The translations under genes and the position numbers were made by a program. A DNA stretch of 64,000 bases from Eurosta solidaginis. Lineage: Eukaryota; Arthropoda; Insecta; Diptera; Tephritidae. This document shows positions 1 through 64,000 of this stretch, piece by piece (positions within the stretch are counted from its first letter, which is position 1; every line of letters begins with the position of its first letter). Below the pieces are notes generated by a model. The model made no database searches. It saw nothing but the letters and a program-made list of their open reading frames with translations, and had not been told where the DNA came from. The stretch covers positions 383,485,601-383,549,600 of the forward strand of contig NC_090319.1 in assembly GCF_040869045.1 (NCBI RefSeq). The letters are read 5' to 3'.

Positions 1-91
1 CTTTTAACAATGTCTTACGGGGGGCAATCGAAAGAGCTCTGGTGGGTTTAGGAGTCGAGGCGGCTATGGTTGAATTTACTAGTAAACTTCT

Positions 92-1330
92 ATGCGGCAG
101 AATTGTCGCAGCGGAGTGGGGAGGGCCATAACTGAGAGGAATGTGTCAAGGGGCACGCCACAGGGGGGTGTCCTATCTCCTATCCTCTGGGTTGTGGTAG
201 TCAACGAGCTTCTTGTGGAGCTGGAAGCCAATGGTTGTCGGGTGGTTACCCATGCAGATGACCTCGCTATCCTAGTCACAGGCAAATTCCTCTGCACCCT
301 GCGCGATATGCTGTAGGGCTTCCTGGATACTGTGGCTAGGTGGGCTGAATCATATGGATTGGCGGTCAACCCGGAAAAAACGGAATTGGTTCTTTTTACA
401 AAGAGATATAAGCTGCCCGATTTCAGAACTCCCTCTATTGGAGGGGTACCTTTGGTACTTTCTGATAGGGTTAAATATTTGGGGACAGTTTTGGACAAGA
501 AACTGTCCTGGAGACCAAATGTGGATGATAGGGCCAGGAAGGCCGCGGTTGCCCTGTACTGCAGCAGAGGGGCTATCGGAAAGAGATGGGGACTCTCGCC
601 AGGAGTAGTACACTGGCTTTATGAGATGGTGGTCAAACCGATTCTGCTATATGGAGTGCTGGTCTGCACTGCAAAGCACTGGACACGGCGAGCACCTCCA
701 AAATGTTAGTGTCACTGCAACGTACGGCGCTGATCGGTATCAGTGGCGCTCTCAGAACAACAACTGCCTTGGCACTGAACGGCATGCTGAACATATATCC
801 AATAGATATTGCGGGAAAGGTGGCCGCGGCCCGGTCGTTGGTCAGGCTTCGTGATATGTGCTATAGGCTTTCTGACTTCGGACACTCTAGCCTTCTTACC
901 AGTTTCGACTTTATCCCGGACAGAATGGACTATCCTATGCCGATAACTGCTCCCTATACAACCTTCACTCCAGTAATTCCACCGAGAGAGGAGTGGGGAA
1001 AAGGAATTATATGCGGCATGGGACCGATAAACTTGTTCACGGATGGGTCGAGGTTGGACGGAATGGTTGGGGGGGGGGGGGGGGTGGTGGGGGACTGGGT
1101 CTTATGCCAAGAGCTAAATGTAAGCCGCAAGTTTAGGTTGGCTGATCACTGCAGTGTATTCCAAGCGGAAGGTGCTGCGATTAAGGATGCGGTGGATGAA
1201 ATGCTATCCAGGCTACAGTAAGGAATTTAGCATCTACTCTGATAGCCAAGCGGCTATTAAGACCTTGAGCTCAACTACAGTGCAATCGAGGGTGGTCTAG
1301 GAGTGCCTGACCACGCTCTCGATAGCATGG
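92..1330 (+). pseudogene. Reverse transcriptase / RNase H remnant of the non-LTR element
   Basis: The first block carries the RT signature GTPQGGVLSP followed by HADDLAILV, where the catalytic box that is normally Y/F-A-D-D has His in the first position. Next come the thumb-like block AVNPEKTELVLFTKRYK and VKYLGTVLDKKLSW, typical of insect non-LTR RTs. After about 1020 an RNase H start (LFTDGSR) and AE region (FQAEGAAI) are visible, and the DSQAA motif follows at about 1240 in another frame. An in-frame stop ends the first block at about 314-316, and further frame breaks lie near 700 and 1221. A run of about 14 G at 1070-1083 sits inside the RNase H segment and is a likely slippage site. The product would have copied the element's RNA at the genomic target; this copy cannot. 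Confidence 0.8.
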
Positions 1331-1477
1331 AATTATTTTACAATTAAGATTATCTGGATCCCGGGCCATAGTGATATCCCGGGTAACTGTCAAGCGGATC
1401 TCTTAGTCCGCATCGGTACAACTGAACCGGATGAAGATGGATGTAGTGATTTCGGTATTCCGCTGGCCACCTGTGGA

Positions 1478-1837
1478 TTGCTCCTCCATAGAAGGGTAGC
1501 AAGAACTTTCTGGCCGAAAGTGGATGCCAGGATGTCTGCTGAAATAATTGGGTTCACTAAGGCTCACCTATCAATGTCCATTGGGGTTTTGACAGGGCAC
1601 TGTCTCATGGGTATCCATGCGGTTCGACTTAATATACTGGAAACTCCATCCTGCTGCAGCTGTATGGAGGATGATGAGGTGGAATCACCAAATCACTTTA
1701 TGCTTGATTGCCCAGCTTTTGCCAAACTAGGCGAAAGTTATTCAGTCGCGACTCACTTGGATATCCCGAGGGTTTATCCAAAGTTGAGATCGGTGTCATT
1801 CGGAGCTTTATCGTTGCTACCCAACGATTCTCGCTAG
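1478..1837 (+). pseudogene. C-terminal Cys/His region of the non-LTR ORF2
   Basis: A 119-residue open stretch contains CCSCMEDDEVESPNHFMLDC, a Cys-x2-Cys...His...Cys arrangement found near the C-terminus of many RNase H-bearing insect non-LTR ORF2 proteins. The same block is present on the minus strand at 50483-50893. It is out of frame with the RNase H remnant upstream, so it is part of the same decayed ORF2 rather than a gene of its own. Confidence 0.7.
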
Positions 1838-1925
1838 ATTTAAGTCACCGTTATTTTAGGTGTATGTGGTATCACAACGGACTATCGTGTTGTCCAAATG
1901 AGCTTTCCTTATCAGGGCAGCTACC

Positions 1926-1963
1926 ACCTAACCTAACCTAACCTTATCTAACCTAACATAACC
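1926..1963 (+). repeat. CCTAA-type 3' tail of the non-LTR element
   Basis: Short imperfect array of CCTAA units directly after the 3' end of the element. Equivalent tails, on the minus strand, end the copies at 50378 and 61467. Confidence 0.75.
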
Positions 1964-1965
1964 CC

Positions 1966-2090
1966 AAAATTTACTCAAGTTATTATGTTAACGGACAGAC
2001 GGACGGATGGATGGACATGGCTAAATGAATTTCTTTTTTCGCCTAGATCATTTTTATCTATCTATCTCGATTAGTTTGTGCCGTTACGGG
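1966..2090 (+). repeat. Fragment of a dispersed repeat also seen at 54541-56226 and 57601-61347
   Basis: The stretch with ACTCAAGTTATTATGTTAAC, the GACGGACGGATGGATGG run and CTATCTCGATT matches, as a diverged fragment, the reverse complement of the repeat around 54660-54740 and 57700-57800. Boundaries are approximate. Confidence 0.55.
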
Positions 2091-2656
2091 TTACCGGACT
2101 ATTTCGGAATGATTTTGGGACCCTTCAGAGAGCATTTCTGGATAGTTTTCGGAATGAATGCAGGATCCCGTGCACGATCACGGCAAGGTCATTTTAGGAC
2201 TACTTCGGGATTATTTTGTGACCCTTCGAGGATCATTTATGGATAGTCATTTCGTGACTTTCTGGAATATTTTAGGAATAATTTAGGGACCTTTCCGAGA
2301 TCATTTCCGGATCCGACAGGGATCCCGTCGGGGTCATTTTCTAGACTATTTCATGATCATTTATATGTGGTTGTTTCGGGACTATTCCGAGACCATTTGG
2401 AGACCCTCCTGGGAGCATTTATAGATGGTTTCGGGATCCGTCCGCGATACCGTCGTGGTAATTTCGGGGCTTTCGATCATTTGGGGACCCTATCAGGTTA
2501 TCAGCTCATTTAGTTATTTTTTTTACTCTATTACAAAAATAAAATACATTAGACAGACACATTTTTGTAAACAGATAACTTGATAAGCAGGCTATTGTGA
2601 ATAGTCCATATGTTTTATTCTCTCTCTGTGGACGGGGCCGCGGGTAAAGGCTAGTC
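2091..2656 (+). repeat. DINE/Helentron-like repeat copy D1 with TCGGGA-type minisatellite
   Basis: Degenerate tandem motifs built from CGGGATC, CATTTGGGGACCC and TTCTGGATGGTTTTC are followed by a conserved end: an AT-rich stretch, AACTTGATAAGCAGGC, a GGCCGCGGGTAAAGG stretch and terminal CTAGT. Three more copies in the window have the same order (5330-5849, 25035-25741, 57063-57600 plus 61348-61466). A 3' end in CTAG(T) after a GC-rich stem is reminiscent of non-autonomous Helentrons (DINE-1 type); this class call is an inference. No coding capacity. Confidence 0.55.
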
Positions 2657-3040
2657 TTAATAATATTATAAATGGCAAAGTTCAGATGTTTGGATGTTTA
2701 GATACTTGAATGTCCAGACGTTTGTTTTTGTGACTTAATCACGCAAGAATGGCTAGAGGGATTTGGATGAAATTTGGCACACATATAAAGCCAATAGTCT
2801 AGGAGAATATACCTGCTATATGTTTTTAAAAAGGGGACGGTCCCCGCCCCTTAGGAACAGTTATACTTTAGTTATTATATTTTTTCGTATTTGTGACTGA
2901 ATCACGCCAGAACGGCTACACGGATTTTGATGAAATTTGGGACACAGACAACATTCTACTGGCGAATTTTTTTCGAACATGGAAAGGGGCGGCGACCCCA
3001 CGACCTCTTTACTTTTTAATAATTTTTCCTTTTTTTGGTG
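2657..3040 (+). repeat. Helentron-like subterminal sequence (AATATTATAAATG...)
   Basis: Directly follows the CTAGT end of the preceding repeat and reads AATATTATAAATGGCAAAG, then two 'TCACGCnAGAACGGCT' blocks each followed by a 'GATGAAATTTGG' block. The same sequence is found at 10091-10465, also downstream of a CTAGT end. Such blocks are common in insect non-autonomous Helitrons. In this copy the sequence is uninterrupted, so it serves as the empty-site reference for the LTR insertions at 5854-10090. Confidence 0.5.
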
Positions 3041-3528
3041 TACTCTCAAATTTAACACCAAAATAGTGCAATATTAATGTGTTTGGTGTAATTTACCATT
3101 ATTTTGATTTTTTATGTAGAACAACACCACAAAGTGCTGTTTTGACACCAAATATTATATGAGTGTAATTTCATCCACATAAAAAATATTCAATATAGTT
3201 CAATATTCAATATAGTTTATTAATAAATGTGTACAGGTGAGACTATTGTCTCTTGACGTACATCAACATTCGGATCTTATACAATATTTCGAATTTCAAA
3301 ATTTATTTTTAATATATATTATGTTAAATAAGTAATTTATTAAAACTAATCGTAGAATTAATATCAACTATTCTATGTGTATATATTTGTATGAATGCAC
3401 AAAAATAAAACAAAATAAGAAACAAAAATAGAAGAATGGCTCTGATTCAGAAAAATTAAAAAAAGATATTATGCACGTATATTTTGCAAAAATTCTGATA
3501 AAGCCAATTTAAAGCGCCTGATATTGCT
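3041..3528. other. No recognisable feature
   Basis: AT-rich sequence with a repeated TTTGGTGT-like motif near 3030-3160. No gene is supported. Confidence 0.5.
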
Positions 3529-3837
3529 TTAATTTTTAGTGTCATTTGGTAGTGAGTTCCATAATTTTATAGCGCTGACAGAGAATGTTCTGGAAGATGT
3601 AAGATACTGTTCTGATACTGATAAGTTCTGTCGGATTTTGAAAAACGTAAATTTCAGGAACCCCAAAATGAGATAATTCAGAAAGCTAACGAGACTGCAA
3701 TTAAGTATCTTGGAGGAAAACTGTGATATATGATCAAATTTCCGCCTAGAAAATATATATCGAGCGCAGCTGTTTAAAGCTAGTTGCTGCTTTTTCAGTG
3801 ACTCACTGTCAATATTTCCGAAAACCACCCCCCCCAA
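3529..3837 (-). pseudogene. Non-LTR retrotransposon ORF2 C-terminal remnant (CR1/Jockey-like)
   Basis: A 102-residue minus-strand stretch contains NSCARYIFSRRKFDHISQF and ends with FSVSAIKLWNSLP. A 'KLWNSLP'-type block close to the C-terminus is characteristic of CR1/Jockey-type ORF2 proteins, after the RT thumb. The block at 3971-4180 on the same strand supplies the preceding part, so the two are remnants of a single element. A C-run near 3826 borders the open stretch. It is distinct from the RNase H-bearing elements elsewhere in the window. Exact clade is inferred. Confidence 0.65.
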
Positions 3838-3970
3838 AGGATATCAGTGGAACTATAAGAGTTCTCACCAATTTCAGTTTCACATTAATTGGAATTAGAT
3901 CTGCTGAATGCCACAACTTCCTTAGGACGTAGTATATTTTGCTTGAGGTATAGTTTACATGGTCCTAGCA

Positions 3971-4180
3971 TCAAAGGTATGAGTTCAACTTAAATCCAAG
4001 GCTCGTAACCACAGACTCATAATTAATATCAAGGCCTTGCAAGCATAAAGTAGGCAATGTCGTAACGAGCTGCCGGGAATACGCCAAACACATACCCTTG
4101 GTCTTAGATGCATTTAGATTTAATTTATTGTCATTTGCCCATGAAGATATGTGCTGAAGGTCTTCATTCATTCTGCACAC
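3971..4180 (-). pseudogene. Non-LTR RT thumb-region remnant
   Basis: Minus-strand peptide with NEDLQHISSWANDNKLNLN followed by ASKTKGMCLAYSR, the usual 'DL..I..WA..N.L.LN..KT' block just after the RT active site in non-LTR elements. The catalytic box itself is not preserved upstream. It belongs with the fragment at 3529-3837. Both reading frames are short and the element is dead. Confidence 0.65.
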
Positions 4181-5129
4181 CAGATCATCAGATAGGCCAA
4201 TCGGACGAGGAAAAAATCGTTAAGGCAGAAATCAACATGATGGGTCAAAAGGTGGCTGTTGCCCGAAAAATCTTGGTAAACTTCTTAAAGTTAATGGATC
4301 CTAGAGGATATCGAACTTAGGTGTTCGGCAAAAAGAGCAAATTACTCAGAACCCTAAGGTGATTGCCTTCGATTTGTTAATGTAAATCTTCGTTTTAGAC
4401 TCAGAATACACATTCTCCCAATTGGGATTATGACACCTCATAAGCAGTGACATACTCTCAAGTAAAAAACTTAGGGCTGTACCATTTGTGATTATGTCAT
4501 GTATATAACCGCATTGAAACATGTTTGTCTACGTTATAGATTATTTAACAAGACAATGGGCCTAATGACTAGAAAATAAATATTTGTTTTTTATAGCTCT
4601 AACATAAATTTTTAAGTTGTTTCGATACAAATTTCTGAGAGCTTGAAGAAAAAACGTTTCCTTATTTATTCTCACGACACAATGGAATACTTAATTAATT
4701 TCTCGTTAGCAATTCTTTTGTGTTCTTTTCAGTTCAATAAACAAAAGAATTACTAATTAAACCTATATGATCGCTAGATAATATTTACTTTTTAATTGAA
4801 AAATATTTCATAGAGAGAAATATTAGCGTGTGATATAAGGCTATGCTCACCTGGTTGCTATGGCCTCCAGTAAAATTTCAGATGATCAATGGCCAATGGT
4901 TAGACAAATCACTTTTTTGCAAATATTTCGATCTATCAAACTTTCAAACTTCGTGCAATATCAAGTTGTAGGTACATCGTACAAAGGAAATAACGAAATT
5001 ATGACAAATATTGAAATATGTAATGAGTTGTAGAATAAAAATGCACTTGCAAAAAAAAAAAACAAGAAAAGTTTATTACATTCACTTTTTTCAGTTGTTG
5101 TCATGACAATATAAAATTTTAGGTTATGT
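4181..5129. other. No recognisable feature
   Basis: AT-rich. A 41-residue plus-strand open stretch at about 4195-4319 (contains DEEKIVKAEINMMGQKVAVA) was looked at but not recognised. No gene is supported. Confidence 0.4.
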
Positions 5130-5329
5130 ACTTACCATAACTCTTAAGTTTTATGAAAGGGTCCCCATGTGGTCCCTAAAAAGTCTCAAAATAAAGATTC
5201 TATTCTGAAATTAGTTTAAAATTATTTCAAAAAAAATTTAAAAATTATCTCTCAATAATGGTGTAATGGTTTTGAAAATAATTTCGGATTGGTCTTAAAA
5301 TTATCTTGAACCGATTTCGCAAATAAATC

Positions 5330-5849
5330 TTAAAATATTCTTGATCCGGATTCGATCTCGAAGCGGTCTTGATATGTTTTCCTCAACGATCTTGAAAAGA
5401 AGCCGTAAGTGATTACGAGATAGTCGTGAAATCTGAGAAACAATTTCGAAATTATGCCGCAACATCCCCATTTGGAGACCCCTCCGGCATTATTTCTGGA
5501 TGGATTTCGTGATCCGTCCGGGATCCCGTCAGGGTAATGCCGGAGCTTTTTGTGGAATATTACGGGATCCTTTGCGGACCCTTCAGAGATCAATTCTGAA
5601 TGGTTTTCGGGATCCGCCCAGAATTCCGTCTTAGTCCGCGATGCCGTCGGGGTTATTTCATGGCTTTCGATCATTTGGGGACCCTACCAGTTTATCAGCT
5701 CATTTAGTTATTTTTTTTTACTCTATTACAAATATAAAATACATTAGACAGAAATTTTTTTGAACAGATTGCTTGATAAACAGGCTAGCGTGAATAGCCC
5801 ATATGTTTTATTTTGTCCTTGCGGACAGGGCCGCGGGTAAAGGCTAGTA
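5330..5849 (+). repeat. DINE/Helentron-like repeat copy D2
   Basis: Same organisation as the copy at 2091-2656: CGGGATC-type minisatellite, TTTATCAGCTCATTTAG, AT-rich stretch, TTGATAAACAGGC, GGCCGCGGGTAAAGG and CTAGT at 5844-5848. Its natural continuation (AATATTATAAATGCG) is displaced to 10091 by the LTR insertions between. The 5130-5330 stretch may be a more diverged start of the same repeat. Confidence 0.55.
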
Positions 5850-5853
5850 ATAT

Positions 5854-6265
5854 TGTAAAGAATTTAGGGAAATTCTGCTTATACCAAACCTTCTGCTAAC
5901 GTTCGAATTGCTAAAGTGTTGAATAAATAACTCCAATATTCAATAATGCAAAATGGTCTTTATTAGACTAATTTAAGGTTCTTCACAATAACACTTATTC
6001 TTCACAACTAATTGCGTGTTTAAATTAAACGATTACTGACTGCTCAGCTTTCGCTGCTTTTATACCCTCTGTTGCCTCTTTCACCCATTCATAGTCTCTC
6101 GCATAACCATATGCGTGTGTATATGTGAGTACTACTCTGGCTGATGATTACAACTGTTTGTGCGTATCTCTCCGTTGCCTTGTATGTATGTGAGTAAATG
6201 ATGACTGATTTATTTAATAATCTTAGTGATATGAGTATCAGTTAGTGATGCTAATATTCATCACA
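5854..6265 (-). mobile_element. Solo LTR (gypsy-type), minus orientation
   Basis: Read on the minus strand it starts TGTGATGAATATTAGCATC and ends TTTACA. It shares with the LTR at 6270-7013 the start region, a TATAAAA box context (GGGTATAAAAGC, near 6058-6069 on the minus strand), the AATAAAG signal and the block AATATTGGAGTTATTTATTC. It is flanked by ATAT on both sides (5850-5853 and 6266-6269). At 412 bp it is shorter than the 744-bp neighbour, so it is a related but distinct subfamily. No internal region remains, consistent with LTR-LTR recombination. Confidence 0.8.
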
Positions 6266-6269
6266 ATAT

Positions 6270-7013
6270 TGTCACGGATATTAGCATCACTAAGCTATAC
6301 CATCACTAAAGCGATGCTAAGGCATGCTAAGCGATATTTACGTCAATAATCAAATCATGTATACACATATATAAGGCAGCCGAGAGATGTCACACACAGA
6401 TGAATTTACTTATACGCCTATGTGTGCGCGAGAGACTGTAAACTACAAACATTCACATCAATAATTCAATCATTATGTATGTACATAAACGAATAAATAA
6501 TTGCGTCTACATATATGTACCATGTACGTATACGAGCAGCGGAGAGTCAATGCACTAACACATGCATATATCTGAGAAGTTTGAGAGCTACTGGACTAGT
6601 AGATTCTGGAAGCGCCTAAAAGATGTATAAAATTGTGCAATTTTAGTTATAGCTGAGAAGTTTGAGAGCTCATGGACAATGCTAGTAGATTCTAGAAAAA
6701 TGCGAACGAGGAAACCAAAGAGTATAAAAGGCGACAGATTTAGAGGTGCTAAAATACAATTTGATTTGAGTTGTCAAGCAGTTACGACTAAGACGATATC
6801 TAGCAATAGCAGCATTATTTTGAAAGTCAGTTCATTTAAGCTATCAGTTTGGTTATTAAGCCAGCGAGTAGCATAGTATAAGTGTTATTGTGAAGTACTT
6901 TAATAAAGGCCATTTTTCCATTATTCAATATTGGAGTTACTTATTCAACAGTTTAGTGATTCGAACTTAGCAGAGGATTGCAAATAAGGGGATTTGCAAG
7001 TAAATTCGTTACA
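6270..7013 (+). repeat. 5' LTR of the gypsy-type derivative
   Basis: 744 bp, TG...CA ends. A TATAAAA box (in GAGTATAAAAGGCG, about 6719-6732) and an AATAAAG signal (about 6902-6908) are visible. Confidence 0.88.
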
Positions 7014-7015
7014 AT

Positions 7016-7034
7016 TGGTGTCAGAAGTGGGATC
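7016..7034 (+). promoter_or_regulatory. Primer binding site, tRNA-Leu type
   Basis: TGGTGTCAGAAGTGGGATC begins 2 bp after the 5' LTR. It is complementary to the 3' end of a tRNA-Leu (CAA-type acceptor and T-arm, plus CCA). Some fly gypsy-group elements are primed by tRNA-Leu. Confidence 0.75.
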
Positions 7035-7072
7035 TGTTGAATAAATTCCGAAGACTTCGAATAAACTTGGAC

Positions 7073-7921
7073 ATGCCAAAGTTGAGTGAATTGACGATCC
7101 AGCAACTGAAGGAGGAGTTGGAAGTCCGTGGAGTGGCAACTTTTGGCGATAAATCCCAGCTACAAAAACGACTAAGTGTAGCTATGGTATTTGAAGGAAT
7201 CTACTATGCTGAGGAGTATGACTTTCATTATGATAGCGACAAAACAACAACAAAAATGGAAGAAAAAAACGAAACACCGGAGACAGTGACGAAAACAGTA
7301 TCTGTACAAACATCGACAATGGCATCTCAGCTGGAGTCACAGGAGGCACGGATTTCCGAAATGGCGTCGCAAATGTCATCTCAATTGGAAGAACAGAAGA
7401 CATATATGTCATCTCAATTGGAAGCGCAAGAGGCACGTATATCTGGAATGTCGACAAACATTTCGGAACAGGTATCATCCCAGCTCTTTGCGAAACTGGA
7501 CGAGCAGGATGCAAAAATTTTACAACTCGAGGACAAAATTGATGCCGAGATAGAAGCGTTGAAACCTCTTATGCAACAGTTACAACTAAATCGCTCAGCT
7601 GGTCCAGCAAGCAATCCGAAGATAAAAACTCCATCTTTTGACGGCTCTGTTCCTTTCGAGGTATTCAAGCTTCAATTTGAGAAGACCGCAGCAGTGAACA
7701 ACTGGAGTGCGGAAGATAAAGTTGCTGCACTATTCGTGGCATTGAAAGGATCTGCTGCTGAAATCCTACAAACTATTCCCGAGGGAGAGCGGAACAACTA
7801 CGAAACATTGATGAGTGCTCTAGAGAGGCGATACGGAAGCGAACACAGGAAGCAGATACACCAAATAGAGTTGCAAAACCGCTACCAAAAAGCTAATGAG
7901 ACTTTGCAGGAGTTTGCGTGA
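7073..7921 (+). pseudogene. Gag, N-terminal part (SAP-like motif, coiled coil, capsid-like domain), ended by an in-frame TGA
   Basis: The ATG at 7073 starts MPKLSELTIQQLKEELEVRG, a helix-extended-helix with the pattern of a SAP nucleic-acid-binding motif, covering about residues 1-37. Residues about 80-175 form a heptad-like coiled coil built from repeats of SQLE.QEARIS. From about residue 190 the pattern FEVFKLQFEKTAAVNNWSAE matches the capsid-like gag domain of Ty3/gypsy elements, which assembles the particle. A TGA at 7919-7921 interrupts this domain; the same frame continues without change to 9331. The stop sits in the middle of a conserved helix, not at a gag-pol junction, so a nonsense mutation is more likely than programmed readthrough. 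An upstream in-frame TTG at 7037 is a less likely start. Confidence 0.8.
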
Positions 7922-9331
7922 GATGTCGAAAGGCTTGCACATTTGGCGAATGCCGACGCACCCGTGGAATACACCGAAAGAGTAAAAATTCAGAGCTTTA
8001 TAAATGGCATACGGAACGTCGAAACGAAGCGAGCCACATACGCAAACCCAAAGCCAACATTTGCAGAGACGGTATCACATGCATTGACTCACGAAACCGC
8101 CTCACTATTGAGTAAACCAGCATACAAAGCTCATCGTGTGGCAGTGGAAAGACCAGATTGGGTAGACACAATTTTGGAAGCACTGAAGGGATTACAACAA
8201 AATAATGCCGGAGTTATGAAGTGTTTCAAGTGCGGTAACCCAAGTCACATTGCACGTCATTGCAGAACCGGTCATGGTAGTTCCAACTTTGCTGGTCGTA
8301 AACGCAAAGCTGGAGGAGATAAACAAAAGCGAGTCAAATGTAAAAATCGAGGACTTGCCCCAGCTATGGAATGTCGTGTGATACCTATCTCGCAAACTGG
8401 AAGAAAATCGAGCAGTCTTACCGTCAAAGGAAATGTGGATGGCAAGGAGCGTGTACTGACTGTAGATACGGGCGCATCTCATTCATTGATCCGATCCGAT
8501 TTGGTCAACAGGAAAGTAAAGCTATTACCTGGAGCAAGATTGTGTACGATTACTGGCGAGTATAACCAAGTCCAGGGAGAAGTGGTATGTGAGGTCTTAA
8601 TTGGGGAGGTCATGGTTCTACACAAATTCGTTGTGGCAGAAATCGTTGATGAAGTCATATTGGGAGTGGATTTCCTAGTTGACTATGACATCAGGATCGA
8701 CATGCAGAAAAGGATTATGCATTATAAGAACCAGGATGTGCCAATTAACTTCAGTTTGGATAAAGGTTTCAGCAGTAATCGAGTACTGGTGGAGAAAAGT
8801 CGACAAAGGCCACGAAAGTCAAAGGTAAAGGTTGCTGAAACGAATGGGCCAAACAAAGCGAAACCAAAAGTACCTGCGAGAAAAACACCGGCATTGACAA
8901 ACCCTAATGGACGCACTAAAACGACTGCAAGAATTTTGCAGGAAGCATGCAAGGGTGGTTTCAAGCCATCGCGCACTTCTGTTGGGAAACGGCGGAACGA
9001 TACTGTCAAGTCAATCCGTCAAGCGCAAGCTCTGCGAAGTAGTTCATTGGTCAAACAACAGAGTGCGAAGGAACGACTAAGGATAATGAGTAGTAAGATC
9101 AAACGCAGGTACAATGAGAACAATAATTCGGAAGGGTTCTTGGAGGGAGATTTGGTAATGTTAAACAACCCTCACCGGCGGAAAGGTGTTACAGCCAAAT
9201 TTCGGTGCATTTGGGAATGCCCGTACCGTATACAAACCATTGGGAAACCACGAAATAGAAAGGTGGTTCATTTGGAGATGCTAGCGGCGTTTAGATCGAG
9301 AGATTTGTCTGAACGGGACGATCAGATTTAG
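7922..9331 (+). pseudogene. Gag C-terminus, nucleocapsid knuckle, protease, and integrase C-terminal tail
   Basis: Continues the gag frame after the TGA. A zinc knuckle CFKCGNPSHIARHC (CX2CX4HX4C, about 8221-8262) marks the nucleocapsid. An aspartic protease follows, with the active site VDTGASHSLI at about 8462-8491 and the flap-distal ILGVDFL motif at about 8659-8679. The sequence then passes without any RT, RNase H or integrase core into a basic stretch, and ends with EGDLVMLNNPHRRKG, the pattern of the C-terminal chromatin/DNA-binding part of gypsy integrases. The fusion is in frame, showing that the internal deletion (several kb in a standard element) kept the reading frame. It ends at the TAG near 9329-9331, 11 bp before the 3' LTR. 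Confidence 0.82.
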
Positions 9332-9342
9332 GTGGAGGGCAG
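9330..9342 (+). promoter_or_regulatory. Polypurine tract before the 3' LTR
   Basis: AGGTGGAGGGCAG immediately precedes the 3' LTR, the expected position for priming of plus-strand synthesis. Confidence 0.6.
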
Positions 9343-10090
9343 TGTCACGGATATTAGCACCACTAAGCTATACCATCACTAAAGCGATGCTAAGGCATGC
9401 TAAGCGATATTTACGTCAATAATCAAATCATGTATACACATATATAAGGCAGCCGAGAGATGTCACACACAGATGAATTTACTTATACGCCTATGTGTGC
9501 GCGAGAGACTGTAAACTACAAACATTCACATCAATAATTCAATCATTATGTATGTACATAAACGAATAAATAATTGCGTCTACATATATGTACCATGTAC
9601 GTATGCGAGCAGCGGAGAGTCAATGCACTAACACATGCATATATCTGAGAAGTTTGAGAGCTACTGGACTAGTAGATTCTGGAAGCGCCTAAAAGATGTA
9701 TAAAATTGTGCAATTTTAGTTATAGCTGAGAAGTTTGAGAGCTCATGGACAATGCTAGTAGATTCTAGAAAAATGCGAACGAGGAAACCAAAGAGTATAA
9801 AAGGCGACAGATTTAGAGGTGCTAAAATACAATTTGATTTGAGTTGTCAAGCAGTTACGACTAAGACGATATCTAGCGAGCAATAGCAGCGTTATTTTGA
9901 AAGTCAGTTCATTTAAGCTATCAGTTTGGTTATTAAGCCAGCGAGTAGCAAAGTATAAGTGTTATTTTGAAGTACTTTAATAAAGGCCATTTTTCCATTA
10001 TTCAATATTGGAGTTATTTATTCAACAGTTTAGTGATTCGAACTTAGAAGAGGATTGCAAATAAGGGGATTTGCAAGTAAATTCGTTACA
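9343..10090 (+). repeat. 3' LTR of the gypsy-type derivative
   Basis: 748 bp, nearly identical to 6270-7013. Differences include one A/G change in the CATGTACGTAT region and a 4-bp GAGC-type insertion near 9879. Confidence 0.88.
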
Positions 10091-10094
10091 ATAT

Positions 10095-10465
10095 TATAAA
10101 TGCGAAACTTTGGATGTTTGGATGTTCAGACGTTTTTCTTTGTGACTCAATCACGCAAGAACGGCGGGACGGATTTGGATGAGATTTGACACACATATAG
10201 CCAATAGTCTAGAAGGATCTATAAGCTTTATCTTATTGAAACAGGGAGGTTCCCGCCCCCTAGGAACAGTTATAATTTATTTATTATATTTTTTCGTTTT
10301 TGTGATTGAATCACGCCAGAACGGCTACACGGATTTTATAAAATTTGGGACACAGCCAAAAGTCTTTTGCCGAAATTTTTTCGAACATGGGAAGAGGGGG
10401 ATTGGTCAAACGACCCCTTCGAACAATTACTTTTTAATAATTTTTACACATTCTAACTTTACGTA
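10095..10465 (+). repeat. Helentron-like subterminal sequence, displaced from 5849
   Basis: TATAAATGCGAAACTTTGG and the two 'TCACGC.AGAACGGC' blocks match 2665-3040. It is the continuation of the repeat whose CTAGT end lies at 5844-5848, separated from it by the solo LTR and the gypsy-type element. Confidence 0.55.
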
Positions 10466-10493
10466 TACTGACCTTCACTAATATTACAAACTC

Positions 10494-13400
10494 TGTTACG
10501 TAGCTGACTGTTTGGGTGGTGAGGAGCGGCGGCAAGCAGGTATGCTTGCGGGCCCAGGCTAGCTCGTCGTCTTGGGCGGGGTATTGCACCACCGACCTCA
10601 CCCGCAGCCACAAGAACATATTTGGGGTTCATACCTGCATGATGGAGAAAAAGGAGGGAGGTAAAAAGCTGGAAAGAGATAGAAATAAACGTGAGGGGCA
10701 AAGTTAGAAGGGGAAAGCATAGGGGACAGAAACAGCTGGAGGCCTGTCCTGTCAGGTGGAGTCTACCCTCCCTCTGCAGTGCAACCTGTACTGCACCGTG
10801 GGCACTGTGCTGACTCCGGTTTACCTTACAGTGCGCCCAAACCTCTCATGGGTCTGTCCCCTGTCACTCAGTCATTTTTCCTAGACACTCACCTTCACCG
10901 AACCTTTACGCGCACAAGCGCAGCACCCACACCAAATATTTTCAACCTAGCCCTGCATAATGATTACATTCAAATTTCATCCAAACATATTAACAATTTT
11001 TATTCATGACTTCAATTTCCTTAGTCTCTAAAAGAAAACGATGAGTTTAACCGATAGGGGATAATCTTATATAAAACTTAAATTAACTTTCAACTAATGA
11101 AGACGCTGCTTGGTTCTTAGCGTGCCCTAATGACAATACATTATTGTACAATTCAATTAGTGAACCAGAAACTCTAACTTCAAATAAATTCAAACTAAGC
11201 TAGACTTATTCCGACCCTCCTTACTGCCTTCTCATTAACCAATTTCTTAACAAGTTAGATTTCAATTCCAAAGGGTGCAGAAAAAAAATAACAAAGCAAA
11301 AAAATTCACTGTAGAAGTTCAAACCTCTGCCTTTTGTTACTGACCCCCCCTAATATCTTAATACTTACAGTCAGTGGATTCAAATCCTAAAGATATAATT
11401 CCGAATTCATAAACGCGTAAACGATATAAGCTAAAAAAAGGAAATGAAAAAGACAAAACCCTAATCCCTGACCTACCGTAAATGGACAAATAGAAGGAAG
11501 GAAAAAAGGAACTAAAAGCAATTGAGTTTGCAAGCAGATAGGTAAAATATGTATGTTTGTATAATTGTCGTAATTATGTATGGACATATATTCAAACTTT
11601 TTTTTTTCTTTCTTTCCTGATCTTCTGTTTTCTCAAGATCAGTGAATAGATCTCAATACATGTTCATACATATGTACGCTGCTATAAACATAAATACCAA
11701 ATTCTTTGATTGCACTCACCGGTCTGTCGTTCTCCAACGGCGCCGCTCAGTTGAGTAGATACCTGTGCTGAAAGGGAGAAGAAAAGACTCAAACATACAT
11801 TTGTCACTCAATTACTCAGCAAGATCACTCGTTGGTGATCTTGGAGAATCGTTTAGTTGGTAGTATGAAATCTGTAGTTGCGGTGGCGGTGTAAAAAAAA
11901 AGAAATGTGCATAAAAAAACAATTTTAATAAAATAGACAGCTGTTGCCCGCTTGCACAGCTAGAAACCAGGTTTTGGTGCCGATGAAAGGCAGGGTAATT
12001 TACCAAATCTTAAGTTGGCAAACATTTTAGGTGGCCAAAAGCTTAAGACAATTGGGGTGTTGTTATCCTAAATCAAAGAAGCCACATGGGCTTGTGGAGC
12101 TAGGGAAGGATTTCCATGAAGTTCTAAGTAAAGCAGGGAGGAGCTAAAATTGAAGGCAAAAGCAAAGAAAAGCAAAAGTTATAGGAAATATCTGGCGGAT
12201 TGGAAGTCTAATAACGAATGTCAAAAAAAGGAATCAAGTTGAAAAAAAAAGAAAAATTAAACCCAAATGAAACGAAATGAGCGTAATGCATAGGTACAAA
12301 AAGGTGAAATGAATAGAATTATGAAAGATGGAAGAACAGAATTAATGTCGTAAAAAAAACAAAAAAAAATAAAAGGTGAATATTTAAAAAAAAAACCTGA
12401 AAACTTGTAGGCAAGCACGGAAATTTATGCCCCTAACATTTACAAGTGGGTTATAGGCAAAAAAAAAAATTTTAAACCCCCAAAAGGTAAGACCTAAAGT
12501 TGAAATATAACTAATGTACACCCCATATGCCCCTTAAACCCTCTTTACCCTTTTCTCTGGGTTTATGAACATCCGCAATTATGCACAAAATCACAACAGT
12601 GTACGTATAAATACAATATCAAAAAAAAAAATTCAATTTAATTGCTGTTGTTGTTGGCCCTTGATGGCTCCTGCGATTGTCTCAATAATGTTGCTGAAAA
12701 TGTCGTAGTGGTTGTTGCTGCGATTTTAGACCAAGTGGATGTAGCATCAAGATAGGTTAACTAGGTTCGTTTTGATTGTGTTGCCGGTGGATTTTGAGCG
12801 TGTTGTTGTTGCTGTAACTAAAATTGGTTGTAGTTGTTGCTGTCGTTGAGGTCGGTTTGTTGCCAATACGAAGTGTTATTGGAGCGGTTTGCGTCAGTAT
12901 AACATTGATGTACGCTGCCAATTGAAAGAGTTGTGGTTGTTGCTGTGGTGCGCTTAACAATATAAAAAAATGTCGTTGTGGCGGTCGTTGGTTGTTCGGG
13001 CTGGGTGCCGCCAAATGGCACGGTTTGTAGTGGTTGTTGCGTGGCCGATATGCCGGAGATGGCTGTGCCCAGTGGGTCCTACCAACAAGCAGGGTGACCT
13101 AGAATTAGGAGAAAAGAATAAAAAATCAAACTTTACTAAGTAAAATATATGTCGAGCTTTAAAAATTCATCAACCGTATTTATGCATACACTTCTTGTTT
13201 GCATGCTCATATACTCACCTTACATACATATATTTGTATGTAGGCTTATGTATATGCTTGCAATTTTGATTTGGGCTTGCTTAGGAGATGGACTAGGTTA
13301 ATGTCCCAGCTCCCGTCGAGCACGCCTAGGAAAACAAACAAACTGGAGGTGGACTTGCCTGGATCTGGCTGGCTGCTTATCGCCTTTTGGTGAGGGTTTG

Positions 13401-14021
13401 GTTGATTCGGCGGTACATATCCCGAAACTATACTTTACGGCGCGGCACGCACAATTTAAGAAAACTTCTTTTTTTTTTCTTTACAAAATGGTAACTATGC
13501 GGTTTAATTCGCGCACTTTAACCGAATTTCTTCACGCACTTTTTAAATGATTACTTCTTTGGCAACCACCAATGGACACTGTTAAAAATGTACTTTTGGC
13601 CCGTTGCCTAACGTTTTGCCTTTTTATCTCTACCGCCGTGGTAAGGAAAGTTACCCAAAACGGATAGTTTTAACACATACAAGCGTTTTACTTTCGGCTT
13701 TCCCGTACTTTCCTTTATGCATTCACACAATCATACATTCACACATTTGTGCGTTCACACAAAATAACACCTACACAGATACATTTCGTTCGTGCCCTCA
13801 CCGCAATGTTGCTATACCTTTGGTAACATTGTTGCAGCTAAAAACGGCCTGATGCCGAACTGACTGGTCACTTCCGCTGCAACACTGTTGTCATAGCGTG
13901 GTGTAGATACGTTCTTCGCAACATTGCGGCTGAAGCATGAACCTAGACACACTACACACAGATACGGAAACACGCTACCATTCACTCAAACCCGTATCTA
14001 TGGTGAAAGGCTGTCGTTACA
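10494..14021 (-). repeat. 3' LTR (relative to coding strand) of the giant element
   Basis: 3528 bp. It contains a GTTGTTG-rich stretch at about 12640-13050 and several poly-A/T runs, with no recognisable conserved frame. Short frames at 12757-13014 (minus) and 13604-13852 (plus) recur in the other LTR only because the LTRs are near-identical. Confidence 0.9.
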
Positions 14022-14641
14022 GGCTCGCAACCGCCGATGGTGCCTGCACTATGGAGCGTGTGCGTAAAAAGGGTCAGACGCAGCCTGTTGTTTCCCGTCC
14101 AGTGTGTGGCCGCGACCCACGACTCAATGCCGGGCCTAATCTTATTGTCAGGGTCTCAAAGCTTGCCTCTCGGAATAATTTTATTCCAACATCAGGAACT
14201 AAGAAACTGGGCTAATGCTACTACTTAAACGTATATCACAGATACTACTCTACATATCTAATAGTAAATAAAATATCACAGATAAAATAAATAAAAAAAT
14301 TATTAAAAAGATAAAATAAAATAAAATAAAATAAAATATCACAGTTAGCAGAATAATTAAAAAAAAATCTATAAAATAAAATATCACAGATGGCAAAAAA
14401 AAAAATTTATAAAAAAATATCACAGATCAAATAGTCAGGTAGGTAAAATAAATAAATAAATAAGAATAAAAAATAAATAAATGCAAAAATAATCAAATAA
14501 ATAAAAAGGTCAAAGAAAAAAATAATTAAAAATAATTTAATAATGTAATCACATACGTCAATAAATTAATAAATACAATACGTCGATAAATAAATAAATA
14601 ACATAGAACAAGAGTACTAGCACTGCCAAAAAAAAACATAA
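14022..14641 (-). other. Region between integrase end and 3' LTR
   Basis: About 620 bp with no env-like frame. At 14233-14440 the motif AATATCACAGAT or a close variant occurs five times inside an AAATAAAATA-rich stretch. The sequence next to the LTR is not a strong polypurine tract. Confidence 0.6.
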
Positions 14642-14992
14642 CTATTTTGCAAAAATATCTTTAGCGTGGTATACGCCGATCTTTTTACCATTACTATCGC
14701 CAAGCTCGTACATCGAATTCCCGACAGTTTTTAGGACTATACATTTTCTCTGTTTGGGAGCCAGCTTGGGGTTGTAGTTATCGACTAGGGAACTCTGCTT
14801 AAAGTTTCGGCGATATATCACTTGTCCGATTTTAAACGTAACATCCCTACTCCTAGTGTTATGTACTTTTTTACTTCTTTCATGGGCCAACTTCAGCTCT
14901 TTCCTTATCTTGCTTCGCAACAATTGTAGTTTGTCATTATTTGTTTCTATTTCAACGTCAACATCTTTCAGTGCGCCCAACTTTCGGTATAG
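14642..14992 (-). pseudogene. Integrase C-terminal part of the giant element, after an in-frame stop
   Basis: Same frame as the upstream pol block but separated by a TAG at about 14990-14992. The peptide carries KLQLLRSKIRKELKLAHERS and then FKIGQVIYRRNFKQS followed by DNYNPKLAPKQRKCIVL, the usual order of a helical linker and the small beta-barrel-like C-terminal domain of gypsy integrases, which contacts DNA. It ends with a normal stop at 14642. A separate gene is unlikely because frame and domain order continue those of the block upstream. Confidence 0.75.
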
Positions 14993-16537
14993 CTAGTATG
15001 ATGCAGCATGCTGTATCATAGGCATACCGAAAGTGGCATAGTACGGCGACATGTTGATGGCTGAATGTGCAACGCTGCGGAGGGCAAATGCGGCATCTGT
15101 GACATACTTGTCCCAGTTTTTCTGATTATCCTTTATGAAGGATCGGATGATTTGTAGAACTGATCGATTTACCCTTTCCGCAGCGTTACCCTGAGGCGAG
15201 TAAAATGCCGTCTTTATATGTTGTGTGCCGTACTTTTCTAAGAAGCTGTTGAACCTTTCAGCTACGAATTGTTTTCCATTATCAGAATGGATATATTCGG
15301 GCAAGCCGAATATATGGAAAACATCCCTTTCCAAAAACTTTATAACCGCCGCTGAAGTTGCCTTTCTCATCGGTTCTAAGAATACAAACTTAGTAAAATG
15401 ATCTAAACACACAAAGACGTACACATTACCATTACTACTACGAGGGTAAGGGCCCATAAAGTCAATAAACAAACGTTGGAAAGGTCGTTCGGTAAGCTTT
15501 TGCTTTCCCATTAGTGGTTGTTTGAATACATTTTGTGTCTTGTTTATTTTGCAGGTTTCACAATCATTGACATGTGCGCACACATCAGATACCATGCCTG
15601 GCCAATAATACTTTTGACGCAGTCGGGATAGGGTCTTATGTATGCCACCATGGCCAGCGGAAGGTGAGCCGTGTGACAATTCCACTAGCCCCGATCGCAA
15701 CCCCGACGGAACCCACAGCTTCCATGTCTGGTCCGCTAGAAGATCGTCCCCCCTGTCAAATTGCGTCCGTTTGTATACATAACCGTCCGATAGACATAGG
15801 TCGGGGAGCTTTTCTTTGTTTTCAGTCACCGTTTTTCGAAGCTCTTTGTACTCCTCCGACTCAAAGTACGGTGACTCGAGGCATACGTCCATCACACGGT
15901 CATTCGTCAATATTTCGTCCATGTGCATCCGTGAAAGTGTGTCGGGAACCACGTTCTGCGCACCTTTTCTGTGTTCAATATTGAAGCCATAGGCTTGTAG
16001 TTTTAGACTCCATCTTGCCAACCTACCCGACAGATCTTTCTGATTCATCAGCCATTTAAGGCTGGCATGATCAGTTATGATGGTGAATGGGGTTCCCTCC
16101 ACATATGGTCGAAATCTTTTTACGCTTACTACGGCAGCGTAGCACTCCAGTTCGGTGATGCTGTAGTTCTTCTGTGCTTTGTTCAGTTTTGCCGACACGT
16201 AAGCGATTGGTCTTTCGTTCTGGTCATCGTCCAGTTGAAACAAAACCCCTCCCACTCCGTCAGTTGATGCATCACATTGAATATAAAATTTTCTGTTGAA
16301 ATCAGGGTGTGTAAGCACTGGTGCCGAAATCAACTTTTGCTTAAAAATTTCAAAAGATTTCACCGCTTCGTCAGTCATAGTGAATTTCTTAATTTTGTCT
16401 TTCTTGAGGCAGTCGTGCAGCGGAGCTGCAATAGTCGCATAGTCCTGTATGAAACGTCGGTACCAGCCCGACATGCCTAGGAACCGTCGTAGTTGCTTCG
16501 GGGTTTTAGGTGTAGGAAAGTCCCTCACGGCTGCCAC
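14993..16537 (-). pseudogene. Pol: RT connection, RNase H and integrase core of the giant element
   Basis: The N-terminal part has the RT thumb/connection block PKQLRRFLGMSGWYRRFI. RNase H follows with CDASTDGVGGVL and TELECYAAV, then the ITDHASLKWL motif. The integrase zinc-binding domain shows HGSPSAGHGGIHKTLSRLRQ...CETC (HHCC pattern), and the core shows FIDFMGPYPR, HSDNGKQF and a later NAAERVNRS block, so the D, D and E of the catalytic triad are visible. These enzymes would degrade the RNA template and join the cDNA to the genome. Two in-frame stops separate this block from the RT block at 16637-17827, and a TAG at 14990-14992 ends it before its natural C-terminus. Confidence 0.85.
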
Positions 16538-16636
16538 CTTATTGGCGTCTGTCCTAGTGCAACCGTCCCCTACTACGTACCCCAGTTATCGCACTTCTTT
16601 ATAACAAAATTTGCTTTTTTCTACATTGATCGTTAA
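16538..16636 (-). pseudogene. Stop-interrupted RT junction
   Basis: This stretch joins the two long pol blocks in the RT palm-to-thumb region and contains two in-frame stops (a TGA at about 16634-16636 and a TAA near 16586-16588). No indel is needed to align both blocks in one frame, so these are point changes. Confidence 0.7.
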
Positions 16637-17827
16637 TCAAGCTTCCCTAAGACACCGAGCGACCTTTTCCAATAAACACATATGAGACTCAAAATCTATA
16701 GAACAAATTAACAAATCATCAAGATAGACAAAGAAACTTTCACGTAAAGCGGCCGGAATGACCTTGTCCATAAGACGACACATACGTTGTGCTGCATTGC
16801 ACAACCCGAAAGGCATCACAGTGAATTGGTATAGGGGTCGGCCTGGGACAGTGAAGGCTGTCTTCTCACGTGACTTGGGATCGAGGGGAATCTGCCAGAA
16901 AGCATCCTTCAGATCAATTGCGGAGATATATCTAGTGTTTTGCAGGCGGCTCAGGATTCCATCAATGTGGGGTAAGGGATACGCATCTTTGATTGTCCTT
17001 TCCTTCACTTTTCGTGCGTCTAAACAAAGCCGATTTTTGGTGCCCTTGATCACTACCGAAACTGGTGAGTTCCAGCTGCTGTTGGACTCCGCTATTACTC
17101 CCATTCTCAGCATTCGGTCCAGCTCTGCGTATATTAGCTTTTGGATGGCGGGTGAAATGGGATAGTGACGTTGCTTAACTGGCAGGTTCTCGTCGACAAC
17201 TTCGATAACATGCTCTTCCTTGTCCGTTCGGCCTAACCCTAATACCGCGAAGGACGGGAATTGGGCTTTCACACGCTCCAACGTGTTACTCTCTTCGGTC
17301 GTTAAGACATGCTGAACGGCGTCGAAAGACAGATCACCCCCAGCGGGAACGAGCTCAGCCACACTAGCAACATTGTCACAAACATTCACACACTTACTCA
17401 CAACATTCATACCAAAGGCCTGCCAAAAATCTACTCCTAAATAAACTTCTTGTTGTAGATCAGGTACAATTAAAAATTCTAACCCTTTTGAGGAACCATC
17501 CCACAAGACAGGTAACCTTATTACCCCTACCACGGCGGTGTCTGCCCCATTTGCCGTCCGGATATTTTGAACCCTGATTGGCACAATCAGGGCCTCTCTA
17601 CCGCGCAGAAGTGCCGCTGAGCCTTTCCCTAAACAGCAGGCACTCGCCCCTGAGTCCAGGAGTGCCAGGACCTCGTGGCCTCCTATCTCGGTTTTCGCAA
17701 AAAACCTGTTATCCCCTTTTACTGTAACTACGGTGGCAACAATCTTACTTCTTAACCTTTTAAAATATTTTCTTTTCTCTCGCATTTTCCTAATTTTTTC
17801 AAAATTCCTACTATTCTTCTTCTCCAT
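16637..17827 (-). pseudogene. Pol: aspartic protease and reverse transcriptase of the giant element
   Basis: The first 40 residues are basic. The protease active site LLDSGASACCLG lies at about residues 56-67 and the VYLGVDFW motif at about 128-135. RT motifs follow: YPISPAIQKLIYAELDRML (fingers), SWNSPVSVVIKG, LCLDARKVKERTIKDAYPLP, ISAIDLKDAFWQIPLD (catalytic Asp in the palm), the PFGLCNAAQRM block and FVYLDDLLI (catalytic YLDD). It is terminated early by a TGA, and the RT continues in the same frame downstream. The enzyme would copy the element RNA into cDNA within the gag particle. Start choice: the ATG follows a pyrimidine-rich stretch after gag, but pol may instead be expressed as a fusion with gag. 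Confidence 0.85.
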
Positions 17828-17970
17828 ATCTATTGTTTCGCAAAATATTCTACGCCTTGCTTCTTCATATTCAATTTTTCTTTGATGTAAACTTTTTGTT
17901 TCCCTTTTCTCCTTTTTATGCTCTATTGGTTTCGCAACTGCGACCTCATTTTCTATTCTTTTTAATATTT

Positions 17971-18441
17971 TTACTCCCTTGTGGCCGGGTTGTGTGTTTC
18001 CTGGCTGGAGCCCCCGGTTATTTCCGCCAGCTTCATGTTTCCCTTGTTGGGTTTAAAAACACTGTGAAACTGGGATGAACATTTATTTGGCTTTTGTGCT
18101 TCTGCCGGGTTTTTCTCAAAAAAATCCACCGCCATGCCACACGAAAAACACAACATTAAATGAAACGGTGACGCACAAAAGGAATTTAGCGTGGACTTAG
18201 TCACATTTGGAATAACAGATGGACCTGGGACACTGGAATTGACAGGGGTTTGGTGCTGGGTCTGGGATTGGGGTTGGGGTCTTCTGTTGAAGGCTTCTAT
18301 ATTCCTGTCGCATAACTTTTCCTGTAGTTCTGACTCCTCGAACACTATCTCATTCACTGCCCTACTACTCCTATTTTTATTTTCTTTCATAAGTTTTTCG
18401 GCTCTCCTGCACTGAGTCTTGAGCTCCGCCAGAGAGTCCAT
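17971..18441 (-). pseudogene. Gag C-terminal part with a degenerate zinc knuckle
   Basis: Contains a charged helix (ELKTQCRRAEKLMKENKNRS), a Gln/Pro-rich linker, and LCFSCGMAVDFFEKNP, which has the first two Cys of a nucleocapsid knuckle but lacks the His and last Cys in the expected spacing. It is in a different frame from the preceding gag block; the shift lies near 18447-18460, consistent with a single-base indel. Gag's nucleocapsid normally packages RNA, and this version looks damaged. Confidence 0.7.
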
Positions 18442-18443
18442 TT

Positions 18444-18893
18444 TTAGGGCGAGGTCAAGTTGGCCAGGTATGGTTTGAGATTTCTCCTGACTATGCCAAC
18501 CAGCTCCTTCTCAGGGATTCGCGTCCGCAAGCGGAAAGTCATATCATGTATTTCCCCGTAGAAGTCGTCGAAAGTTTCGCCGGGTTGCTGCTTCCGTTCC
18601 AACATCTCACGGATTATTTCATAGTCGGACTCGGCGGTCTTAAAGTGGCTTAGCAGCTCGGCTTTCAGTCCGAAGTACCCAAAATCGGGATCTTCGGGAT
18701 GATCCTCGAGTATCTGCCAATACCACCTCAAGGCACCGCCGGAAACCAGACAATGAAAGTCCGTGAAAAGCTGGAAGTAGGAAATGTTATGTTGTTCGCG
18801 CATTCGTTCAACCCGGAATATGAAACTTTCGACGCTCATCCCTTTCTTAGTCCCGTCAAATTTTATGTGCCACTTCTCCAAATCGAGCTTTTT
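18444..18893 (-). pseudogene. Gag capsid-like domain
   Basis: The block SVESFIFRVERMREQHNISY, LVSGGALRWYWQILEDHPED and RKQQPGETFDDFYGEIHDM matches the capsid-like gag domain of gypsy elements (the family that also gave rise to Arc-like genes). It is preceded by an in-frame TAG at 18894-18896 and ended by the frameshift near 18450. The frame is the same as that of the block at 18894-19652. The domain would form the shell of the virus-like particle. Confidence 0.8.
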
Positions 18894-19652
18894 CTACCTT
18901 GGCGGTTCATTCGGGTCTCTTGTGTCTCGTGTCCCCACCGAGGCCTGATTAGACGATGGTCCACTAGCACGAGCGGCAGTTGCGCAGGCTAGGGGTTCGG
19001 GAGTGGATGCCCCAGCGGTTTGACTGCCCAGGGGATGCACGGTGGTTTCCATCTCCACCACTCTACCGCTAAGGTTCCCAACGTTGGTTTTTATGCCTCG
19101 GACTTCCCTTGCTATCTCAGACACCAGGTCTTGCTGTTGTGCCATCATCGCCATCATCCGGCTCAGTTGCTCCACGTTAGACATTGCATTAGCATTTTCA
19201 GTCACAGTACCAGGCGGATTTCCAACGCTGGGGCCCGAAATGGCTTGTTGCGGTCTCCCCTGTGCAACCTCGCCCCCCACAACACTCCCCTTCCCCGTGT
19301 CGGACATTTGACACAAGAGATCGATTTTTTGAGAGAAGTTCAAACTATTGCTGGATTCGTTGAAGGACATTCCGCTTGCGAACGTCACCCTCTGGATACG
19401 TTCGGGGTCGATGGACGAAAAGATCCGGGACTGGCACCTGTCGAAGTAGACAGTCGGAACAAAGTCAACTGGCCGCGGAATGCCAGTGTCGATCTGGTCG
19501 AACACAGACCCTACTACAACGTTTTCAAACTCTCGCCTTTCTACCGCCTTCGATTGGATGCGCGTAACACGGCTATTGGTGCTCAGCACCCCTAGACCAC
19601 CAGAAATCCTGTCCTCCGGAACCTTACCTGCCTCCTTGTCTTTGGCAGACAT
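18894..19652 (-). pseudogene. Gag N-terminal region of the giant element
   Basis: 252 residues from the ATG at 19650-19652 to a TAG. The region is low in recognised domains: an acidic/basic start, a middle with GIPRPVDFVPTVYFDRCQS, and a Met/Gln-rich helix with MSNVEQLSRMMAMMAQQQDL that may form a coiled coil. It is followed in the same frame by the capsid-like domain after the stop. A leader of about 1.6 kb separates it from the primer site. Confidence 0.7.
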
Positions 19653-21254
19653 TCACCAACTAATAAACCCAACGAGCTACACCCCAAACGTCCACTAGCA
19701 ACTAGTAAAATCCAAAAAAAACAACGTTCGTAGGTGCAACGCACCACTAGATGAACATAAGCAAAATGCAAATGATATAAAGGGCCAGCTTATATTTTGG
19801 GCAAGATTCAGAAATGCAAAATTCCACGGAAATTAAAAAAAAATTATTAGAAGTAAAAAAAAAATTATAAAAGTAAAACCAATAATTTAGTAATTAGGTA
19901 TTTGTACTTACATAACCGTAAATGGGTATATGCACCGGAATTCAAGACTGAGAGATAGATAATCAAGCAAGCACTAAATCTTGCCTGAGTCGTATAAACA
20001 AAAAACTTTAATCTGTGTAAATAAAAAACTTAATGGTACCCGAATAGCGAGGATATATAAATAACGAAACTAAAAATCAGATTCATAAGACAGAATATAT
20101 ATAGAAATTCAAATACTTATTATTTTATAAACTGCGTGTTATAATACAATGTGTGTGTAGGTGTATGTATTTATGTAGATGAGTGTAGTGTATGGTTTTA
20201 AGTATATGCTTAAAAGCGTTTGTATGGATGTACTAACAGCGAATAGTCGGGTCGGAACTAATCCACTGTAAGACCTACCGAAAAACTATGCTTATTATTA
20301 CTAACCGCAACCAAAAAAATATAAAAAGAAATAAAATGAACAGTATGCTTATAGTAAAAAAATCCAAGATTATAAAAAAAACTAGATGATGCAACTTGGA
20401 TACAACATCTCTATGACGTATTGTCCTGTCAGCTACTATCGATACAAAATAATGACGGAGCGGTTTAAAAGGTCGAACCAAACCCAAAAAAAAAAAACTT
20501 TTGCTTAAAAACAAAATTTAAATGAGGATATATATATGTATATTGGTGTGTGGTGCTGCCTTGGCAAAGGTCATGTGAAGGCGATTAGTCCGTATCTATC
20601 CATCGTCGTGTCCATTTTCGGTCCCCGTACTGTCCTTTAGGTGTGGCACTACACGCCCGGTGACGAATCGCGAAGTGTGGCTGCCACACCTCCCTACTCT
20701 CATCGTGGCGACTTGCTGCAAACCTCACTTACCGATAATGCTGGATCACCGGTAAGGTAGCTTGAACAGTCGTCACGATCTCCTAACTAACGTCCGTCTC
20801 TCTAACTGTGTGCCATACCAAGTACCACCTACTCGGATTAAAATCCAAACAGGGAACCCCGGTACGGTCACTCAGCTTTCTCCTACTCTTTTTGTCATGA
20901 TGCCACAAACTGCCAGGGTAAATCCCAGTAGCGATGCCATCATGCCAGTCCCTGTCCAAAGTCAGAAGAAGGAAATGAAACAAAGTTTAGAGGGGTAAGA
21001 GAGATAACCAGAATATAAAAAAAAAAGAAGATAGTTACTAAAGGAATAACAAAAATTAAAGAGTCGGGATAAGAAAAGAAAATCAATCTAAGTGGGCTAT
21101 TAACGTTGAAAATACAAAAGGCAAAAATTGGCAGCATTAATTGAGATAAAAAAAAAACTGCAAAACAAACTATAAATTTAGGAATGATTAAGAAGAAAAA
21201 AAAAAAAAAAAAAATTGGAAGGACAAAAAACCAAAGAGGTTATCGGGCTATTAT
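19653..21254 (-). other. Long untranslated leader of the giant element
   Basis: About 1.6 kb between primer binding site and gag, AT-rich with many short A runs and no conserved frame. Leaders of gypsy elements are usually a few hundred bases, so this one is long. Confidence 0.6.
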
Positions 21255-21266
21255 CGTTGGGCGCCA
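21255..21266 (-). promoter_or_regulatory. Primer binding site, tRNA-Lys type
   Basis: On the minus strand TGGCGCCCAACG begins 1 bp inside the LTR end. This is the gypsy-type lysine-tRNA primer site and fixes the direction of the element. Confidence 0.8.
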
Positions 21267-21267
21267 T

Positions 21268-24200
21268 TGTTACGTAGCTGACTGTTTGGGTGGTGAGGAG
21301 CGGCGGCAAGCAGGTATGCTTGCGGGCCCAGGCTAGCTCGTCGTCTTGGGCGGGGTATTGCACCACCGACCTCACCCGCAGCCACAATAACAAATTTGGG
21401 GTTCATACCTGCATGATGGAGAAAAAGGAGGGAGGTAAAAAGCTGGAAAGAGATAGAAATAAACGTGAGGGGCAAAGTTAGAAGGGAAAGCATAGGGGAC
21501 AGAAACAGCTGGAGGCCTGTCCTGTCAGGTGGAGTCTACCCTCCCTCTGCAGTGCAACTTGTACTGCACCGTGGGCACTGTGCTGACTCCGGTTTACCTT
21601 ACAGTGCCCCCAAACCTGTCATGGGTCTGTCTCCTGTCACTCAGTCATTTTCCCTAGACACTCACCTTCACCGAACCTTTCCGCGCACAAGCGCAGCACC
21701 CACACCAAATATTTTCAACCTAGCCCTGCATAATGATTACATTCAAATTTCATCCAAACATATTAACAATTTTTATTCATGACTTCAATTTCCTTAGTCT
21801 CTAAAAGAAAACGATGAGTTTAACCGATAGGGGATAATCTTATATAAAACTTAAATTAACTTTCAACTAATGAAGACGCTGCTTGGTTCTTAGCGTGCCC
21901 TAATGACAATACATTATTGTACAATTCAATTAGTGAACCAGAAACTCTAACTTCAAATAAATTCAAACTAAGCTAGACTTATTCCGACCCTCCTTACTGC
22001 CTTCTCATTAACCAATTTCTTAACAAGTTAGATTCCAATTCCAAAGGGTGCAGAAAAAAAATAACAAAGCAAAAAAATTCACTGTAGAAGTTCAAACCTC
22101 TGCCTTTTGTTACTGACCCCCCCTAATATCTTAATACTTACAGTCAGTGGATTCAAATCCTAAAGATATAATTCCGAATTCATAAACGCGTAAACGATAT
22201 AAGCTAAAAAAAGGAAATGAAAAAGACAAAACCCTAATCCCTGACCTACCGTAAATGGACAAATAGAAGGAAGGAAAAAAGGAACTAAAAGCAATTGAGT
22301 TTGCAAGCAGATAGGTAAAATATGTATATTTGTATAATTGTCGTAATTATGTATGGACATATATTCAAACTTTTTTTTTCTTTCTTTCCTGATCTTCTGT
22401 TTTCTCAAGATCAGTGAATAGATCTCAATACATGTTCATACATATGTACGCTGCTATAAACATAAATACCAAATTCTTTGATTGCACTCACCGGTCTGTC
22501 GTTCTCCAACGGCGCCGCTCAGTTGAGTAGATACCTGTGCTGAAAGGGAGAAGAAAAGACTCAAACATACATTTGTCACTCAATTACTCAGCAAGATCAC
22601 TCGTTGGTGATCTTGGAGAATCGTTTAGTTGGTAGTATGAAATCTGTAGTTGCGGTGGCGGTGTAAAAAAAAGAAATGTGCATAAAAAAAACAATTTTAA
22701 TAAAATAGACAGCTGTTGCCCGCTTGCACAGCTAGAAACCAGGTTTTGGTGCCGATGAAAGGCAGGGTAATTTACCAAATCTTAAGTTGGCAAACATTTT
22801 AGGTGGCCAAAAGCTTAAGACAATTGGGGTGTTGTTATCCTAAATCAAAGAAGCCACATGGGCTTGTGGAGCTAGGGAAGGATTTCCATGAAGTTCTAAG
22901 TAAAGCAGGGAGGAGCTAAAATTGAAGGCAAATGCAAAGAAAAGCAAAAGTTATAGGAAATATCTGGCGGATTGGAAGTCTAATAACGAATGTCAAAAAA
23001 AGGAATCAAGTTGAAAAAAAAAGAAAAATTAAACCCAAAGGAAACGAAATGAGCGTAATGCATAGGTACAAAAAGGTGAAATGAATAGAATTATGAAAGA
23101 TGGAAGAACAGAATTAATGTCGTAAAAAAAACAAAAAAAAAATAAAAGGTGAATATTTAAAAAAAAAACCTGAAAACTTGTAGGCAAGCACGGAAATTTA
23201 TGCCCCTAACATTTACAAGTGGGTTATAGGCAAAAAAAAAAAAATGTGAAATTGTGTATGACTAATTTTAAACCCCCAAAAGGTAAGACCTAAAGTTGAA
23301 ATATAACTAATGTACACCCCATATGCCCCTTAAACCCTCTTTACCCTTTTCTCTGGGTTTATGAACATCCGAAATTATGCACAAAATCACAACAGTGTAC
23401 GTATAAATACAATATCAAAAAAAAATTCAATTTAATTGCTGTTGTTGTTGGCCCTTGATGGCTCCTGCGATTGTCTCAATAATGTTGCTGAAAATGTCGT
23501 AGTGGTTGTTGCTGCGATTTTAGACCAAGTGGATGTAGCATCAAGATAGGTTAACTAGGTTCGTTTTGATTGTGTTGCCGGTGGATTTTGTGCGTGTTGT
23601 TGTTGCTGTAACTAAAATTGGTTGTAATTGTTGCTGTCGTTGAGGTCGGTTTGTTGCCAATACGAAGTGTTATTGGAGCGGTTTGCGTCAGTATAAAATT
23701 GATGTACGCTGCCAATTGAAAGAGTTGTGGTTGTTGCTGTGGTGCGCTTAACAATATAAAAAAATGTCGTTGTGGCGGTCGTTGGTTGTTCGGGCTGGGT
23801 GCCGCCAAATGGCACGGTTTGTAGTGGTTGTTGCGTGGCTTTACTAAGTAAAATATATGTCGAGCTTTAAAAATTCATCAACCGTATTTATGCATACACT
23901 TCTTGTTTGCATGCTCATATACTCACCTTACATACATATATTTGTATGTAGGCTTATGTATATGCTTGCAATTTTGATTTGGGCTTGCTTAGGAGATGGA
24001 CTAGGTTAATGTCCCAGCTCCCGTCGAGCACGCCTAGGAAAACAAACAAACTGGAGGTGGACTTACCTGGATCTGGCTGGCTGCTTGTCGCCTTTTGGTG
24101 AGGGTTTGGTTGATTCGGCGGTACATATCCCGAAACTATACTTTACGGCGCGGCACGCACAATTTAAGAAAACTTCTTTTTTTTCTTTACAAAATGGTAA

Positions 24201-24727
24201 CTATGCGGTTTAATTCGCGCACTTTAACCGAATTTCTTCACGCACTTTTTAAATGATTACTTCTTTGGCAACCACCACTGGACACTGTTAAAAATGTACT
24301 TTTGGCCCGTTGCCTAACGTTTTGCCTTTTTATCTCTACCGCCGTGGTAAGGAAAGTTACCCAAAACGGATAGTTTTAACACATACAAGCGTTTTACTTT
24401 CGGCTTTCCCGTACTTTCCTTTATGCATTCACACAATCATACATTCACACATTTGTGCGTTCACACAAAATAACACCTACACAGATACATTTCGTTCGTG
24501 CCCTCACCGCAATGTTGCTATACCTTTGGCAACATTGTTGCAGCTAAAAACGGCCTGATGCCGAACTGACTGGTCACTTCCGCTGCAACACTGTTGTCAT
24601 AGCGTGGTGTAGATACGTTCTTCGCAACATTGCGGCTGAAGCATGAACCTAGACACACTACACACAGATACGGACACACGCTACCATTCACTCAAACCCG
24701 TATCTATGGTGAAAGGCTGTCGTTACA
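21268..24727 (-). repeat. 5' LTR (relative to coding strand) of the giant element
   Basis: 3460 bp, near-identical to 10494-14021. It lacks about 88 bp present at 13043-13130 of the other LTR and has about 25 bp extra near 23245. Such differences must post-date insertion because both LTRs are copied from one template. Confidence 0.9.
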
Positions 24728-24731
24728 ACTC

Positions 24732-25034
24732 AATGGGTCAAATAAATTGAGAGCTTACAAAGTGAGCAGTGACTTTGTCCGCCCCCCTCTACCCCTCTGG
24801 TGCAAAATGAATTAATTGTTATAACTCAATATAAAAAATTATTGATTGAGGTGAACCTCATACTTATCGAGATGTAAACAATTTTGAAAAACGATCAAGG
24901 GCGCCCTCCTTCCTTCCTCCTTCAATTGCTTTTATTAGCAAGTCTTTTTCAACTTTACCTGTATGTTTGTTTGTTTGTAACTCTTCATTCGCTTCAACGC
25001 GCCTGCTGCCTTATTAACATGATTTTATAATTAG
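24732..25034. other. No recognisable feature
   Basis: Target flank of the giant element. No gene or repeat identified. Confidence 0.4.
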
Positions 25035-25741
25035 CTTCACCTTATTTGTAATCCCGGTCATTTCGGGACTTTTTCGGGACTCTTTCGGGATAATGTCTGT
25101 ATAGTTTTCGGGATCCCGTCAGGGTTATTTTGGGACTTTTTCGGGACTAATCCGGGATCATTTGGGGATCCTGCCGAGATCCTGTCTGGGTAGATTCGGG
25201 ACTATTTCGGGATCATTTGCTTACCCTTCAGAGATCAAAACTGGATGGTTTTCGGGATCCGTCTGGGATCCTGTCTAGGTCGTTTCGGGACTTTTTCGGG
25301 ACTGTGTCAGGTCATTTCGGGACTTTTACGGGATCTTTTCTAGATGTTTCGGGAATCATTTAGGGACCTTTCCGAGATCTTTCCGCGGACCGTCGGGGTC
25401 ATTTTAGGATCCTTTAGGGATCATTTCTGGATCTATCCGGGATTCCGTCGCGATCATTTCGGGACTATTTCGGGATAATTTTGGGACCCTTCCGGGAGAA
25501 TTTCTGGATGGTTTTCGGAATCCGTCCGCGATACCGTCGGGGTAACTTCGGGGCTTTCGATCATTTGGGGACCCTAACAGGTTATCAGTTCATTTAGTTA
25601 TTTTTTTTTAATCTATTACAAAAATAAAATACATTTGACAGAAAATATTTTTTAAACAGATACCTTGATAAGCAAGCTAACGTGCATAGCCCATATCTTT
25701 TATTTGCTCCTTGCGGACGAGGCCGCGGGTAAAGGCTAGTA
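25035..25741 (+). repeat. DINE/Helentron-like repeat copy D3
   Basis: The longest minisatellite of the family in the window, with many TTTCGGGACT and CGGGATC units, followed by GTTATCAGTTCATTTAG, AT-rich stretch, CTTGATAAGCAAGC, GGCCGCGGGTAAAGG and CTAGT at the end. Confidence 0.58.
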
Positions 25742-25776
25742 AGTATGTAAACTAATAAGCTGACGTGGAAAATTAA

Positions 25777-26330
25777 CAGAAAGGACTCTTCCTACATCTA
25801 AGATCAGTTGGGATGAAAGAAGTTAAGAAAAACAGTGACGGATTAAACTGTAGCAAATCTTTAGAAATGTTAATCGTTAAAAATTTTAACTTAAATTTAA
25901 AACTTTTTATCAAAAACAAATAATTGGTCTATTATCGGCTTACGATCGAGAGCGAAATATCATCGTCGAGTTGTCGGTACATCATCGACCTGGTGTTACC
26001 TAATCCATCGTCTTCTTATTTATTTCGTTTTGACTTATTATCGATGGTTTACAGACGACCATCGATTTCATATTGAAATCTTATCGATATCTGGTTTATG
26101 ATTTTTTTATAACTTTTTGAAAAAAGCGTTGCTAAATTTATGAAAACAATTCGATAACTTTCGAAATAACTAACAAGTTATCTTTCAATATCAAATCGGT
26201 AAAAATCGAAAAGCAAATCGATAAAATTTTGATATATAAGTGATAACTTCTCGATAACAGTCCCCAACTTTCCAGTGACCGGTCAATTACTTTTTTTAAA
26301 ACATACCAAAGTGTCAATAAATAATAATTA
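25777..26330 (+). repeat. Dispersed repeat with ATCGATAA-type motifs
   Basis: Starts with GACTCTTCCTACATCTAAGA and runs into many ATCGATAA/TCGATAAC motifs. Related sequence occurs at 35285-35425 (first part) and 47455-47935 (second part), including the block TATCGAGAGCGAAATAT-like in both long copies. Confidence 0.5.
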
Positions 26331-26407
26331 CCTGTAAATATGCACATATTTATATTTTTACATATTAAATATTTATACTTTTATTTATTTGAAATTTTTC
26401 TTGCTTT

Positions 26408-26654
26408 CTACAAAATAATATTTATTTTTCTTGTTTGTTTTGCCATTTTGTTTAGGATTTCTTCATGAGTTACTTCAATAGTAGAGTAGATGTTGAGTAG
26501 AGCCAGTCCATTCATCCTCTCCTGGCCCATTGTACTTCTTAGATAAGTTTTTAACCTTCGAAAGGAAGAGAAAGAGCGTTCGCTAGGATCAACGGAAACT
26601 GGAAGCGTCGCAGCAATTTTTATATAGCGATGTACCGTAGGGAAAAATTACACG
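26408..26654 (-). pseudogene. hAT transposase C-terminal dimerisation domain remnant
   Basis: On the minus strand a frame of about 80 residues reads FPTVHRYIKIAATLPVSVDP, then SERSFSSFRRLKTYLRSTMG and QERMNGLALLNI, ending at a TAG at 26408-26410. 'P.S....ERSFS..K..KT.LRS.M...R...L.L..I' is the hallmark of the C-terminal dimerisation (hATC) domain in hAT transposases, especially the ZMYM/52-kDa-repressor-like branch. A stop bounds it on the N-terminal side, and the SINE-like insert at 26694-27111 follows. The catalytic core is not seen, so this is a fragment. Confidence 0.75.
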
Positions 26655-26693
26655 GAACAATTATTTAATATATCAATGAACGTGCTTGGTCGC

Positions 26694-27111
26694 TCCTATT
26701 GTTGTTGTTGTTGTAGCGATACGGTTGCTCCCCGAAGGCTTTGGGGAGTTTTATCGATGTGATATAGATCCGGTACGCTCCGGTACCACAACACCATTAA
26801 GGTGCTATCCCGACCATCTCGGGAACGATTTATGTGGCCACATTAAACCTTCAGGCCATTCCCTCCCTTCCCACCTCCAAGTTCCCTGAGGAGCTTGGGG
26901 TCGCCAGAGCCTCGTCTGTTAGTGAAACAGGATTCGCTGCGAATAGGTGAGGTTGACAATTGGGTTTGGAGAAGCTATATATTGCGCTGGCAACCTGAAG
27001 TGTTGCCCTACACAGCCCCTTGAATCTGGTATTTTAGTCGCCTCTTACAACAGGCACACCTACCGCGGGTATATTCTGATCCCCTAACCCGCTGGGGTCT
27101 TAGTCGCTCTT
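26694..27111 (-). mobile_element. SINE-like retroposon ending in (CAA)n
   Basis: Read on the minus strand it starts near the CCCCAGCGGGTTAGGGGATC block, contains GGTAGGTGTGCCTGTTGTAA, and ends with (CAA)5, which on the plus strand is the GTTGTTG run at 26699-26713. Imperfect direct repeats TTGGTCGCTCCT (26685-26696) and TTAGTCGCTCTT (27100-27111) may be the target duplication. Similar sequences are, from memory, abundant in tephritid flies. No clear Pol III boxes were assigned. Confidence 0.55.
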
Positions 27112-27244
27112 CCCTTGGGATAGTCAAACAATGCCTGAAAAAGTTTCCTTTGTTTTTTTTTATGGCGAAATACAAAAAAATATTCTTGATCATATTTTCA
27201 TTTGATTTACTTGATGAGAGATTTCTTTCATTGCATTTTTATTG

Positions 27245-27700
27245 CGAGGTGGGTAAAGCCACGTCAAAACCGCAAATGTTTTTTTAATTGATATCTAGAA
27301 TTTCAACAACGAAGCAAAAATGTATAGGTAATGTCGGAACAAAATTACACTTTTCGAGACTCCTCTTTGTTTGCAAGAAAACATTTTTTTTTTCATGGCA
27401 CATTTTAGTGAAAAGTTAATAACTCGCCTGTATATTCTTTTTGTAGACAAAACATTTGTCTACTCTCAAAAAAATTTTTATAGATTTATTGCAAAAAGCC
27501 TATGAGCTATTAACCTTTCAGTAAAATATTCCTTTTTTTTTAAACACTGTATTTTGCAAACGAAACGGAATCTCGAAAAATCGCTGAAGTGTATTTTTGT
27601 ATCAACATTTCCTACATATCTTTGCAGTCTTTGTTGAAATCCTAGAGATCAATGAAATTACTTTGGCGGTTTTGACGTTGCTTTACTCAGGTGAAACATA
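27245..27700. repeat. Old foldback element (long inverted repeat)
   Basis: Left arm from CGTCAAAACCGC (about 27263) and right arm ending GCGGTTTTGACG (about 27667-27678) pair across a centre at about 27455 (GTAGACAAAACATTTGTCTAC-like hairpin). Matching internal blocks include AAAATTACACTTTTCGAGA versus the complement of TCTCGAAAAATCGCTGAAGT. Arms of about 200 bp with clear divergence. Confidence 0.6.
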
Positions 27701-28849
27701 CGAAAATGAGATGACTGAGCATGAAAATAATGCAAAATTCGATATTTTAAAAGGAGCGACTACCAATTACTTCTCTCAGTGTGAAATATTATTTTATTTT
27801 ATTCTTTCGCATTTTCATTATTGCTATTAATGCTATTTTCTTAACAGGGGTTTTAAAAGTGAATAGAGTAATTATTCTAGTACAGACGTATATTTTTAAG
27901 TTTTCGGAAATTTGGGGGGGGGGGGGGGGAGGGGTTGAACCCCTAAAACCGGCCCCCTTAATATGCGTCTGGCCTGTAGTAACAGACCTGAAGGGACCGC
28001 AGGTCGTATTTTAACATAAAAAGGCTATCAGCAGAAGTTTATCCTTGGTAGCTGTTAGAGCTTGAAATAAAAACTCTCCTGTCTCTACTTATGAAAAACT
28101 TAAAGATGCCTCCACAAAAACATATGCCTAGAATTAACACAATTCCTTGATTTGTCTCCTTATTCAAACTTGTTCACAGATGCATCTTGACCAGTACGTC
28201 TTCGCAAACATACAGACACATATGCGTTACGATATACATATATGCACATAGTTATCTTTATACATTTTTATATCGGTATGCTTATATTATTAAGTGTAAA
28301 GTGAACTCGCGGTAATCACGCAATTAAAAGTATCTCAACCCCAATTGGAAGCTAACGTCTCAGTTTCAGATTATGGTTTCAATGCAACGATAGCGCAGTT
28401 GTGCTAACTCACGCCAAACTAAATATGGTGATATGCTTTCTTTACTTGCTGTTTGTTTTTGCTTTCGTTCTTGACATGGTTCTTGGTTTGAGTGGTAGTG
28501 CTAATTTTGAAAAGTAGTTAGCGCTATTAAGTGCAATTACTCGCATTACACTGCGCTCTCAGTGGTGCTGCTGCAGAACTTTGCTTTTGCTTCTTTAATT
28601 ACCGCTGTGTGGTATTCCATTTCTAATTTTGGTTATATTCTCACTATTCTCTTCTTTGGGAAACAGGAAGTTGAACAATTTCTTGCGTGTAAATGTTAAT
28701 ACTTCCTTGCTCAATAGATACGGTAAACCCAAACAAACTTAAAAGACGAAACCAGGACACAAAATTCAGATGAAATTCTGGACATAACATGAATAGTTTT
28801 CAAAAAAATTTCTTAAATTTTCGCATCTCTGTCTATTGTATAACAGAAA
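27701..28849. other. No recognisable gene
   Basis: AT-rich, with a run of about 16 G at 27914-27930. Nothing else is supported. Confidence 0.4.
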
Positions 28850-29330
28850 TTTTCGGGATACTCTTTTCGGATGTAGAGTTTTGGGTACTCGGTTTTTTCG
28901 AAATGTTGTTTCATCTGGATATTGCTTATGCCTAGGATCGGATTTTGATCGATCTGAATTCGGTCTTGTCTCCTGGAAATCGGGATTATGACAGGCATTC
29001 GTGGAGGAGAGAGCGAAGAAGGCCTTGTCACATAAGAATACTAAGAAGGGAGTTTATCGCACACACTATTTTACAGGGAACTTAAATTGGAACCGAGTCC
29101 GGAACCGAACTCGCACCCGACCTTGGGGCAGAACCTGGACCCGGAACTGGACCCAGTATAGAATATCGAACCAAATTATGAACTAAATCAGTAGCCGGAA
29201 TAAAATCTGGAACTTAACCCGGAACAGGAACTTAACCTAGAAAGAGAGCCGAATCCGGGAGCTAATCCGAAACCGACTGGGGTACCGAAACCGAAATCAA
29301 GTCAGGAACCTAAACCGAAAGCAAGCCAGG
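28850..29330 (+). repeat. Dispersed repeat with GGAACCGAA-type minisatellite (copy 1)
   Basis: The unit GGAACCGAACCC/GGAACTG is repeated with variation at about 29085-29320. The upstream block (ATCGGGATTATGACAGGCAT, then GGAGGAGAG) is shared with the copy at 48880-49440. Confidence 0.55.
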
Positions 29331-29334
29331 GCGA

Positions 29335-29818
29335 AGAGAAACTCATGGAAAGGTTTCTGTACGTACATAGAGTGCTCCAGCGAAACAGCTCGGTTGAAAA
29401 AAGTCCTAGCAAAGGGAAACATAGTCCAGGGACTAATAAAGAAAGAGAATGGGAAATGGTCACGTAATAGTGAGTAATCCCTTCAGGTGCTTCTCGATAA
29501 ATATTTCCCATCGGGAGACGGTTTAGAAGAGCCAGCAGACATCACTCACACTTCGATCACGGAGCTAGTAGTGCCGGATGACCGATACCAAGATCGAGTG
29601 GGCAGTGAAGAAGTTTTCTAAGTTTAAATCGCCGGGCCCAGATGGTATATTCCCGGCCATGCTACAAGTTTCAAGTAGGGCGGTCGTGGAATGGCTTAAA
29701 ATAATATTCGATGGATGCATAAGACTGAATCATGTACCGCACTCTTGGAGAACTGCTCATGTAGATTTCCTACCAAAGGCGGGGAAGATCGGTCACGTGT
29801 ATCCCAAAGACTATAGAC
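29335..29818 (+). pseudogene. Non-LTR RT N-terminal fragment
   Basis: Contains LLDKYFPSGDGLEEPADITH in one frame, followed after a frame change by KFKSPGPDGIFPAMLQVSSR and HSWRTAHVDFLPKAGK with KDYR. 'K..KSPG.DGI.P..L' and 'P..W....V..IPK.G.......YR' are RT motifs 0-2 of insect RNase H-bearing non-LTR elements. The fragment is truncated at its right by the foldback element at 29821, which inserted right after 'KDYR'. The frame is broken near 29570. Confidence 0.75.
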
Positions 29819-29820
29819 TA

Positions 29821-30425
29821 GGGCGGGTCGATTTAAAAATCGCTCATTGCTCTGTGAAAATCGTATTCTAGGGATCAAAATAAGAAACTTTGCCGAAGGA
29901 ACCATACCTCTAAAACGAATTCTGGTGCCCCCCAATTTGGGTCGAACTTTTGGGTAGGGGAAAAATTTTGAAAAATCCCACTTTGACCCATTTAGAGTGC
30001 TCCAATCGAGTCCAAATGTATGACCGACCCCCACTAACTTTGGAGGCCCGACCCACCGATGCCAGTGGCACACCCGCTGGACCCCCCCTGGGGGTAAAGT
30101 GCATGTAAAGTACAAAACTGGCGATTTTTTTGAAATGTTTGTATGGTGAACCCCCAGGGGGGTCCAGGGGGTGTGCCACTGGCATCGGTGGGTCGGGCCT
30201 CCAAAGTTAGTGGGGTTCGGTCATACATTTGGACTCGATTGGAGCACTCTAAATGGGTAAAAGTGGGATTTTTTCAAAATTTACCCCTACCTGGGGGGGG
30301 GGGGGGCATCAGAATTCGTTTTAGAGGTATGGTTCCTTTGCCAAAGTTTCTCATTTTGATCCCTAGAATATGATTTTCACAGAGCAATGGGCGATTTTTT
30401 TGCCTCCCCACAAATCGACCCGCCC
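29821..30425. mobile_element. Foldback/MITE element with 275-bp arms and TA flanks
   Basis: Arms 29821-30095 and 30150-30425 are inverted copies separated by about 54 bp. The termini are GGGCGGGTCGATTT and its complement, flanked by TA on both sides (29819-29820, 30426-30427). It interrupts an RT fragment. No coding capacity. TA flanks would fit a Tc1/mariner-type target, but no transposase is seen and the class is open. Confidence 0.8.
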
Positions 30426-30429
30426 TAAT

Positions 30430-31599
30430 AGATATTTAACACAATGATTACCATTTTCTGTACGTTATTGTAGTGTAGTTTGTTATTAGTGAGATACATA
30501 ACGTAATCAAGATAATCCACATTGTATTTAACCTTAATTTTTTTCCAAACATTCCCCATTTATGTACATTTCTTTGCGTCTTGATTTTTAAGCTAATTCG
30601 CAAATGATATCATCACAATCGATAGATAAAAAAAAATTCTGATTATATCGTCAACAACGCAAGAGCATTCAGTTTGTCTTCGCCCAATGAAGATCTGATG
30701 TAGTTTTCGTGAGTTCACAACAGAAAACGACCTCTATGCGCCACAATTTGCAATATCAATTGAAACAAACATTCGCAACGCAATGTCAACATTAGGGTTA
30801 GAGATGTGCAAATTATCCTGTCTCAGCATTTTGAAATGTTTATTTGAAATGTTCGTTTGAAATGTTTTTTCGATGCAGTATGCCTTGAAAAAGACCATTT
30901 AATTTCCCAAATTTTCCTCAAGATCTTGGGTGTAGTACTTGCTTAGTGGATTTCTTACGTAATTCTTCGTTGCTTAGATGTTTCATATCAGTGATAAGAG
31001 AAAATTTAAAATATATCTTTTGATATGCCTCATGTTTTCGTGTCAATTCTGCGAAGTGCGATCCAAGTTAACTTTGAACATGTTGAAACGAAAGTTGTCG
31101 TGGCCACTCAATTGAATACAAGATTCCCATTTTCACCATGTCGTGCATTTTGATTTCTGCGAGACATCCTCAGTGTTTTGTATTCCTGAATCGTTGAAAT
31201 AGGGAGAGCTTTCTTTCATACAGATCGAATTCTTCACTAGTATCAGAAACAACTTTGATGAGTCCGTTGAACAAAACGGTTATTTCGGAAATAGTTGTAT
31301 TCACATTTTGTTATTTCTTGCTCACCGCATTGAATGACTTTAATAAGGAGCTGTATAAACCTTGCACTAATGCAGTCTACAAAAGCTCCAGTTGAAGTGA
31401 ATTGGAATTTTTATGCAAATTTTTACGACTGCTATGCGGAAATACAATTTACAGGTTCATTCTTATTTCGAAATGCAGAACAAAGAATGAATTATTTATT
31501 ATAATATACAGACAAAAATACTATTTTAAGTGCAGCAAAATCCGAGTGCATTTTTTTGTTTTCTTTGATTTTTCATAAATTAATCGACACAAATTTCGC
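30430..31599. other. No recognisable gene
   Basis: AT-rich. 31000-31400 on the minus strand has short open stretches that might be decayed hAT coding sequence, but no motif could be confirmed. Confidence 0.35.
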
Positions 31600-31664
31600 C
31601 GCCCTTCAATTTGGCGCCCTAGGCTCTAGCCTATGTTGCCTATATGGTAAATCCGCCACTGATT
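31600..31664 (-). repeat. Possible hAT terminus (CAGTGGCGGA...)
   Basis: On the minus strand the sequence begins CAGTGGCGGATTTACC and continues with CTAGAGCCTAGGGCGCC, a pattern common at ends of hAT elements. The other end was not found, so only this terminus is reported. It could belong to the element that left the hAT fragment at 26408-26654, but the distance is large. Confidence 0.4.
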
Positions 31665-31989
31665 GGGCTAATATATTACTGCAAATTAAATTCATATTTT
31701 ATGAAGGAATGTTCTTTATTTTTGTTTTAGATTTTCGATTCATGATAAATCACTTTACTATGAAAAAATCATTCAGTCAAATACCACTCTGAAGGTAAAT
31801 TCGTAGGGAGCATTTCTGAATACGTCGGCTTAAGATTACAACATAGGTATATACTTTCCGTGAGTGGAATATCGATTTATTTCGTTTTGATTCAGTTTAC
31901 ATTTAAAATTCAAAACATTTTCAATGAGGAAAGCCAGTGTAACGCAAAATTTCCTGCTAACAACGAGCTCATGTCAGAAAATTCAACCC

Positions 31990-32140
31990 CCACACTCCGC
32001 GTCTAGACGGGATCTCTACAAGGGAGGTACATGGGTTTTACAATATGGTGGTCAAGCTTGTCCTATTCTATGGCGTTCTTACCTGGTGAAGATCACTAGA
32101 AACTCTTCCACGGTCAAACGGCTGGAAGCAGTGAAGTGAT
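31990..32140 (+). pseudogene. Non-LTR RT C-terminal scrap
   Basis: One plus-strand frame reads MVVKLVLFYGVLTW followed by a stop, matching the 'MVVKPILLYGVLVW' block of the RT C-terminal region in the elements at 1-1965 and 50378-53165. The rest is scrambled. Confidence 0.5.
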
Positions 32141-32434
32141 TGGCGATGTTTGGAATATGCGGAGTTCTTCGTACAACTTCGTCTTTGTGATGCGGGAAAT
32201 GAATGTGAAGTATGGCTACTCTAACATTTTTTACGATTCGACTTCGATTGCGCGTCTAAAGCAGCAAAAGTCAGCCGAAGCCTTTCTAGCCCTGTTCTCC
32301 ACATTAAGCTTCCATGACATCTTGCCGTAAGGATAATCCCAAGACACCGGCGGAACTCGCCCTATAGAGGGTTATTTTAGTCAGGGGTCTGCATACGAAA
32401 GTGCAGTTACTTAAAATGTTTGGAGTTCCATGGT

Positions 32435-32812
32435 CTAAATTAGGAGTCCCGTACCTCTGGGTAGGCAAAAAAAAAACTCGGGCTTGCTAGGGTTGACAGC
32501 ATATCTGCACGATTCGGAACACCTTGTCAAGACATTCGGGTAACACTGTAAAATGTCCCTCAGTGTAATCAGAAATTTACCCCTCACACGAATTTCCAGG
32601 TCATCGGCATATGTAAGCCTCGCCACCACTTGGTATCCTCTACTCTCAGAGTCCTGAATCAGGTCGTTCATCATCACGACCCAAAGCAGGGGAGAAAGAA
32701 CACCCCCTGTGGCGTGCTCATTCTCACCTTTCTCTTAGCCGTTATAGTTCTGCCACTCAATAATCAACCGATGAATATCGACCCTGGTCGAATTTTAACT
32801 TCCCAGTATTAA
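32435..32812 (-). pseudogene. Non-LTR RT active-site fragment
   Basis: Minus-strand frame with LSPLLWVVMMNDLIQDSE, LTYADDLEIRVRGKF and AVNPSKPEFFF, i.e. RT motifs B to E with an intact YADD catalytic box. The upstream QGGVLSP region (about 32690-32720) is split over frames by small indels. Opposite in direction to the scrap at 31990-32140, so the two are not a simple single fragment. Confidence 0.7.
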
Positions 32813-32980
32813 GAAGGCTCTTTCAATAACAACTGATAGGACATAGTTAAAAATGAGTACATACATAAGTATTAAAACTGAGGTCTTCGAAAACTTTCAT
32901 TCTCATATTGGAAAAACTCAAGTTTTTTTTGGTTCTATCCGTAACGGAATGTATTTCCCCGTTACAAGTCCAGACTCTAA

Positions 32981-33123
32981 TGCCCGGTTTTTCGTTGCGA
33001 ATTTAAACTACAGTTAAAGTTGACTAGAGTTTAACCCTGCCATTTCGGCCGGTTAACAAAGCGGCAAGGTTTAACTCTAGTCAACTCTAACTGTAGTGTA
33101 AACTCGCACTGAAACCCCGGGCA
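32981..33123. mobile_element. Short palindromic MITE with TAA duplications
   Basis: 143 bp. Termini are TGCCCGG and CCGGGCA, and arms with TTTAAACTACAGTTAAAG and its near-complement CTCTAACTGTAGTGTAAA extend towards a GGCC centre. TAA lies at both edges (32978-32980, 33124-33126). A 3-bp TAA duplication is typical of PIF/Harbinger MITEs. Confidence 0.7.
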
Positions 33124-33126
33124 TAA

Positions 33127-33823
33127 GCAACTTTGAAACTTGTGACTATCGCGTTCAGACTTAACAAAATATTCATGTATTTGATCTACGTATTCTTATA
33201 AGTCGACAGTTAGACACACTACTGTTATTCGATTCACCATTGCTTACCTTTAAAGCTTTTCCTATATGTCATATAGAACTTATTTAGCACTAACACATGT
33301 AGAGTGTTAAAATTTGTAATTACGCTTGGCGTTAATGTTGCTGCTACTTTGTGGTAAGACCCCTAAATTGTTCTGTCAGTATGAGCTCTTCGCACAGTCG
33401 CAACAGTGTATGAAATTAGAAACGGAGCGCTGGCAATGAAAATGCCTGGAGAATGCGTGTTGAAGTGCATGTTCGTACACCCGCATACGTATTTTGAGAC
33501 AAGCATACATACATACATATATGTGAGTGCATTAAATATGATTATGTTGGAGTATGGTATGACTAAGTAAAGTTGCATCCTAGAAGTGCAATTCACATGC
33601 GACTCACTCAAATTAAGTGCTTTTGCATGGCTTAAGAATAACGAAAAAGATGCACCGCATGCAGCAGGATATGGCAGACGATGAGCCAGTAAGCGGCAAA
33701 ACGTTATAGGTATATATGCTTGTATGTCAATTGTTATTGTGGGTGCTGCAATTCGCTTAATATACATTTCCTCTACTCACATACATATGTATGTTTGTAT
33801 GTATATATGTGTATTGCAATAAC
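33127..33823. other. No recognisable gene
   Basis: AT-rich with ACATACAT-type simple sequence near 33500 and 33780. Nothing further is supported. Confidence 0.4.
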
Positions 33824-34025
33824 ATATGTGGCAGGGTTGGGGTTTTCGATACAATTGTACTTTTTTGATACAATTTGACTCAAGAAAGTACTGAAGTACT
33901 ACGCTTCCATTTTTGGTACAATTTGTCCTACAGCTAATATTCTAATTTAAGTAATGTATTTTGACGCTTTGGCAACCTTCTTTCCAACAAACAACATTTC
34001 CTTTCATCTGTAAATATATATAGAA

Positions 34026-34268
34026 TTGCACAGGGGGTTTTTATCAATTTCACATTTTTCAGCGAATGTTGAAAGAATTTTTTCTATACAGAATATCATT
34101 AAAACAAGGTGTAGAAATCGTTTTCTTGTTGAATCAGTTTCTTCTTTGATAAAAACAAAGGATTTTATGAAGACCAGGGGGCAATGTTGTTATAATATGC
34201 AAATTGATAAGGGAGTTAGTCGTGAACAAAGTTTAATCGTTGACGAGGATGAACAGTTTTTTTATTAA
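34026..34268 (+). pseudogene. hAT transposase C-terminal fragment
   Basis: The peptide has SANVERIFSIQNIIKTRCRN followed by RFLVESVSSLIKTK, the end of the hATC dimerisation domain ('S...ER.FS..N.IK...RN.L..E...L..'). About 80 residues remain and end at a TAA in a normal C-terminal position; the DDE catalytic part is missing. It lies between the two terminal repeats of its own element. It is not the same family as the fragment at 26408-26654, since the core residues differ. Confidence 0.8.
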
Positions 34269-34433
34269 TAAACATGCATACATATATGCAAATATTTAAA
34301 ATATACCTATGTAATAATAGTATGTTTTATGTACAGAAAATAATATTTATGTTTTTCAAAAACTCTTATTGAAAAAAAAGGTTTCCTTCTAAATAAAAAG
34401 GAAACATAATTTTCAAATGAATACATACATTAA

Positions 34434-34764
34434 CCGTCCTGTTCATAGATGGCTACCCGGGTACCTTTTGCATATTCAAAAACCATTTTTACATAATCTT
34501 CAAATAGAAACGAGTCAAAATTTTGTGGCATCCTATGGGAATAAGTTTTTTACAAAAAGGAGAGACAATTTTTTCAAATATATTTTCATAAAGATGGGTT
34601 TTTAATAAATTAGTTTTTTATTACTAAAATTAGTTTTTTATTGCTAGTTTTCATGGCTGGGACTACCCAGGCACCACTAGTAGTTCTCACGTATGAACTG
34701 CCTTGTGGTACCCGTGTACCCAGCCATTCGAACTAAGAAGAAAAATTATTCATGAACAGGACGC
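34434..34764. mobile_element. piggyBac-like MITE nested in the hAT element
   Basis: 331 bp, flanked by TTAA at 34430-34433 and 34765-34768. The ends CCGTCCTGTTCAT and ATGAACAGGACGC are inverted repeats with one mismatch. Subterminal inverted blocks GGCTACCCGGGTACC and GGTACCCGTGTACCCAGCC follow. TTAA duplication is diagnostic for piggyBac-type transposition. No coding capacity. Confidence 0.8.
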
Positions 34765-35284
34765 TTAAGCACGTATTTTTATTTTGGTACTAAAAGGTAA
34801 AAAAAAGTAAATGAGTAATACACAAAAAAAATCAGTACAATTTGAACGAAAAAAGTACGATTTTTGAGTGAATTTAGTACAAATCATGAAATGTCATTTT
34901 CCAACCCTGATATGTGGTAAGCAGCAAAAAATAATATTTCGCATTAACACAATGCCACTCTTCTTCTTCTACTTGCATTTGTTGATCCATTTCAGAAATT
35001 GGTTCATAATAAATGAATCTGCATATGAACTCAAATTTTCGGGTGCATTTACGCTTTAAGTGCAGCACATATATATGTACATATAAGCGTCAAATAAGAA
35101 AATTTAAAAATGCTTTTACTTAATAGAAGATTTGCCAAAAATAATCAATTTCAGTAAAAGCTATGCACTATTCAAAAATTGCATTTTTACTAATTAGTTC
35201 CACTTTGTACAAGACTTTCGTCGCAAAAGAGAGTTAGGAATAACTATTTCAAGTTTCTTTTTGTGCAATGAATATATGAAATTA

Positions 35285-35425
35285 AGAGTAAGGACTTTTC
35301 CTACATCTAAGATAAGCTGGAATCAATGAAGTTAGGAAGAACAATGAGTGATTAAAGTGTAACAATTCTTTATAAATGTTACTCGTTAAACATTTTAGTT
35401 TAAATTTAAAACTTTTAAGCTATTG
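35285..35425 (+). repeat. Fragment of the repeat family at 25777
   Basis: GACTTTTCCTACATCTAAGA through TTAAATTTAAAACTTTTAAG matches 25785-25910. It stops before the ATCGATAA part. Confidence 0.5.
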
Positions 35426-35637
35426 CATAGATTTTATCGCGGGATTGGCGACTAAATCAAAAAAAACCGTAACGGATATTTGTCAAAAAAGATCCGAAAG
35501 GGCTCGAAAAGGTTCGTAAAGGTTGGGTGTTAGCAACAGGCCAAATACATAAAATTGGATCTCTATCATAATCAGCGGTGGGCAGGTTATCAAATTGAGA
35601 ATGTGTTAGTAAACACGAACGCGTAGCGAGCACGAAA

Positions 35638-35789
35638 GCAAAATCAATTATTTATTTAGTTTGATTTCAATGCTTGAACGGTGAACACGTGTCACATGCA
35701 CTCTTTGGTACTCTGTTTTAAGCGCGCGTGCGACACTTTCTCACCATACGACCATCGAAATCAAACTAAAGGAGCTGTCGTTGATTTTC
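35638..35789. repeat. MITE-like inverted repeat
   Basis: TTTAGTTTGATTTCAATG (35655-35672) and CATCGAAATCAAACTAAA (35753-35770) are inverted with one mismatch, with further pairing of AAAATCAA and TTGATTTT outside. No clear duplication. Confidence 0.5.
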
Positions 35790-35823
35790 ACGAAGTAGCC
35801 ATTGTGCTATCCAGTGTTGTCAC

Positions 35824-36061
35824 CATTGTGAATGATGACAAAGTGTGATCTCTTATCTGTCAACTGCCTGACAGGCTGTTCAATATGGCTACTTTTCAGC
35901 GTTTTGACAGGCTGTTCAATATGGCGGCGCCTATCTTCAGCGGGTGATAGAAAGAGATGCAGAATGAGACAGCGATAGTCAAATACGAATCAGGTGATCC
36001 AATCACTTTAGAATTTTGACGTTTATGCAGAAGAGATCACACTTTGTCATCATTCACAATG
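35824..36061. mobile_element. MITE with long perfect terminal inverted repeats (hAT-like)
   Basis: 238 bp. The first 20 bases, CATTGTGAATGATGACAAAG, and the following GTGTGATCTCTT recur exactly inverted at the right end. Flanks GTTGTCAC (35816-35823) and TTTGTCAC (36062-36069) are an 8-bp duplication with one mismatch, suggesting hAT-type transposition. The motif GACAGGCTGTTCAATATGGC occurs twice inside. Confidence 0.72.
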
Positions 36062-36729
36062 TTTGTCACTTCTAAAAGCTATTTAGTGGTAGATTTCAAA
36101 AAAAAGGGTGGTAGATCTCCTGAAAATAGTGGTAGAATTTTCAAAAACATTAAAACCAATTTTTTTCAAATTATTATTATTCAACGACTAAAACGAACAT
36201 AACAACTTCAAGTGCATTAACAACATACATATAAACATCTGTATGAAGGCTTTAGACCTTATCAAATAAAAAAATATAATTAAAAAATATAATTGAATAA
36301 TAGTGGGACTCTCACCTAGTTTTTAATTCTGAGGTTAATAGTCGGTAGTTTCTAGGCGTTTTTTTTTAATAAACTATTTGAATAAGTATCAAAGAACTAA
36401 TCTTTGAACATTTTTTTACTACAAAAACCTTTACAGCTGAAATTGATAATCAAATGCGAACTACCGACCAAGAACTTTAACAAACCATGTGTGGATACGA
36501 CTAAAGTTAATTTACAGTCTCCAAATATTCCATTTTTCATAACACATAGTTCAAACATATAATAATACTACTAAGAAACCTTAAAATAGCAAATTACTTC
36601 AATGATATCCAGCGAATACCAATAGCCCGAATCTAATGAAATAGACTTGTGCATTAAAACAATTTATTTTTTAAATCTTACAACTTAAATCCGTGACATC
36701 GAAGGCATCCATCGGATACTGCAATCGAC

Positions 36730-36800
36730 GGCTGAGTGGAATATCGTTCGTATCTCGGCTGCCAGTTCGAGAATGCCCTATCTGAGAATGTTTTTCAAAA
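36730..36800 (+). repeat. Half copy of the inverted-repeat family at 53349
   Basis: CTGAGTGGAATATCGTTCGT and CCCTATCTGAGAATGTTT align with 53354-53414. Only one arm is present. Confidence 0.4.
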
Positions 36801-36833
36801 ACACCATATTTCAGTTTTTCTTTTGAAAACGAG

Positions 36834-37838
36834 TTAAAGTGAATGTTAAAGTTAAAGTGAAAGTTAAAGTTAAAAAAAAAGTTAAAGTCAAAGTGAATGT
36901 TAAAGTTAAAGTGAAAGTTAAAGTTAAAGTTAAAGTTAAAGTTAAAGTCAAAGTTAAAGGTAAAGTTAAAGTTAAAGTTAGGGTTAAAGTTAAAGTAAAA
37001 GTCAAATTTAAAGTTAGAGTTAAAGTTAAAGTTAAAGTTAACGTCAAAGTTAACGTTAAAGTTAAATTTAAGGTTAAAGTTAAAGTTAAAGGTAAAGTTA
37101 AAGTTAAAGTTAAAGTTAAAGTCAAATTTAAAGTTAAAGTTAAAGTTAAAGTCAAAGTTAAAGTTAAATTTAAGGTTAAAGTTAAAGTTAAAGGTAAAGT
37201 TAAAGTTAAAGTTAAAGTCAAATTTAAAGTTAAAGTTAAAGTTAAAGTTAAAGTTAAAGTTAAAGGCAAAGTTAAAGTTAAATTTAAGGTTAAAGTTAAA
37301 GTTAAAGGTAAAGTTAAAGTTAAAGTTAAAGTTAAAGTTAAATTTAAGGTTAAAGTTAAAGTTAAATGTAAAGTTAAAGTTAAAGTTAAAGTTAAAGGTA
37401 AAGTTAAAGTTAAAGTTATAGTTGAAGTTAAAGTTAAAGCTAAAGTTAAAGTTAAAGTTAAAGTTAAAGTTAAACTTGAAGTTAAAGTTAAAGTTAAAGT
37501 TAAAGTTAAATTTAACGTTAAAGTTAAAGGTAAAGTTAAAGTTAAAGTTAAAGTTATAGTTAAAGTTAAAGTTAAAGTTAAAATTAAAGTTAAAGCTAAA
37601 GTTAAAGTTAAAGTTAAAGTTAAAGTTAAAGTTATATTTAAAGTTAAAGTTAAAGTTATAGTTAAAGTTAAAGTTAAAGTTAAAGTTAAAGTTAAAGTTA
37701 AAGTTAAAGTTAAAGTTAAAGTTAAGGTTAAATTTAAAGTCAAATTTAAAGTTAAAGTTAAAGTTAAGTTAAAGTTAAAGTTAAATTTAAGGTTAAAGTT
37801 AAAGTTAAAGGTAAAGTTAAAGTTAAAGTTAAAGTTAA

Positions 37839-37840
<2 letters not shown>
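36834..37840 (+). repeat. (TTAAAG)n hexanucleotide array, segment L
   Basis: About 1.0 kb of tandem GTTAAA/TTAAAG hexamers with recurrent variants (GTCAAA, GGTAAA, TTTAAG, GTTATA, GTGAAT). The variant order lets segments be matched: 37560-37840 corresponds to the end of segment M (44570-44691) joined to segment R (46858-47060) without the intervening element. Long frames of repeated dipeptides here are an artefact of a period divisible by three. Confidence 0.95.
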
Positions 37841-37871
<31 letters not shown>

Positions 37872-37872
<1 letters not shown>

Positions 37873-38085
37873 TGTTTCGTGGAAGGAGGAAATGCTTTAT
37901 GCACTGACCGGGATATTTAAGCCTCACTGCGAGACTCTCCGAGTGTAGGACTCCCTTCTGCCATGAAGGCCTACCCACTAAAACCTAACCTCCCACGGCC
38001 CGCGCAAATCCCCGTACCTGGGACCGCGTTTAGCATTACTTCGGGTACGGGTGCGCGCTACGTGAGCTCTATGGCTACTCTCACG
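37872..38085 (-). other. 3' UTR of R1-clade copy A
   Basis: About 215 bp between the ORF2 stop and the poly(A) tail, nearly identical to 44708-44919 in copy B. 3' UTRs of R1-type elements are recognised by the RT during target-primed reverse transcription. Confidence 0.75.
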
Positions 38086-41000
38086 CTAATGGGCTAGGCA
38101 TCCGTCTTCTCGTTTAATGGTAAGTATATGCCTCACATATGTGCTGACCGTATCCCATCTGTCTCTTCGACAGGTCATGTTATTAATGACACTGCCCGGG
38201 GATAGGTCGCCAAGTACCTCTTCTACCCTCCTTCGCTGATGGGAGAAGTGCCTGCATTCGAAGAAGGTGTGGCGTACATCGTCTATTTCCCCACAGTACA
38301 GACAGCTCGGGCTATCAACCTTACCCATTCTGTGTAGGTATTTGCGGAAGTAACCATGTCCCGTTAGAAACTGGGTCAGGTAAAAGTCTACCTCTCCGTG
38401 CGGTCGCTTCAACCATGGATCAAGTTCAGGGATTAGTTCCCTAGTCCACTTTCCTACGATGCTGTTGCTCCACTGATCTTGCCAACGTCGGATCGATTCT
38501 TCTCGCGCCTGCATGGCAACAGCAGCTCTACTTGCTTGCGATCCGTTGTCATATATTGTTTTTCTTTCCTCAACGAGAAGATATATCGGTATGGTTCCCG
38601 CAACGACCAGGACAGCTTCAGCTGAGACCGTGCGGTAAGCCGAAGATATTCGCAGCGCCCCTCTGCGTTGGACCGAGGTGAGGGCGACTCGGTTCTTCCG
38701 GTATTTCATTGCGTCCGCCCAGATTTCTGCACCATATAAGAGTATAGAATCCGAGGCTGATGCAAGCAACTTCCTTGTGCATGGTTTTGGGCCACCTGTG
38801 TTTGCCATTAATCTATCCAACTGCGCTATTATGCGCGCAGCTCTTTCGCAGGTCCCTCGTATGTGATCCGAGAAGTTGAGTTTGCTGTCTAACCTCACTC
38901 CCAGATATTTCGCTGAAGCGAGTGTTTCTATTGGCTGGTCCCCAACCATCATGTTCCTGGTAGTGGGAATACGTTTCTTTGTGAGGATGACGATCTCCGT
39001 TTTGGCTGTTGCTAACTGGAGACCGTGCTCAGCCATCCACCTATTTACATTACGCATGACCTGGTTTAATTTTAGCTGTGCCAGCTCGCAGCTTGGTGCT
39101 GTTATCACAGCTGCCACGTCGTCTGCAAATGCAACGAGGAAGGTGCTTTCTGGCATGTCTAACCGAAGAAGACTGTCGTAAGTTATATTCCAGAGATCGG
39201 GACCTAGTACCGAACCCTGGGCTGCTCCACCTGTTATTTTTACCTTTTTTTGACCGTGAGTACTTTCATATATTATATACCTCTCTCTTAGGTAGTCCCT
39301 TAAAATTTCTAACAAATATTGCGGTACTTTGAAAGTGCTTTCTAGTGCCTCAAGCATGTCCTCCCACCTAGCTGAGTTAAAAGCGTTTTTGACGTCCAGC
39401 GTGACCAGCAACACTATAGGTCTTGCTCTGTGGCACGCTGTCTCGGCTTTCTTGACTGCGTCTATAACTTCTGCTATGGCATCCATTGTAGAGTGCCCTC
39501 TCCGAAAACCATGCTGTCTGGGCGACAGTCCTCCGGCGTCCTGTAACGCTCTGGTGAGGCGTTGCTTCAGGAGACTCTCCATCAATTTCCCTGCTGTGTC
39601 CAACATACATAGGGGACGGTAGGATGATGGAGAGTTGGGATCTCCTTTCCCTTTTGGAATGAGAACCAGTCGTGCTGTCTTCCATATGGTGGGGAAAATT
39701 CTTTCTTCGAGACATTTGTTGTACATGTGCAACATAAGTTCTGGGCAGTCGTTTGCAGCTAGTCTAATTGCCTCCGCGGGTATTCCGTCGGGCCCAGATG
39801 CTTTCCTAGGTTTCATAGTTCGCACGGCAGTTTTAAGCTCTTCTTCTTGGAATGGTTCCACGTTGCGATCTTCATGGGTAACGTACCCGCCCTCCCTAGG
39901 CAGTTGGGTGGGAAACAGGCCATCCACAATGTTCCTTATTTGGTTCTCGTCCATCAGCTGGTTTGGCGGACGGAACTTCTTCATTACTATCTTATATCCC
40001 TGCCCCCATGGGTCTCGATCCACTTCCTCGCAAAGCGCTTTCCAGCACTTAAGCTTGCTTTGCTTAATGGCAGCACTAAGAGCTTTCTTCGCTCCTTTGT
40101 ACGCTTCCGACTTTTCTAGAGCCTCAGGCCTGCCGCGCGCGCGAGTTGCTATCCTTCGCATCCTGTGGCATATTTTCCGCAGCTCCGCGATTTCGCTATT
40201 CCACCAGTATACCTGCTTTTTACCCCTCCACACTCCCCTCCGTGGCATAGAGAGGTTGCAAGCGTGGCGAAGACAGCTCATTGTCTTTTCAACCGTCTCT
40301 TCCGTCGGACTGGAGTTGTTGATTATCCGTCGGGCATCCCCCAGTACTGATGCGGAGAACGTGGCAGAGTCGACCTTGGATGCGTCCCATGCTTTTGTTC
40401 TGCGTGGCCCGTTCGGAATCTGCCTCTGACCGGGATCGTTTAGGTGGAAAGTGATGTAGTTGTGATCGCTGCCAGTCAGATCCTCTATGACTCTCCATCC
40501 AGCAGCGGTCAGCAGCAGGCTTTCTGACACTAGTGTTACATCGGGGATCGAGTATCCAAAGCCTGGCCGTCGGTATGTAGGGGTCGTACCAGTGTTAAGC
40601 ACGTTCAAACCGAGCCTGGCTGCCATCTCAAGGACTAACCTTCCACGGGTGTTAGTCTGCGGCATTCCCCATTCGACGGCTCTTGCGTTAAAGTCTCCCG
40701 CCACAACCAGGTTACTAGTTAAGTCCCTCAGGTCGTCTTCAATAAGTTCAAGCTTCTCCCTGAACGTTTGAATGGGATCATTCGGGGACAAGTAGCAGCT
40801 TACTATTGTGGTATTATTCGTAGTTAGGCGGACGTAGCCTTGTCCGGCAACACGGTTCACAATATTGGCGTTTGCATCTGTCATCCAGATTGCGGCGGTG
40901 CCGGTGTTGTCTATATGCCAATCATTTCGGGCTCTATAGGGTTCGCTGATGATAACGCTGTTAGCTTTATGGTCTAAGACCAACTGTTGTAGTAGCTCAT

Positions 41001-41103
41001 CAGCGAGTCTGCTCCGGTTTAGGTTGCCTTGGATAAAACTAATCACTATTGAATTGAGACTTTGGCCTTTGCAACAGCGAGTGCCGCTCTGAAAATGCTG
41101 CAT
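38086..41103 (-). CDS. ORF2: endonuclease and reverse transcriptase of the R1-clade element
   Basis: 1005 residues, no internal stop. Residues about 20-225 form an apurinic-type endonuclease with IQGNLNRSRLADELL, IISEPYR, VVAGDFNARAVEWG and the C-terminal SDHNYITF motif; this enzyme nicks the target. RT follows at about 430-720 with MKPRKASGPDGIPAEAIRLA, LIPKGKGDPNSPSSYRPL, QHGFRRGHSTMDA, TLDVKNAFNSARW and the catalytic FADD at about 658-661. The C-terminus has CLYCGEIDDVRHTFFEC, a CCHC motif usual for R1-type ORF2. No RNase H domain is present. The start at 41103 overlaps the ORF1 end by 58 bp in another frame; the true start may lie slightly later. The same protein region in copy B differs at few positions. 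Confidence 0.93.
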   Translation of the reverse strand: MQHFQSGTRCCKGQSLNSIVISFIQGNLNRSRLADELLQQLVLDHKANSVIISEPYRARNDWHIDNTGTAAIWMTDANANIVNRVAGQGYVRLTTNNTTIVSCYLSPNDPIQTFREKLELIEDDLRDLTSNLVVAGDFNARAVEWGMPQTNTRGRLVLEMAARLGLNVLNTGTTPTYRRPGFGYSIPDVTLVSESLLLTAAGWRVIEDLTGSDHNYITFHLNDPGQRQIPNGPRRTKAWDASKVDSATFSASVLGDARRIINNSSPTEETVEKTMSCLRHACNLSMPRRGVWRGKKQVYWWNSEIAELRKICHRMRRIATRARGRPEALEKSEAYKGAKKALSAAIKQSKLKCWKALCEEVDRDPWGQGYKIVMKKFRPPNQLMDENQIRNIVDGLFPTQLPREGGYVTHEDRNVEPFQEEELKTAVRTMKPRKASGPDGIPAEAIRLAANDCPELMLHMYNKCLEERIFPTIWKTARLVLIPKGKGDPNSPSSYRPLCMLDTAGKLMESLLKQRLTRALQDAGGLSPRQHGFRRGHSTMDAIAEVIDAVKKAETACHRARPIVLLVTLDVKNAFNSARWEDMLEALESTFKVPQYLLEILRDYLRERYIIYESTHGQKKVKITGGAAQGSVLGPDLWNITYDSLLRLDMPESTFLVAFADDVAAVITAPSCELAQLKLNQVMRNVNRWMAEHGLQLATAKTEIVILTKKRIPTTRNMMVGDQPIETLASAKYLGVRLDSKLNFSDHIRGTCERAARIIAQLDRLMANTGGPKPCTRKLLASASDSILLYGAEIWADAMKYRKNRVALTSVQRRGALRISSAYRTVSAEAVLVVAGTIPIYLLVEERKTIYDNGSQASRAAVAMQAREESIRRWQDQWSNSIVGKWTRELIPELDPWLKRPHGEVDFYLTQFLTGHGYFRKYLHRMGKVDSPSCLYCGEIDDVRHTFFECRHFSHQRRRVEEVLGDLSPGSVINNMTCRRDRWDTVSTYVRHILTIKREDGCLAH

Positions 41104-42503
41104 GCTCCAGATCCAGGGACATGATCGAGCTTCTGTGTATTACACAGGTAACATTTTGGAGCTGCGGTACAGGCCGAAGCTTTGTGGCCGCTTTGCCCAC
41201 ACTTCCAGCAGGCGTTACTCCTGTCTGGACCCTTGCATTCTGCCTTCCGGTGTCCGTAGCCGAGACACCTAAAGCAGCGTTGTACTTCTGCTCGCTGTCT
41301 GATTCGGCACTGTATCCATCCGATCGGAATTTTACCTTTTTTGAGTAGGGCGTTGCCAATATTCTCGTCCACTTCGACGACCGCCATTTTCTGTTCTCTT
41401 TGGTTTGCTGCGAACACAGAGACACGGAGAGGTCTAGTGATTTCTTCTTTTCCGACCTCCCTCCTTATTGCGTCTTGGATTTCTGTTTCAGTTGTGAGAC
41501 AGTCCATGCCAAGTACTTCCAACTTCATCCGCTTGGAGAGCTGTTGTGCTTCACCGACCTCTCCTACTGCACTACCTATAGCTGCTCTGAAGGCCGTCTG
41601 GTCACTGCAGCGCGCCGTTTCAATCAGTGCGTTACCAGATTTGGTTTTTCGTACTGACCGTACCACCGTACCTGTGTCATTAGGGCGGAGCTGGCCGCGT
41701 ATGGCCCCTAGTACCTGGGCATAGCTTTTGCCTTCCACAGGTTTTACCACAAAAGTTGCTGCTTGTCTCCTCTTTCTCGCCCGTTTTTGAGCTTTAGGAG
41801 CTTGGACGGGGGTTGCCTGCTTGGCTGGCTGGGCCCGCTGTTTCAGCCTCCGGCGCGCTACATTGGACCAAGACTCACCTTGTGAAAGCGTATTTGTTCT
41901 TTCATCTCGTTTCTTTTTGGCTTCCAAGTCCTCCGAGTGGGAATCTGAGCTCGTTCGTGCCCTCTTGCTTTTTCGGCCCGATTCTCTGCTCTCATCTACC
42001 TTTTGGGCCCTTAACGATCCCATGCAGCTTAACGCTTCCTCGAGAAGAGCCATACCGGTTTTTATGTCCTTGGACACGGTCTTCTGCTTGAGAGCGGTTT
42101 CCTGCATCTCGCGCAGCACTGATACCGCGTACTCCAGCAGTTCGTCTTGGCTCTTCCCTTCGAGGCTTGTGTATGAGAGTGAGCCTCTTGGCGGAGTCGC
42201 ACGTTTCTCCTTCCCAACAGCGCGCTGTGCAACGACATTGGGTGAGCTGACCGACGCTTTTTCCCTTGCAGTAGCAGGTGTTGACTGGCTGGGGTTATTG
42301 CGCAGCTGTGCTTTCGCTGCCTTTGTCTTTTCCGCCGATTCGGTGCCTTGTGTGGGCATTACCGACAAGGTCGCTTTAGCGGGGGTTGTTAAAACCGGCG
42401 ATCTCAGCACTTTAGTGCTCTTCTTGAACACCGCTTCATCGCCCCTTTCTTTCTCGCTTTCTCTACTTTTATCTTCCTTTGTTGTTTTTATTTTGTTACT
42501 CAT
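41046..42503 (-). CDS. ORF1: Gag-like RNA-binding protein of the R1-clade element
   Basis: 485 residues. The N-terminal half is charged and low in complexity, with a helical stretch around residues 115-165 (SQDELLEYAVSVLREMQETA). A basic patch (KRARKRRQ) precedes a folded middle part with ETARCSDQTAFRAAIGSAVG, resembling the RRM-like/esterase-free Gag of R1-type ORF1. Near the C-terminus are CFRCLGYGHRKAEC and CWKCGQSGHKASAC, two clear CCHC knuckles, and a third partial one, CYLCNTQKLDHVPGSGAC. The family's ORF1 binds the element RNA and helps to bring it to the target. It ends at 41046 with a TAG, inside the start of ORF2. Length is normal for the clade. Confidence 0.9.
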   Translation of the reverse strand: MSNKIKTTKEDKSRESEKERGDEAVFKKSTKVLRSPVLTTPAKATLSVMPTQGTESAEKTKAAKAQLRNNPSQSTPATAREKASVSSPNVVAQRAVGKEKRATPPRGSLSYTSLEGKSQDELLEYAVSVLREMQETALKQKTVSKDIKTGMALLEEALSCMGSLRAQKVDESRESGRKSKRARTSSDSHSEDLEAKKKRDERTNTLSQGESWSNVARRRLKQRAQPAKQATPVQAPKAQKRARKRRQAATFVVKPVEGKSYAQVLGAIRGQLRPNDTGTVVRSVRKTKSGNALIETARCSDQTAFRAAIGSAVGEVGEAQQLSKRMKLEVLGMDCLTTETEIQDAIRREVGKEEITRPLRVSVFAANQREQKMAVVEVDENIGNALLKKGKIPIGWIQCRIRQRAEVQRCFRCLGYGHRKAECKGPDRSNACWKCGQSGHKASACTAAPKCYLCNTQKLDHVPGSGACSIFRAALAVAKAKVSIQ

Positions 42504-43126
42504 TTGTTCTATTGGGTCTCCGCTTCAAGCCGCTATCTCCGCACGATGTGCAGTCGCCGTCTTCAATTCCCGTGGTTATCTTTGCAGAAGCAGGGAGGCC
42601 ACGCGTGGGTTGACACAGGTCCTTATGGGAGTCTGTGTTCAGAGCCAGAATACAGCGTTAGTCAGGAGTCGTCTCAACTGAGCCTGCACCACCAACTTAA
42701 TGGCGACGTGCTTCGAACGTACTTGAAGACCTGCCAAGGTTTTAACGAGACGGAGACGATGCCGATATTAACCTACCAGCCGTTTCGGCAAGGTGTCACC
42801 CTTGCTTATTAAGGTAGTAGCCTATCGTCATCGCCAGCCCGTAGCAATCAGTTCATAATCATATTTCCAGTTTTGGTCAACAGGATCTTACTGGTCTCGA
42901 TCCTGTGGATGCTTGATGGGGTATTTTAGGGCGGCATCCTATCGCCCTTCCACCGGAACTTTGGGATGTGTTGCCCTTAGAGCAACACATTCCCATTTTT
43001 CCACTGGATTGCTCGTTTTGGTTCGCCCTGAGTACTTAATTCACTCAGTACCTCCCGTCTTGTGGGAAGCGTTCCTCTATCCACCACCTGAGGAGGCGCC
43101 CGGTAGGGGACCGATACCCCCGCGGG
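42504..43126 (-). other. 5' UTR of R1-clade copy A
   Basis: About 620 bp between the array and the ORF1 ATG, starting (minus strand) CCCGCGGGGGTATCGGTCCC. Likely carries the internal promoter, but no motif was assigned. Confidence 0.7.
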
Positions 43127-44691
43127 TAAAGTTAAAGTTAAAGTTAAAGTTAAAGTTAAAGTTAAAGTTAAAATTAAAGTTAAAGTTAAAGTTAAAGTTA
43201 AAATTAAAGTTAAAGTTAAAGTTAAAGTTAAAGTGAATGTTAAAGTTAAAGTTGAAGTGAATGTTAAAGTTAAAATTAAAGTGAATGTTAAAGTTAAAGT
43301 GAAAGTTAAAGTTAAAGTTAAAGTCAAATTTAAAGTTAAAGTTAAAGTTAAAGTCAAAGTTAAAGTTAAATTTAAGGTTAAAGTTAAAGTTAAAGGTAAA
43401 GTTAAAGTTAAAGTTAAAGTCAAATTTAAAGTTAAAGTTAAAGTTAAAGTTAAAGTTAAAGTTAAAGGCAAAGTTAAAGTTAAATTTAAGGTTAAAGTTA
43501 AAGTTAAAGGTAAAGTTAAAGTTAAAGTTAAAGTTAAAGTTAAATTTAAGGTTAAAGTTAAATGTAAAGTTAAAGTTAAAGTTAAAGGTAAAGTTAAAGT
43601 TAAAGTTAAAGTTGAAGTTAAAGTTAAAGTTAAAGTGAATGTTAAAGTTAAAGTTGAAGTTAAAGTTAAAGTTAAAATTAAAGTGAATGTTAAAGTTAAA
43701 GTTAAAGTTAAAGTCAAATTTAAAGTTAAAGTTAAAGTTAAAGTCAAAGTTAAAGCTAAATTTAAGGTTAAAGTTAAAGTTAAATGTAAAGTTAAAGTTA
43801 AAGTTAAAGGTAAAATTAAAGTTAAAGTTAAAGTTAAAGTTAAAGTTAAAGTTAAAGTGAATGTTAAAGTTAAAGTTGAAGTTAAAGTTAAAGTTAAAAT
43901 TAAAGTGAATGTTAAAGTTAAAGTGAAAGTTAAAGTTAAAGTTAAAGTCAAATTTAAAGTTAAAGTTAAAGTTAAAGTCAAAGTTAAAGTTAAATTTAAG
44001 GTTAAAGTTAAAGTTAAAGGTAAAGTTAAAGTTAAAGTTAAAGTCAAATTTAAAGTTAAAGTTAAAGTTAAAGTTAAAGTTAAAGGCAAAGTTAAAGTTA
44101 AATTTAAGGTTAAAGTTAAAGTTAAAGGTAAAGTTAAAGTTAAAGTTAAAGTTAAAGTTAAATTTAAGGTTAAAGTTAAATGTAAAGTTAAAGTTAAAGT
44201 TAAAGGTAAAGTTAAAGTTAAAGTTAAAGTTGAAGTTAAAGTTAAAGTTAAAGTGAATATTAAAGTTAAAGTTGAAGTTAAAGTTAAAGTTAAAATTAAA
44301 GTGAATGTTAAAGTTAAAGTTAAAGTTAAAGTCAAATTTAAAGTTAAAGTTAAAGTTAAAGTCAAAGTTAAAGTTAAATTTAAGGTTAAAGTTAAAGTTA
44401 AAGGTAAAGTAAAAGTTAAAGTTAAAGTTAAAGTTAAAGTTAAAGTTAAATTTAAGGTTAAAGTTAAAGTTAAATGTAAAGTTAAAGTTAAAGTTAAAGG
44501 TAAACTTGAAGTTAAATTTAAAGTTAAAGTTAAGGTTAAATTTAACGTTAAAGTTAAAGGTAAAGTTAAAGTTAAAGTTATAGTTAAAGTTAAAGTTAAA
44601 GTTAAAATTAAAGTTAAAGCTAAAGTTAAAGTTAAAGTTAAAGTTAAAGTTATAGTTAAAGTTAAAGTTAAAGTTATAGTTAAAGTTAAAG
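43127..44691 (+). repeat. (TTAAAG)n array, segment M, with 618-bp higher-order period
   Basis: About 1.57 kb. The variant AAAGGCA occurs at 43464 and 44082, and GTGAAT at 43635 and 44253; both pairs are 618 bp (103 hexamers) apart. The array therefore has higher-order repeats, as satellites homogenised by unequal exchange do. Confidence 0.93.
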
Positions 44692-46857
44692 TTTTTTTTT
44701 TTTTTTTGTTTCGTGGAAGGAGGAAATGCTTTATGCACTGACCGGGATATTTAAGCCTCACTGCGAGACTCTCCGAGTGTAGGACTCCCTTCTGCCATGA
44801 AGGCCTACCCACTAAAACCTAACCTCCCACGGCCCGCGCAAATCCCCGTACCTGGGACCTCGTTTAGCATTACTTCGGGTACGGGTGCGCGCTACGTGAG
44901 CTCTATGGCTACTCTCACGCTAATGGGCTAGGCATCCGTCTTCTCGTTTACTGGTAAGTATATGCCTCACATATGTGCTGACCGTATCCCATCTGTCTCT
45001 TCGACAGGTCATGTTATTAATGACACTGCCCGGGGATAGGTCGCCAAGTACCTCTTCTACCCTCCTTCGCTGATGGGAGAAGTGCCTGCATTCGAAGAAG
45101 GTGTGGCGTACATCGTCTATTTCCCCACAGTACAGACAGCTCGGGCTATCAACCTTACCCATTCTGTGTAGGTATTTGCGGAAGTAACCACGTCCCGTTA
45201 GAAACTGGCTCAGGTAAAAGTCTACCTCTCCGTGCGGTCGCTTCAACCATGGATCAAGTTCAGGGATTAGTTCCCTAGTCCACTTTCCTACGATGCTGTT
45301 GCTCCACTGATCTTGCCAACGTCGGATCGATTCTTCTCGCGCCTGCAAGGCAACAGCAGCTCTACTTGCTTGCGATCCGTTGTCATATATTGTTTTTCTT
45401 TCCTCAACGAGAAGATATATCGGTATGGTTCCCGCAACGACCAGGACAGCTTCAGCTGAGACCGTGCGGTAAGCCGAAGATATTCGCAGCGCCCCTCTGC
45501 GTTGGACCGAGGTGAGGGCGACTCGGTTCTTCCGGTATTTCATTGCGTCCGCCCAGATTTCTGCACCATATAAGAGTATAGAATCCGAGGCTGATGCAAG
45601 CAACTTCCTTGTGCATGGTTTTGGGCCACCTGTGTTTGCCATTAATCTACTCAACTGCGCTATTATGCGCGCAGCTCTTTCGCAGGTCCTTCGTATGTGA
45701 TCCGAGAAGTTGAGTTTGCTGTCTAACCTCACTCCCAGATATTTCGCTGAAGCGAGTGTTTCTATTGGCTGGTCCCCAACCATCATGTTCCTGGTAGTGG
45801 GAATACGTCTCTTTGTGAGGATGACGATCTCCGTTTTGGCTGTTGCTAACTGGAGACCGTGCTCAGCCATCCACCTATTTACATTACGCATGACCTGGTT
45901 TAATTTTAGCTGTGCCAGTTCGCAGCTTGGTGCTGTTATCACAGCTGCCACGTCGTCTGCAAATGCAACGAGGAAGGTGCTTTCTGGCATGTCTAACCGA
46001 AGAAGACTGTCGTAAGTTATATTCCAGAGATCGGGACCTAGTACCGAACCCTGGGCTGCTCCACCTGTTATTTTGACCTTTTTTTGACCGTGAGTACTTT
46101 CATATATTAGATACCTCTCTCTTAGGTAGTCCCTTAAAATTTCTAACAAATATTGCGGTACTTTGAAAGTGCTTTCTAGTGCCTCAAGCATGTCCTCCCA
46201 CCTAGCTGAGTTAAAAGCGTTTTTGACGTCCAGCGTGACCAGCAACGCTATAGGTCTTGCTCTGTGGCACGCTGTCTCGGCTTTCTTGACTGCGTCTATA
46301 ACTTCTGCCATGGCATACATTGTAGAGTGCCCCCTCCGAAAACCATGCTGTCTGGGCGACAGTCCTCCGGCGTCCTGTAACGCTCTGGTGAGGCGTTGCT
46401 TCAGGAGACTCTCCATCAATTTCCCTGCTGTGTCCAACATACATAGGGGACGGTAGGATGATGGAGAGTTGGGATCTCCTTTCCCTTTTGGAATGAGAAC
46501 CAGTCGTGCTGTCTTCCATAAGGTGGGGAAAATTCTTTCTTCGAGACATTTGTTGTACATGTGCAACATAAGTTCTGGGCAGTCGTTTGCAGCTAGTCTA
46601 ATTGCCTCCGCGGGTATTCCTTCGTGCCCAGATGCTTTCCTAGGTTTCATAGTTCGCACGGCAGTTTTAAGCTCTTCTTCTTGGAATGGTTCCACGTTGC
46701 GATCTTCATGGGTAACGTACCCGCCCTCCCTAGGCAGTTGGGTGGGAAACAGGCCATCCACAATGTTCCTTATTTGGTTCTCGTCCATCAGCTGGTTTGG
46801 CGGACGGAACTTCTTCATTACTATCTTATATCCCTGCCCCCATGGGTCTCGATCCAC
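44692..46857 (-). mobile_element. R1-clade non-LTR retrotransposon, 5'-truncated copy B
   Basis: Poly(A) tail of 16 bp (44692-44707), the same 3' UTR as copy A, and the ORF2 C-terminal 645 residues. The 5' break corresponds to position 40018-40027 of copy A, in ORF2 near residue 360, and joins directly to hexamers (GATCCACTT/AAAGTT, with TT shared). 5' truncation is the usual outcome of incomplete target-primed reverse transcription. Sequence identity to copy A is very high. Confidence 0.93.
44920..46857 (-). pseudogene. ORF2 C-terminal part (RT), copy B
   Basis: Open from residue about 360 of the full protein to the normal stop, with all RT motifs (SGHEGIPAEAIRLA with a changed position compared with copy A, TLDVKNAFNSARW, FADDVAAV) and the CCHC end CLYCGEIDDVRHTFFEC. 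The endonuclease is absent. The frame is closed upstream by the TAA contributed by the hexamer array, so no natural start exists. Not functional as an element, but its lack of stops shows that the insertion is young. Confidence 0.9.
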
Positions 46858-47270
46858 TTAAAGTTAAAGTTAAAGTTAAAGTTAAAGTTAAAGTTAAAGT
46901 TAAAGTTAAAGTTAAAGTTAAAGTTAAAGTTAAAGTTAAAGTTAAGGTTAAATTTAAAGTCAAATTTAAAGTTAAAGTTAAAGTTAAGTTAAAGTTAAAG
47001 TTAAATTTAAGGTTAAAGTTAAAGTTAAAGGTAAAGTTAAAGTTAAAGTTAAAGTTAAAGTTAAAGTTAAAGTTAAAGTTAAAGTTAAAGTTAAAATTAA
47101 AGTTAAAGTTAAAGTTAAAATTAAAGTTAAAGTTAAAGTTAAAGTTAAAGTGAATGTTAAAGTTAAAGTTGAAGTTAAAGTTAAAGTTAAAGTTAAAATT
47201 AAAGTGAATGTTAAAGTTAAAGTGAAAGTTAAAGTTGAAAAAAAAGTTAAAGTTAAAGTGAAAGTTAAAT
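46858..47270 (+). repeat. (TTAAAG)n array, segment R
   Basis: About 410 bp. Variant order (GTTAAGGTTAAATTTAAAGTC, a one-base slip GTTAAGTTAAAG, GGTAAAG, then two GTTAAAATT units and GTGAATG) equals that at the end of segment L followed by the start of segment M. R is thus the uninterrupted version of the site occupied by copy A. Confidence 0.92.
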
Positions 47271-47454
47271 ATTAACTTCTCATTTATTCAGTAAAAGTAA
47301 AAAATTTGTTTTCTTATCGGTCACCACGCTTAAAAAGGTTAACTTGAATTAATATCAAAGAAAACAAAAGGTTGCATAAATATTATAATTGCATAAGTTG
47401 ATAATATGCAATAGCTTTACCGCGGCAGTCTCCGGGTGCCACACGTCCTTTTTT

Positions 47455-47935
47455 TATCAAAAACAAGTTATTCTTCTATTATCGGTTTATTATCGAGAGC
47501 GAAATATCTTCGTCGGGTTGTCGGTTTGTCATCGGCTTGGCGAATCATCGATGTATCATCTATTTCATATTTAAATTTTATCGATATTTGTTTTATATTT
47601 TATTAACTTTTTGAAAAAACCATTGCTAAATTTGTGAAAACAAATCGATAACTTTCGATAACAAATAACTTACTTTTCCATAACAAATCGAAAAACTCGA
47701 ATAACAAATCGATCAAATTTCGATATATAAGTGATAACTTCTCGATAACAACCCGAAACTTTCCAATGGCAAGTCAATTACTTTTCTAAAAATATATCGA
47801 TAACCTTTCGATAGCAAATCAAAAACTTGTTGATAACTTATTGACAACTTTTCCATACATAATTAATACTTTTAAATCGATAAGCTTGTCACAATATATC
47901 TCTAACTATTCGATGACAAATCGAAAAAAAATCGA
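47455..47935 (+). repeat. Dispersed repeat with ATCGATAA/TCGATAAC motifs
   Basis: Dense TATCGATA and CGATAAC motifs. The first part matches 25910-26330. Confidence 0.5.
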
Positions 47936-48420
47936 AGAGAACACTAGTAGGAACATGAAGGTGGACAGTTAGAGAAAAGGTTAGTTGAACATAAAATAAG
48001 AGATAGGGTGAATGAAAGACGGGGATCAAGAAAAGACAGTGGAAGGAAGACTTAGCCTTAAAAGTTGGGGAGGGGTGGTGAATGACAAAGGACAGAAGGT
48101 AGTGGCAAGGCGTGATGAGAAAATGAAAGGGAGAGGAGAAGACGATGAGAAAAAAAAATAAATATATGAGGAAGTGAAAGCGGAATCGAAAATGAACGGA
48201 TTGAAATAAAAGAAAACATGGGAGGAGTGAAGTAGGTAAAGAAGAAAGGGCGGAGCTCGCAGCATGTGAAAGGAGAGGAAGAAATCCCGCGGAAGACAAG
48301 ATGAAGAAAAGAAGGGTGATGGCAAAAAACCAAAGTGAGTACAAGAGAAATGGAAAATTATGGCAAGGAAAAGGGAGAGGAAGATGAAGAAGAGGAAGAA
48401 CAACCCACGATAGTTTAGAT
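47936..48420 (+). repeat. Polypurine-rich tract
   Basis: Almost 0.5 kb where the plus strand is mainly A and G (units like GGAAGGAAGA, GAGGAGAAGACGATGAG). Minus-strand frames over it encode Phe/Ser/Leu-rich peptides and look spurious. Confidence 0.6.
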
Positions 48421-48494
48421 TTCTTCGAAATTATTTTTATATTAGCCTATAGCGCAATAAAGCGAAGGAGAGGTTTACTAGTTTTTATAAACAA

Positions 48495-48830
48495 AAGTTG
48501 ATTAGGTCCGGTCCGTAAGAACCTTATGTAGACAGAGTATGTTCGCCCGATGACCAAACTGAAAATTGCCATCAAACACTAAGACCTTCCTTTTTATTTA
48601 ACAACTCCGTTCTCTTGCCAACTACAAGGAACTTTGCTGGACCCACCTTAATTTCGAAATCCAATAGCACAAGACTATGGTATACAGTACTGTCGTCGGA
48701 GTGTTTTCGGTTAACCTTACATCAGGTAATATTGACTGCGGTAAGATGTTTGAAAGACCCAACATACCTAAACCTACAACTATTCGCACATCTTTATAGG
48801 GGAATGTTTGCCTAGCAGTTAGCGTGAAGT
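48495..48830 (-). pseudogene. Possible 3' end remnant of the non-LTR family at 61467
   Basis: GTCCGGTCCGTAAGAACCTT and CTCTTGCCAACTACAAGGAA resemble 61488-61520 and 61612-61640 in order and spacing. Similarity is weak and no coding part is seen. Confidence 0.35.
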
Positions 48831-48879
48831 AGGCTTCATTTGGTGCTTATGTAGAATTGTACGAACTGAAGAGGCCTGT

Positions 48880-49440
48880 GCCTTGGATCGGAATTTGGTC
48901 GGTACGAATTCGGGCTTGTTTCCTGAAAATTGGGATTATGACGGGCATCCTTGGAGGAGAGGGAGTGAAGAAAGCCTTCACACATTTTGTATAGAAGATA
49001 ATACTAAGAAGATGGCTTATCGCCCAGACTATTTCACAGGGAACTTACATTGGAACCGAGTCCGGAACCGAACTCGAACCCGAACATGGTGCTGAGTTTG
49101 TATCTGGAACCGTATTCTGTACAGAATACCTAACCGGAAACAGAGCCGAATACGTGAGCTAATCCGAAACCAAATGGGGTACCGGAACCGAAATCAAGTC
49201 CGGGACCGAAACCGCAAGCGAGCCTGAAACTGAATAACGTAACGAGTATGGAACTGGAACCAAATCTGGTAATGAATCCGGAACCGGGACCGAAACCAGC
49301 TCAAAAAAAAACTGAATCCAAACCGAATCGGGCACCAAAACTGGAACCGAATCCAGAACCGTAATCGGAATCGCAACTTCAATTTTCTGGTTATCTCTGT
49401 TACCTGTGCTCTAGATAATTTACAATCAATTTGGGTATTC
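48880..49440 (+). repeat. Dispersed repeat with GGAACCGAA-type minisatellite (copy 2)
   Basis: Same upstream block as at 28900-29080 (ATTGGGATTATGACGGGCAT, GGAGGAGAGG), then degenerate GGAACCGAA/CCGAAACCG units to about 49390. Confidence 0.55.
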
Positions 49441-49734
49441 ACGTGACCCTTGTTATCCGTTTATCTGCTAATGTGGTTATATTTTTAATAAATTTTGCAA
49501 AAACCAAATTCCCTGGAAACAAATAATTGATAAGTTGATAACGAGCTGACGTGAATAGCCCAAAAATTTTACTGGAAGTACACCTGTATTTTTACATATC
49601 GAACTTCGCGGGTACTTGGTATTCACGCCTTTTTTAGTATTAGCTTACATATACTTAGGTCGAACATTGTATGGAAAATTAGGACTAGCAAGTTATCTGT
49701 TTAAAAATTACTTTTGTATAATGTATTTTATTTG
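49441..49734. other. Fragments of DINE-like tail, otherwise nothing
   Basis: 49690-49735 is a reversed piece of the AT-rich DINE-like tail (complement of CTATTACAAATAAAATACAT). 49530-49570 resembles GATAAG...GTGAATAGCCC on the plus strand. Confidence 0.35.
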
Positions 49735-49905
49735 TAATAGACTAAGCGGGGTCGCCCCTTGGCAGTAGTTTTGCGAACACTCCGAATTTATTTCTGTTGG
49801 CATTAAACATATTTTGTATGAAAAATTAAGTAGAAGCACAACGTAAATAGGAAGCGAAGTTTAGGCTTACATCTCCTCAGAAGTAAATCGCGCCAAGCAT
49901 ATTCT
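49735..49905 (+). mobile_element. SINE body, 5'-truncated
   Basis: AAGCGGGGTCGCCCCTTGGC through GCGAAGTTTAGGCTTACATC and AATCGCGCC corresponds to the body and 3' end of the tRNA-headed SINE found at 54425-56480. The tRNA-like head is missing. Confidence 0.55.
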
Positions 49906-50377
49906 TTTTAATAGTGGCTCCACTATTTGACGGTTTTCAAAACAGGTTGATTAGTGCGACATCCAGCGATAGCTTTAGCCAAAGTAAAATTATATTTTGG
50001 TAAAATATCAGCTGTTCAATGCCCTGGAAAACTTTCCATATTCATAACACCCAATTAATTTTCCCAAATGTATTTTCCCACACAAATATATTTTCACTTA
50101 GCCATAGATACAGATATATGTATACAGACATCGGCTATTGGTGCCTTAACCTAAACTATGTGATAACTTCATGAAATAGAAAATGTAAAAAATTTGGAAA
50201 CGGAAAATACAATCTCCAATATTTGAATAAATTCGCCAGCGCAAAAATTTATAGATTATGGGTCTTGGCGAAAACCAAAAACTAATTGGTGGGCTATGGT
50301 ATCGTTATGACTAAGGCGTTATTTTATGACTTCAATAGCCGATTACGTTGACTTCCATAGAGTTGGTTGGATCAGCT
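49906..50377. other. No recognisable feature
   Basis: AT-rich, no gene or repeat identified. Confidence 0.4.
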
Positions 50378-50482
50378 AGGTTAGGTTAGGTAGTAGTTTC
50401 CCTAATAAGGGGAGCTCACTTGGACAACATGAAGGTCCGTTGTGATACCACATGCAATAAAATAAAGGTGACATAGATCGAG

Positions 50483-50893
50483 CTACTTAGAGAATCGTTG
50501 GGTAGCAACGATAAAGCTCCGAATGATACCGATCCCAACTTTGGATAAATCCTCGGGAGATCCAAGTGAGTCGCGACCGAAGTACGTTCGCCTAGTTCTA
50601 ACAAAAGCTGGGCAATCAAGCATAAAGTGATTCGGTGATTCCACCCCATCATCCTCCATACAGCTGCAGCAGGTTGGAGTTTTTAGTATATTGAGCCGCA
50701 CCGTATGGATACCCATAGGACAGTGCCCTGTCAAAACCCCAATGACCATTGATAGGTGAGCCTTAGTGAACCCAATTATTTCAGCAGACCTCCTGCCATC
50801 CACCTTTGGCCAGAAAGATATTGCTACCCTGCAAGACGTGGTGTCCGCCCAACGTTTGCTGAGCTGACTCGAGGCCCAGCAATGGAGGAGCAA
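50483..50893 (-). pseudogene. C-terminal region of non-LTR ORF2
   Basis: Contains WPKVDGRRSAEIIGFTKAHL and CCSCMEDDGVESPNHFMLDC, the same Cys/His block as at 1478-1837. Follows the RNase H remnant at about 50900-51350, where DS and surrounding residues are interrupted by stops. Part of one decayed ORF2. Confidence 0.72.
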
Positions 50894-51353
50894 TCCACAG
50901 GTGGCCAGCGGTATACCGAAATGCCTACAGTCATCTTCATCCCGTTCAGTTGTACCGATGCGGGCTAAAAGATACGCTTAGCAGTTACCCGGGATATCAC
51001 TATGGCCGGGGACCCAGATAATCTTAATTATAAAATAATTCGATGCAATCGCAAGCGAGGTCAGGCCCTCCCAGACCACCCCGATCGCACTGTAGTTGAG
51101 ATCAAGGCCTTGATATCCACTTAGCTATCAGAGTAGATATTAGATTCGCTAATCGTAGTAGCACTGGATAGCATTTCATCCACCGCATACTTAATCGCAG
51201 CAACTTCCGCTTGGAATACACTGCAGTGATCAGCCAACTTAAACTTGCGACTTACATTCAGCTCTTGACAAAAGACCACCCACCAACCTTTCCGCCCAAC
51301 TTCGACCCATCCGTGAACAAGTTAGCCGGTCCTATGCCCCATATAATTTCTTT

Positions 51354-52367
51354 TCACCTCTCCTCTGTCGATGGAATGACTGGGGTGAAGGTTGTATAGG
51401 TAGTAGTTATCGGCATATAATAGTCGATCCTGTCTGGGATAAAGTCGAAACTGGTAAGAGCGTTAGAGTGTCCGAAGCCAGAAAGCCCATAGCCCATATC
51501 ACGAAGCCTAACTAACGACCGGGCCGTGGTCGACTTTCCCGCAATATCTACTGGATATATGTTCAGCATGACGTTCAGTGCCAAGTTAGGTGTTATTCTG
51601 AGAGCGCCACTGACACCGATCAGCGCCGTCCGTTGCGCTGACACTAACGTTTTTGAGGTGCTCGCCGTGGCCCGTGCTTTCCACCAGACCAGCACCCCAT
51701 AGAGCGGAATCTGGTTGACCACCATCTCATGAAGCCAGTGCACTACTCTTGGCGAGAGTCCCCATCTCTCTCTGATAGCCCCCCTGCAGCAATACAAGGC
51801 AACCGCGGTCTTCCTGGCCCTATCTTCCACACTGGGTCTCCAGGACAATTTCTTGTCCAAAACAATCCCCAAATATTTAACCCTATCAGAAAGTACCAAC
51901 GGTACCCCTCCAATCGAAAGTGTTCTGAAATCGGGCATCTTATATCTCCTTGTAAAAAGAACTAATTCCGTTTTTCCTGGGTTGACCGCCAATCCATATG
52001 ATTCAGCCCACCTAGCCACAGTATCCAAGTAGGCCTGCAGAACATCACGCAGGGTGCCCAGAAATTTGTCTCTGACTAGGATAGCGAGGTCCTCTGCATA
52101 GGCAACCAACCGACAGCCATTGGCTTCCATCTCCACAAGAAGCACTTTGACCACCAGAGGACTTCCGATTGCCCCCGGTAAGACATTGTTAAGAGCCACC
52201 TCGATGTCTAGAAAGTCACACAGAGCAAACTTTTTGTGTTCTAGGGATCCCTCTATTTGCTTTATAATCGAATGGAGAGCCATTTCTGTCGATCTACCCT
52301 TGCAGTGCGCATGCTGTGAAGCCGACAGTAACCCCCCGAGGTATCCTTTCCCGTAGGTACAGGTCAA
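51354..52367 (-). pseudogene. RT core and linker of the non-LTR element
   Basis: 337 residues. SASQHAHCKGRSTEMALHSI matches the RT motif usually reading Q.GFR.G.ST. The catalytic box is changed to YAEDLAILV, with Glu in place of the first Asp of YADD. KTELVLFTRRYKMPDFRTLS and VKYLGIVLDKKLSW follow. The GGVLSP block is missing: CDFLDIEVALNNV passes directly to VVKVLLVEMEANG, so about 60 residues between the palm motifs are lost. The enzyme could not function. Confidence 0.8.
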
Positions 52368-52616
52368 TTAACCGCTTAAACGACTTAAGAAGAAACAACG
52401 AGGTACTGATTGCCCTGAAATCATTAGGTGATACATGAGAGCTTCTGCCGCCTTCGGAATGAAGTTGACCCTAACCGAGTGCCAAGATTTCGGGATATAG
52501 TTAAGCCTGAGGCAGTTAGTGTAGATGATGGCCAACCAGCGGCAGGAAATCCCTAAAGACTTTTGAAGTTGCGCAGGAATGATGCCATTCGGGCCCGGAG
52601 ACTTATAGGGCTTGAA

Positions 52617-53075
52617 CTAACTTATTGCCCAGATTATATGACTTTCTCGTAGTGAAATGGCAGGAATTTCTGCATTGCCAACGACCGCCGACCATGCAGG
52701 CGAAAATTCCTGCGCAACTGGGACATCGGGAAAATTATTATCAATTAAACGTTTTAGGGACTCCTCGCTTCTCATCGACCAGTCCCCACCATCATCTCTT
52801 CGATACCCCAGAGGGGCGGGATTCCTAGAGAGTATTTTTCTAAGCCTCGTGGATTCATTGCAGCCTTCTATGTTTTCGCAGAAGCTTCGCCATGAATCTC
52901 GCTTGGCTATCCTTATTCCATATTTATAAATCTCCAGTCTCACCTTATAGAGCTCCCAGTCCGAGGGTAATTTATTCCTCCTGGCTGTGTTGAAGAGCCG
53001 CCTAATTGACGCTCTTAGGTCATCAAGAGAATCAGACCACCAGGACGGCTTGCCCTTCCCTCTGTAAGTTTTCAA
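52617..53075 (-). pseudogene. Region between endonuclease and RT of the non-LTR element
   Basis: KGKPSWWSDSLDDLRASIRR and KYGIRIAKRDSWRSFCENIE followed by ESLKRLIDNNFPDVPV are typical of the linker before RT in insect non-LTR ORF2 ('K.PWW...L..LR', 'W..FC', 'L...HFP'). The frame closes before the RT core; the motif PGPNGIIPAQLQK-like region lies at about 52560-52600 in another frame. The upstream endonuclease is missing. Confidence 0.72.
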
Positions 53076-53348
53076 CGGATAGGACAGTTGAAAGGCGCTA
53101 TTACTTGCCGAGCTGTGTACACTGAGTTTGCCAGGGCCTCAAAGCAGTTGTTCAGCAATTTGCTTTTTAACTTATGATCTATTCATATACATACGAGGAA
53201 ACGTTACAGTCTTGATCAAGCTTTGGTCTCACAATTTAAGGCGTTTACATACGTACCACTTTCATTGAATACAATCAAAACTATTTATTTACTAGCAATC
53301 ATAACAGTTTATTTCTACATGATATATAAAACAAATATCGCCAGTTCG

Positions 53349-53460
53349 ACTGTTGAGTGGAATGTCACCATATCTCAACTGTTGTTTCGAAAACTACCTA
53401 TCTAAAAATATTTAGAAATTCGGTGTTCTGTCGACTGAAGGTGATATTCCACTAAACAGT
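53349..53460. repeat. Small inverted repeat just downstream of the protease homologue
   Basis: ACTGTTGAGTGGAATGTCACC-like left arm (53349-53369) pairs with 53440-53460 with two mismatches. It ends 4 bp before the stop codon of the minus-strand gene, so it lies in its 3' UTR. No duplication was recognised. Confidence 0.5.
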
Positions 53461-53464
53461 GAAT

Positions 53465-54244
53465 TTATAACTCATTAATAAAATCTATATGGCAGCTTAA
53501 AAAGTCTTTAACTTTTTGATTTGTTAAATCTGTAAATAAACCCGGAATATCTTCAGAATGAAAATTACCGTATGACACCGCACAAAGTTTCCTGTTCACA
53601 GTTGCCCCTGCTCCGTGAACTTCTACACAAACATTTTTTTGATTATATGAAGCACAAATCGTTGTTTCTGATAGACCTATCTTCCTACTGGAATATTGAT
53701 GCTGGCATTGATCCTTTTGTACTATTTGTATTAGAGCAGCTTGGAGGACGTCTGAATACGAATTTATAGATAAACCTTTCCATCCATAAACTTTCATTAA
53801 ATCCCCCGTTCTTAATTCAGAATTGCAAATTTTTACTGGGTATACTGTCTCCCTTTTTGAAAAAGGTTGCTCCAATTTAACAACAGCTATGTTAATTTTC
53901 TTATATTGTCTTCTTTCACTATAACCATCATCAAAAAATATATCCTGCACTTGGCGTTGCTGCCCGCCTTGTGTGGCTTTCTTTGTTATATTGGCTTCAC
54001 CAGCTAGAACCTCTATATTGCTCTTGTCTGCCCCGTATACGCTATGCGCAGCGGTAACCACCGATTTCCAAGTGACTAGGGATCCAACACACTCATACTT
54101 GGAACCAATAAATATAGCAACGGAATGTGGGCTGTCCGTTATTTCTACATTTACGCCATATAGCATGCGAAATTGCCCGCTCGTATAGGATAGACGGCAG
54201 CCTATAATGACAAAAAAGATCGCCAAATTATTAAGTGAATTCAT
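53465..54244 (-). CDS. Secreted serine protease homologue (S1 family, catalytically inactive)
   Basis: 259 residues, one exon, intact. Residues 1-23 form a signal peptide (hydrophobic NNLAIFFVIIGC). The fold is that of a chymotrypsin-like protease: CVGSLVTWKSVVTAAHSVYG with His67 in the catalytic position, INIAVVKLEQPF where Asn118 replaces the catalytic Asp, and VCVEVHGAGATVNRKLCAVS where GDSGG is lost and His210 stands at the Ser position. The Cys that normally follows the catalytic His is Ser68. Length is normal for a single S1 domain without prodomain. Such homologues serve as cofactors or binders, in flies often in seminal fluid, gut or haemolymph; the tissue here is unknown. A TATA box lies 67 bp upstream, and AATAAA-type signals are about 180 bp downstream. 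It is the only convincing host gene of the window and sits between two repeat blocks. Confidence 0.82.
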   Translation of the reverse strand: MNSLNNLAIFFVIIGCRLSYTSGQFRMLYGVNVEITDSPHSVAIFIGSKYECVGSLVTWKSVVTAAHSVYGADKSNIEVLAGEANITKKATQGGQQRQVQDIFFDDGYSERRQYKKINIAVVKLEQPFSKRETVYPVKICNSELRTGDLMKVYGWKGLSINSYSDVLQAALIQIVQKDQCQHQYSSRKIGLSETTICASYNQKNVCVEVHGAGATVNRKLCAVSYGNFHSEDIPGLFTDLTNQKVKDFLSCHIDFINEL

Positions 54245-54310
54245 TTTTTATAAGAACTTTTGCACCACTTTTTAAGTATAAACTATACCATGATTAATTT
54301 TGTGGGCGCT

Positions 54311-54317
54311 ATTTATA
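54311..54317 (-). promoter_or_regulatory. TATA box of the serine protease homologue
   Basis: TATAAAT on the minus strand (context AGGTATAAATAGCGCC), 67 bp upstream of the ATG. A start of transcription about 30 bp downstream would give a 5' UTR of roughly 40 bases. Confidence 0.6.
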
Positions 54318-54424
54318 CCTAACTCAGTCATGTGAATAAAAAATAAGCAAAAACTTTTCCGTCAAAATTTCAGGAATTTTAAATAACAACAATAGATCTT
54401 AATTTAAGTCAAGGCTATACAATA

Positions 54425-54540
54425 AAAAATCTTGCTTGTTTTCACTCGCTCCATTATAAATAAAATAAACAAAGGCGCAAGGCGTGATAACCTCCGAAGA
54501 TATTTTAGGCCGAGCTTCTTTTCCAATTTGCGTAATGCTT
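54425..54540 (-). mobile_element. SINE, 3' part (separated from its head)
   Basis: On the minus strand CGCAAATTGGAAAAGAAGCT, CGGCCTAAAATATCTTCGGA and GGTTATCACGCC form the SINE 3' end, followed by an AT-rich tail. Its head lies at 56227-56480; the repeat at 54541-56226 is inserted between. Confidence 0.62.
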
Positions 54541-56226
54541 CTTTTATTATACTCAGCTCAGCAGAGCTCACAGAGTATATTAATTTTGTTCGCATAACGG
54601 CACCCCGCAACGGCATAAACTAATCGAGATAGATATAGACTTCTATATATCAAAATGATCTGGGCGAAAAGAGAAATTCATTTAGCCATGTCCGTCCGTC
54701 CGTCCATCCGTAAACACGATTATTTGAATAATTTTTGAGATATCTTAATGAAATTTGGTATGGAAGTTCCTGGGCACTCAGATCGCTATTTAAAATGAAC
54801 GAAATCGGACTATAACCACGCCCACTTTTTTCCATATCGAAAATTTCGAAAAACAGAAAAAGTGCGATAATTCATTTCCAAAGATGGATAAAGCGATGAA
54901 ACTTGGTAAGTGGGTTGACGTTATGACGCCAAATAGAAAATTAGTAAAATTTTGGTTAATGGGCTTGGCACCGCCCACTTTTAAAAGAAGGTAATTTAAA
55001 AGTATTGCAAACTGTAATTTTGCAGTCGTTGAAGATATCATGATGAAATTTGGCAGGAACGTTACTCATATTACTGTATGTGTGCTAAATGAAAATTAGC
55101 AAAATCGGATGACGAGCACGCCACTTTTAAAAAAAAAATTTTAAAAGTCAAATTTTAACAAAAAATTTAATATCTTTACAGTATATAAATAAATTATGTC
55201 AACATTCAATTCCAGTAATGATATGGTACAACAAAATACAAAAATAAAAGAAAATTTCAAAATGGGCGTGGCTCCGCCCTTTTTCATTTCGTTGGTCTAG
55301 AATACTTTTAATGCCATAAGTCGAACATAAATTTACCGATCCTTCTGAAATTTGGTATGGGCAATGATTCTATGACGGTAACTGTTTTCTGTGAAAATTG
55401 GCGAAATCGGCCGAAGCCACAACCAGTTTTTATACACAGTCGACCGTCTGTCCTTCCGCTCGGCCGCTAACACGATAACTTGAGCAAAACTCGATATATC
55501 TTTACTAAACTTAGTTCACGTACTTATCTGAAATCACTGTATCTCGGTATTAAAATTGGCCGAAATCCGATTATGAACACGCCCCTTTTTTCGATATCGA
55601 ATATTTCGACAAATGAAGAAAATGCCATAATTCTATAACAAATAAGAAAAAAGGGATGAAACATGATGAGTGGATTGTTTTTTTGGCGCAAAAAATAATT
55701 TTAGAAAAAACTTTGCAAAAGGGGTTGACACATACCATATTAAGTAGAAGAAAATGAAAAAGTTCTGCAGGACGAAAATGAAAGCCCTTGAAATTATGGC
55801 AGGAATACTGCTCTTGGTATCACATATATAAATAAATTAGCGGTACCCGACAGATGATGTTCTGTGGCTCACCCTGGCCCACATTTTGGTCGATATCTCG
55901 AAAACGCCAATACAACTAAGGTCACGCCCTTTTAAAATACTCTTTAATACCTTTAATTTGATATCCATATCGTACACGCATAGAGTCAAGCCTGATCCAC
56001 CTTTATGGCGATATCTCGAAAGGGCGTCCACATATAGAAATATGGCCCATTCGTTTTTAAAATACTTTTATTACCTATCATTTTATACCCATGTCATACA
56101 ATCACATTCAAGGGTTACCTCAGCTTCATTTTCATGCATGGTGATTTACCCTTATTTTGTCTCCAAGGTTCTCAGCTGAATATGTGACGTTCAGTTGCAC
56201 CCGAACTGAGCCTTCCTTACTTGTTT
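54541..56226 (-). mobile_element. Dispersed tephritid-type repeat, copy inserted in the SINE
   Basis: One end reads ACTCAGCTCAGCAGAGCTCA, the other CGAACTGAGCCTTCCTTACT followed by TGTTTTT. In between are the ACGATAA / GTCCGTCCGTCC block, several 'CGATATCGAAAA...GGGCGTGG' blocks, and near 55860-56160 about two to three of the 130-bp units that form the tandem array at 58376-59705. No coding capacity was found. Class unknown. Confidence 0.6.
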
Positions 56227-56484
56227 TTCCTACATGTTTTTACGCCAACTTTGAGCGGCATCTGCACGGCATATGGGTTTTCATTGACAAGCTTTTCATG
56301 GCTGAAACACACTCGGTTTGCTTGCCAAACACTGCGGAGGGGCAACTCCGCTTATAAAATTTTTTTTCTAATAGAAAAAAACCCGCTTCTAAAATTTTTG
56401 ATGCTGGTTTGCCCGGAGCGTGAACCCAGGATATTCGGTGTGGTAGACGGAGCACGCTATCATCACACCACGGCGGCCACCCGG
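56227..56484 (-). mobile_element. tRNA-derived SINE, head part
   Basis: On the minus strand the first 75 bases (GGCCGCCGTGGTGTGATGAT onward) look tRNA-like: an A-box-like TGGTGTGATGATAGCG and a B-box-like GGGTTCACGCTCC. The body continues with AAAAATTTTAGAAGCGGGTT and the GCGGAGTTGCCCC block to the insertion point at 56227. Pol III would have transcribed the element. Confidence 0.65.
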
Positions 56485-56499
56485 AAATACAAAAAGCTT

Positions 56500-57062
56500 A
56501 TTAAGCGTTTATAATAACATTTCCATATAAATTTTCTGTTATAGGAGCCTAATAAGCCTATTTAATTAGTAACTATAATGGAAATTTTTAATTAGTTAAA
56601 CAAACAAGTTCATATCTACGCATATTCCAGTGAAACGAAATGAACGCGGCTTTGACAAAACAAAAGTTTGCTATACTTTTTTATAAGAAACTTTCCTAGT
56701 AATTGTTTGTTTATATATATGTGTATTTGCGCAGTTGAAACGTGTTGTCAAATTGATATATGTACAATGACCGTATGTTTAGTGAATAAATAAAGAGAAG
56801 TACAAATGGTACACTTAGTTAGTTTTATCTGTATCCAAACTGCTAATAGTTTCTCTTGTATACTGCCACAAAACCAGAGTACGGAGAAGTGCTCGAAATT
56901 CTGGGCAACAACATTCTTCGAACTTAAATGGGCTGACTAATCAATATCTTTCCTTAAGTGTTAATAAGGCGTTAATTTGTTGTGGATTTAGAGTCTGTTC
57001 ATTTTTCACATATTCATAAAACTAGCCTAAAACCGCTATCAAGTCCGCACGATATGCCAAGA
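56500..57062. other. No recognisable feature
   Basis: AT-rich; no gene or repeat identified. Confidence 0.4.
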
Positions 57063-57600
57063 TATGATCTTGAAAAAAGTACCGAGGCCGTGATATTTTA
57101 TGGATAGTTTTCGGGATCCCGTCATCGGCACTATTTCAGAATGATTTAGGCACCCTTCCAGCGTCGTTTCTTGATGGCTTTCGGGATCCGTCTGTGATCC
57201 CGTCGGGATAATTTTTGGACTATTCCGGGTTCATTTGGGGATCCTTTCGGAGTCATTTCTGGATGGTTTTCCTGGAATATGTCGGGATAATGTAGGGACC
57301 CTTAACGGACATTTTCTGTATGCTGTTCGGAATCCGTCCGGGATCCCCTCAGAGCCAATTCGGAACCTTTTCGTGACTATTTCGGGATCATTTTAGTACC
57401 CTTCAGGAATCGTTTCTGTGTGGTTTTCTGGATCAGTCTAGAATCGCGTCGTTGTCATTTCGGTACTTTTTGGGACTATCCTGAACCATTTGGAGACCCT
57501 TCCGGGAGCAATTCTTGTTGTCGGGATCCGTCTACGTTACCGTCGGGGTAGTTTATGGCTTTCGATCATTTGGGGACCCCTATCAGGTTATCAGATCTTT
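57063..57600 (+). repeat. DINE/Helentron-like repeat copy D4, left part
   Basis: CGGGATCC-type minisatellite ending CATTTGGGGACCCCTATCAG and TTATCAGATC. Its continuation lies at 61348-61466. Confidence 0.55.
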
Positions 57601-58375
57601 TTATACTCAGTTGAGCAGAGCTCACGGAGTATAATAACTTTGATTGGATAACGGTTCGTTGTACAGGTATAAAGGAATCGAAATAGATATAGGCTTCCAT
57701 ATATCAAAATCATTAGTATCGAAAAAAATTTTATTGAGCCATGTCCGTCCGTCCGTCCTTCCGCCCGTTAACACGATAACTTGAGTAAATTTGAGGTATC
57801 TAGATGAAATTTGGTATGCAGGTTCCTGGACACTCATCTCAGAACGCTATTTAAAATAAACGAAATCGGGCTATAACCACGCCCACTTTTTCGATATCGA
57901 AAGTTTCGAAAAACACAAAAAGTGCGATAATTCATTACCAAAGACGGATAAAGCGATATAACTTGGTAGGTGAGTTAAACTTATGACGCAGGATAGCAAA
58001 TTAGTAAAAATTTGGACAATGGGCGTGGCACCGCCCACTTTTAAAAGAAGGTAATTTAAAAGTTTTGCAAACTGTAATTTGGAACGGTACTCCTATTACT
58101 ATATGTATGCTTAATAAAAATTAGCAAAATCGGAGACGACCACGCCCACTTAAAAAAAAAAAATTTTTAAAGCCAAATTTTAACAAAAAATTTTATATCC
58201 CTACAGTATATATGTAAGTAAGTTATGTCAAAATTCAACTCCAGTAATGTTTAACCATAACAAAATAATAAAATAAAACAAGTTAGGAAGGTTAAGTTCG
58301 GGTGTAACCGAACATTACATACTCAGTTGAGAGCTATGGTGACAACATAAGGGAAAATAACCATGTAGGAAAATG

Positions 58376-59705
58376 AACCGAGGGAAACCCTGGAATGTGT
58401 TTGTATGACATGTGTATCAAATGAAAGGCATTAAAGAGTATTTTATGAGGGAGTGGGCCATAGTTCTATAGGTGGACGCCATTTAGGGATATAGCCATAA
58501 AGGTGGACCAGGGGTGACCCTAGAATTTGTTTGTACAATATGGGTATAAAAAGAAAGGTGTTAATGAGTATTTTAAAAGGGAGTGATGCTTAGTTCCACA
58601 GGTGGACGCCGTTTCGAGATATCGCCATAAAGGTGGACCAGGTGTGACCCTAGAATTTGTTTGTACAATATGGGTATCAAAAGAAAGGTATTAATGAGTA
58701 TTTTAAAAGGGAGTAATCCTTAGTTCCATTGGTGGATGCCATTTCGAGATATCGCCACAAAGGTGGACCAGGGGTGACCCTAGAATTTGTCTGTACAATA
58801 TGGGCATCAAACGAATGGTGTTAATGAGTATTTTAAAAGCGAGTGGGCCTTAGTTCTATAGGTGGACGCCGTTTCGAAATATCGCCTTAAAGGTGGACCA
58901 GGGGTGACTCTAGAATGTGTTTGTACGATACGGGTATCAAATTAAAGGTATTAATGAGGGTTTTAAAAGGGAGTGGTGGTTGTTGTATAGGTGGTCGCCT
59001 TTTCGAGATATCGCCATATAGGTGGACCAGGGGTGACTCTAGAATGCGTTTGTACGATATGGGTATCAAATGAAAGGCGTTAATGAGTATTTTAAAAGCG
59101 TGTAATCCTTAGTTCCATAGGTGGACGCCGTTTCGAGATATCGCCATAAAGGTGGACCAGGGGTGACCCTAGAATTTGTTTGTACAATATGGGTATCAAA
59201 AGAAAGGTGTTAATGAGTATTTTAAAAGGGAGTAATCCTTAGTACCATAGGTGGACGCCGTTTCGAGATATCGCCATAAACGTGGAGCAGGGGTGACCCT
59301 AGAATTTGTTTGTACAATATGGGTATCAAAAGAAAGGTGTTAATGAATATTTTAAAAGGGAGTAATCCTTAGTTCCATAGGTGGACGCCGTTTCGAGATA
59401 CCGCCATAAAGGTGGACCAGGGGTGACTCTAGAATTCGTTTGTGCAATATGGGTATCAAACGAAAGGTGTTAATGAGTATTTTAAAAGGGAGAGGGGCCT
59501 TAGTTCTATAGGTGAACGCCCTTTCGAGATATCGCCATAAAGGTGGACCAGTGGTGACTCTAGAATGTGTTTGTACGATATGGGTATCAAATTAAAGGTA
59601 TTAATGAGAGTTTTAAAAGGGAGTGGTGGTAGTTGTATATGTGAAGGCGTTTTCCAGATATCGACCAAAATGTGGACCAGGGTGACCCAGAACATCATCT
59701 GTTGG
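58376..59705 (+). repeat. 130-bp tandem repeat, about ten units
   Basis: The landmark GGTGGACCAG or a close variant occurs at about 58502, 58632, 58762, 58892, 59021, 59151, 59281, 59411, 59542 and 59672, a steady 129-131 bp. Each unit also holds GTTTCGAGATATCGCCATAA and TTGTACAATATGGGTATCAA. Minus-strand frames over the units repeat the same peptide and are not genes. Confidence 0.88.
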
Positions 59706-60839
59706 ATACCGCTAATTTATTTATATATGTAATACATGCCAAGATTTTAAGGGTTTTTTATTTCGCCCTGCAGGACTTTTTCATTTTCTTCTACTTAATA
59801 TGGTAGGTGTAACAACCATTTTATAAAGTTTTTTCTAAAGTTATATTTCGCGTCAATAAACCAATCCAATTACCTCACCATGTTTCATCCCTTTTTTCGT
59901 ATTTGGTATAGAATTATGGCATTTTTTCATTTTTTGTAATTTTCGATATCGAAAAAGTGGGCGTGGTCATTGTCGGATTTCGTTCATTTTTCACACCAAG
60001 ATAAAGTGAGTTCAAGTAAGTACGTGAACTAAGTTCGTTAAAGATATGTCGATTTTTGCTCAAGTTATCGTGTTAACGGACATGCGGAAGGACAGACGAA
60101 CGACTGTGTATAAAAACTGGGCGTGGCATCAACCGATTTCGCCCTTTTTCACAGAAGATAGTTAGCATCATAAAATCTATGCCCCTACCAAATTTCAAAA
60201 GGATTCGTTAATTTTTGTTCGACTTATGGCGTTAAAAGTATCCTAGACAAATTAAATGAAAAAGGGCGGAGCCACGCCCATTTTGAAATTTTCTTTTATT
60301 TTTGTATTTTGTTGCACGATATCATTACTGGAGTTGAATGTTGACATAATTTACTTATATACTGTAGAGATATTAAATTTTTTGTTAAAATTTTACTTAA
60401 AAAAAAAAATTTTTTTTAAAGTGGACGTGGTCCTGCTCCGATTTTGCTAATTTTTATTGAGCGTACTTATAGTAATAGGAGTAACGTTCCCGCCAAATTT
60501 CATCATGATATCTTCAACGACTGCCAAATTACAGCTTGCAAAATTTTAAATTACCTTCTTTTAAAAGTGGGTGTTGCCACGCCCATTGTCCAAAATTGTA
60601 CTAATTTTCTATTCTGAGTCATAAGTTCAACTTATCTGCCGAGTTTCGTCGCTTTATTCGGATTGGTTTGTTGACGCAAAATATAACTTTAGAAAAACTT
60701 TGTAAAATGGATGTGACACCTACCATATTAAGTAGAAGAAAATGAAAAAGTTCTGCAGTGCGAAATCAAAAGCCCCTGGAATCATGGCAGGAATACTTTT
60801 CGTGGTACTAAATATATATATAAATTAGCTGTACCCGAC

Positions 60840-61280
60840 AGATGATGTTCTGGGTCACCCTGGTCCACATTTTGTTCGATATCTCGAAAACGCCTTCACA
60901 TATACAACTACCACCACTCCCATTTAAAATACTCATTAACATCTTTCATTTGATACCCATATCGTACAAACACATTCTAGAGTCACCCCTGGTCCACCTT
61001 TATGGCCATATCTCGAAAAGGCGTCCACCTATAGAGCTAAGCCCACGCCTTTTAAAATTCTCATTAATATCTTTCATTTGATACAAATATCGTACAAACA
61101 AATTCTAGAATCAGCTCTGGTACAACTTTATGGCGATATCCCTAAGTGGCGTCCACCTATAGAACTATGGCCCACTCCCTCTTAAAATACACTTTAATAA
61201 ATTCCATTGGATACACATGTCATACAAACACATTCCAGGATAACCCTAGGTTTTTCTACATGGTGATTTTCCCTTATTTT
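60840..61280 (-). repeat. Inverted 130-bp units
   Basis: Three to four units of the array at 58376-59705 in the opposite direction (CTGGTCCACCTTTATGGC and variants at about 60861, 60990 and 61119). Confidence 0.75.
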
Positions 61281-61347
61281 GTCTCCATAGCTCTCATCTG
61301 AGGATGTAATATTCGGTTATACCCGAACTTAGCCTTCCTTACTTGTT

Positions 61348-61466
61348 TTTACTATTACATAAATAAAATACATTGACAAAAACAATTTTTATACAGTTAA
61401 CTTGATAAGCAGGCTAGCGTGAATAGCCCATATATTTGACTTTCTCCTTGCGGACGGGGCTGCGGG
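61348..61466 (+). repeat. DINE/Helentron-like repeat copy D4, right part
   Basis: ACTATTACATAAATAAAATA, AACTTGATAAGCAGGC and CTTGCGGACGGGGCTGCGGG match the ends of copies D1 to D3, but the copy stops before AAAGGCTAGT, where the CCTAA tail of the following element starts. Confidence 0.6.
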
Positions 61467-61889
61467 TAGGTTAGGTTAGGTTGAACTAGCCGGTTCATGA
61501 GGACCTCACATAGACTTAATAAGTCCGTAGTATTACCAGAAGTTTGTTTTAATGCCCAAACAGAAAACCTCTTTCAAAAACCAGGACTTATGTTATAAAA
61601 TAACTCTGTCCTCTTGCCGAATACTAGAAGCTTCCTAGAATTTAAGCGACTTCCTGCTTCTAGACCTGCCATCTGTATTACTCCTAATAGCTGGAGTCTT
61701 AGCCTGGCAAGCGTAGGGCAAGAGCACAGAACGTGTTAGATCGTTTCCTCCTCCAGCCCAGACTTCCTACATCTGCTATCACTGACCAAACCTAATTTAA
61801 AGGCATGTGACGCCAGAAGGCAATGTCCAGTCAGAATACGCGTTATTAGTCTACAGTCCGCGTTATTAGTCTAAGTACGCGTTATTAGT

Positions 61890-62453
61890 CTAAGACCTGC
61901 ACATAAATTTCGACACTTTACAGCCCCGCGGTTGAACCCACGCCTTTCCTGCTTGGTCGATCATGTGCACCTCTTGCCTTTGCTTAATTTCGCTCAGTCT
62001 AATTGGGACGTCTACGAGGCAAGCTTCAAGGGATGCGCCCCTCTTAGCTAGTTCGTCCGCTTTTTCATTCCCATCTATTTCCATATGCCCTGGGACCCAA
62101 TATAGATGTATGCTTCTGCCTGTCCCGATTCTCTCCAGAGACTGCTTACACCCTAGCACGCATTTAGACGCTGTGCTATGCGAGATTATTGCCTTAATTG
62201 CTGCTTGACTGTCAATATAAAAGTTAACACGGTTGCAGGTTGGGCTATTTTCTTCCAGGATTTCTACTGCTTTAGTTACGGCTATTATTTCCGCTTGGAA
62301 AACGCTACAGTAATCCGGCAGCCTGTAGGGTCTGTTTATTTCCGGATCAGCACAATTTACCGTAGACCGTACTCCTTCCACTACTTTGGAACCATCGGTG
62401 TACATATGTATCGCATCTTCCACCATTTGAGCACTCTGGCGCCAACCGTTCAC
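61890..62453 (-). pseudogene. RNase H domain of the non-LTR element
   Basis: 187 residues with a complete-looking RNase HI set: HMYTDGSKVV (first Asp), FQAEIIAVTKAVEIL (Glu), FYIDSQAAIKAI (second Asp) and WVPGHMEIDGNEKADELAKR (His and last Asp). It would remove template RNA during second-strand synthesis. It is out of frame with the RT block at 62531-63118, so ORF2 as a whole is broken although this domain is well kept. A C-terminal Cys/His block was not found downstream. Confidence 0.82.
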
Positions 62454-62530
62454 CTCTATTGTGGCCTTAAAATCTCCCTCGAAGCGCAGATAGGGAATGA
62501 GGTAGTCTGTTCGTCTTGTGATTGATGAAG

Positions 62531-63173
62531 CTATACTCCTATGGTCGTATGGTCGGCGCTCAAGCTGCCCCAGGCACCGAGCCTGGTTGCAGTTGTTAAT
62601 GCTATGTTCTTTGCCATCAGGTCTACAGGTGGAATGTGCAGAATGGCATACAGTGCAGCTGTCGGGGTTGTTTTTAGGGCTCCCGTAATGCTAAGTATTG
62701 ATAGTCTGCATACCCCCTCTAATTTTTTGAGGTAGGTTGCTTTTTGTGTGACTTTCCACCAAGCAAGAACTCCATAGTATAAGATAGGGCTTACAATCGC
62801 TGTAAAAACCCAATGAGAAAGAGAGGGCGATAAGCCCCTCGTACACCCCAGCCTTATTTTACATGCATAAAATGCCGTTGAAGCCTTGTTCATCCTCTCC
62901 TCCACGTTGAGCTTCCGTGACAGCTGACCGTCTAGGATGATTCCTAGATATTTTGTGCAAGGTTTCTTCTGTAGGGTCACCCCTCCTAACTTAGGCCTGA
63001 TCCAATTTGGGACCTTGTGCCTCTTTGTAAACAAGACCATATCCGTCTTATCCGCGTTGACTTTCAACTCGACATTTGATGCCCAGGTATGAATATCCCG
63101 AAGCGTCCGATCCATCAAAGAGCTAATCGTTGGAAGGCACTTTCCACTTATGACAATTGCAACATCATCCGCG
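62531..63173 (-). pseudogene. RT C-terminal half of the non-LTR element
   Basis: Starts inside the catalytic box (the ADD part, with DDVAIVISGK in the 63130-63172 region) and continues with MDRTLRDIHTWASNVELKVN, ADKTDMVLFTKRHK, CTKYLGIILDGQLSRKLNVE and SHWVFTAIVSPILYYGVLAW. The sequence before it is the MITE, which separates it from the rest of the palm domain at 63764-63984. It ends with a stop at 62531 before the RNase H frame. Confidence 0.82.
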
Positions 63174-63176
63174 TAA

Positions 63177-63760
63177 TGCGGCGGTTACTCACGAACGTAC
63201 GTACCAAAAACGTGTCAGCTGACACGACCTATCTTATGAGTGTGCAATGTAAACGAAAACTCACCGACGTGCAACGCCCGTACGTACGTAGCCCGGAACG
63301 TAGAAATCAAACCAATTTTGATTTTTTCCGTAAGAACGTGTCAGCTGATCGCTCTGTCACTAGACAGAGTTGCCTAGTAAACTTTTGTGCGCTAATTTTT
63401 AACCGTTTGCAATTTTATGCAAAAACACCTAATTAAAGTTTGAAAAATTGTGAAAATAATTCGAAATAATTATGTAAAAGTGCAGGTTATAAATATGTAA
63501 TATATTTATACTTATTTAATATTTATTCCGGCCTTTTACAATATCAAAAATTAAATTGGAAAAAGTTGATGTTTCCATAAGCATACATGCAAAATGGTCA
63601 ATGGCAACAGTGCTTATTTGTAAACAATACACACACAAATATGTTATGTACATGTACACAGACGCACACATTGATTCCTACGGGCTTGAGAGTTCGGTCA
63701 AACGTGCTTGGTACGACAAACGTCCGTACGTACGGCACACGTCGGTGGGTAACTGCCGCA
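63177..63760. mobile_element. 584-bp MITE with TAA duplications (PIF/Harbinger-like) inside the RT
   Basis: Left end TGCGGCGGTTACTCAC and right end GTGGGTAACTGCCGCA form 16-bp inverted repeats with two mismatches. TAA lies on both sides (63174-63176 and 63761-63763). Subterminal CGTACGTAC motifs are shared by both ends, and a perfect 16-bp palindrome CGTGTCAGCTGACACG is at 63211-63226. A TAA duplication fits PIF/Harbinger-type transposition. No coding sequence was recognised. Confidence 0.8.
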
Positions 63761-63763
63761 TAA

Positions 63764-63984
63764 GCCGTAAGTTTTACGGGTCCCTCATCAAATTGCCTGA
63801 GCACTTGGTTGATGACCAGCGTCCACTGCAGAGGCGATAGCACCCCTCCCAGTGGCGTTCCCCTGTCCACTGGGTTCGTGACCTCATGCAATCCCCAATG
63901 TGATATAATCTTCCTGCAATTTACCATGCAGCCGATCCATCTGGTTAAGGTTGAATATACTTTAATGTAATTAAGACCATCCAT
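63764..63984 (-). pseudogene. RT palm region of the non-LTR element, upstream of the MITE
   Basis: Contains RWIGCMVNCRKIISHWGLHE, GTPLGGVLSPLQWTLVINQV and ends with FDEGPVKLTAYA, i.e. the RT motif with GTP..GVLSP and the first part of the YADD box. The rest of the box follows only at 63173, after the MITE. The Q of the usual GTPQGG is Leu. Confidence 0.82.
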
Positions 63985-64000
63985 AATCGCCCATTTAGAA

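Follow-up and report, generated by a model that had tools for sequence, protein, structure and literature searches.

A probable (TTAAAG)n-targeted R1-type retrotransposon in Eurosta solidaginis, with target arrays often carried by a dispersed transposon

Two retrotransposon copies in one hexamer array

In a 64,000-nucleotide stretch of the Eurosta solidaginis genome (hereafter the window), a non-LTR retrotransposon lies twice within a (TTAAAG)n array (Table 1). This raises the question of whether the endonuclease of the element recognises the repeat unit, and of what kind of sequence its target is. The preliminary description, made from the letters of the window, had placed both copies in the same direction and in the same hexamer phase and had read them as two independent insertions. 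We find both copies on the minus strand, with GTTAAAG followed by the poly(T) at the 3' junction of each. On the 5' side, the array resumes with TAAAGTTAAAG at copy 1 and across the junction ..GATCCACTT/AAAG.. at copy 2, where at most two T are ambiguous; at the other end of copy 1, the first two T of the tail possibly belong to the target GTT. The two copies are 99.1% identical across 2151 bp. They are independent insertions, as had been proposed, because each has its own paralogous uninterrupted site: the array of the window is segmentally duplicated, and the site corresponding to copy 1 lies near 47060, in the array right of copy 2, while that corresponding to copy 2 lies near 37670, in the left array. 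Compared with these sites, copy 1 is flanked by 11 units instead of 9 (+2) and copy 2 by 16 instead of 10 (+6); array slippage hides the target-site duplications of these two copies. RNA families gave no match in the window.

Table 1. Features of the retrotransposon copies, the hexamer arrays and the host transposon, in window coordinates
Feature	Position	Strand	Source
Left arm of host transposon: T-rich start, AAGCTATTGCATA.. to ..GGATCTCTATCATAA	35412..35570	+	
Left 13-bp subterminal inverted repeat, AAGCTATTGCATA	35417..35429	+	
(TTAAAG)n array adjoining the 3' end of copy 1	36832..37842	+	Tandem Repeats Finder
Copy 1 poly(A) tail (poly(T) on +)	37841..37871	-	
Copy 1 of retroelement, full length (about 5.26 kb)	37872..43126	-	
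ORF2 of copy 1, 1005 aa, uninterrupted	38086..41103	-	
ORF1 of copy 1, 485 aa, uninterrupted	41046..42503	-	
Copy 1 5' UTR (about 0.62 kb); on the + strand its 5' end reads ..CCCCGCGGG	42504..43126	-	
(TTAAAG)n array separating copies 1 and 2	43127..44693	+	Tandem Repeats Finder
Copy 2 poly(A) tail (poly(T) on +)	44692..44707	-	
Copy 2 of retroelement, 5'-truncated within ORF2	44708..46858 (5' end approximate)	-	
(TTAAAG)n array adjoining the 5' end of copy 2	46858..47269	+	Tandem Repeats Finder
Right arm of host transposon: TATTAACTTCTCATTTATTCA.. to ..GTGCCACACGTCCTTTTTT	47266..47454	+	
Right 13-bp subterminal inverted repeat, TATGCAATAGCTT, complement of AAGCTATTGCATA	47405..47417	+	
Host transposon 3' stem-loop (GGCA..TGCC)	47424..47440	+	

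Neither ORF of copy 1 is interrupted, and the two overlap by 58 bp. ORF1 encodes two CCHC knuckles, at residues 410 and 432 (Pfam zf-CCHC, E=3.3e-4). ORF2 encodes an APE-type endonuclease (Exo_endo_phos_2 at 99-217, E=3.2e-21) ahead of a reverse transcriptase with a FADD motif (RVT_1 at 483-737, E=4.6e-30) and ends with a C-terminal CCHC (CLYC..H..C at 934), and RNase H families of Pfam had no match in it at E<=0.001. Every feature on which the earlier assignment to the R1 clade had been based, from the APE endonuclease and FADD-type reverse transcriptase to the lack of RNase H and the CCHC motifs of both ORFs, was thereby found. Among PDB chains up to E=10, which cover only elements with solved structures, the endonuclease best matched TRAS1 (1wdu, E=1.7e-21). 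R1Bm came second among the non-LTR matches (2ei9, E=0.0018, with three R1 fusion chains scoring alike), followed by one unrelated phosphoribosyltransferase at 0.23 and by no other non-LTR endonuclease. A predicted structure of the isolated endonuclease domain had a mean pLDDT of 44 and was used for no conclusion. On its anatomy and the similarity of its endonuclease, we classify the element as probably R1-type and simple-repeat-specific: it has the endonuclease before the reverse transcriptase in ORF2, the CCHC layout and an endonuclease nearest to those of R1 and TRAS, and it inserts sequence-specifically with a target-site duplication, a behaviour that is typical of the R1 clade, not universal in it. 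The retrotransposon appears to be recently active; the element is young, with a median identity to copy 1 of 99.0% over the first 30 copies on contig C1.

Phase and target-site duplications at insertion junctions

Exact 3' ends of the element number 567 in the 1.9-Gb genome, a pattern that is biased toward young copies. We collected the first 100, all on C1, and tabulated the sequence past the poly(A). Seven 3' flanks whose last 40 bases were identical to those of another were removed, leaving 93 distinct ones; one removed pair, L034/L087, may be merely two perfect arrays. With an array defined by a match of at least 0.75 over 36 bp, (TTAAAG)n adjoins 76 of the 93 distinct flanks. The same rule was met by 0 of 2000 random 36-mers (window 100-30000), and the array pattern is far beyond chance. 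Within this C1 sample, a single phase, GTTAAAG/poly(T), is used in 68 of the 76 array flanks (p = 2.8e-13 against 1/2, which is the chance value because T runs mask two of the six phases), and no array in the opposite orientation was found among the 100 flanks under the same rule. The preliminary description had predicted that most copies would abut the array in one phase, and in the sample they do; the two contrary outcomes that it had named, a majority of copies in unrelated sequence and a random hexamer phase, are both absent.

Array specificity is strong and short of absolute, given 17 non-array 3' flanks, eight array flanks out of phase and six non-array 5' flanks. By eye, six of the 17 flanks that fail the array rule fall in an arm of the host transposon described below or border an array, three fall in runs of (TTTAC)n or (TTATC)n, and eight are in unrelated sequence. 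As for the 5' ends, the terminal 25-mer of copy 1 occurs 122 times genome-wide, copy 1 counted, and 40 full-length 5' flanks were hand-picked, not randomly, over contigs C1-C5 from 100 listed occurrences. Thirty-four of the 40 lie within arrays, which restart with TAAAGT (19), AAAGTT (11), AGTTAA (3) or TTAAAG (1). At L137, one of the six non-array cases, only the 3' flank is an array.

Because the array units are imperfect, the length of the target-site duplication can be read in this genome. We paired the two ends of 46 full-length copies, made up of 39 of the 40 5' flanks and seven more copies from C1, and left out nine without a recognisable 3' boundary. An exact duplication of at least 6 bp flanks 29 of the remaining 37 copies. 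The commonest lengths are 13 bp (nine copies) and 12 bp (six), which together account for 15 of the 29 exact duplications and correspond to two repeat units; lengths from 6 to 37 bp were seen, and in perfect array stretches the longest match only bounds the duplication length. A variant unit or non-array sequence is contained in 16 duplications, 13 of which are 10-15 bp long, while shuffled pairing produced such 10-15-bp variant-bearing duplications with a mean of 0.17 and a maximum of 3 in 300. The other eight copies show no exact duplication, with L156 and L160 off by one base as judged by eye.

A DINE-1/HINE-like transposon around many of the arrays

The place of the array inside a DINE-1/HINE-like transposon was not seen in the preliminary description, and it alters what the target is. 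DINE-1/HINE elements are non-autonomous Helentrons that lie between T-rich flanks, carry 13-bp subterminal inverted repeats and a stem-loop at the 3' end, and contain a microsatellite (PMC4067079); in oyster, HINEs with tandem arrays are described (PMC7492417). The transposon around the window array, which we call the host, has the 13-bp subterminal inverted repeats, the 3' stem-loop and the internal tandem array. Its 47-nt right end folds at -8.0 kcal/mol, and the GGCA-loop-TGCC stem can also be read in L034, L045 and L214. Elements of this group insert at TT and leave no duplication; in the host, T-rich sequence lies on both sides of L214 and at several left ends. The host shares repeats, stem-loop, T-rich flanks and internal microsatellite with the elements of PMC4067079. 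It differs in that its hexamer array is the landing site of a retrotransposon, a feature absent from the available portions of both accounts (PMC4067079, PMC7492417).

The common form of the host left end, a 41-mer slightly unlike the window copy, has 643 exact copies in the genome, and a 21-mer of the right arm has 897. L214 is a complete host without an insertion, with a degenerate internal array (13 perfect units between its edges); L213 and L215, also without the retroelement, hold 51 and 54 TTAAAG between their edges. An exact host edge lies within 15 kb, on the correct strand and side, of 32 of 63 C1 copies, against an expectation by circular shift of 0.29 and a maximum of 5. The remaining half have no exact host edge nearby, and at two copies a right edge is present but misplaced in side or strand. 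Judged by eye, and with the window scored by its left arm, the outermost non-element left edge is of host type at 17 of 22 distinct loci, a count that leaves aside an additional, internal array edge at each of L008, L043 and L057; the left array edge is not of host type at the other five. Altogether, the arrays appear to be the central microsatellite of a DINE-1/HINE-like (Helentron-type) transposon in many, perhaps most, cases, with host membership established for part of the target arrays and not for every one. The target of the element is thus itself mobile.

Proposed targeting mechanism, alternatives and known relatives

We consider it very probable, from the sequence comparisons above, that an R1-type retrotransposon directs its endonuclease to (TTAAAG)n, often in arrays within a dispersed host transposon. 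The APE-type endonuclease would recognise the array and nick the TTAAAG strand first, at GTT^AAAG. The ..AAAGTT 3' end released in this way would then pair with the poly(A) tail and prime reverse transcription, and the cut in the other strand would fall two repeat units (12-13 bp) upstream, with the result that an insertion would typically duplicate about two hexamers. Recognition of the repeat unit by the endonuclease had been suggested from the two window copies, and both the two-unit duplications and the TRAS1/R1Bm-like endonuclease strengthen this reading. Since the array is often the central microsatellite of the host, the target would be dispersed by a second mobile element, presumably through rolling-circle movement of this non-autonomous host. 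More tentatively, we can envisage a two-tier arrangement in which the retrotransposon has become a specialist of the central microsatellite that a rolling-circle transposon carries. The host would scatter new sites as it is copied, the two-unit duplications left by insertions would help to sustain the target, and the element might have acquired its hexamer specificity because the hexamer comes with a mobile element, not by way of a telomere or rDNA.

The pile-up in arrays could also arise from an endonuclease with a weak preference only (GTT^AAA, like many APE-type endonucleases), if arrays are rich in sites and tolerant of insertions through selection or chromatin. Off-target insertions do occur, and extrapolation from one window gives GTTAAAG counts of at most about 1.1 million inside arrays and about 0.2 million outside them. 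This explanation is nevertheless unlikely: insertions are about 150- to 1050-fold more frequent in arrays than a uniform draw would give, the factor varying with the array content assumed, and the phase is heavily skewed. At least 16% of sites would lie outside arrays by a rough extrapolation (6 heptamers in 53.6 kb), yet isolated GTTAAAG ends 0 of the 17 non-array flanks, L033 coming nearest with GGTTAAAAG. We regard it as highly improbable that copies simply multiplied along with their arrays, by segmental duplication or unequal exchange and without independent targeted insertion. The segmental duplication of the window arrays and the seven repeated 3' flanks would fit such a history, but the other 93 flanks are distinct, poly(A) lengths and 5' truncation points vary, individual copies are flanked by matched duplications, most often of 12-13 bp, and the window copies sit in different paralogous sites.

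Nor is it at all likely that the retroelement built the arrays, each insertion adding units until arrays had grown round the insertions. While the typical duplication of about two units can lengthen an existing array, arrays are already present in hosts without the retroelement (L213, L214 and L215). In the first 195.9 Mb of C1, a right edge lies within 20 kb of 13 of the 37 left edges listed; of these 13 paired hosts, 11 (9 of 11 distinct right edges) are without an exact 3' end of the element. A hexamer repeat, an R1-type element and a TRAS1-like endonuclease also bring to mind a TRAS/SART-like telomere element, with (TTAAAG)n as the telomere repeat of the species. We rejected this reading, which is scarcely credible: the outermost 8 kb at both ends of C1-C6 hold TTAAAG doublets in 0 of 12 loci (contig ends may not be true telomeres), 7 of the 12 ends run into another tandem satellite, whose period is near 165, 333 or 500 bp, and insertions lie interior to contigs C1-C6, many of them within the dispersed transposon.

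R1-type elements show how an APE-type endonuclease gets re-aimed at a new sequence. The present element offers a natural, young, high-copy case with a hexamer target and a readable two-unit duplication, and its hundreds of copies lie in imperfect repeats, so that the recognition rule should be derivable from genome data; it is also suited to a SART1-type cell assay. Among the papers listed by a search of PMC, which takes in few subscription papers and no preprints, none had a title on a TTAAAG-targeting retroelement. Our results suggest a mobile safe harbour, in which the retrotransposon avoids genes by living in the satellite of another transposon. For HINEs, beyond their known spreading of satellite-like arrays, a second effect would be the creation of a dispersed target.

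Tx1L, which is specific for a site within another transposon, Tx1D of Xenopus, belongs to a different non-LTR clade; its host is a DNA transposon and its target is no hexamer microsatellite. R1, of arthropod 28S rDNA, has a 14-bp target-site duplication, near the 12-15 bp common here, and the R1Bm endonuclease is the second solved relative of the new one, but R1 uses a single rDNA site where the new element uses a repeat array. Waldo is an R1-clade element found in simple repeats. Both Waldo and Mino resemble the present element as R1-type elements in microsatellites and differ in their repeat, which is other than TTAAAG, for example (AC)n. Insertion of Mino in AC repeats is described in PMC3124438. 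TRAS1 and SART1, R1-clade elements of the telomeric (TTAGG)n of Bombyx mori, share with the new element two ORFs, an APE-type endonuclease and a fixed-phase poly(A) junction. As the SART1 paper describes, their site of action is TT^AGG, and TRAS1 cleavage requires GTTAG (PMC7265360); the nick proposed here, GTT^AAAG, likewise separates TT from A in a short tandem repeat. Unlike theirs, the target here is (TTAAAG)n and not (TTAGG)n, in hexamer arrays that are interstitial as far as tested, many of them inside a dispersed transposon. The genome matches (TTAGG)5 at 111 overlapping positions, and Tandem Repeats Finder detected no TTAGG arrays in the terminal 8 kb at either end of C1-C6. Together with the DINE-1-like host, this lack of telomeric TTAGG suggests a fly genome. 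While neither "target site duplication" nor "TSD" appears as a term in the SART1 paper (PMC7265360), the duplication can be read directly in E. solidaginis, most often as 12-13 bp.

The retroelement and its junctions

Both copies of the retroelement, an R1-type non-LTR retrotransposon, lie in the same direction within a (TTAAAG)n array, as the preliminary description had it, and are 99.1% identical. The anatomy claimed there was also recovered. Copy 1 has uninterrupted reading frames for ORF1 (485 aa, two CCHC knuckles) and ORF2 (1005 aa), which overlap by 58 bp; ORF2 encodes an APE-type endonuclease, a reverse transcriptase (RT) with FADD and a C-terminal CCHC, and gave no match to RNase H.

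Features of the window
Feature	Position	Strand	Remarks
Copy 1 of retroelement	37872-43126	-	full length, inside (TTAAAG)n array
Copy 2 of retroelement	44708 to about 46858	-	within (TTAAAG)n array; 5' part missing, break within ORF2
Host transposon	about 35412 to about 47454		more internal sequence at 35585-35811 (extra segment of longer variant) and beyond
Open frame	14993-17827	-	protease, RT, RNase H, integrase domains
Open frame	7037-9331	+	SAP/PNMA and aspartyl protease, weaker matches
Open frame	53465-54244	-	trypsin family, 259 aa, E=5.6e-26
Further retroelement piece	51354-52367	-	weaker RT match, RVT_1 E=2.7e-7
Tandem repeat, ~130 bp	58387-59692		10 copies
Tandem repeat, ~130 bp	60854-61235

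An exact 29-base pattern of the 3' end had 567 matches in the 1.908 Gb genome (reversed control, 0). We sampled the first 100, all on contig C1, which gave 93 distinct flanks. (TTAAAG)n filled the last 36 bases in 76 of the 93, a rule satisfied by 0 of 2000 random positions (window 100-30000), and 68 of the 76 shared one phase, GTTAAAG directly before the T run (plus-strand view; p = 2.8e-13 against a chance value of 1/2, because the T run hides two of six phases). The predicted predominance of one target and one phase thus holds in this sample, where no 3' flank examined had the array in opposite orientation. A first set of 83 flanks included 61 in phase, and 59 of these kept the G that precedes the poly(T). 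By eye, 18 of the 20 best matches on several contigs, window copy 1 included, were at arrays. Also by eye, the 17 non-array flanks among the 93 comprise six at the edge of an array or within an arm of the host transposon, eight in unrelated DNA and three, at loci L058, L077 and L078, in runs of (TTTAC)n or (TTATC)n. These pentamer-array insertions suggest that other short tandem repeats rich in T and A are tolerated to some degree. Insertions are enriched in arrays ~150- to 1050-fold, the range being set by the estimate of array content.

The 5' terminal 25-mer had 122 genome matches. The flank continued directly into the array in 34 of 40 sampled over contigs C1-C5 and did not in the other six; array-type flanks began with TAAAGT (19), AAAGTT (11), AGTTAA (3) or TTAAAG (1).

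Target-site duplications and independence of the insertions

Both flanks could be paired for 46 full-length copies, with a usable 3' boundary in 37. An exact duplication of at least 6 bp was present in 29 of the 37 and absent in 8; it measured 13 bp in 9 copies, 12 bp in 6 and 6 to 37 bp in the others, the longest match in perfect array stretches merely bounding the true length. Sixteen duplications are marked by a variant unit or by sequence from outside the array, and so do not arise by chance from the repetitiveness of the site. Thirteen of the sixteen measure 10-15 bp; in 300 shuffled pairings, such diagnostic duplications averaged 0.17 and never exceeded 3. Four copies with a non-array 5' flank had duplications of 14-15 bp.

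The array surrounding the window copies is itself duplicated. An uninterrupted equivalent of the copy 1 site lies in the array right of copy 2, and that of the copy 2 site in the left array, so the copies entered different places, which upholds the claim of two independent insertions. The flanks of copy 1 hold 11 units (the first partial) against 9 at the uninterrupted site, consistent with a two-unit duplication. Those of copy 2 hold 16 against 10, showing that array slippage also acts; the window's two copies alone therefore cannot fix the duplication length.

Identity to copy 1 had a median of 99.0% (range 88.7-100) among the first 30 C1 copies, over 52 to about 1530 bp aligned and with an exact-end selection that favours young copies. 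This high identity, together with the open reading frames, points to recent activity.

A host transposon that carries the array

A recurrent left array edge, ..TTTTTAAGCTATTGCATAGATTTTATCGCGGGCTTGGCGACTAAAT.. to ..GGATCTCTATCATAAAG, was read at many loci, as was a recurrent right edge, TATTAACTTCTCATTTATTCA.. to ..TATGCAATAGCTTTACCGCGG..GTGCCACACGTCC, with a T run after it. These belong to a host transposon whose ends have subterminal inverted repeats of 13 bp and, on the 3' side, a stem-loop. The same end features are given for DINE-1/HINE elements, for which excerpts of PMC4067079 list subterminal inverted repeats, a 3' stem-loop, a microsatellite inside the element and T-rich sites. The 41-base left end, left array edge and right edge had 643, 297 and 897 genome matches, and reversed controls 0. 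Of the retroelement copies on C1, 63 fall in the range covered by both the retroelement and the host-edge lists. For 32 of them an exact host edge lay no more than 15 kb away on the correct strand and side, against 0.29 expected from circular shifts; for two, a right edge was present but misplaced in side or strand. In the same range, 13 of 37 left edges had a partner right edge no more than 20 kb away, and 11 of these 13 pairs (9 of 11 distinct right edges) held no exact retroelement 3' end. Locus L214 is a complete uninserted host transposon with a rather degenerate internal array; L213 and L215 have host edges and array without insertion, their outer ends not being found within the stretch examined.

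A longer variant, in which a further segment (..GGTTGGCTTGTTAGCAGGTGCTAAGCTCACGCCCACCCCGGATCATAAAG) precedes the array, occurs at L007, L017, L043, L046, L057 and L060 as well as in the window, so there are at least two host transposon subtypes. A sequence resembling a tRNA, with a GGTTCGAATC box and a TAACAATAAT tail, adjoins TTAAAG arrays at L016 (near 680-990), L057 (near 900-1237) and L173, and is possibly a SINE with the same target. Perfect (TTAAAG)4 is strand-biased genome-wide (86215 forward vs 160990 reverse), perhaps because a single array, or a small number of them, is very long.

Endonuclease, classification and the telomere reading

Among solved structures, the endonuclease matched TRAS1 best (E=1.7e-21) and R1Bm next (E=0.0018), with no match to other non-LTR endonucleases. 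Anatomy and endonuclease similarity support probable R1-clade membership, and in its way of working the retroelement resembles TRAS/SART and those members of the clade that insert in microsatellites. The simplest reading is target-primed reverse transcription in which the TTAAAG strand would first be nicked at GTT^AAAG. The TT at the end of the nicked target would then pair with the poly(A) tail, and a second cut would fall two repeat units upstream. The proposed nick matches in position that of TRAS1 and SART1, for which excerpts of PMC7265360 place the site between TT and AGG in (TTAGG)n and give GTTAG as essential for TRAS1 cleavage. We infer that the endonuclease carries the array specificity. 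A single GTTAAAG heptamer seems insufficient as a target, since non-array DNA also has it (six times in 53.6 kb of the window, a rough basis) and yet no non-array 3' flank ends in an isolated copy.

The target, (TTAAAG)n, excludes membership of the telomere-specific TRAS/SART group. That the retroelement might itself be a telomere element is rejected as far as tested: the ends of contigs C1-C6 lack TTAAAG arrays, with no TTAAAG doublet in their terminal 8 kb. No TTAGG array was found at these 12 ends either, and (TTAGG)5 has 111 overlapping genome matches, the 100 listed being scattered. Seven of the 12 ends reach a tandem satellite whose period is about 165, 333 or 500 bp (CATATCTCTTGAACCAAGCAAGAT..; L021, L022, L023, L024, L027, L029 and the end of L030). 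By analogy with telomerase-less flies, satellite-type chromosome ends are possible.

Simple-repeat targeting is already known from Mino, of R1 type, in AC repeats (PMC3124438, in part). What appears new is the hexamer target, the readable two-unit duplication and a target that is often another transposon's central array; a literature search, with subscription papers and preprints mostly outside its scope, returned no report of such an element by title among the matches listed.

Elsewhere in the window, the open frames at 14993-17827 and 7037-9331 are read as LTR-retrotransposon remnants. The ~130-bp tandem repeat also occurs in the flanks of L035, L043 and L049, as a second dispersed tandem-repeat family.
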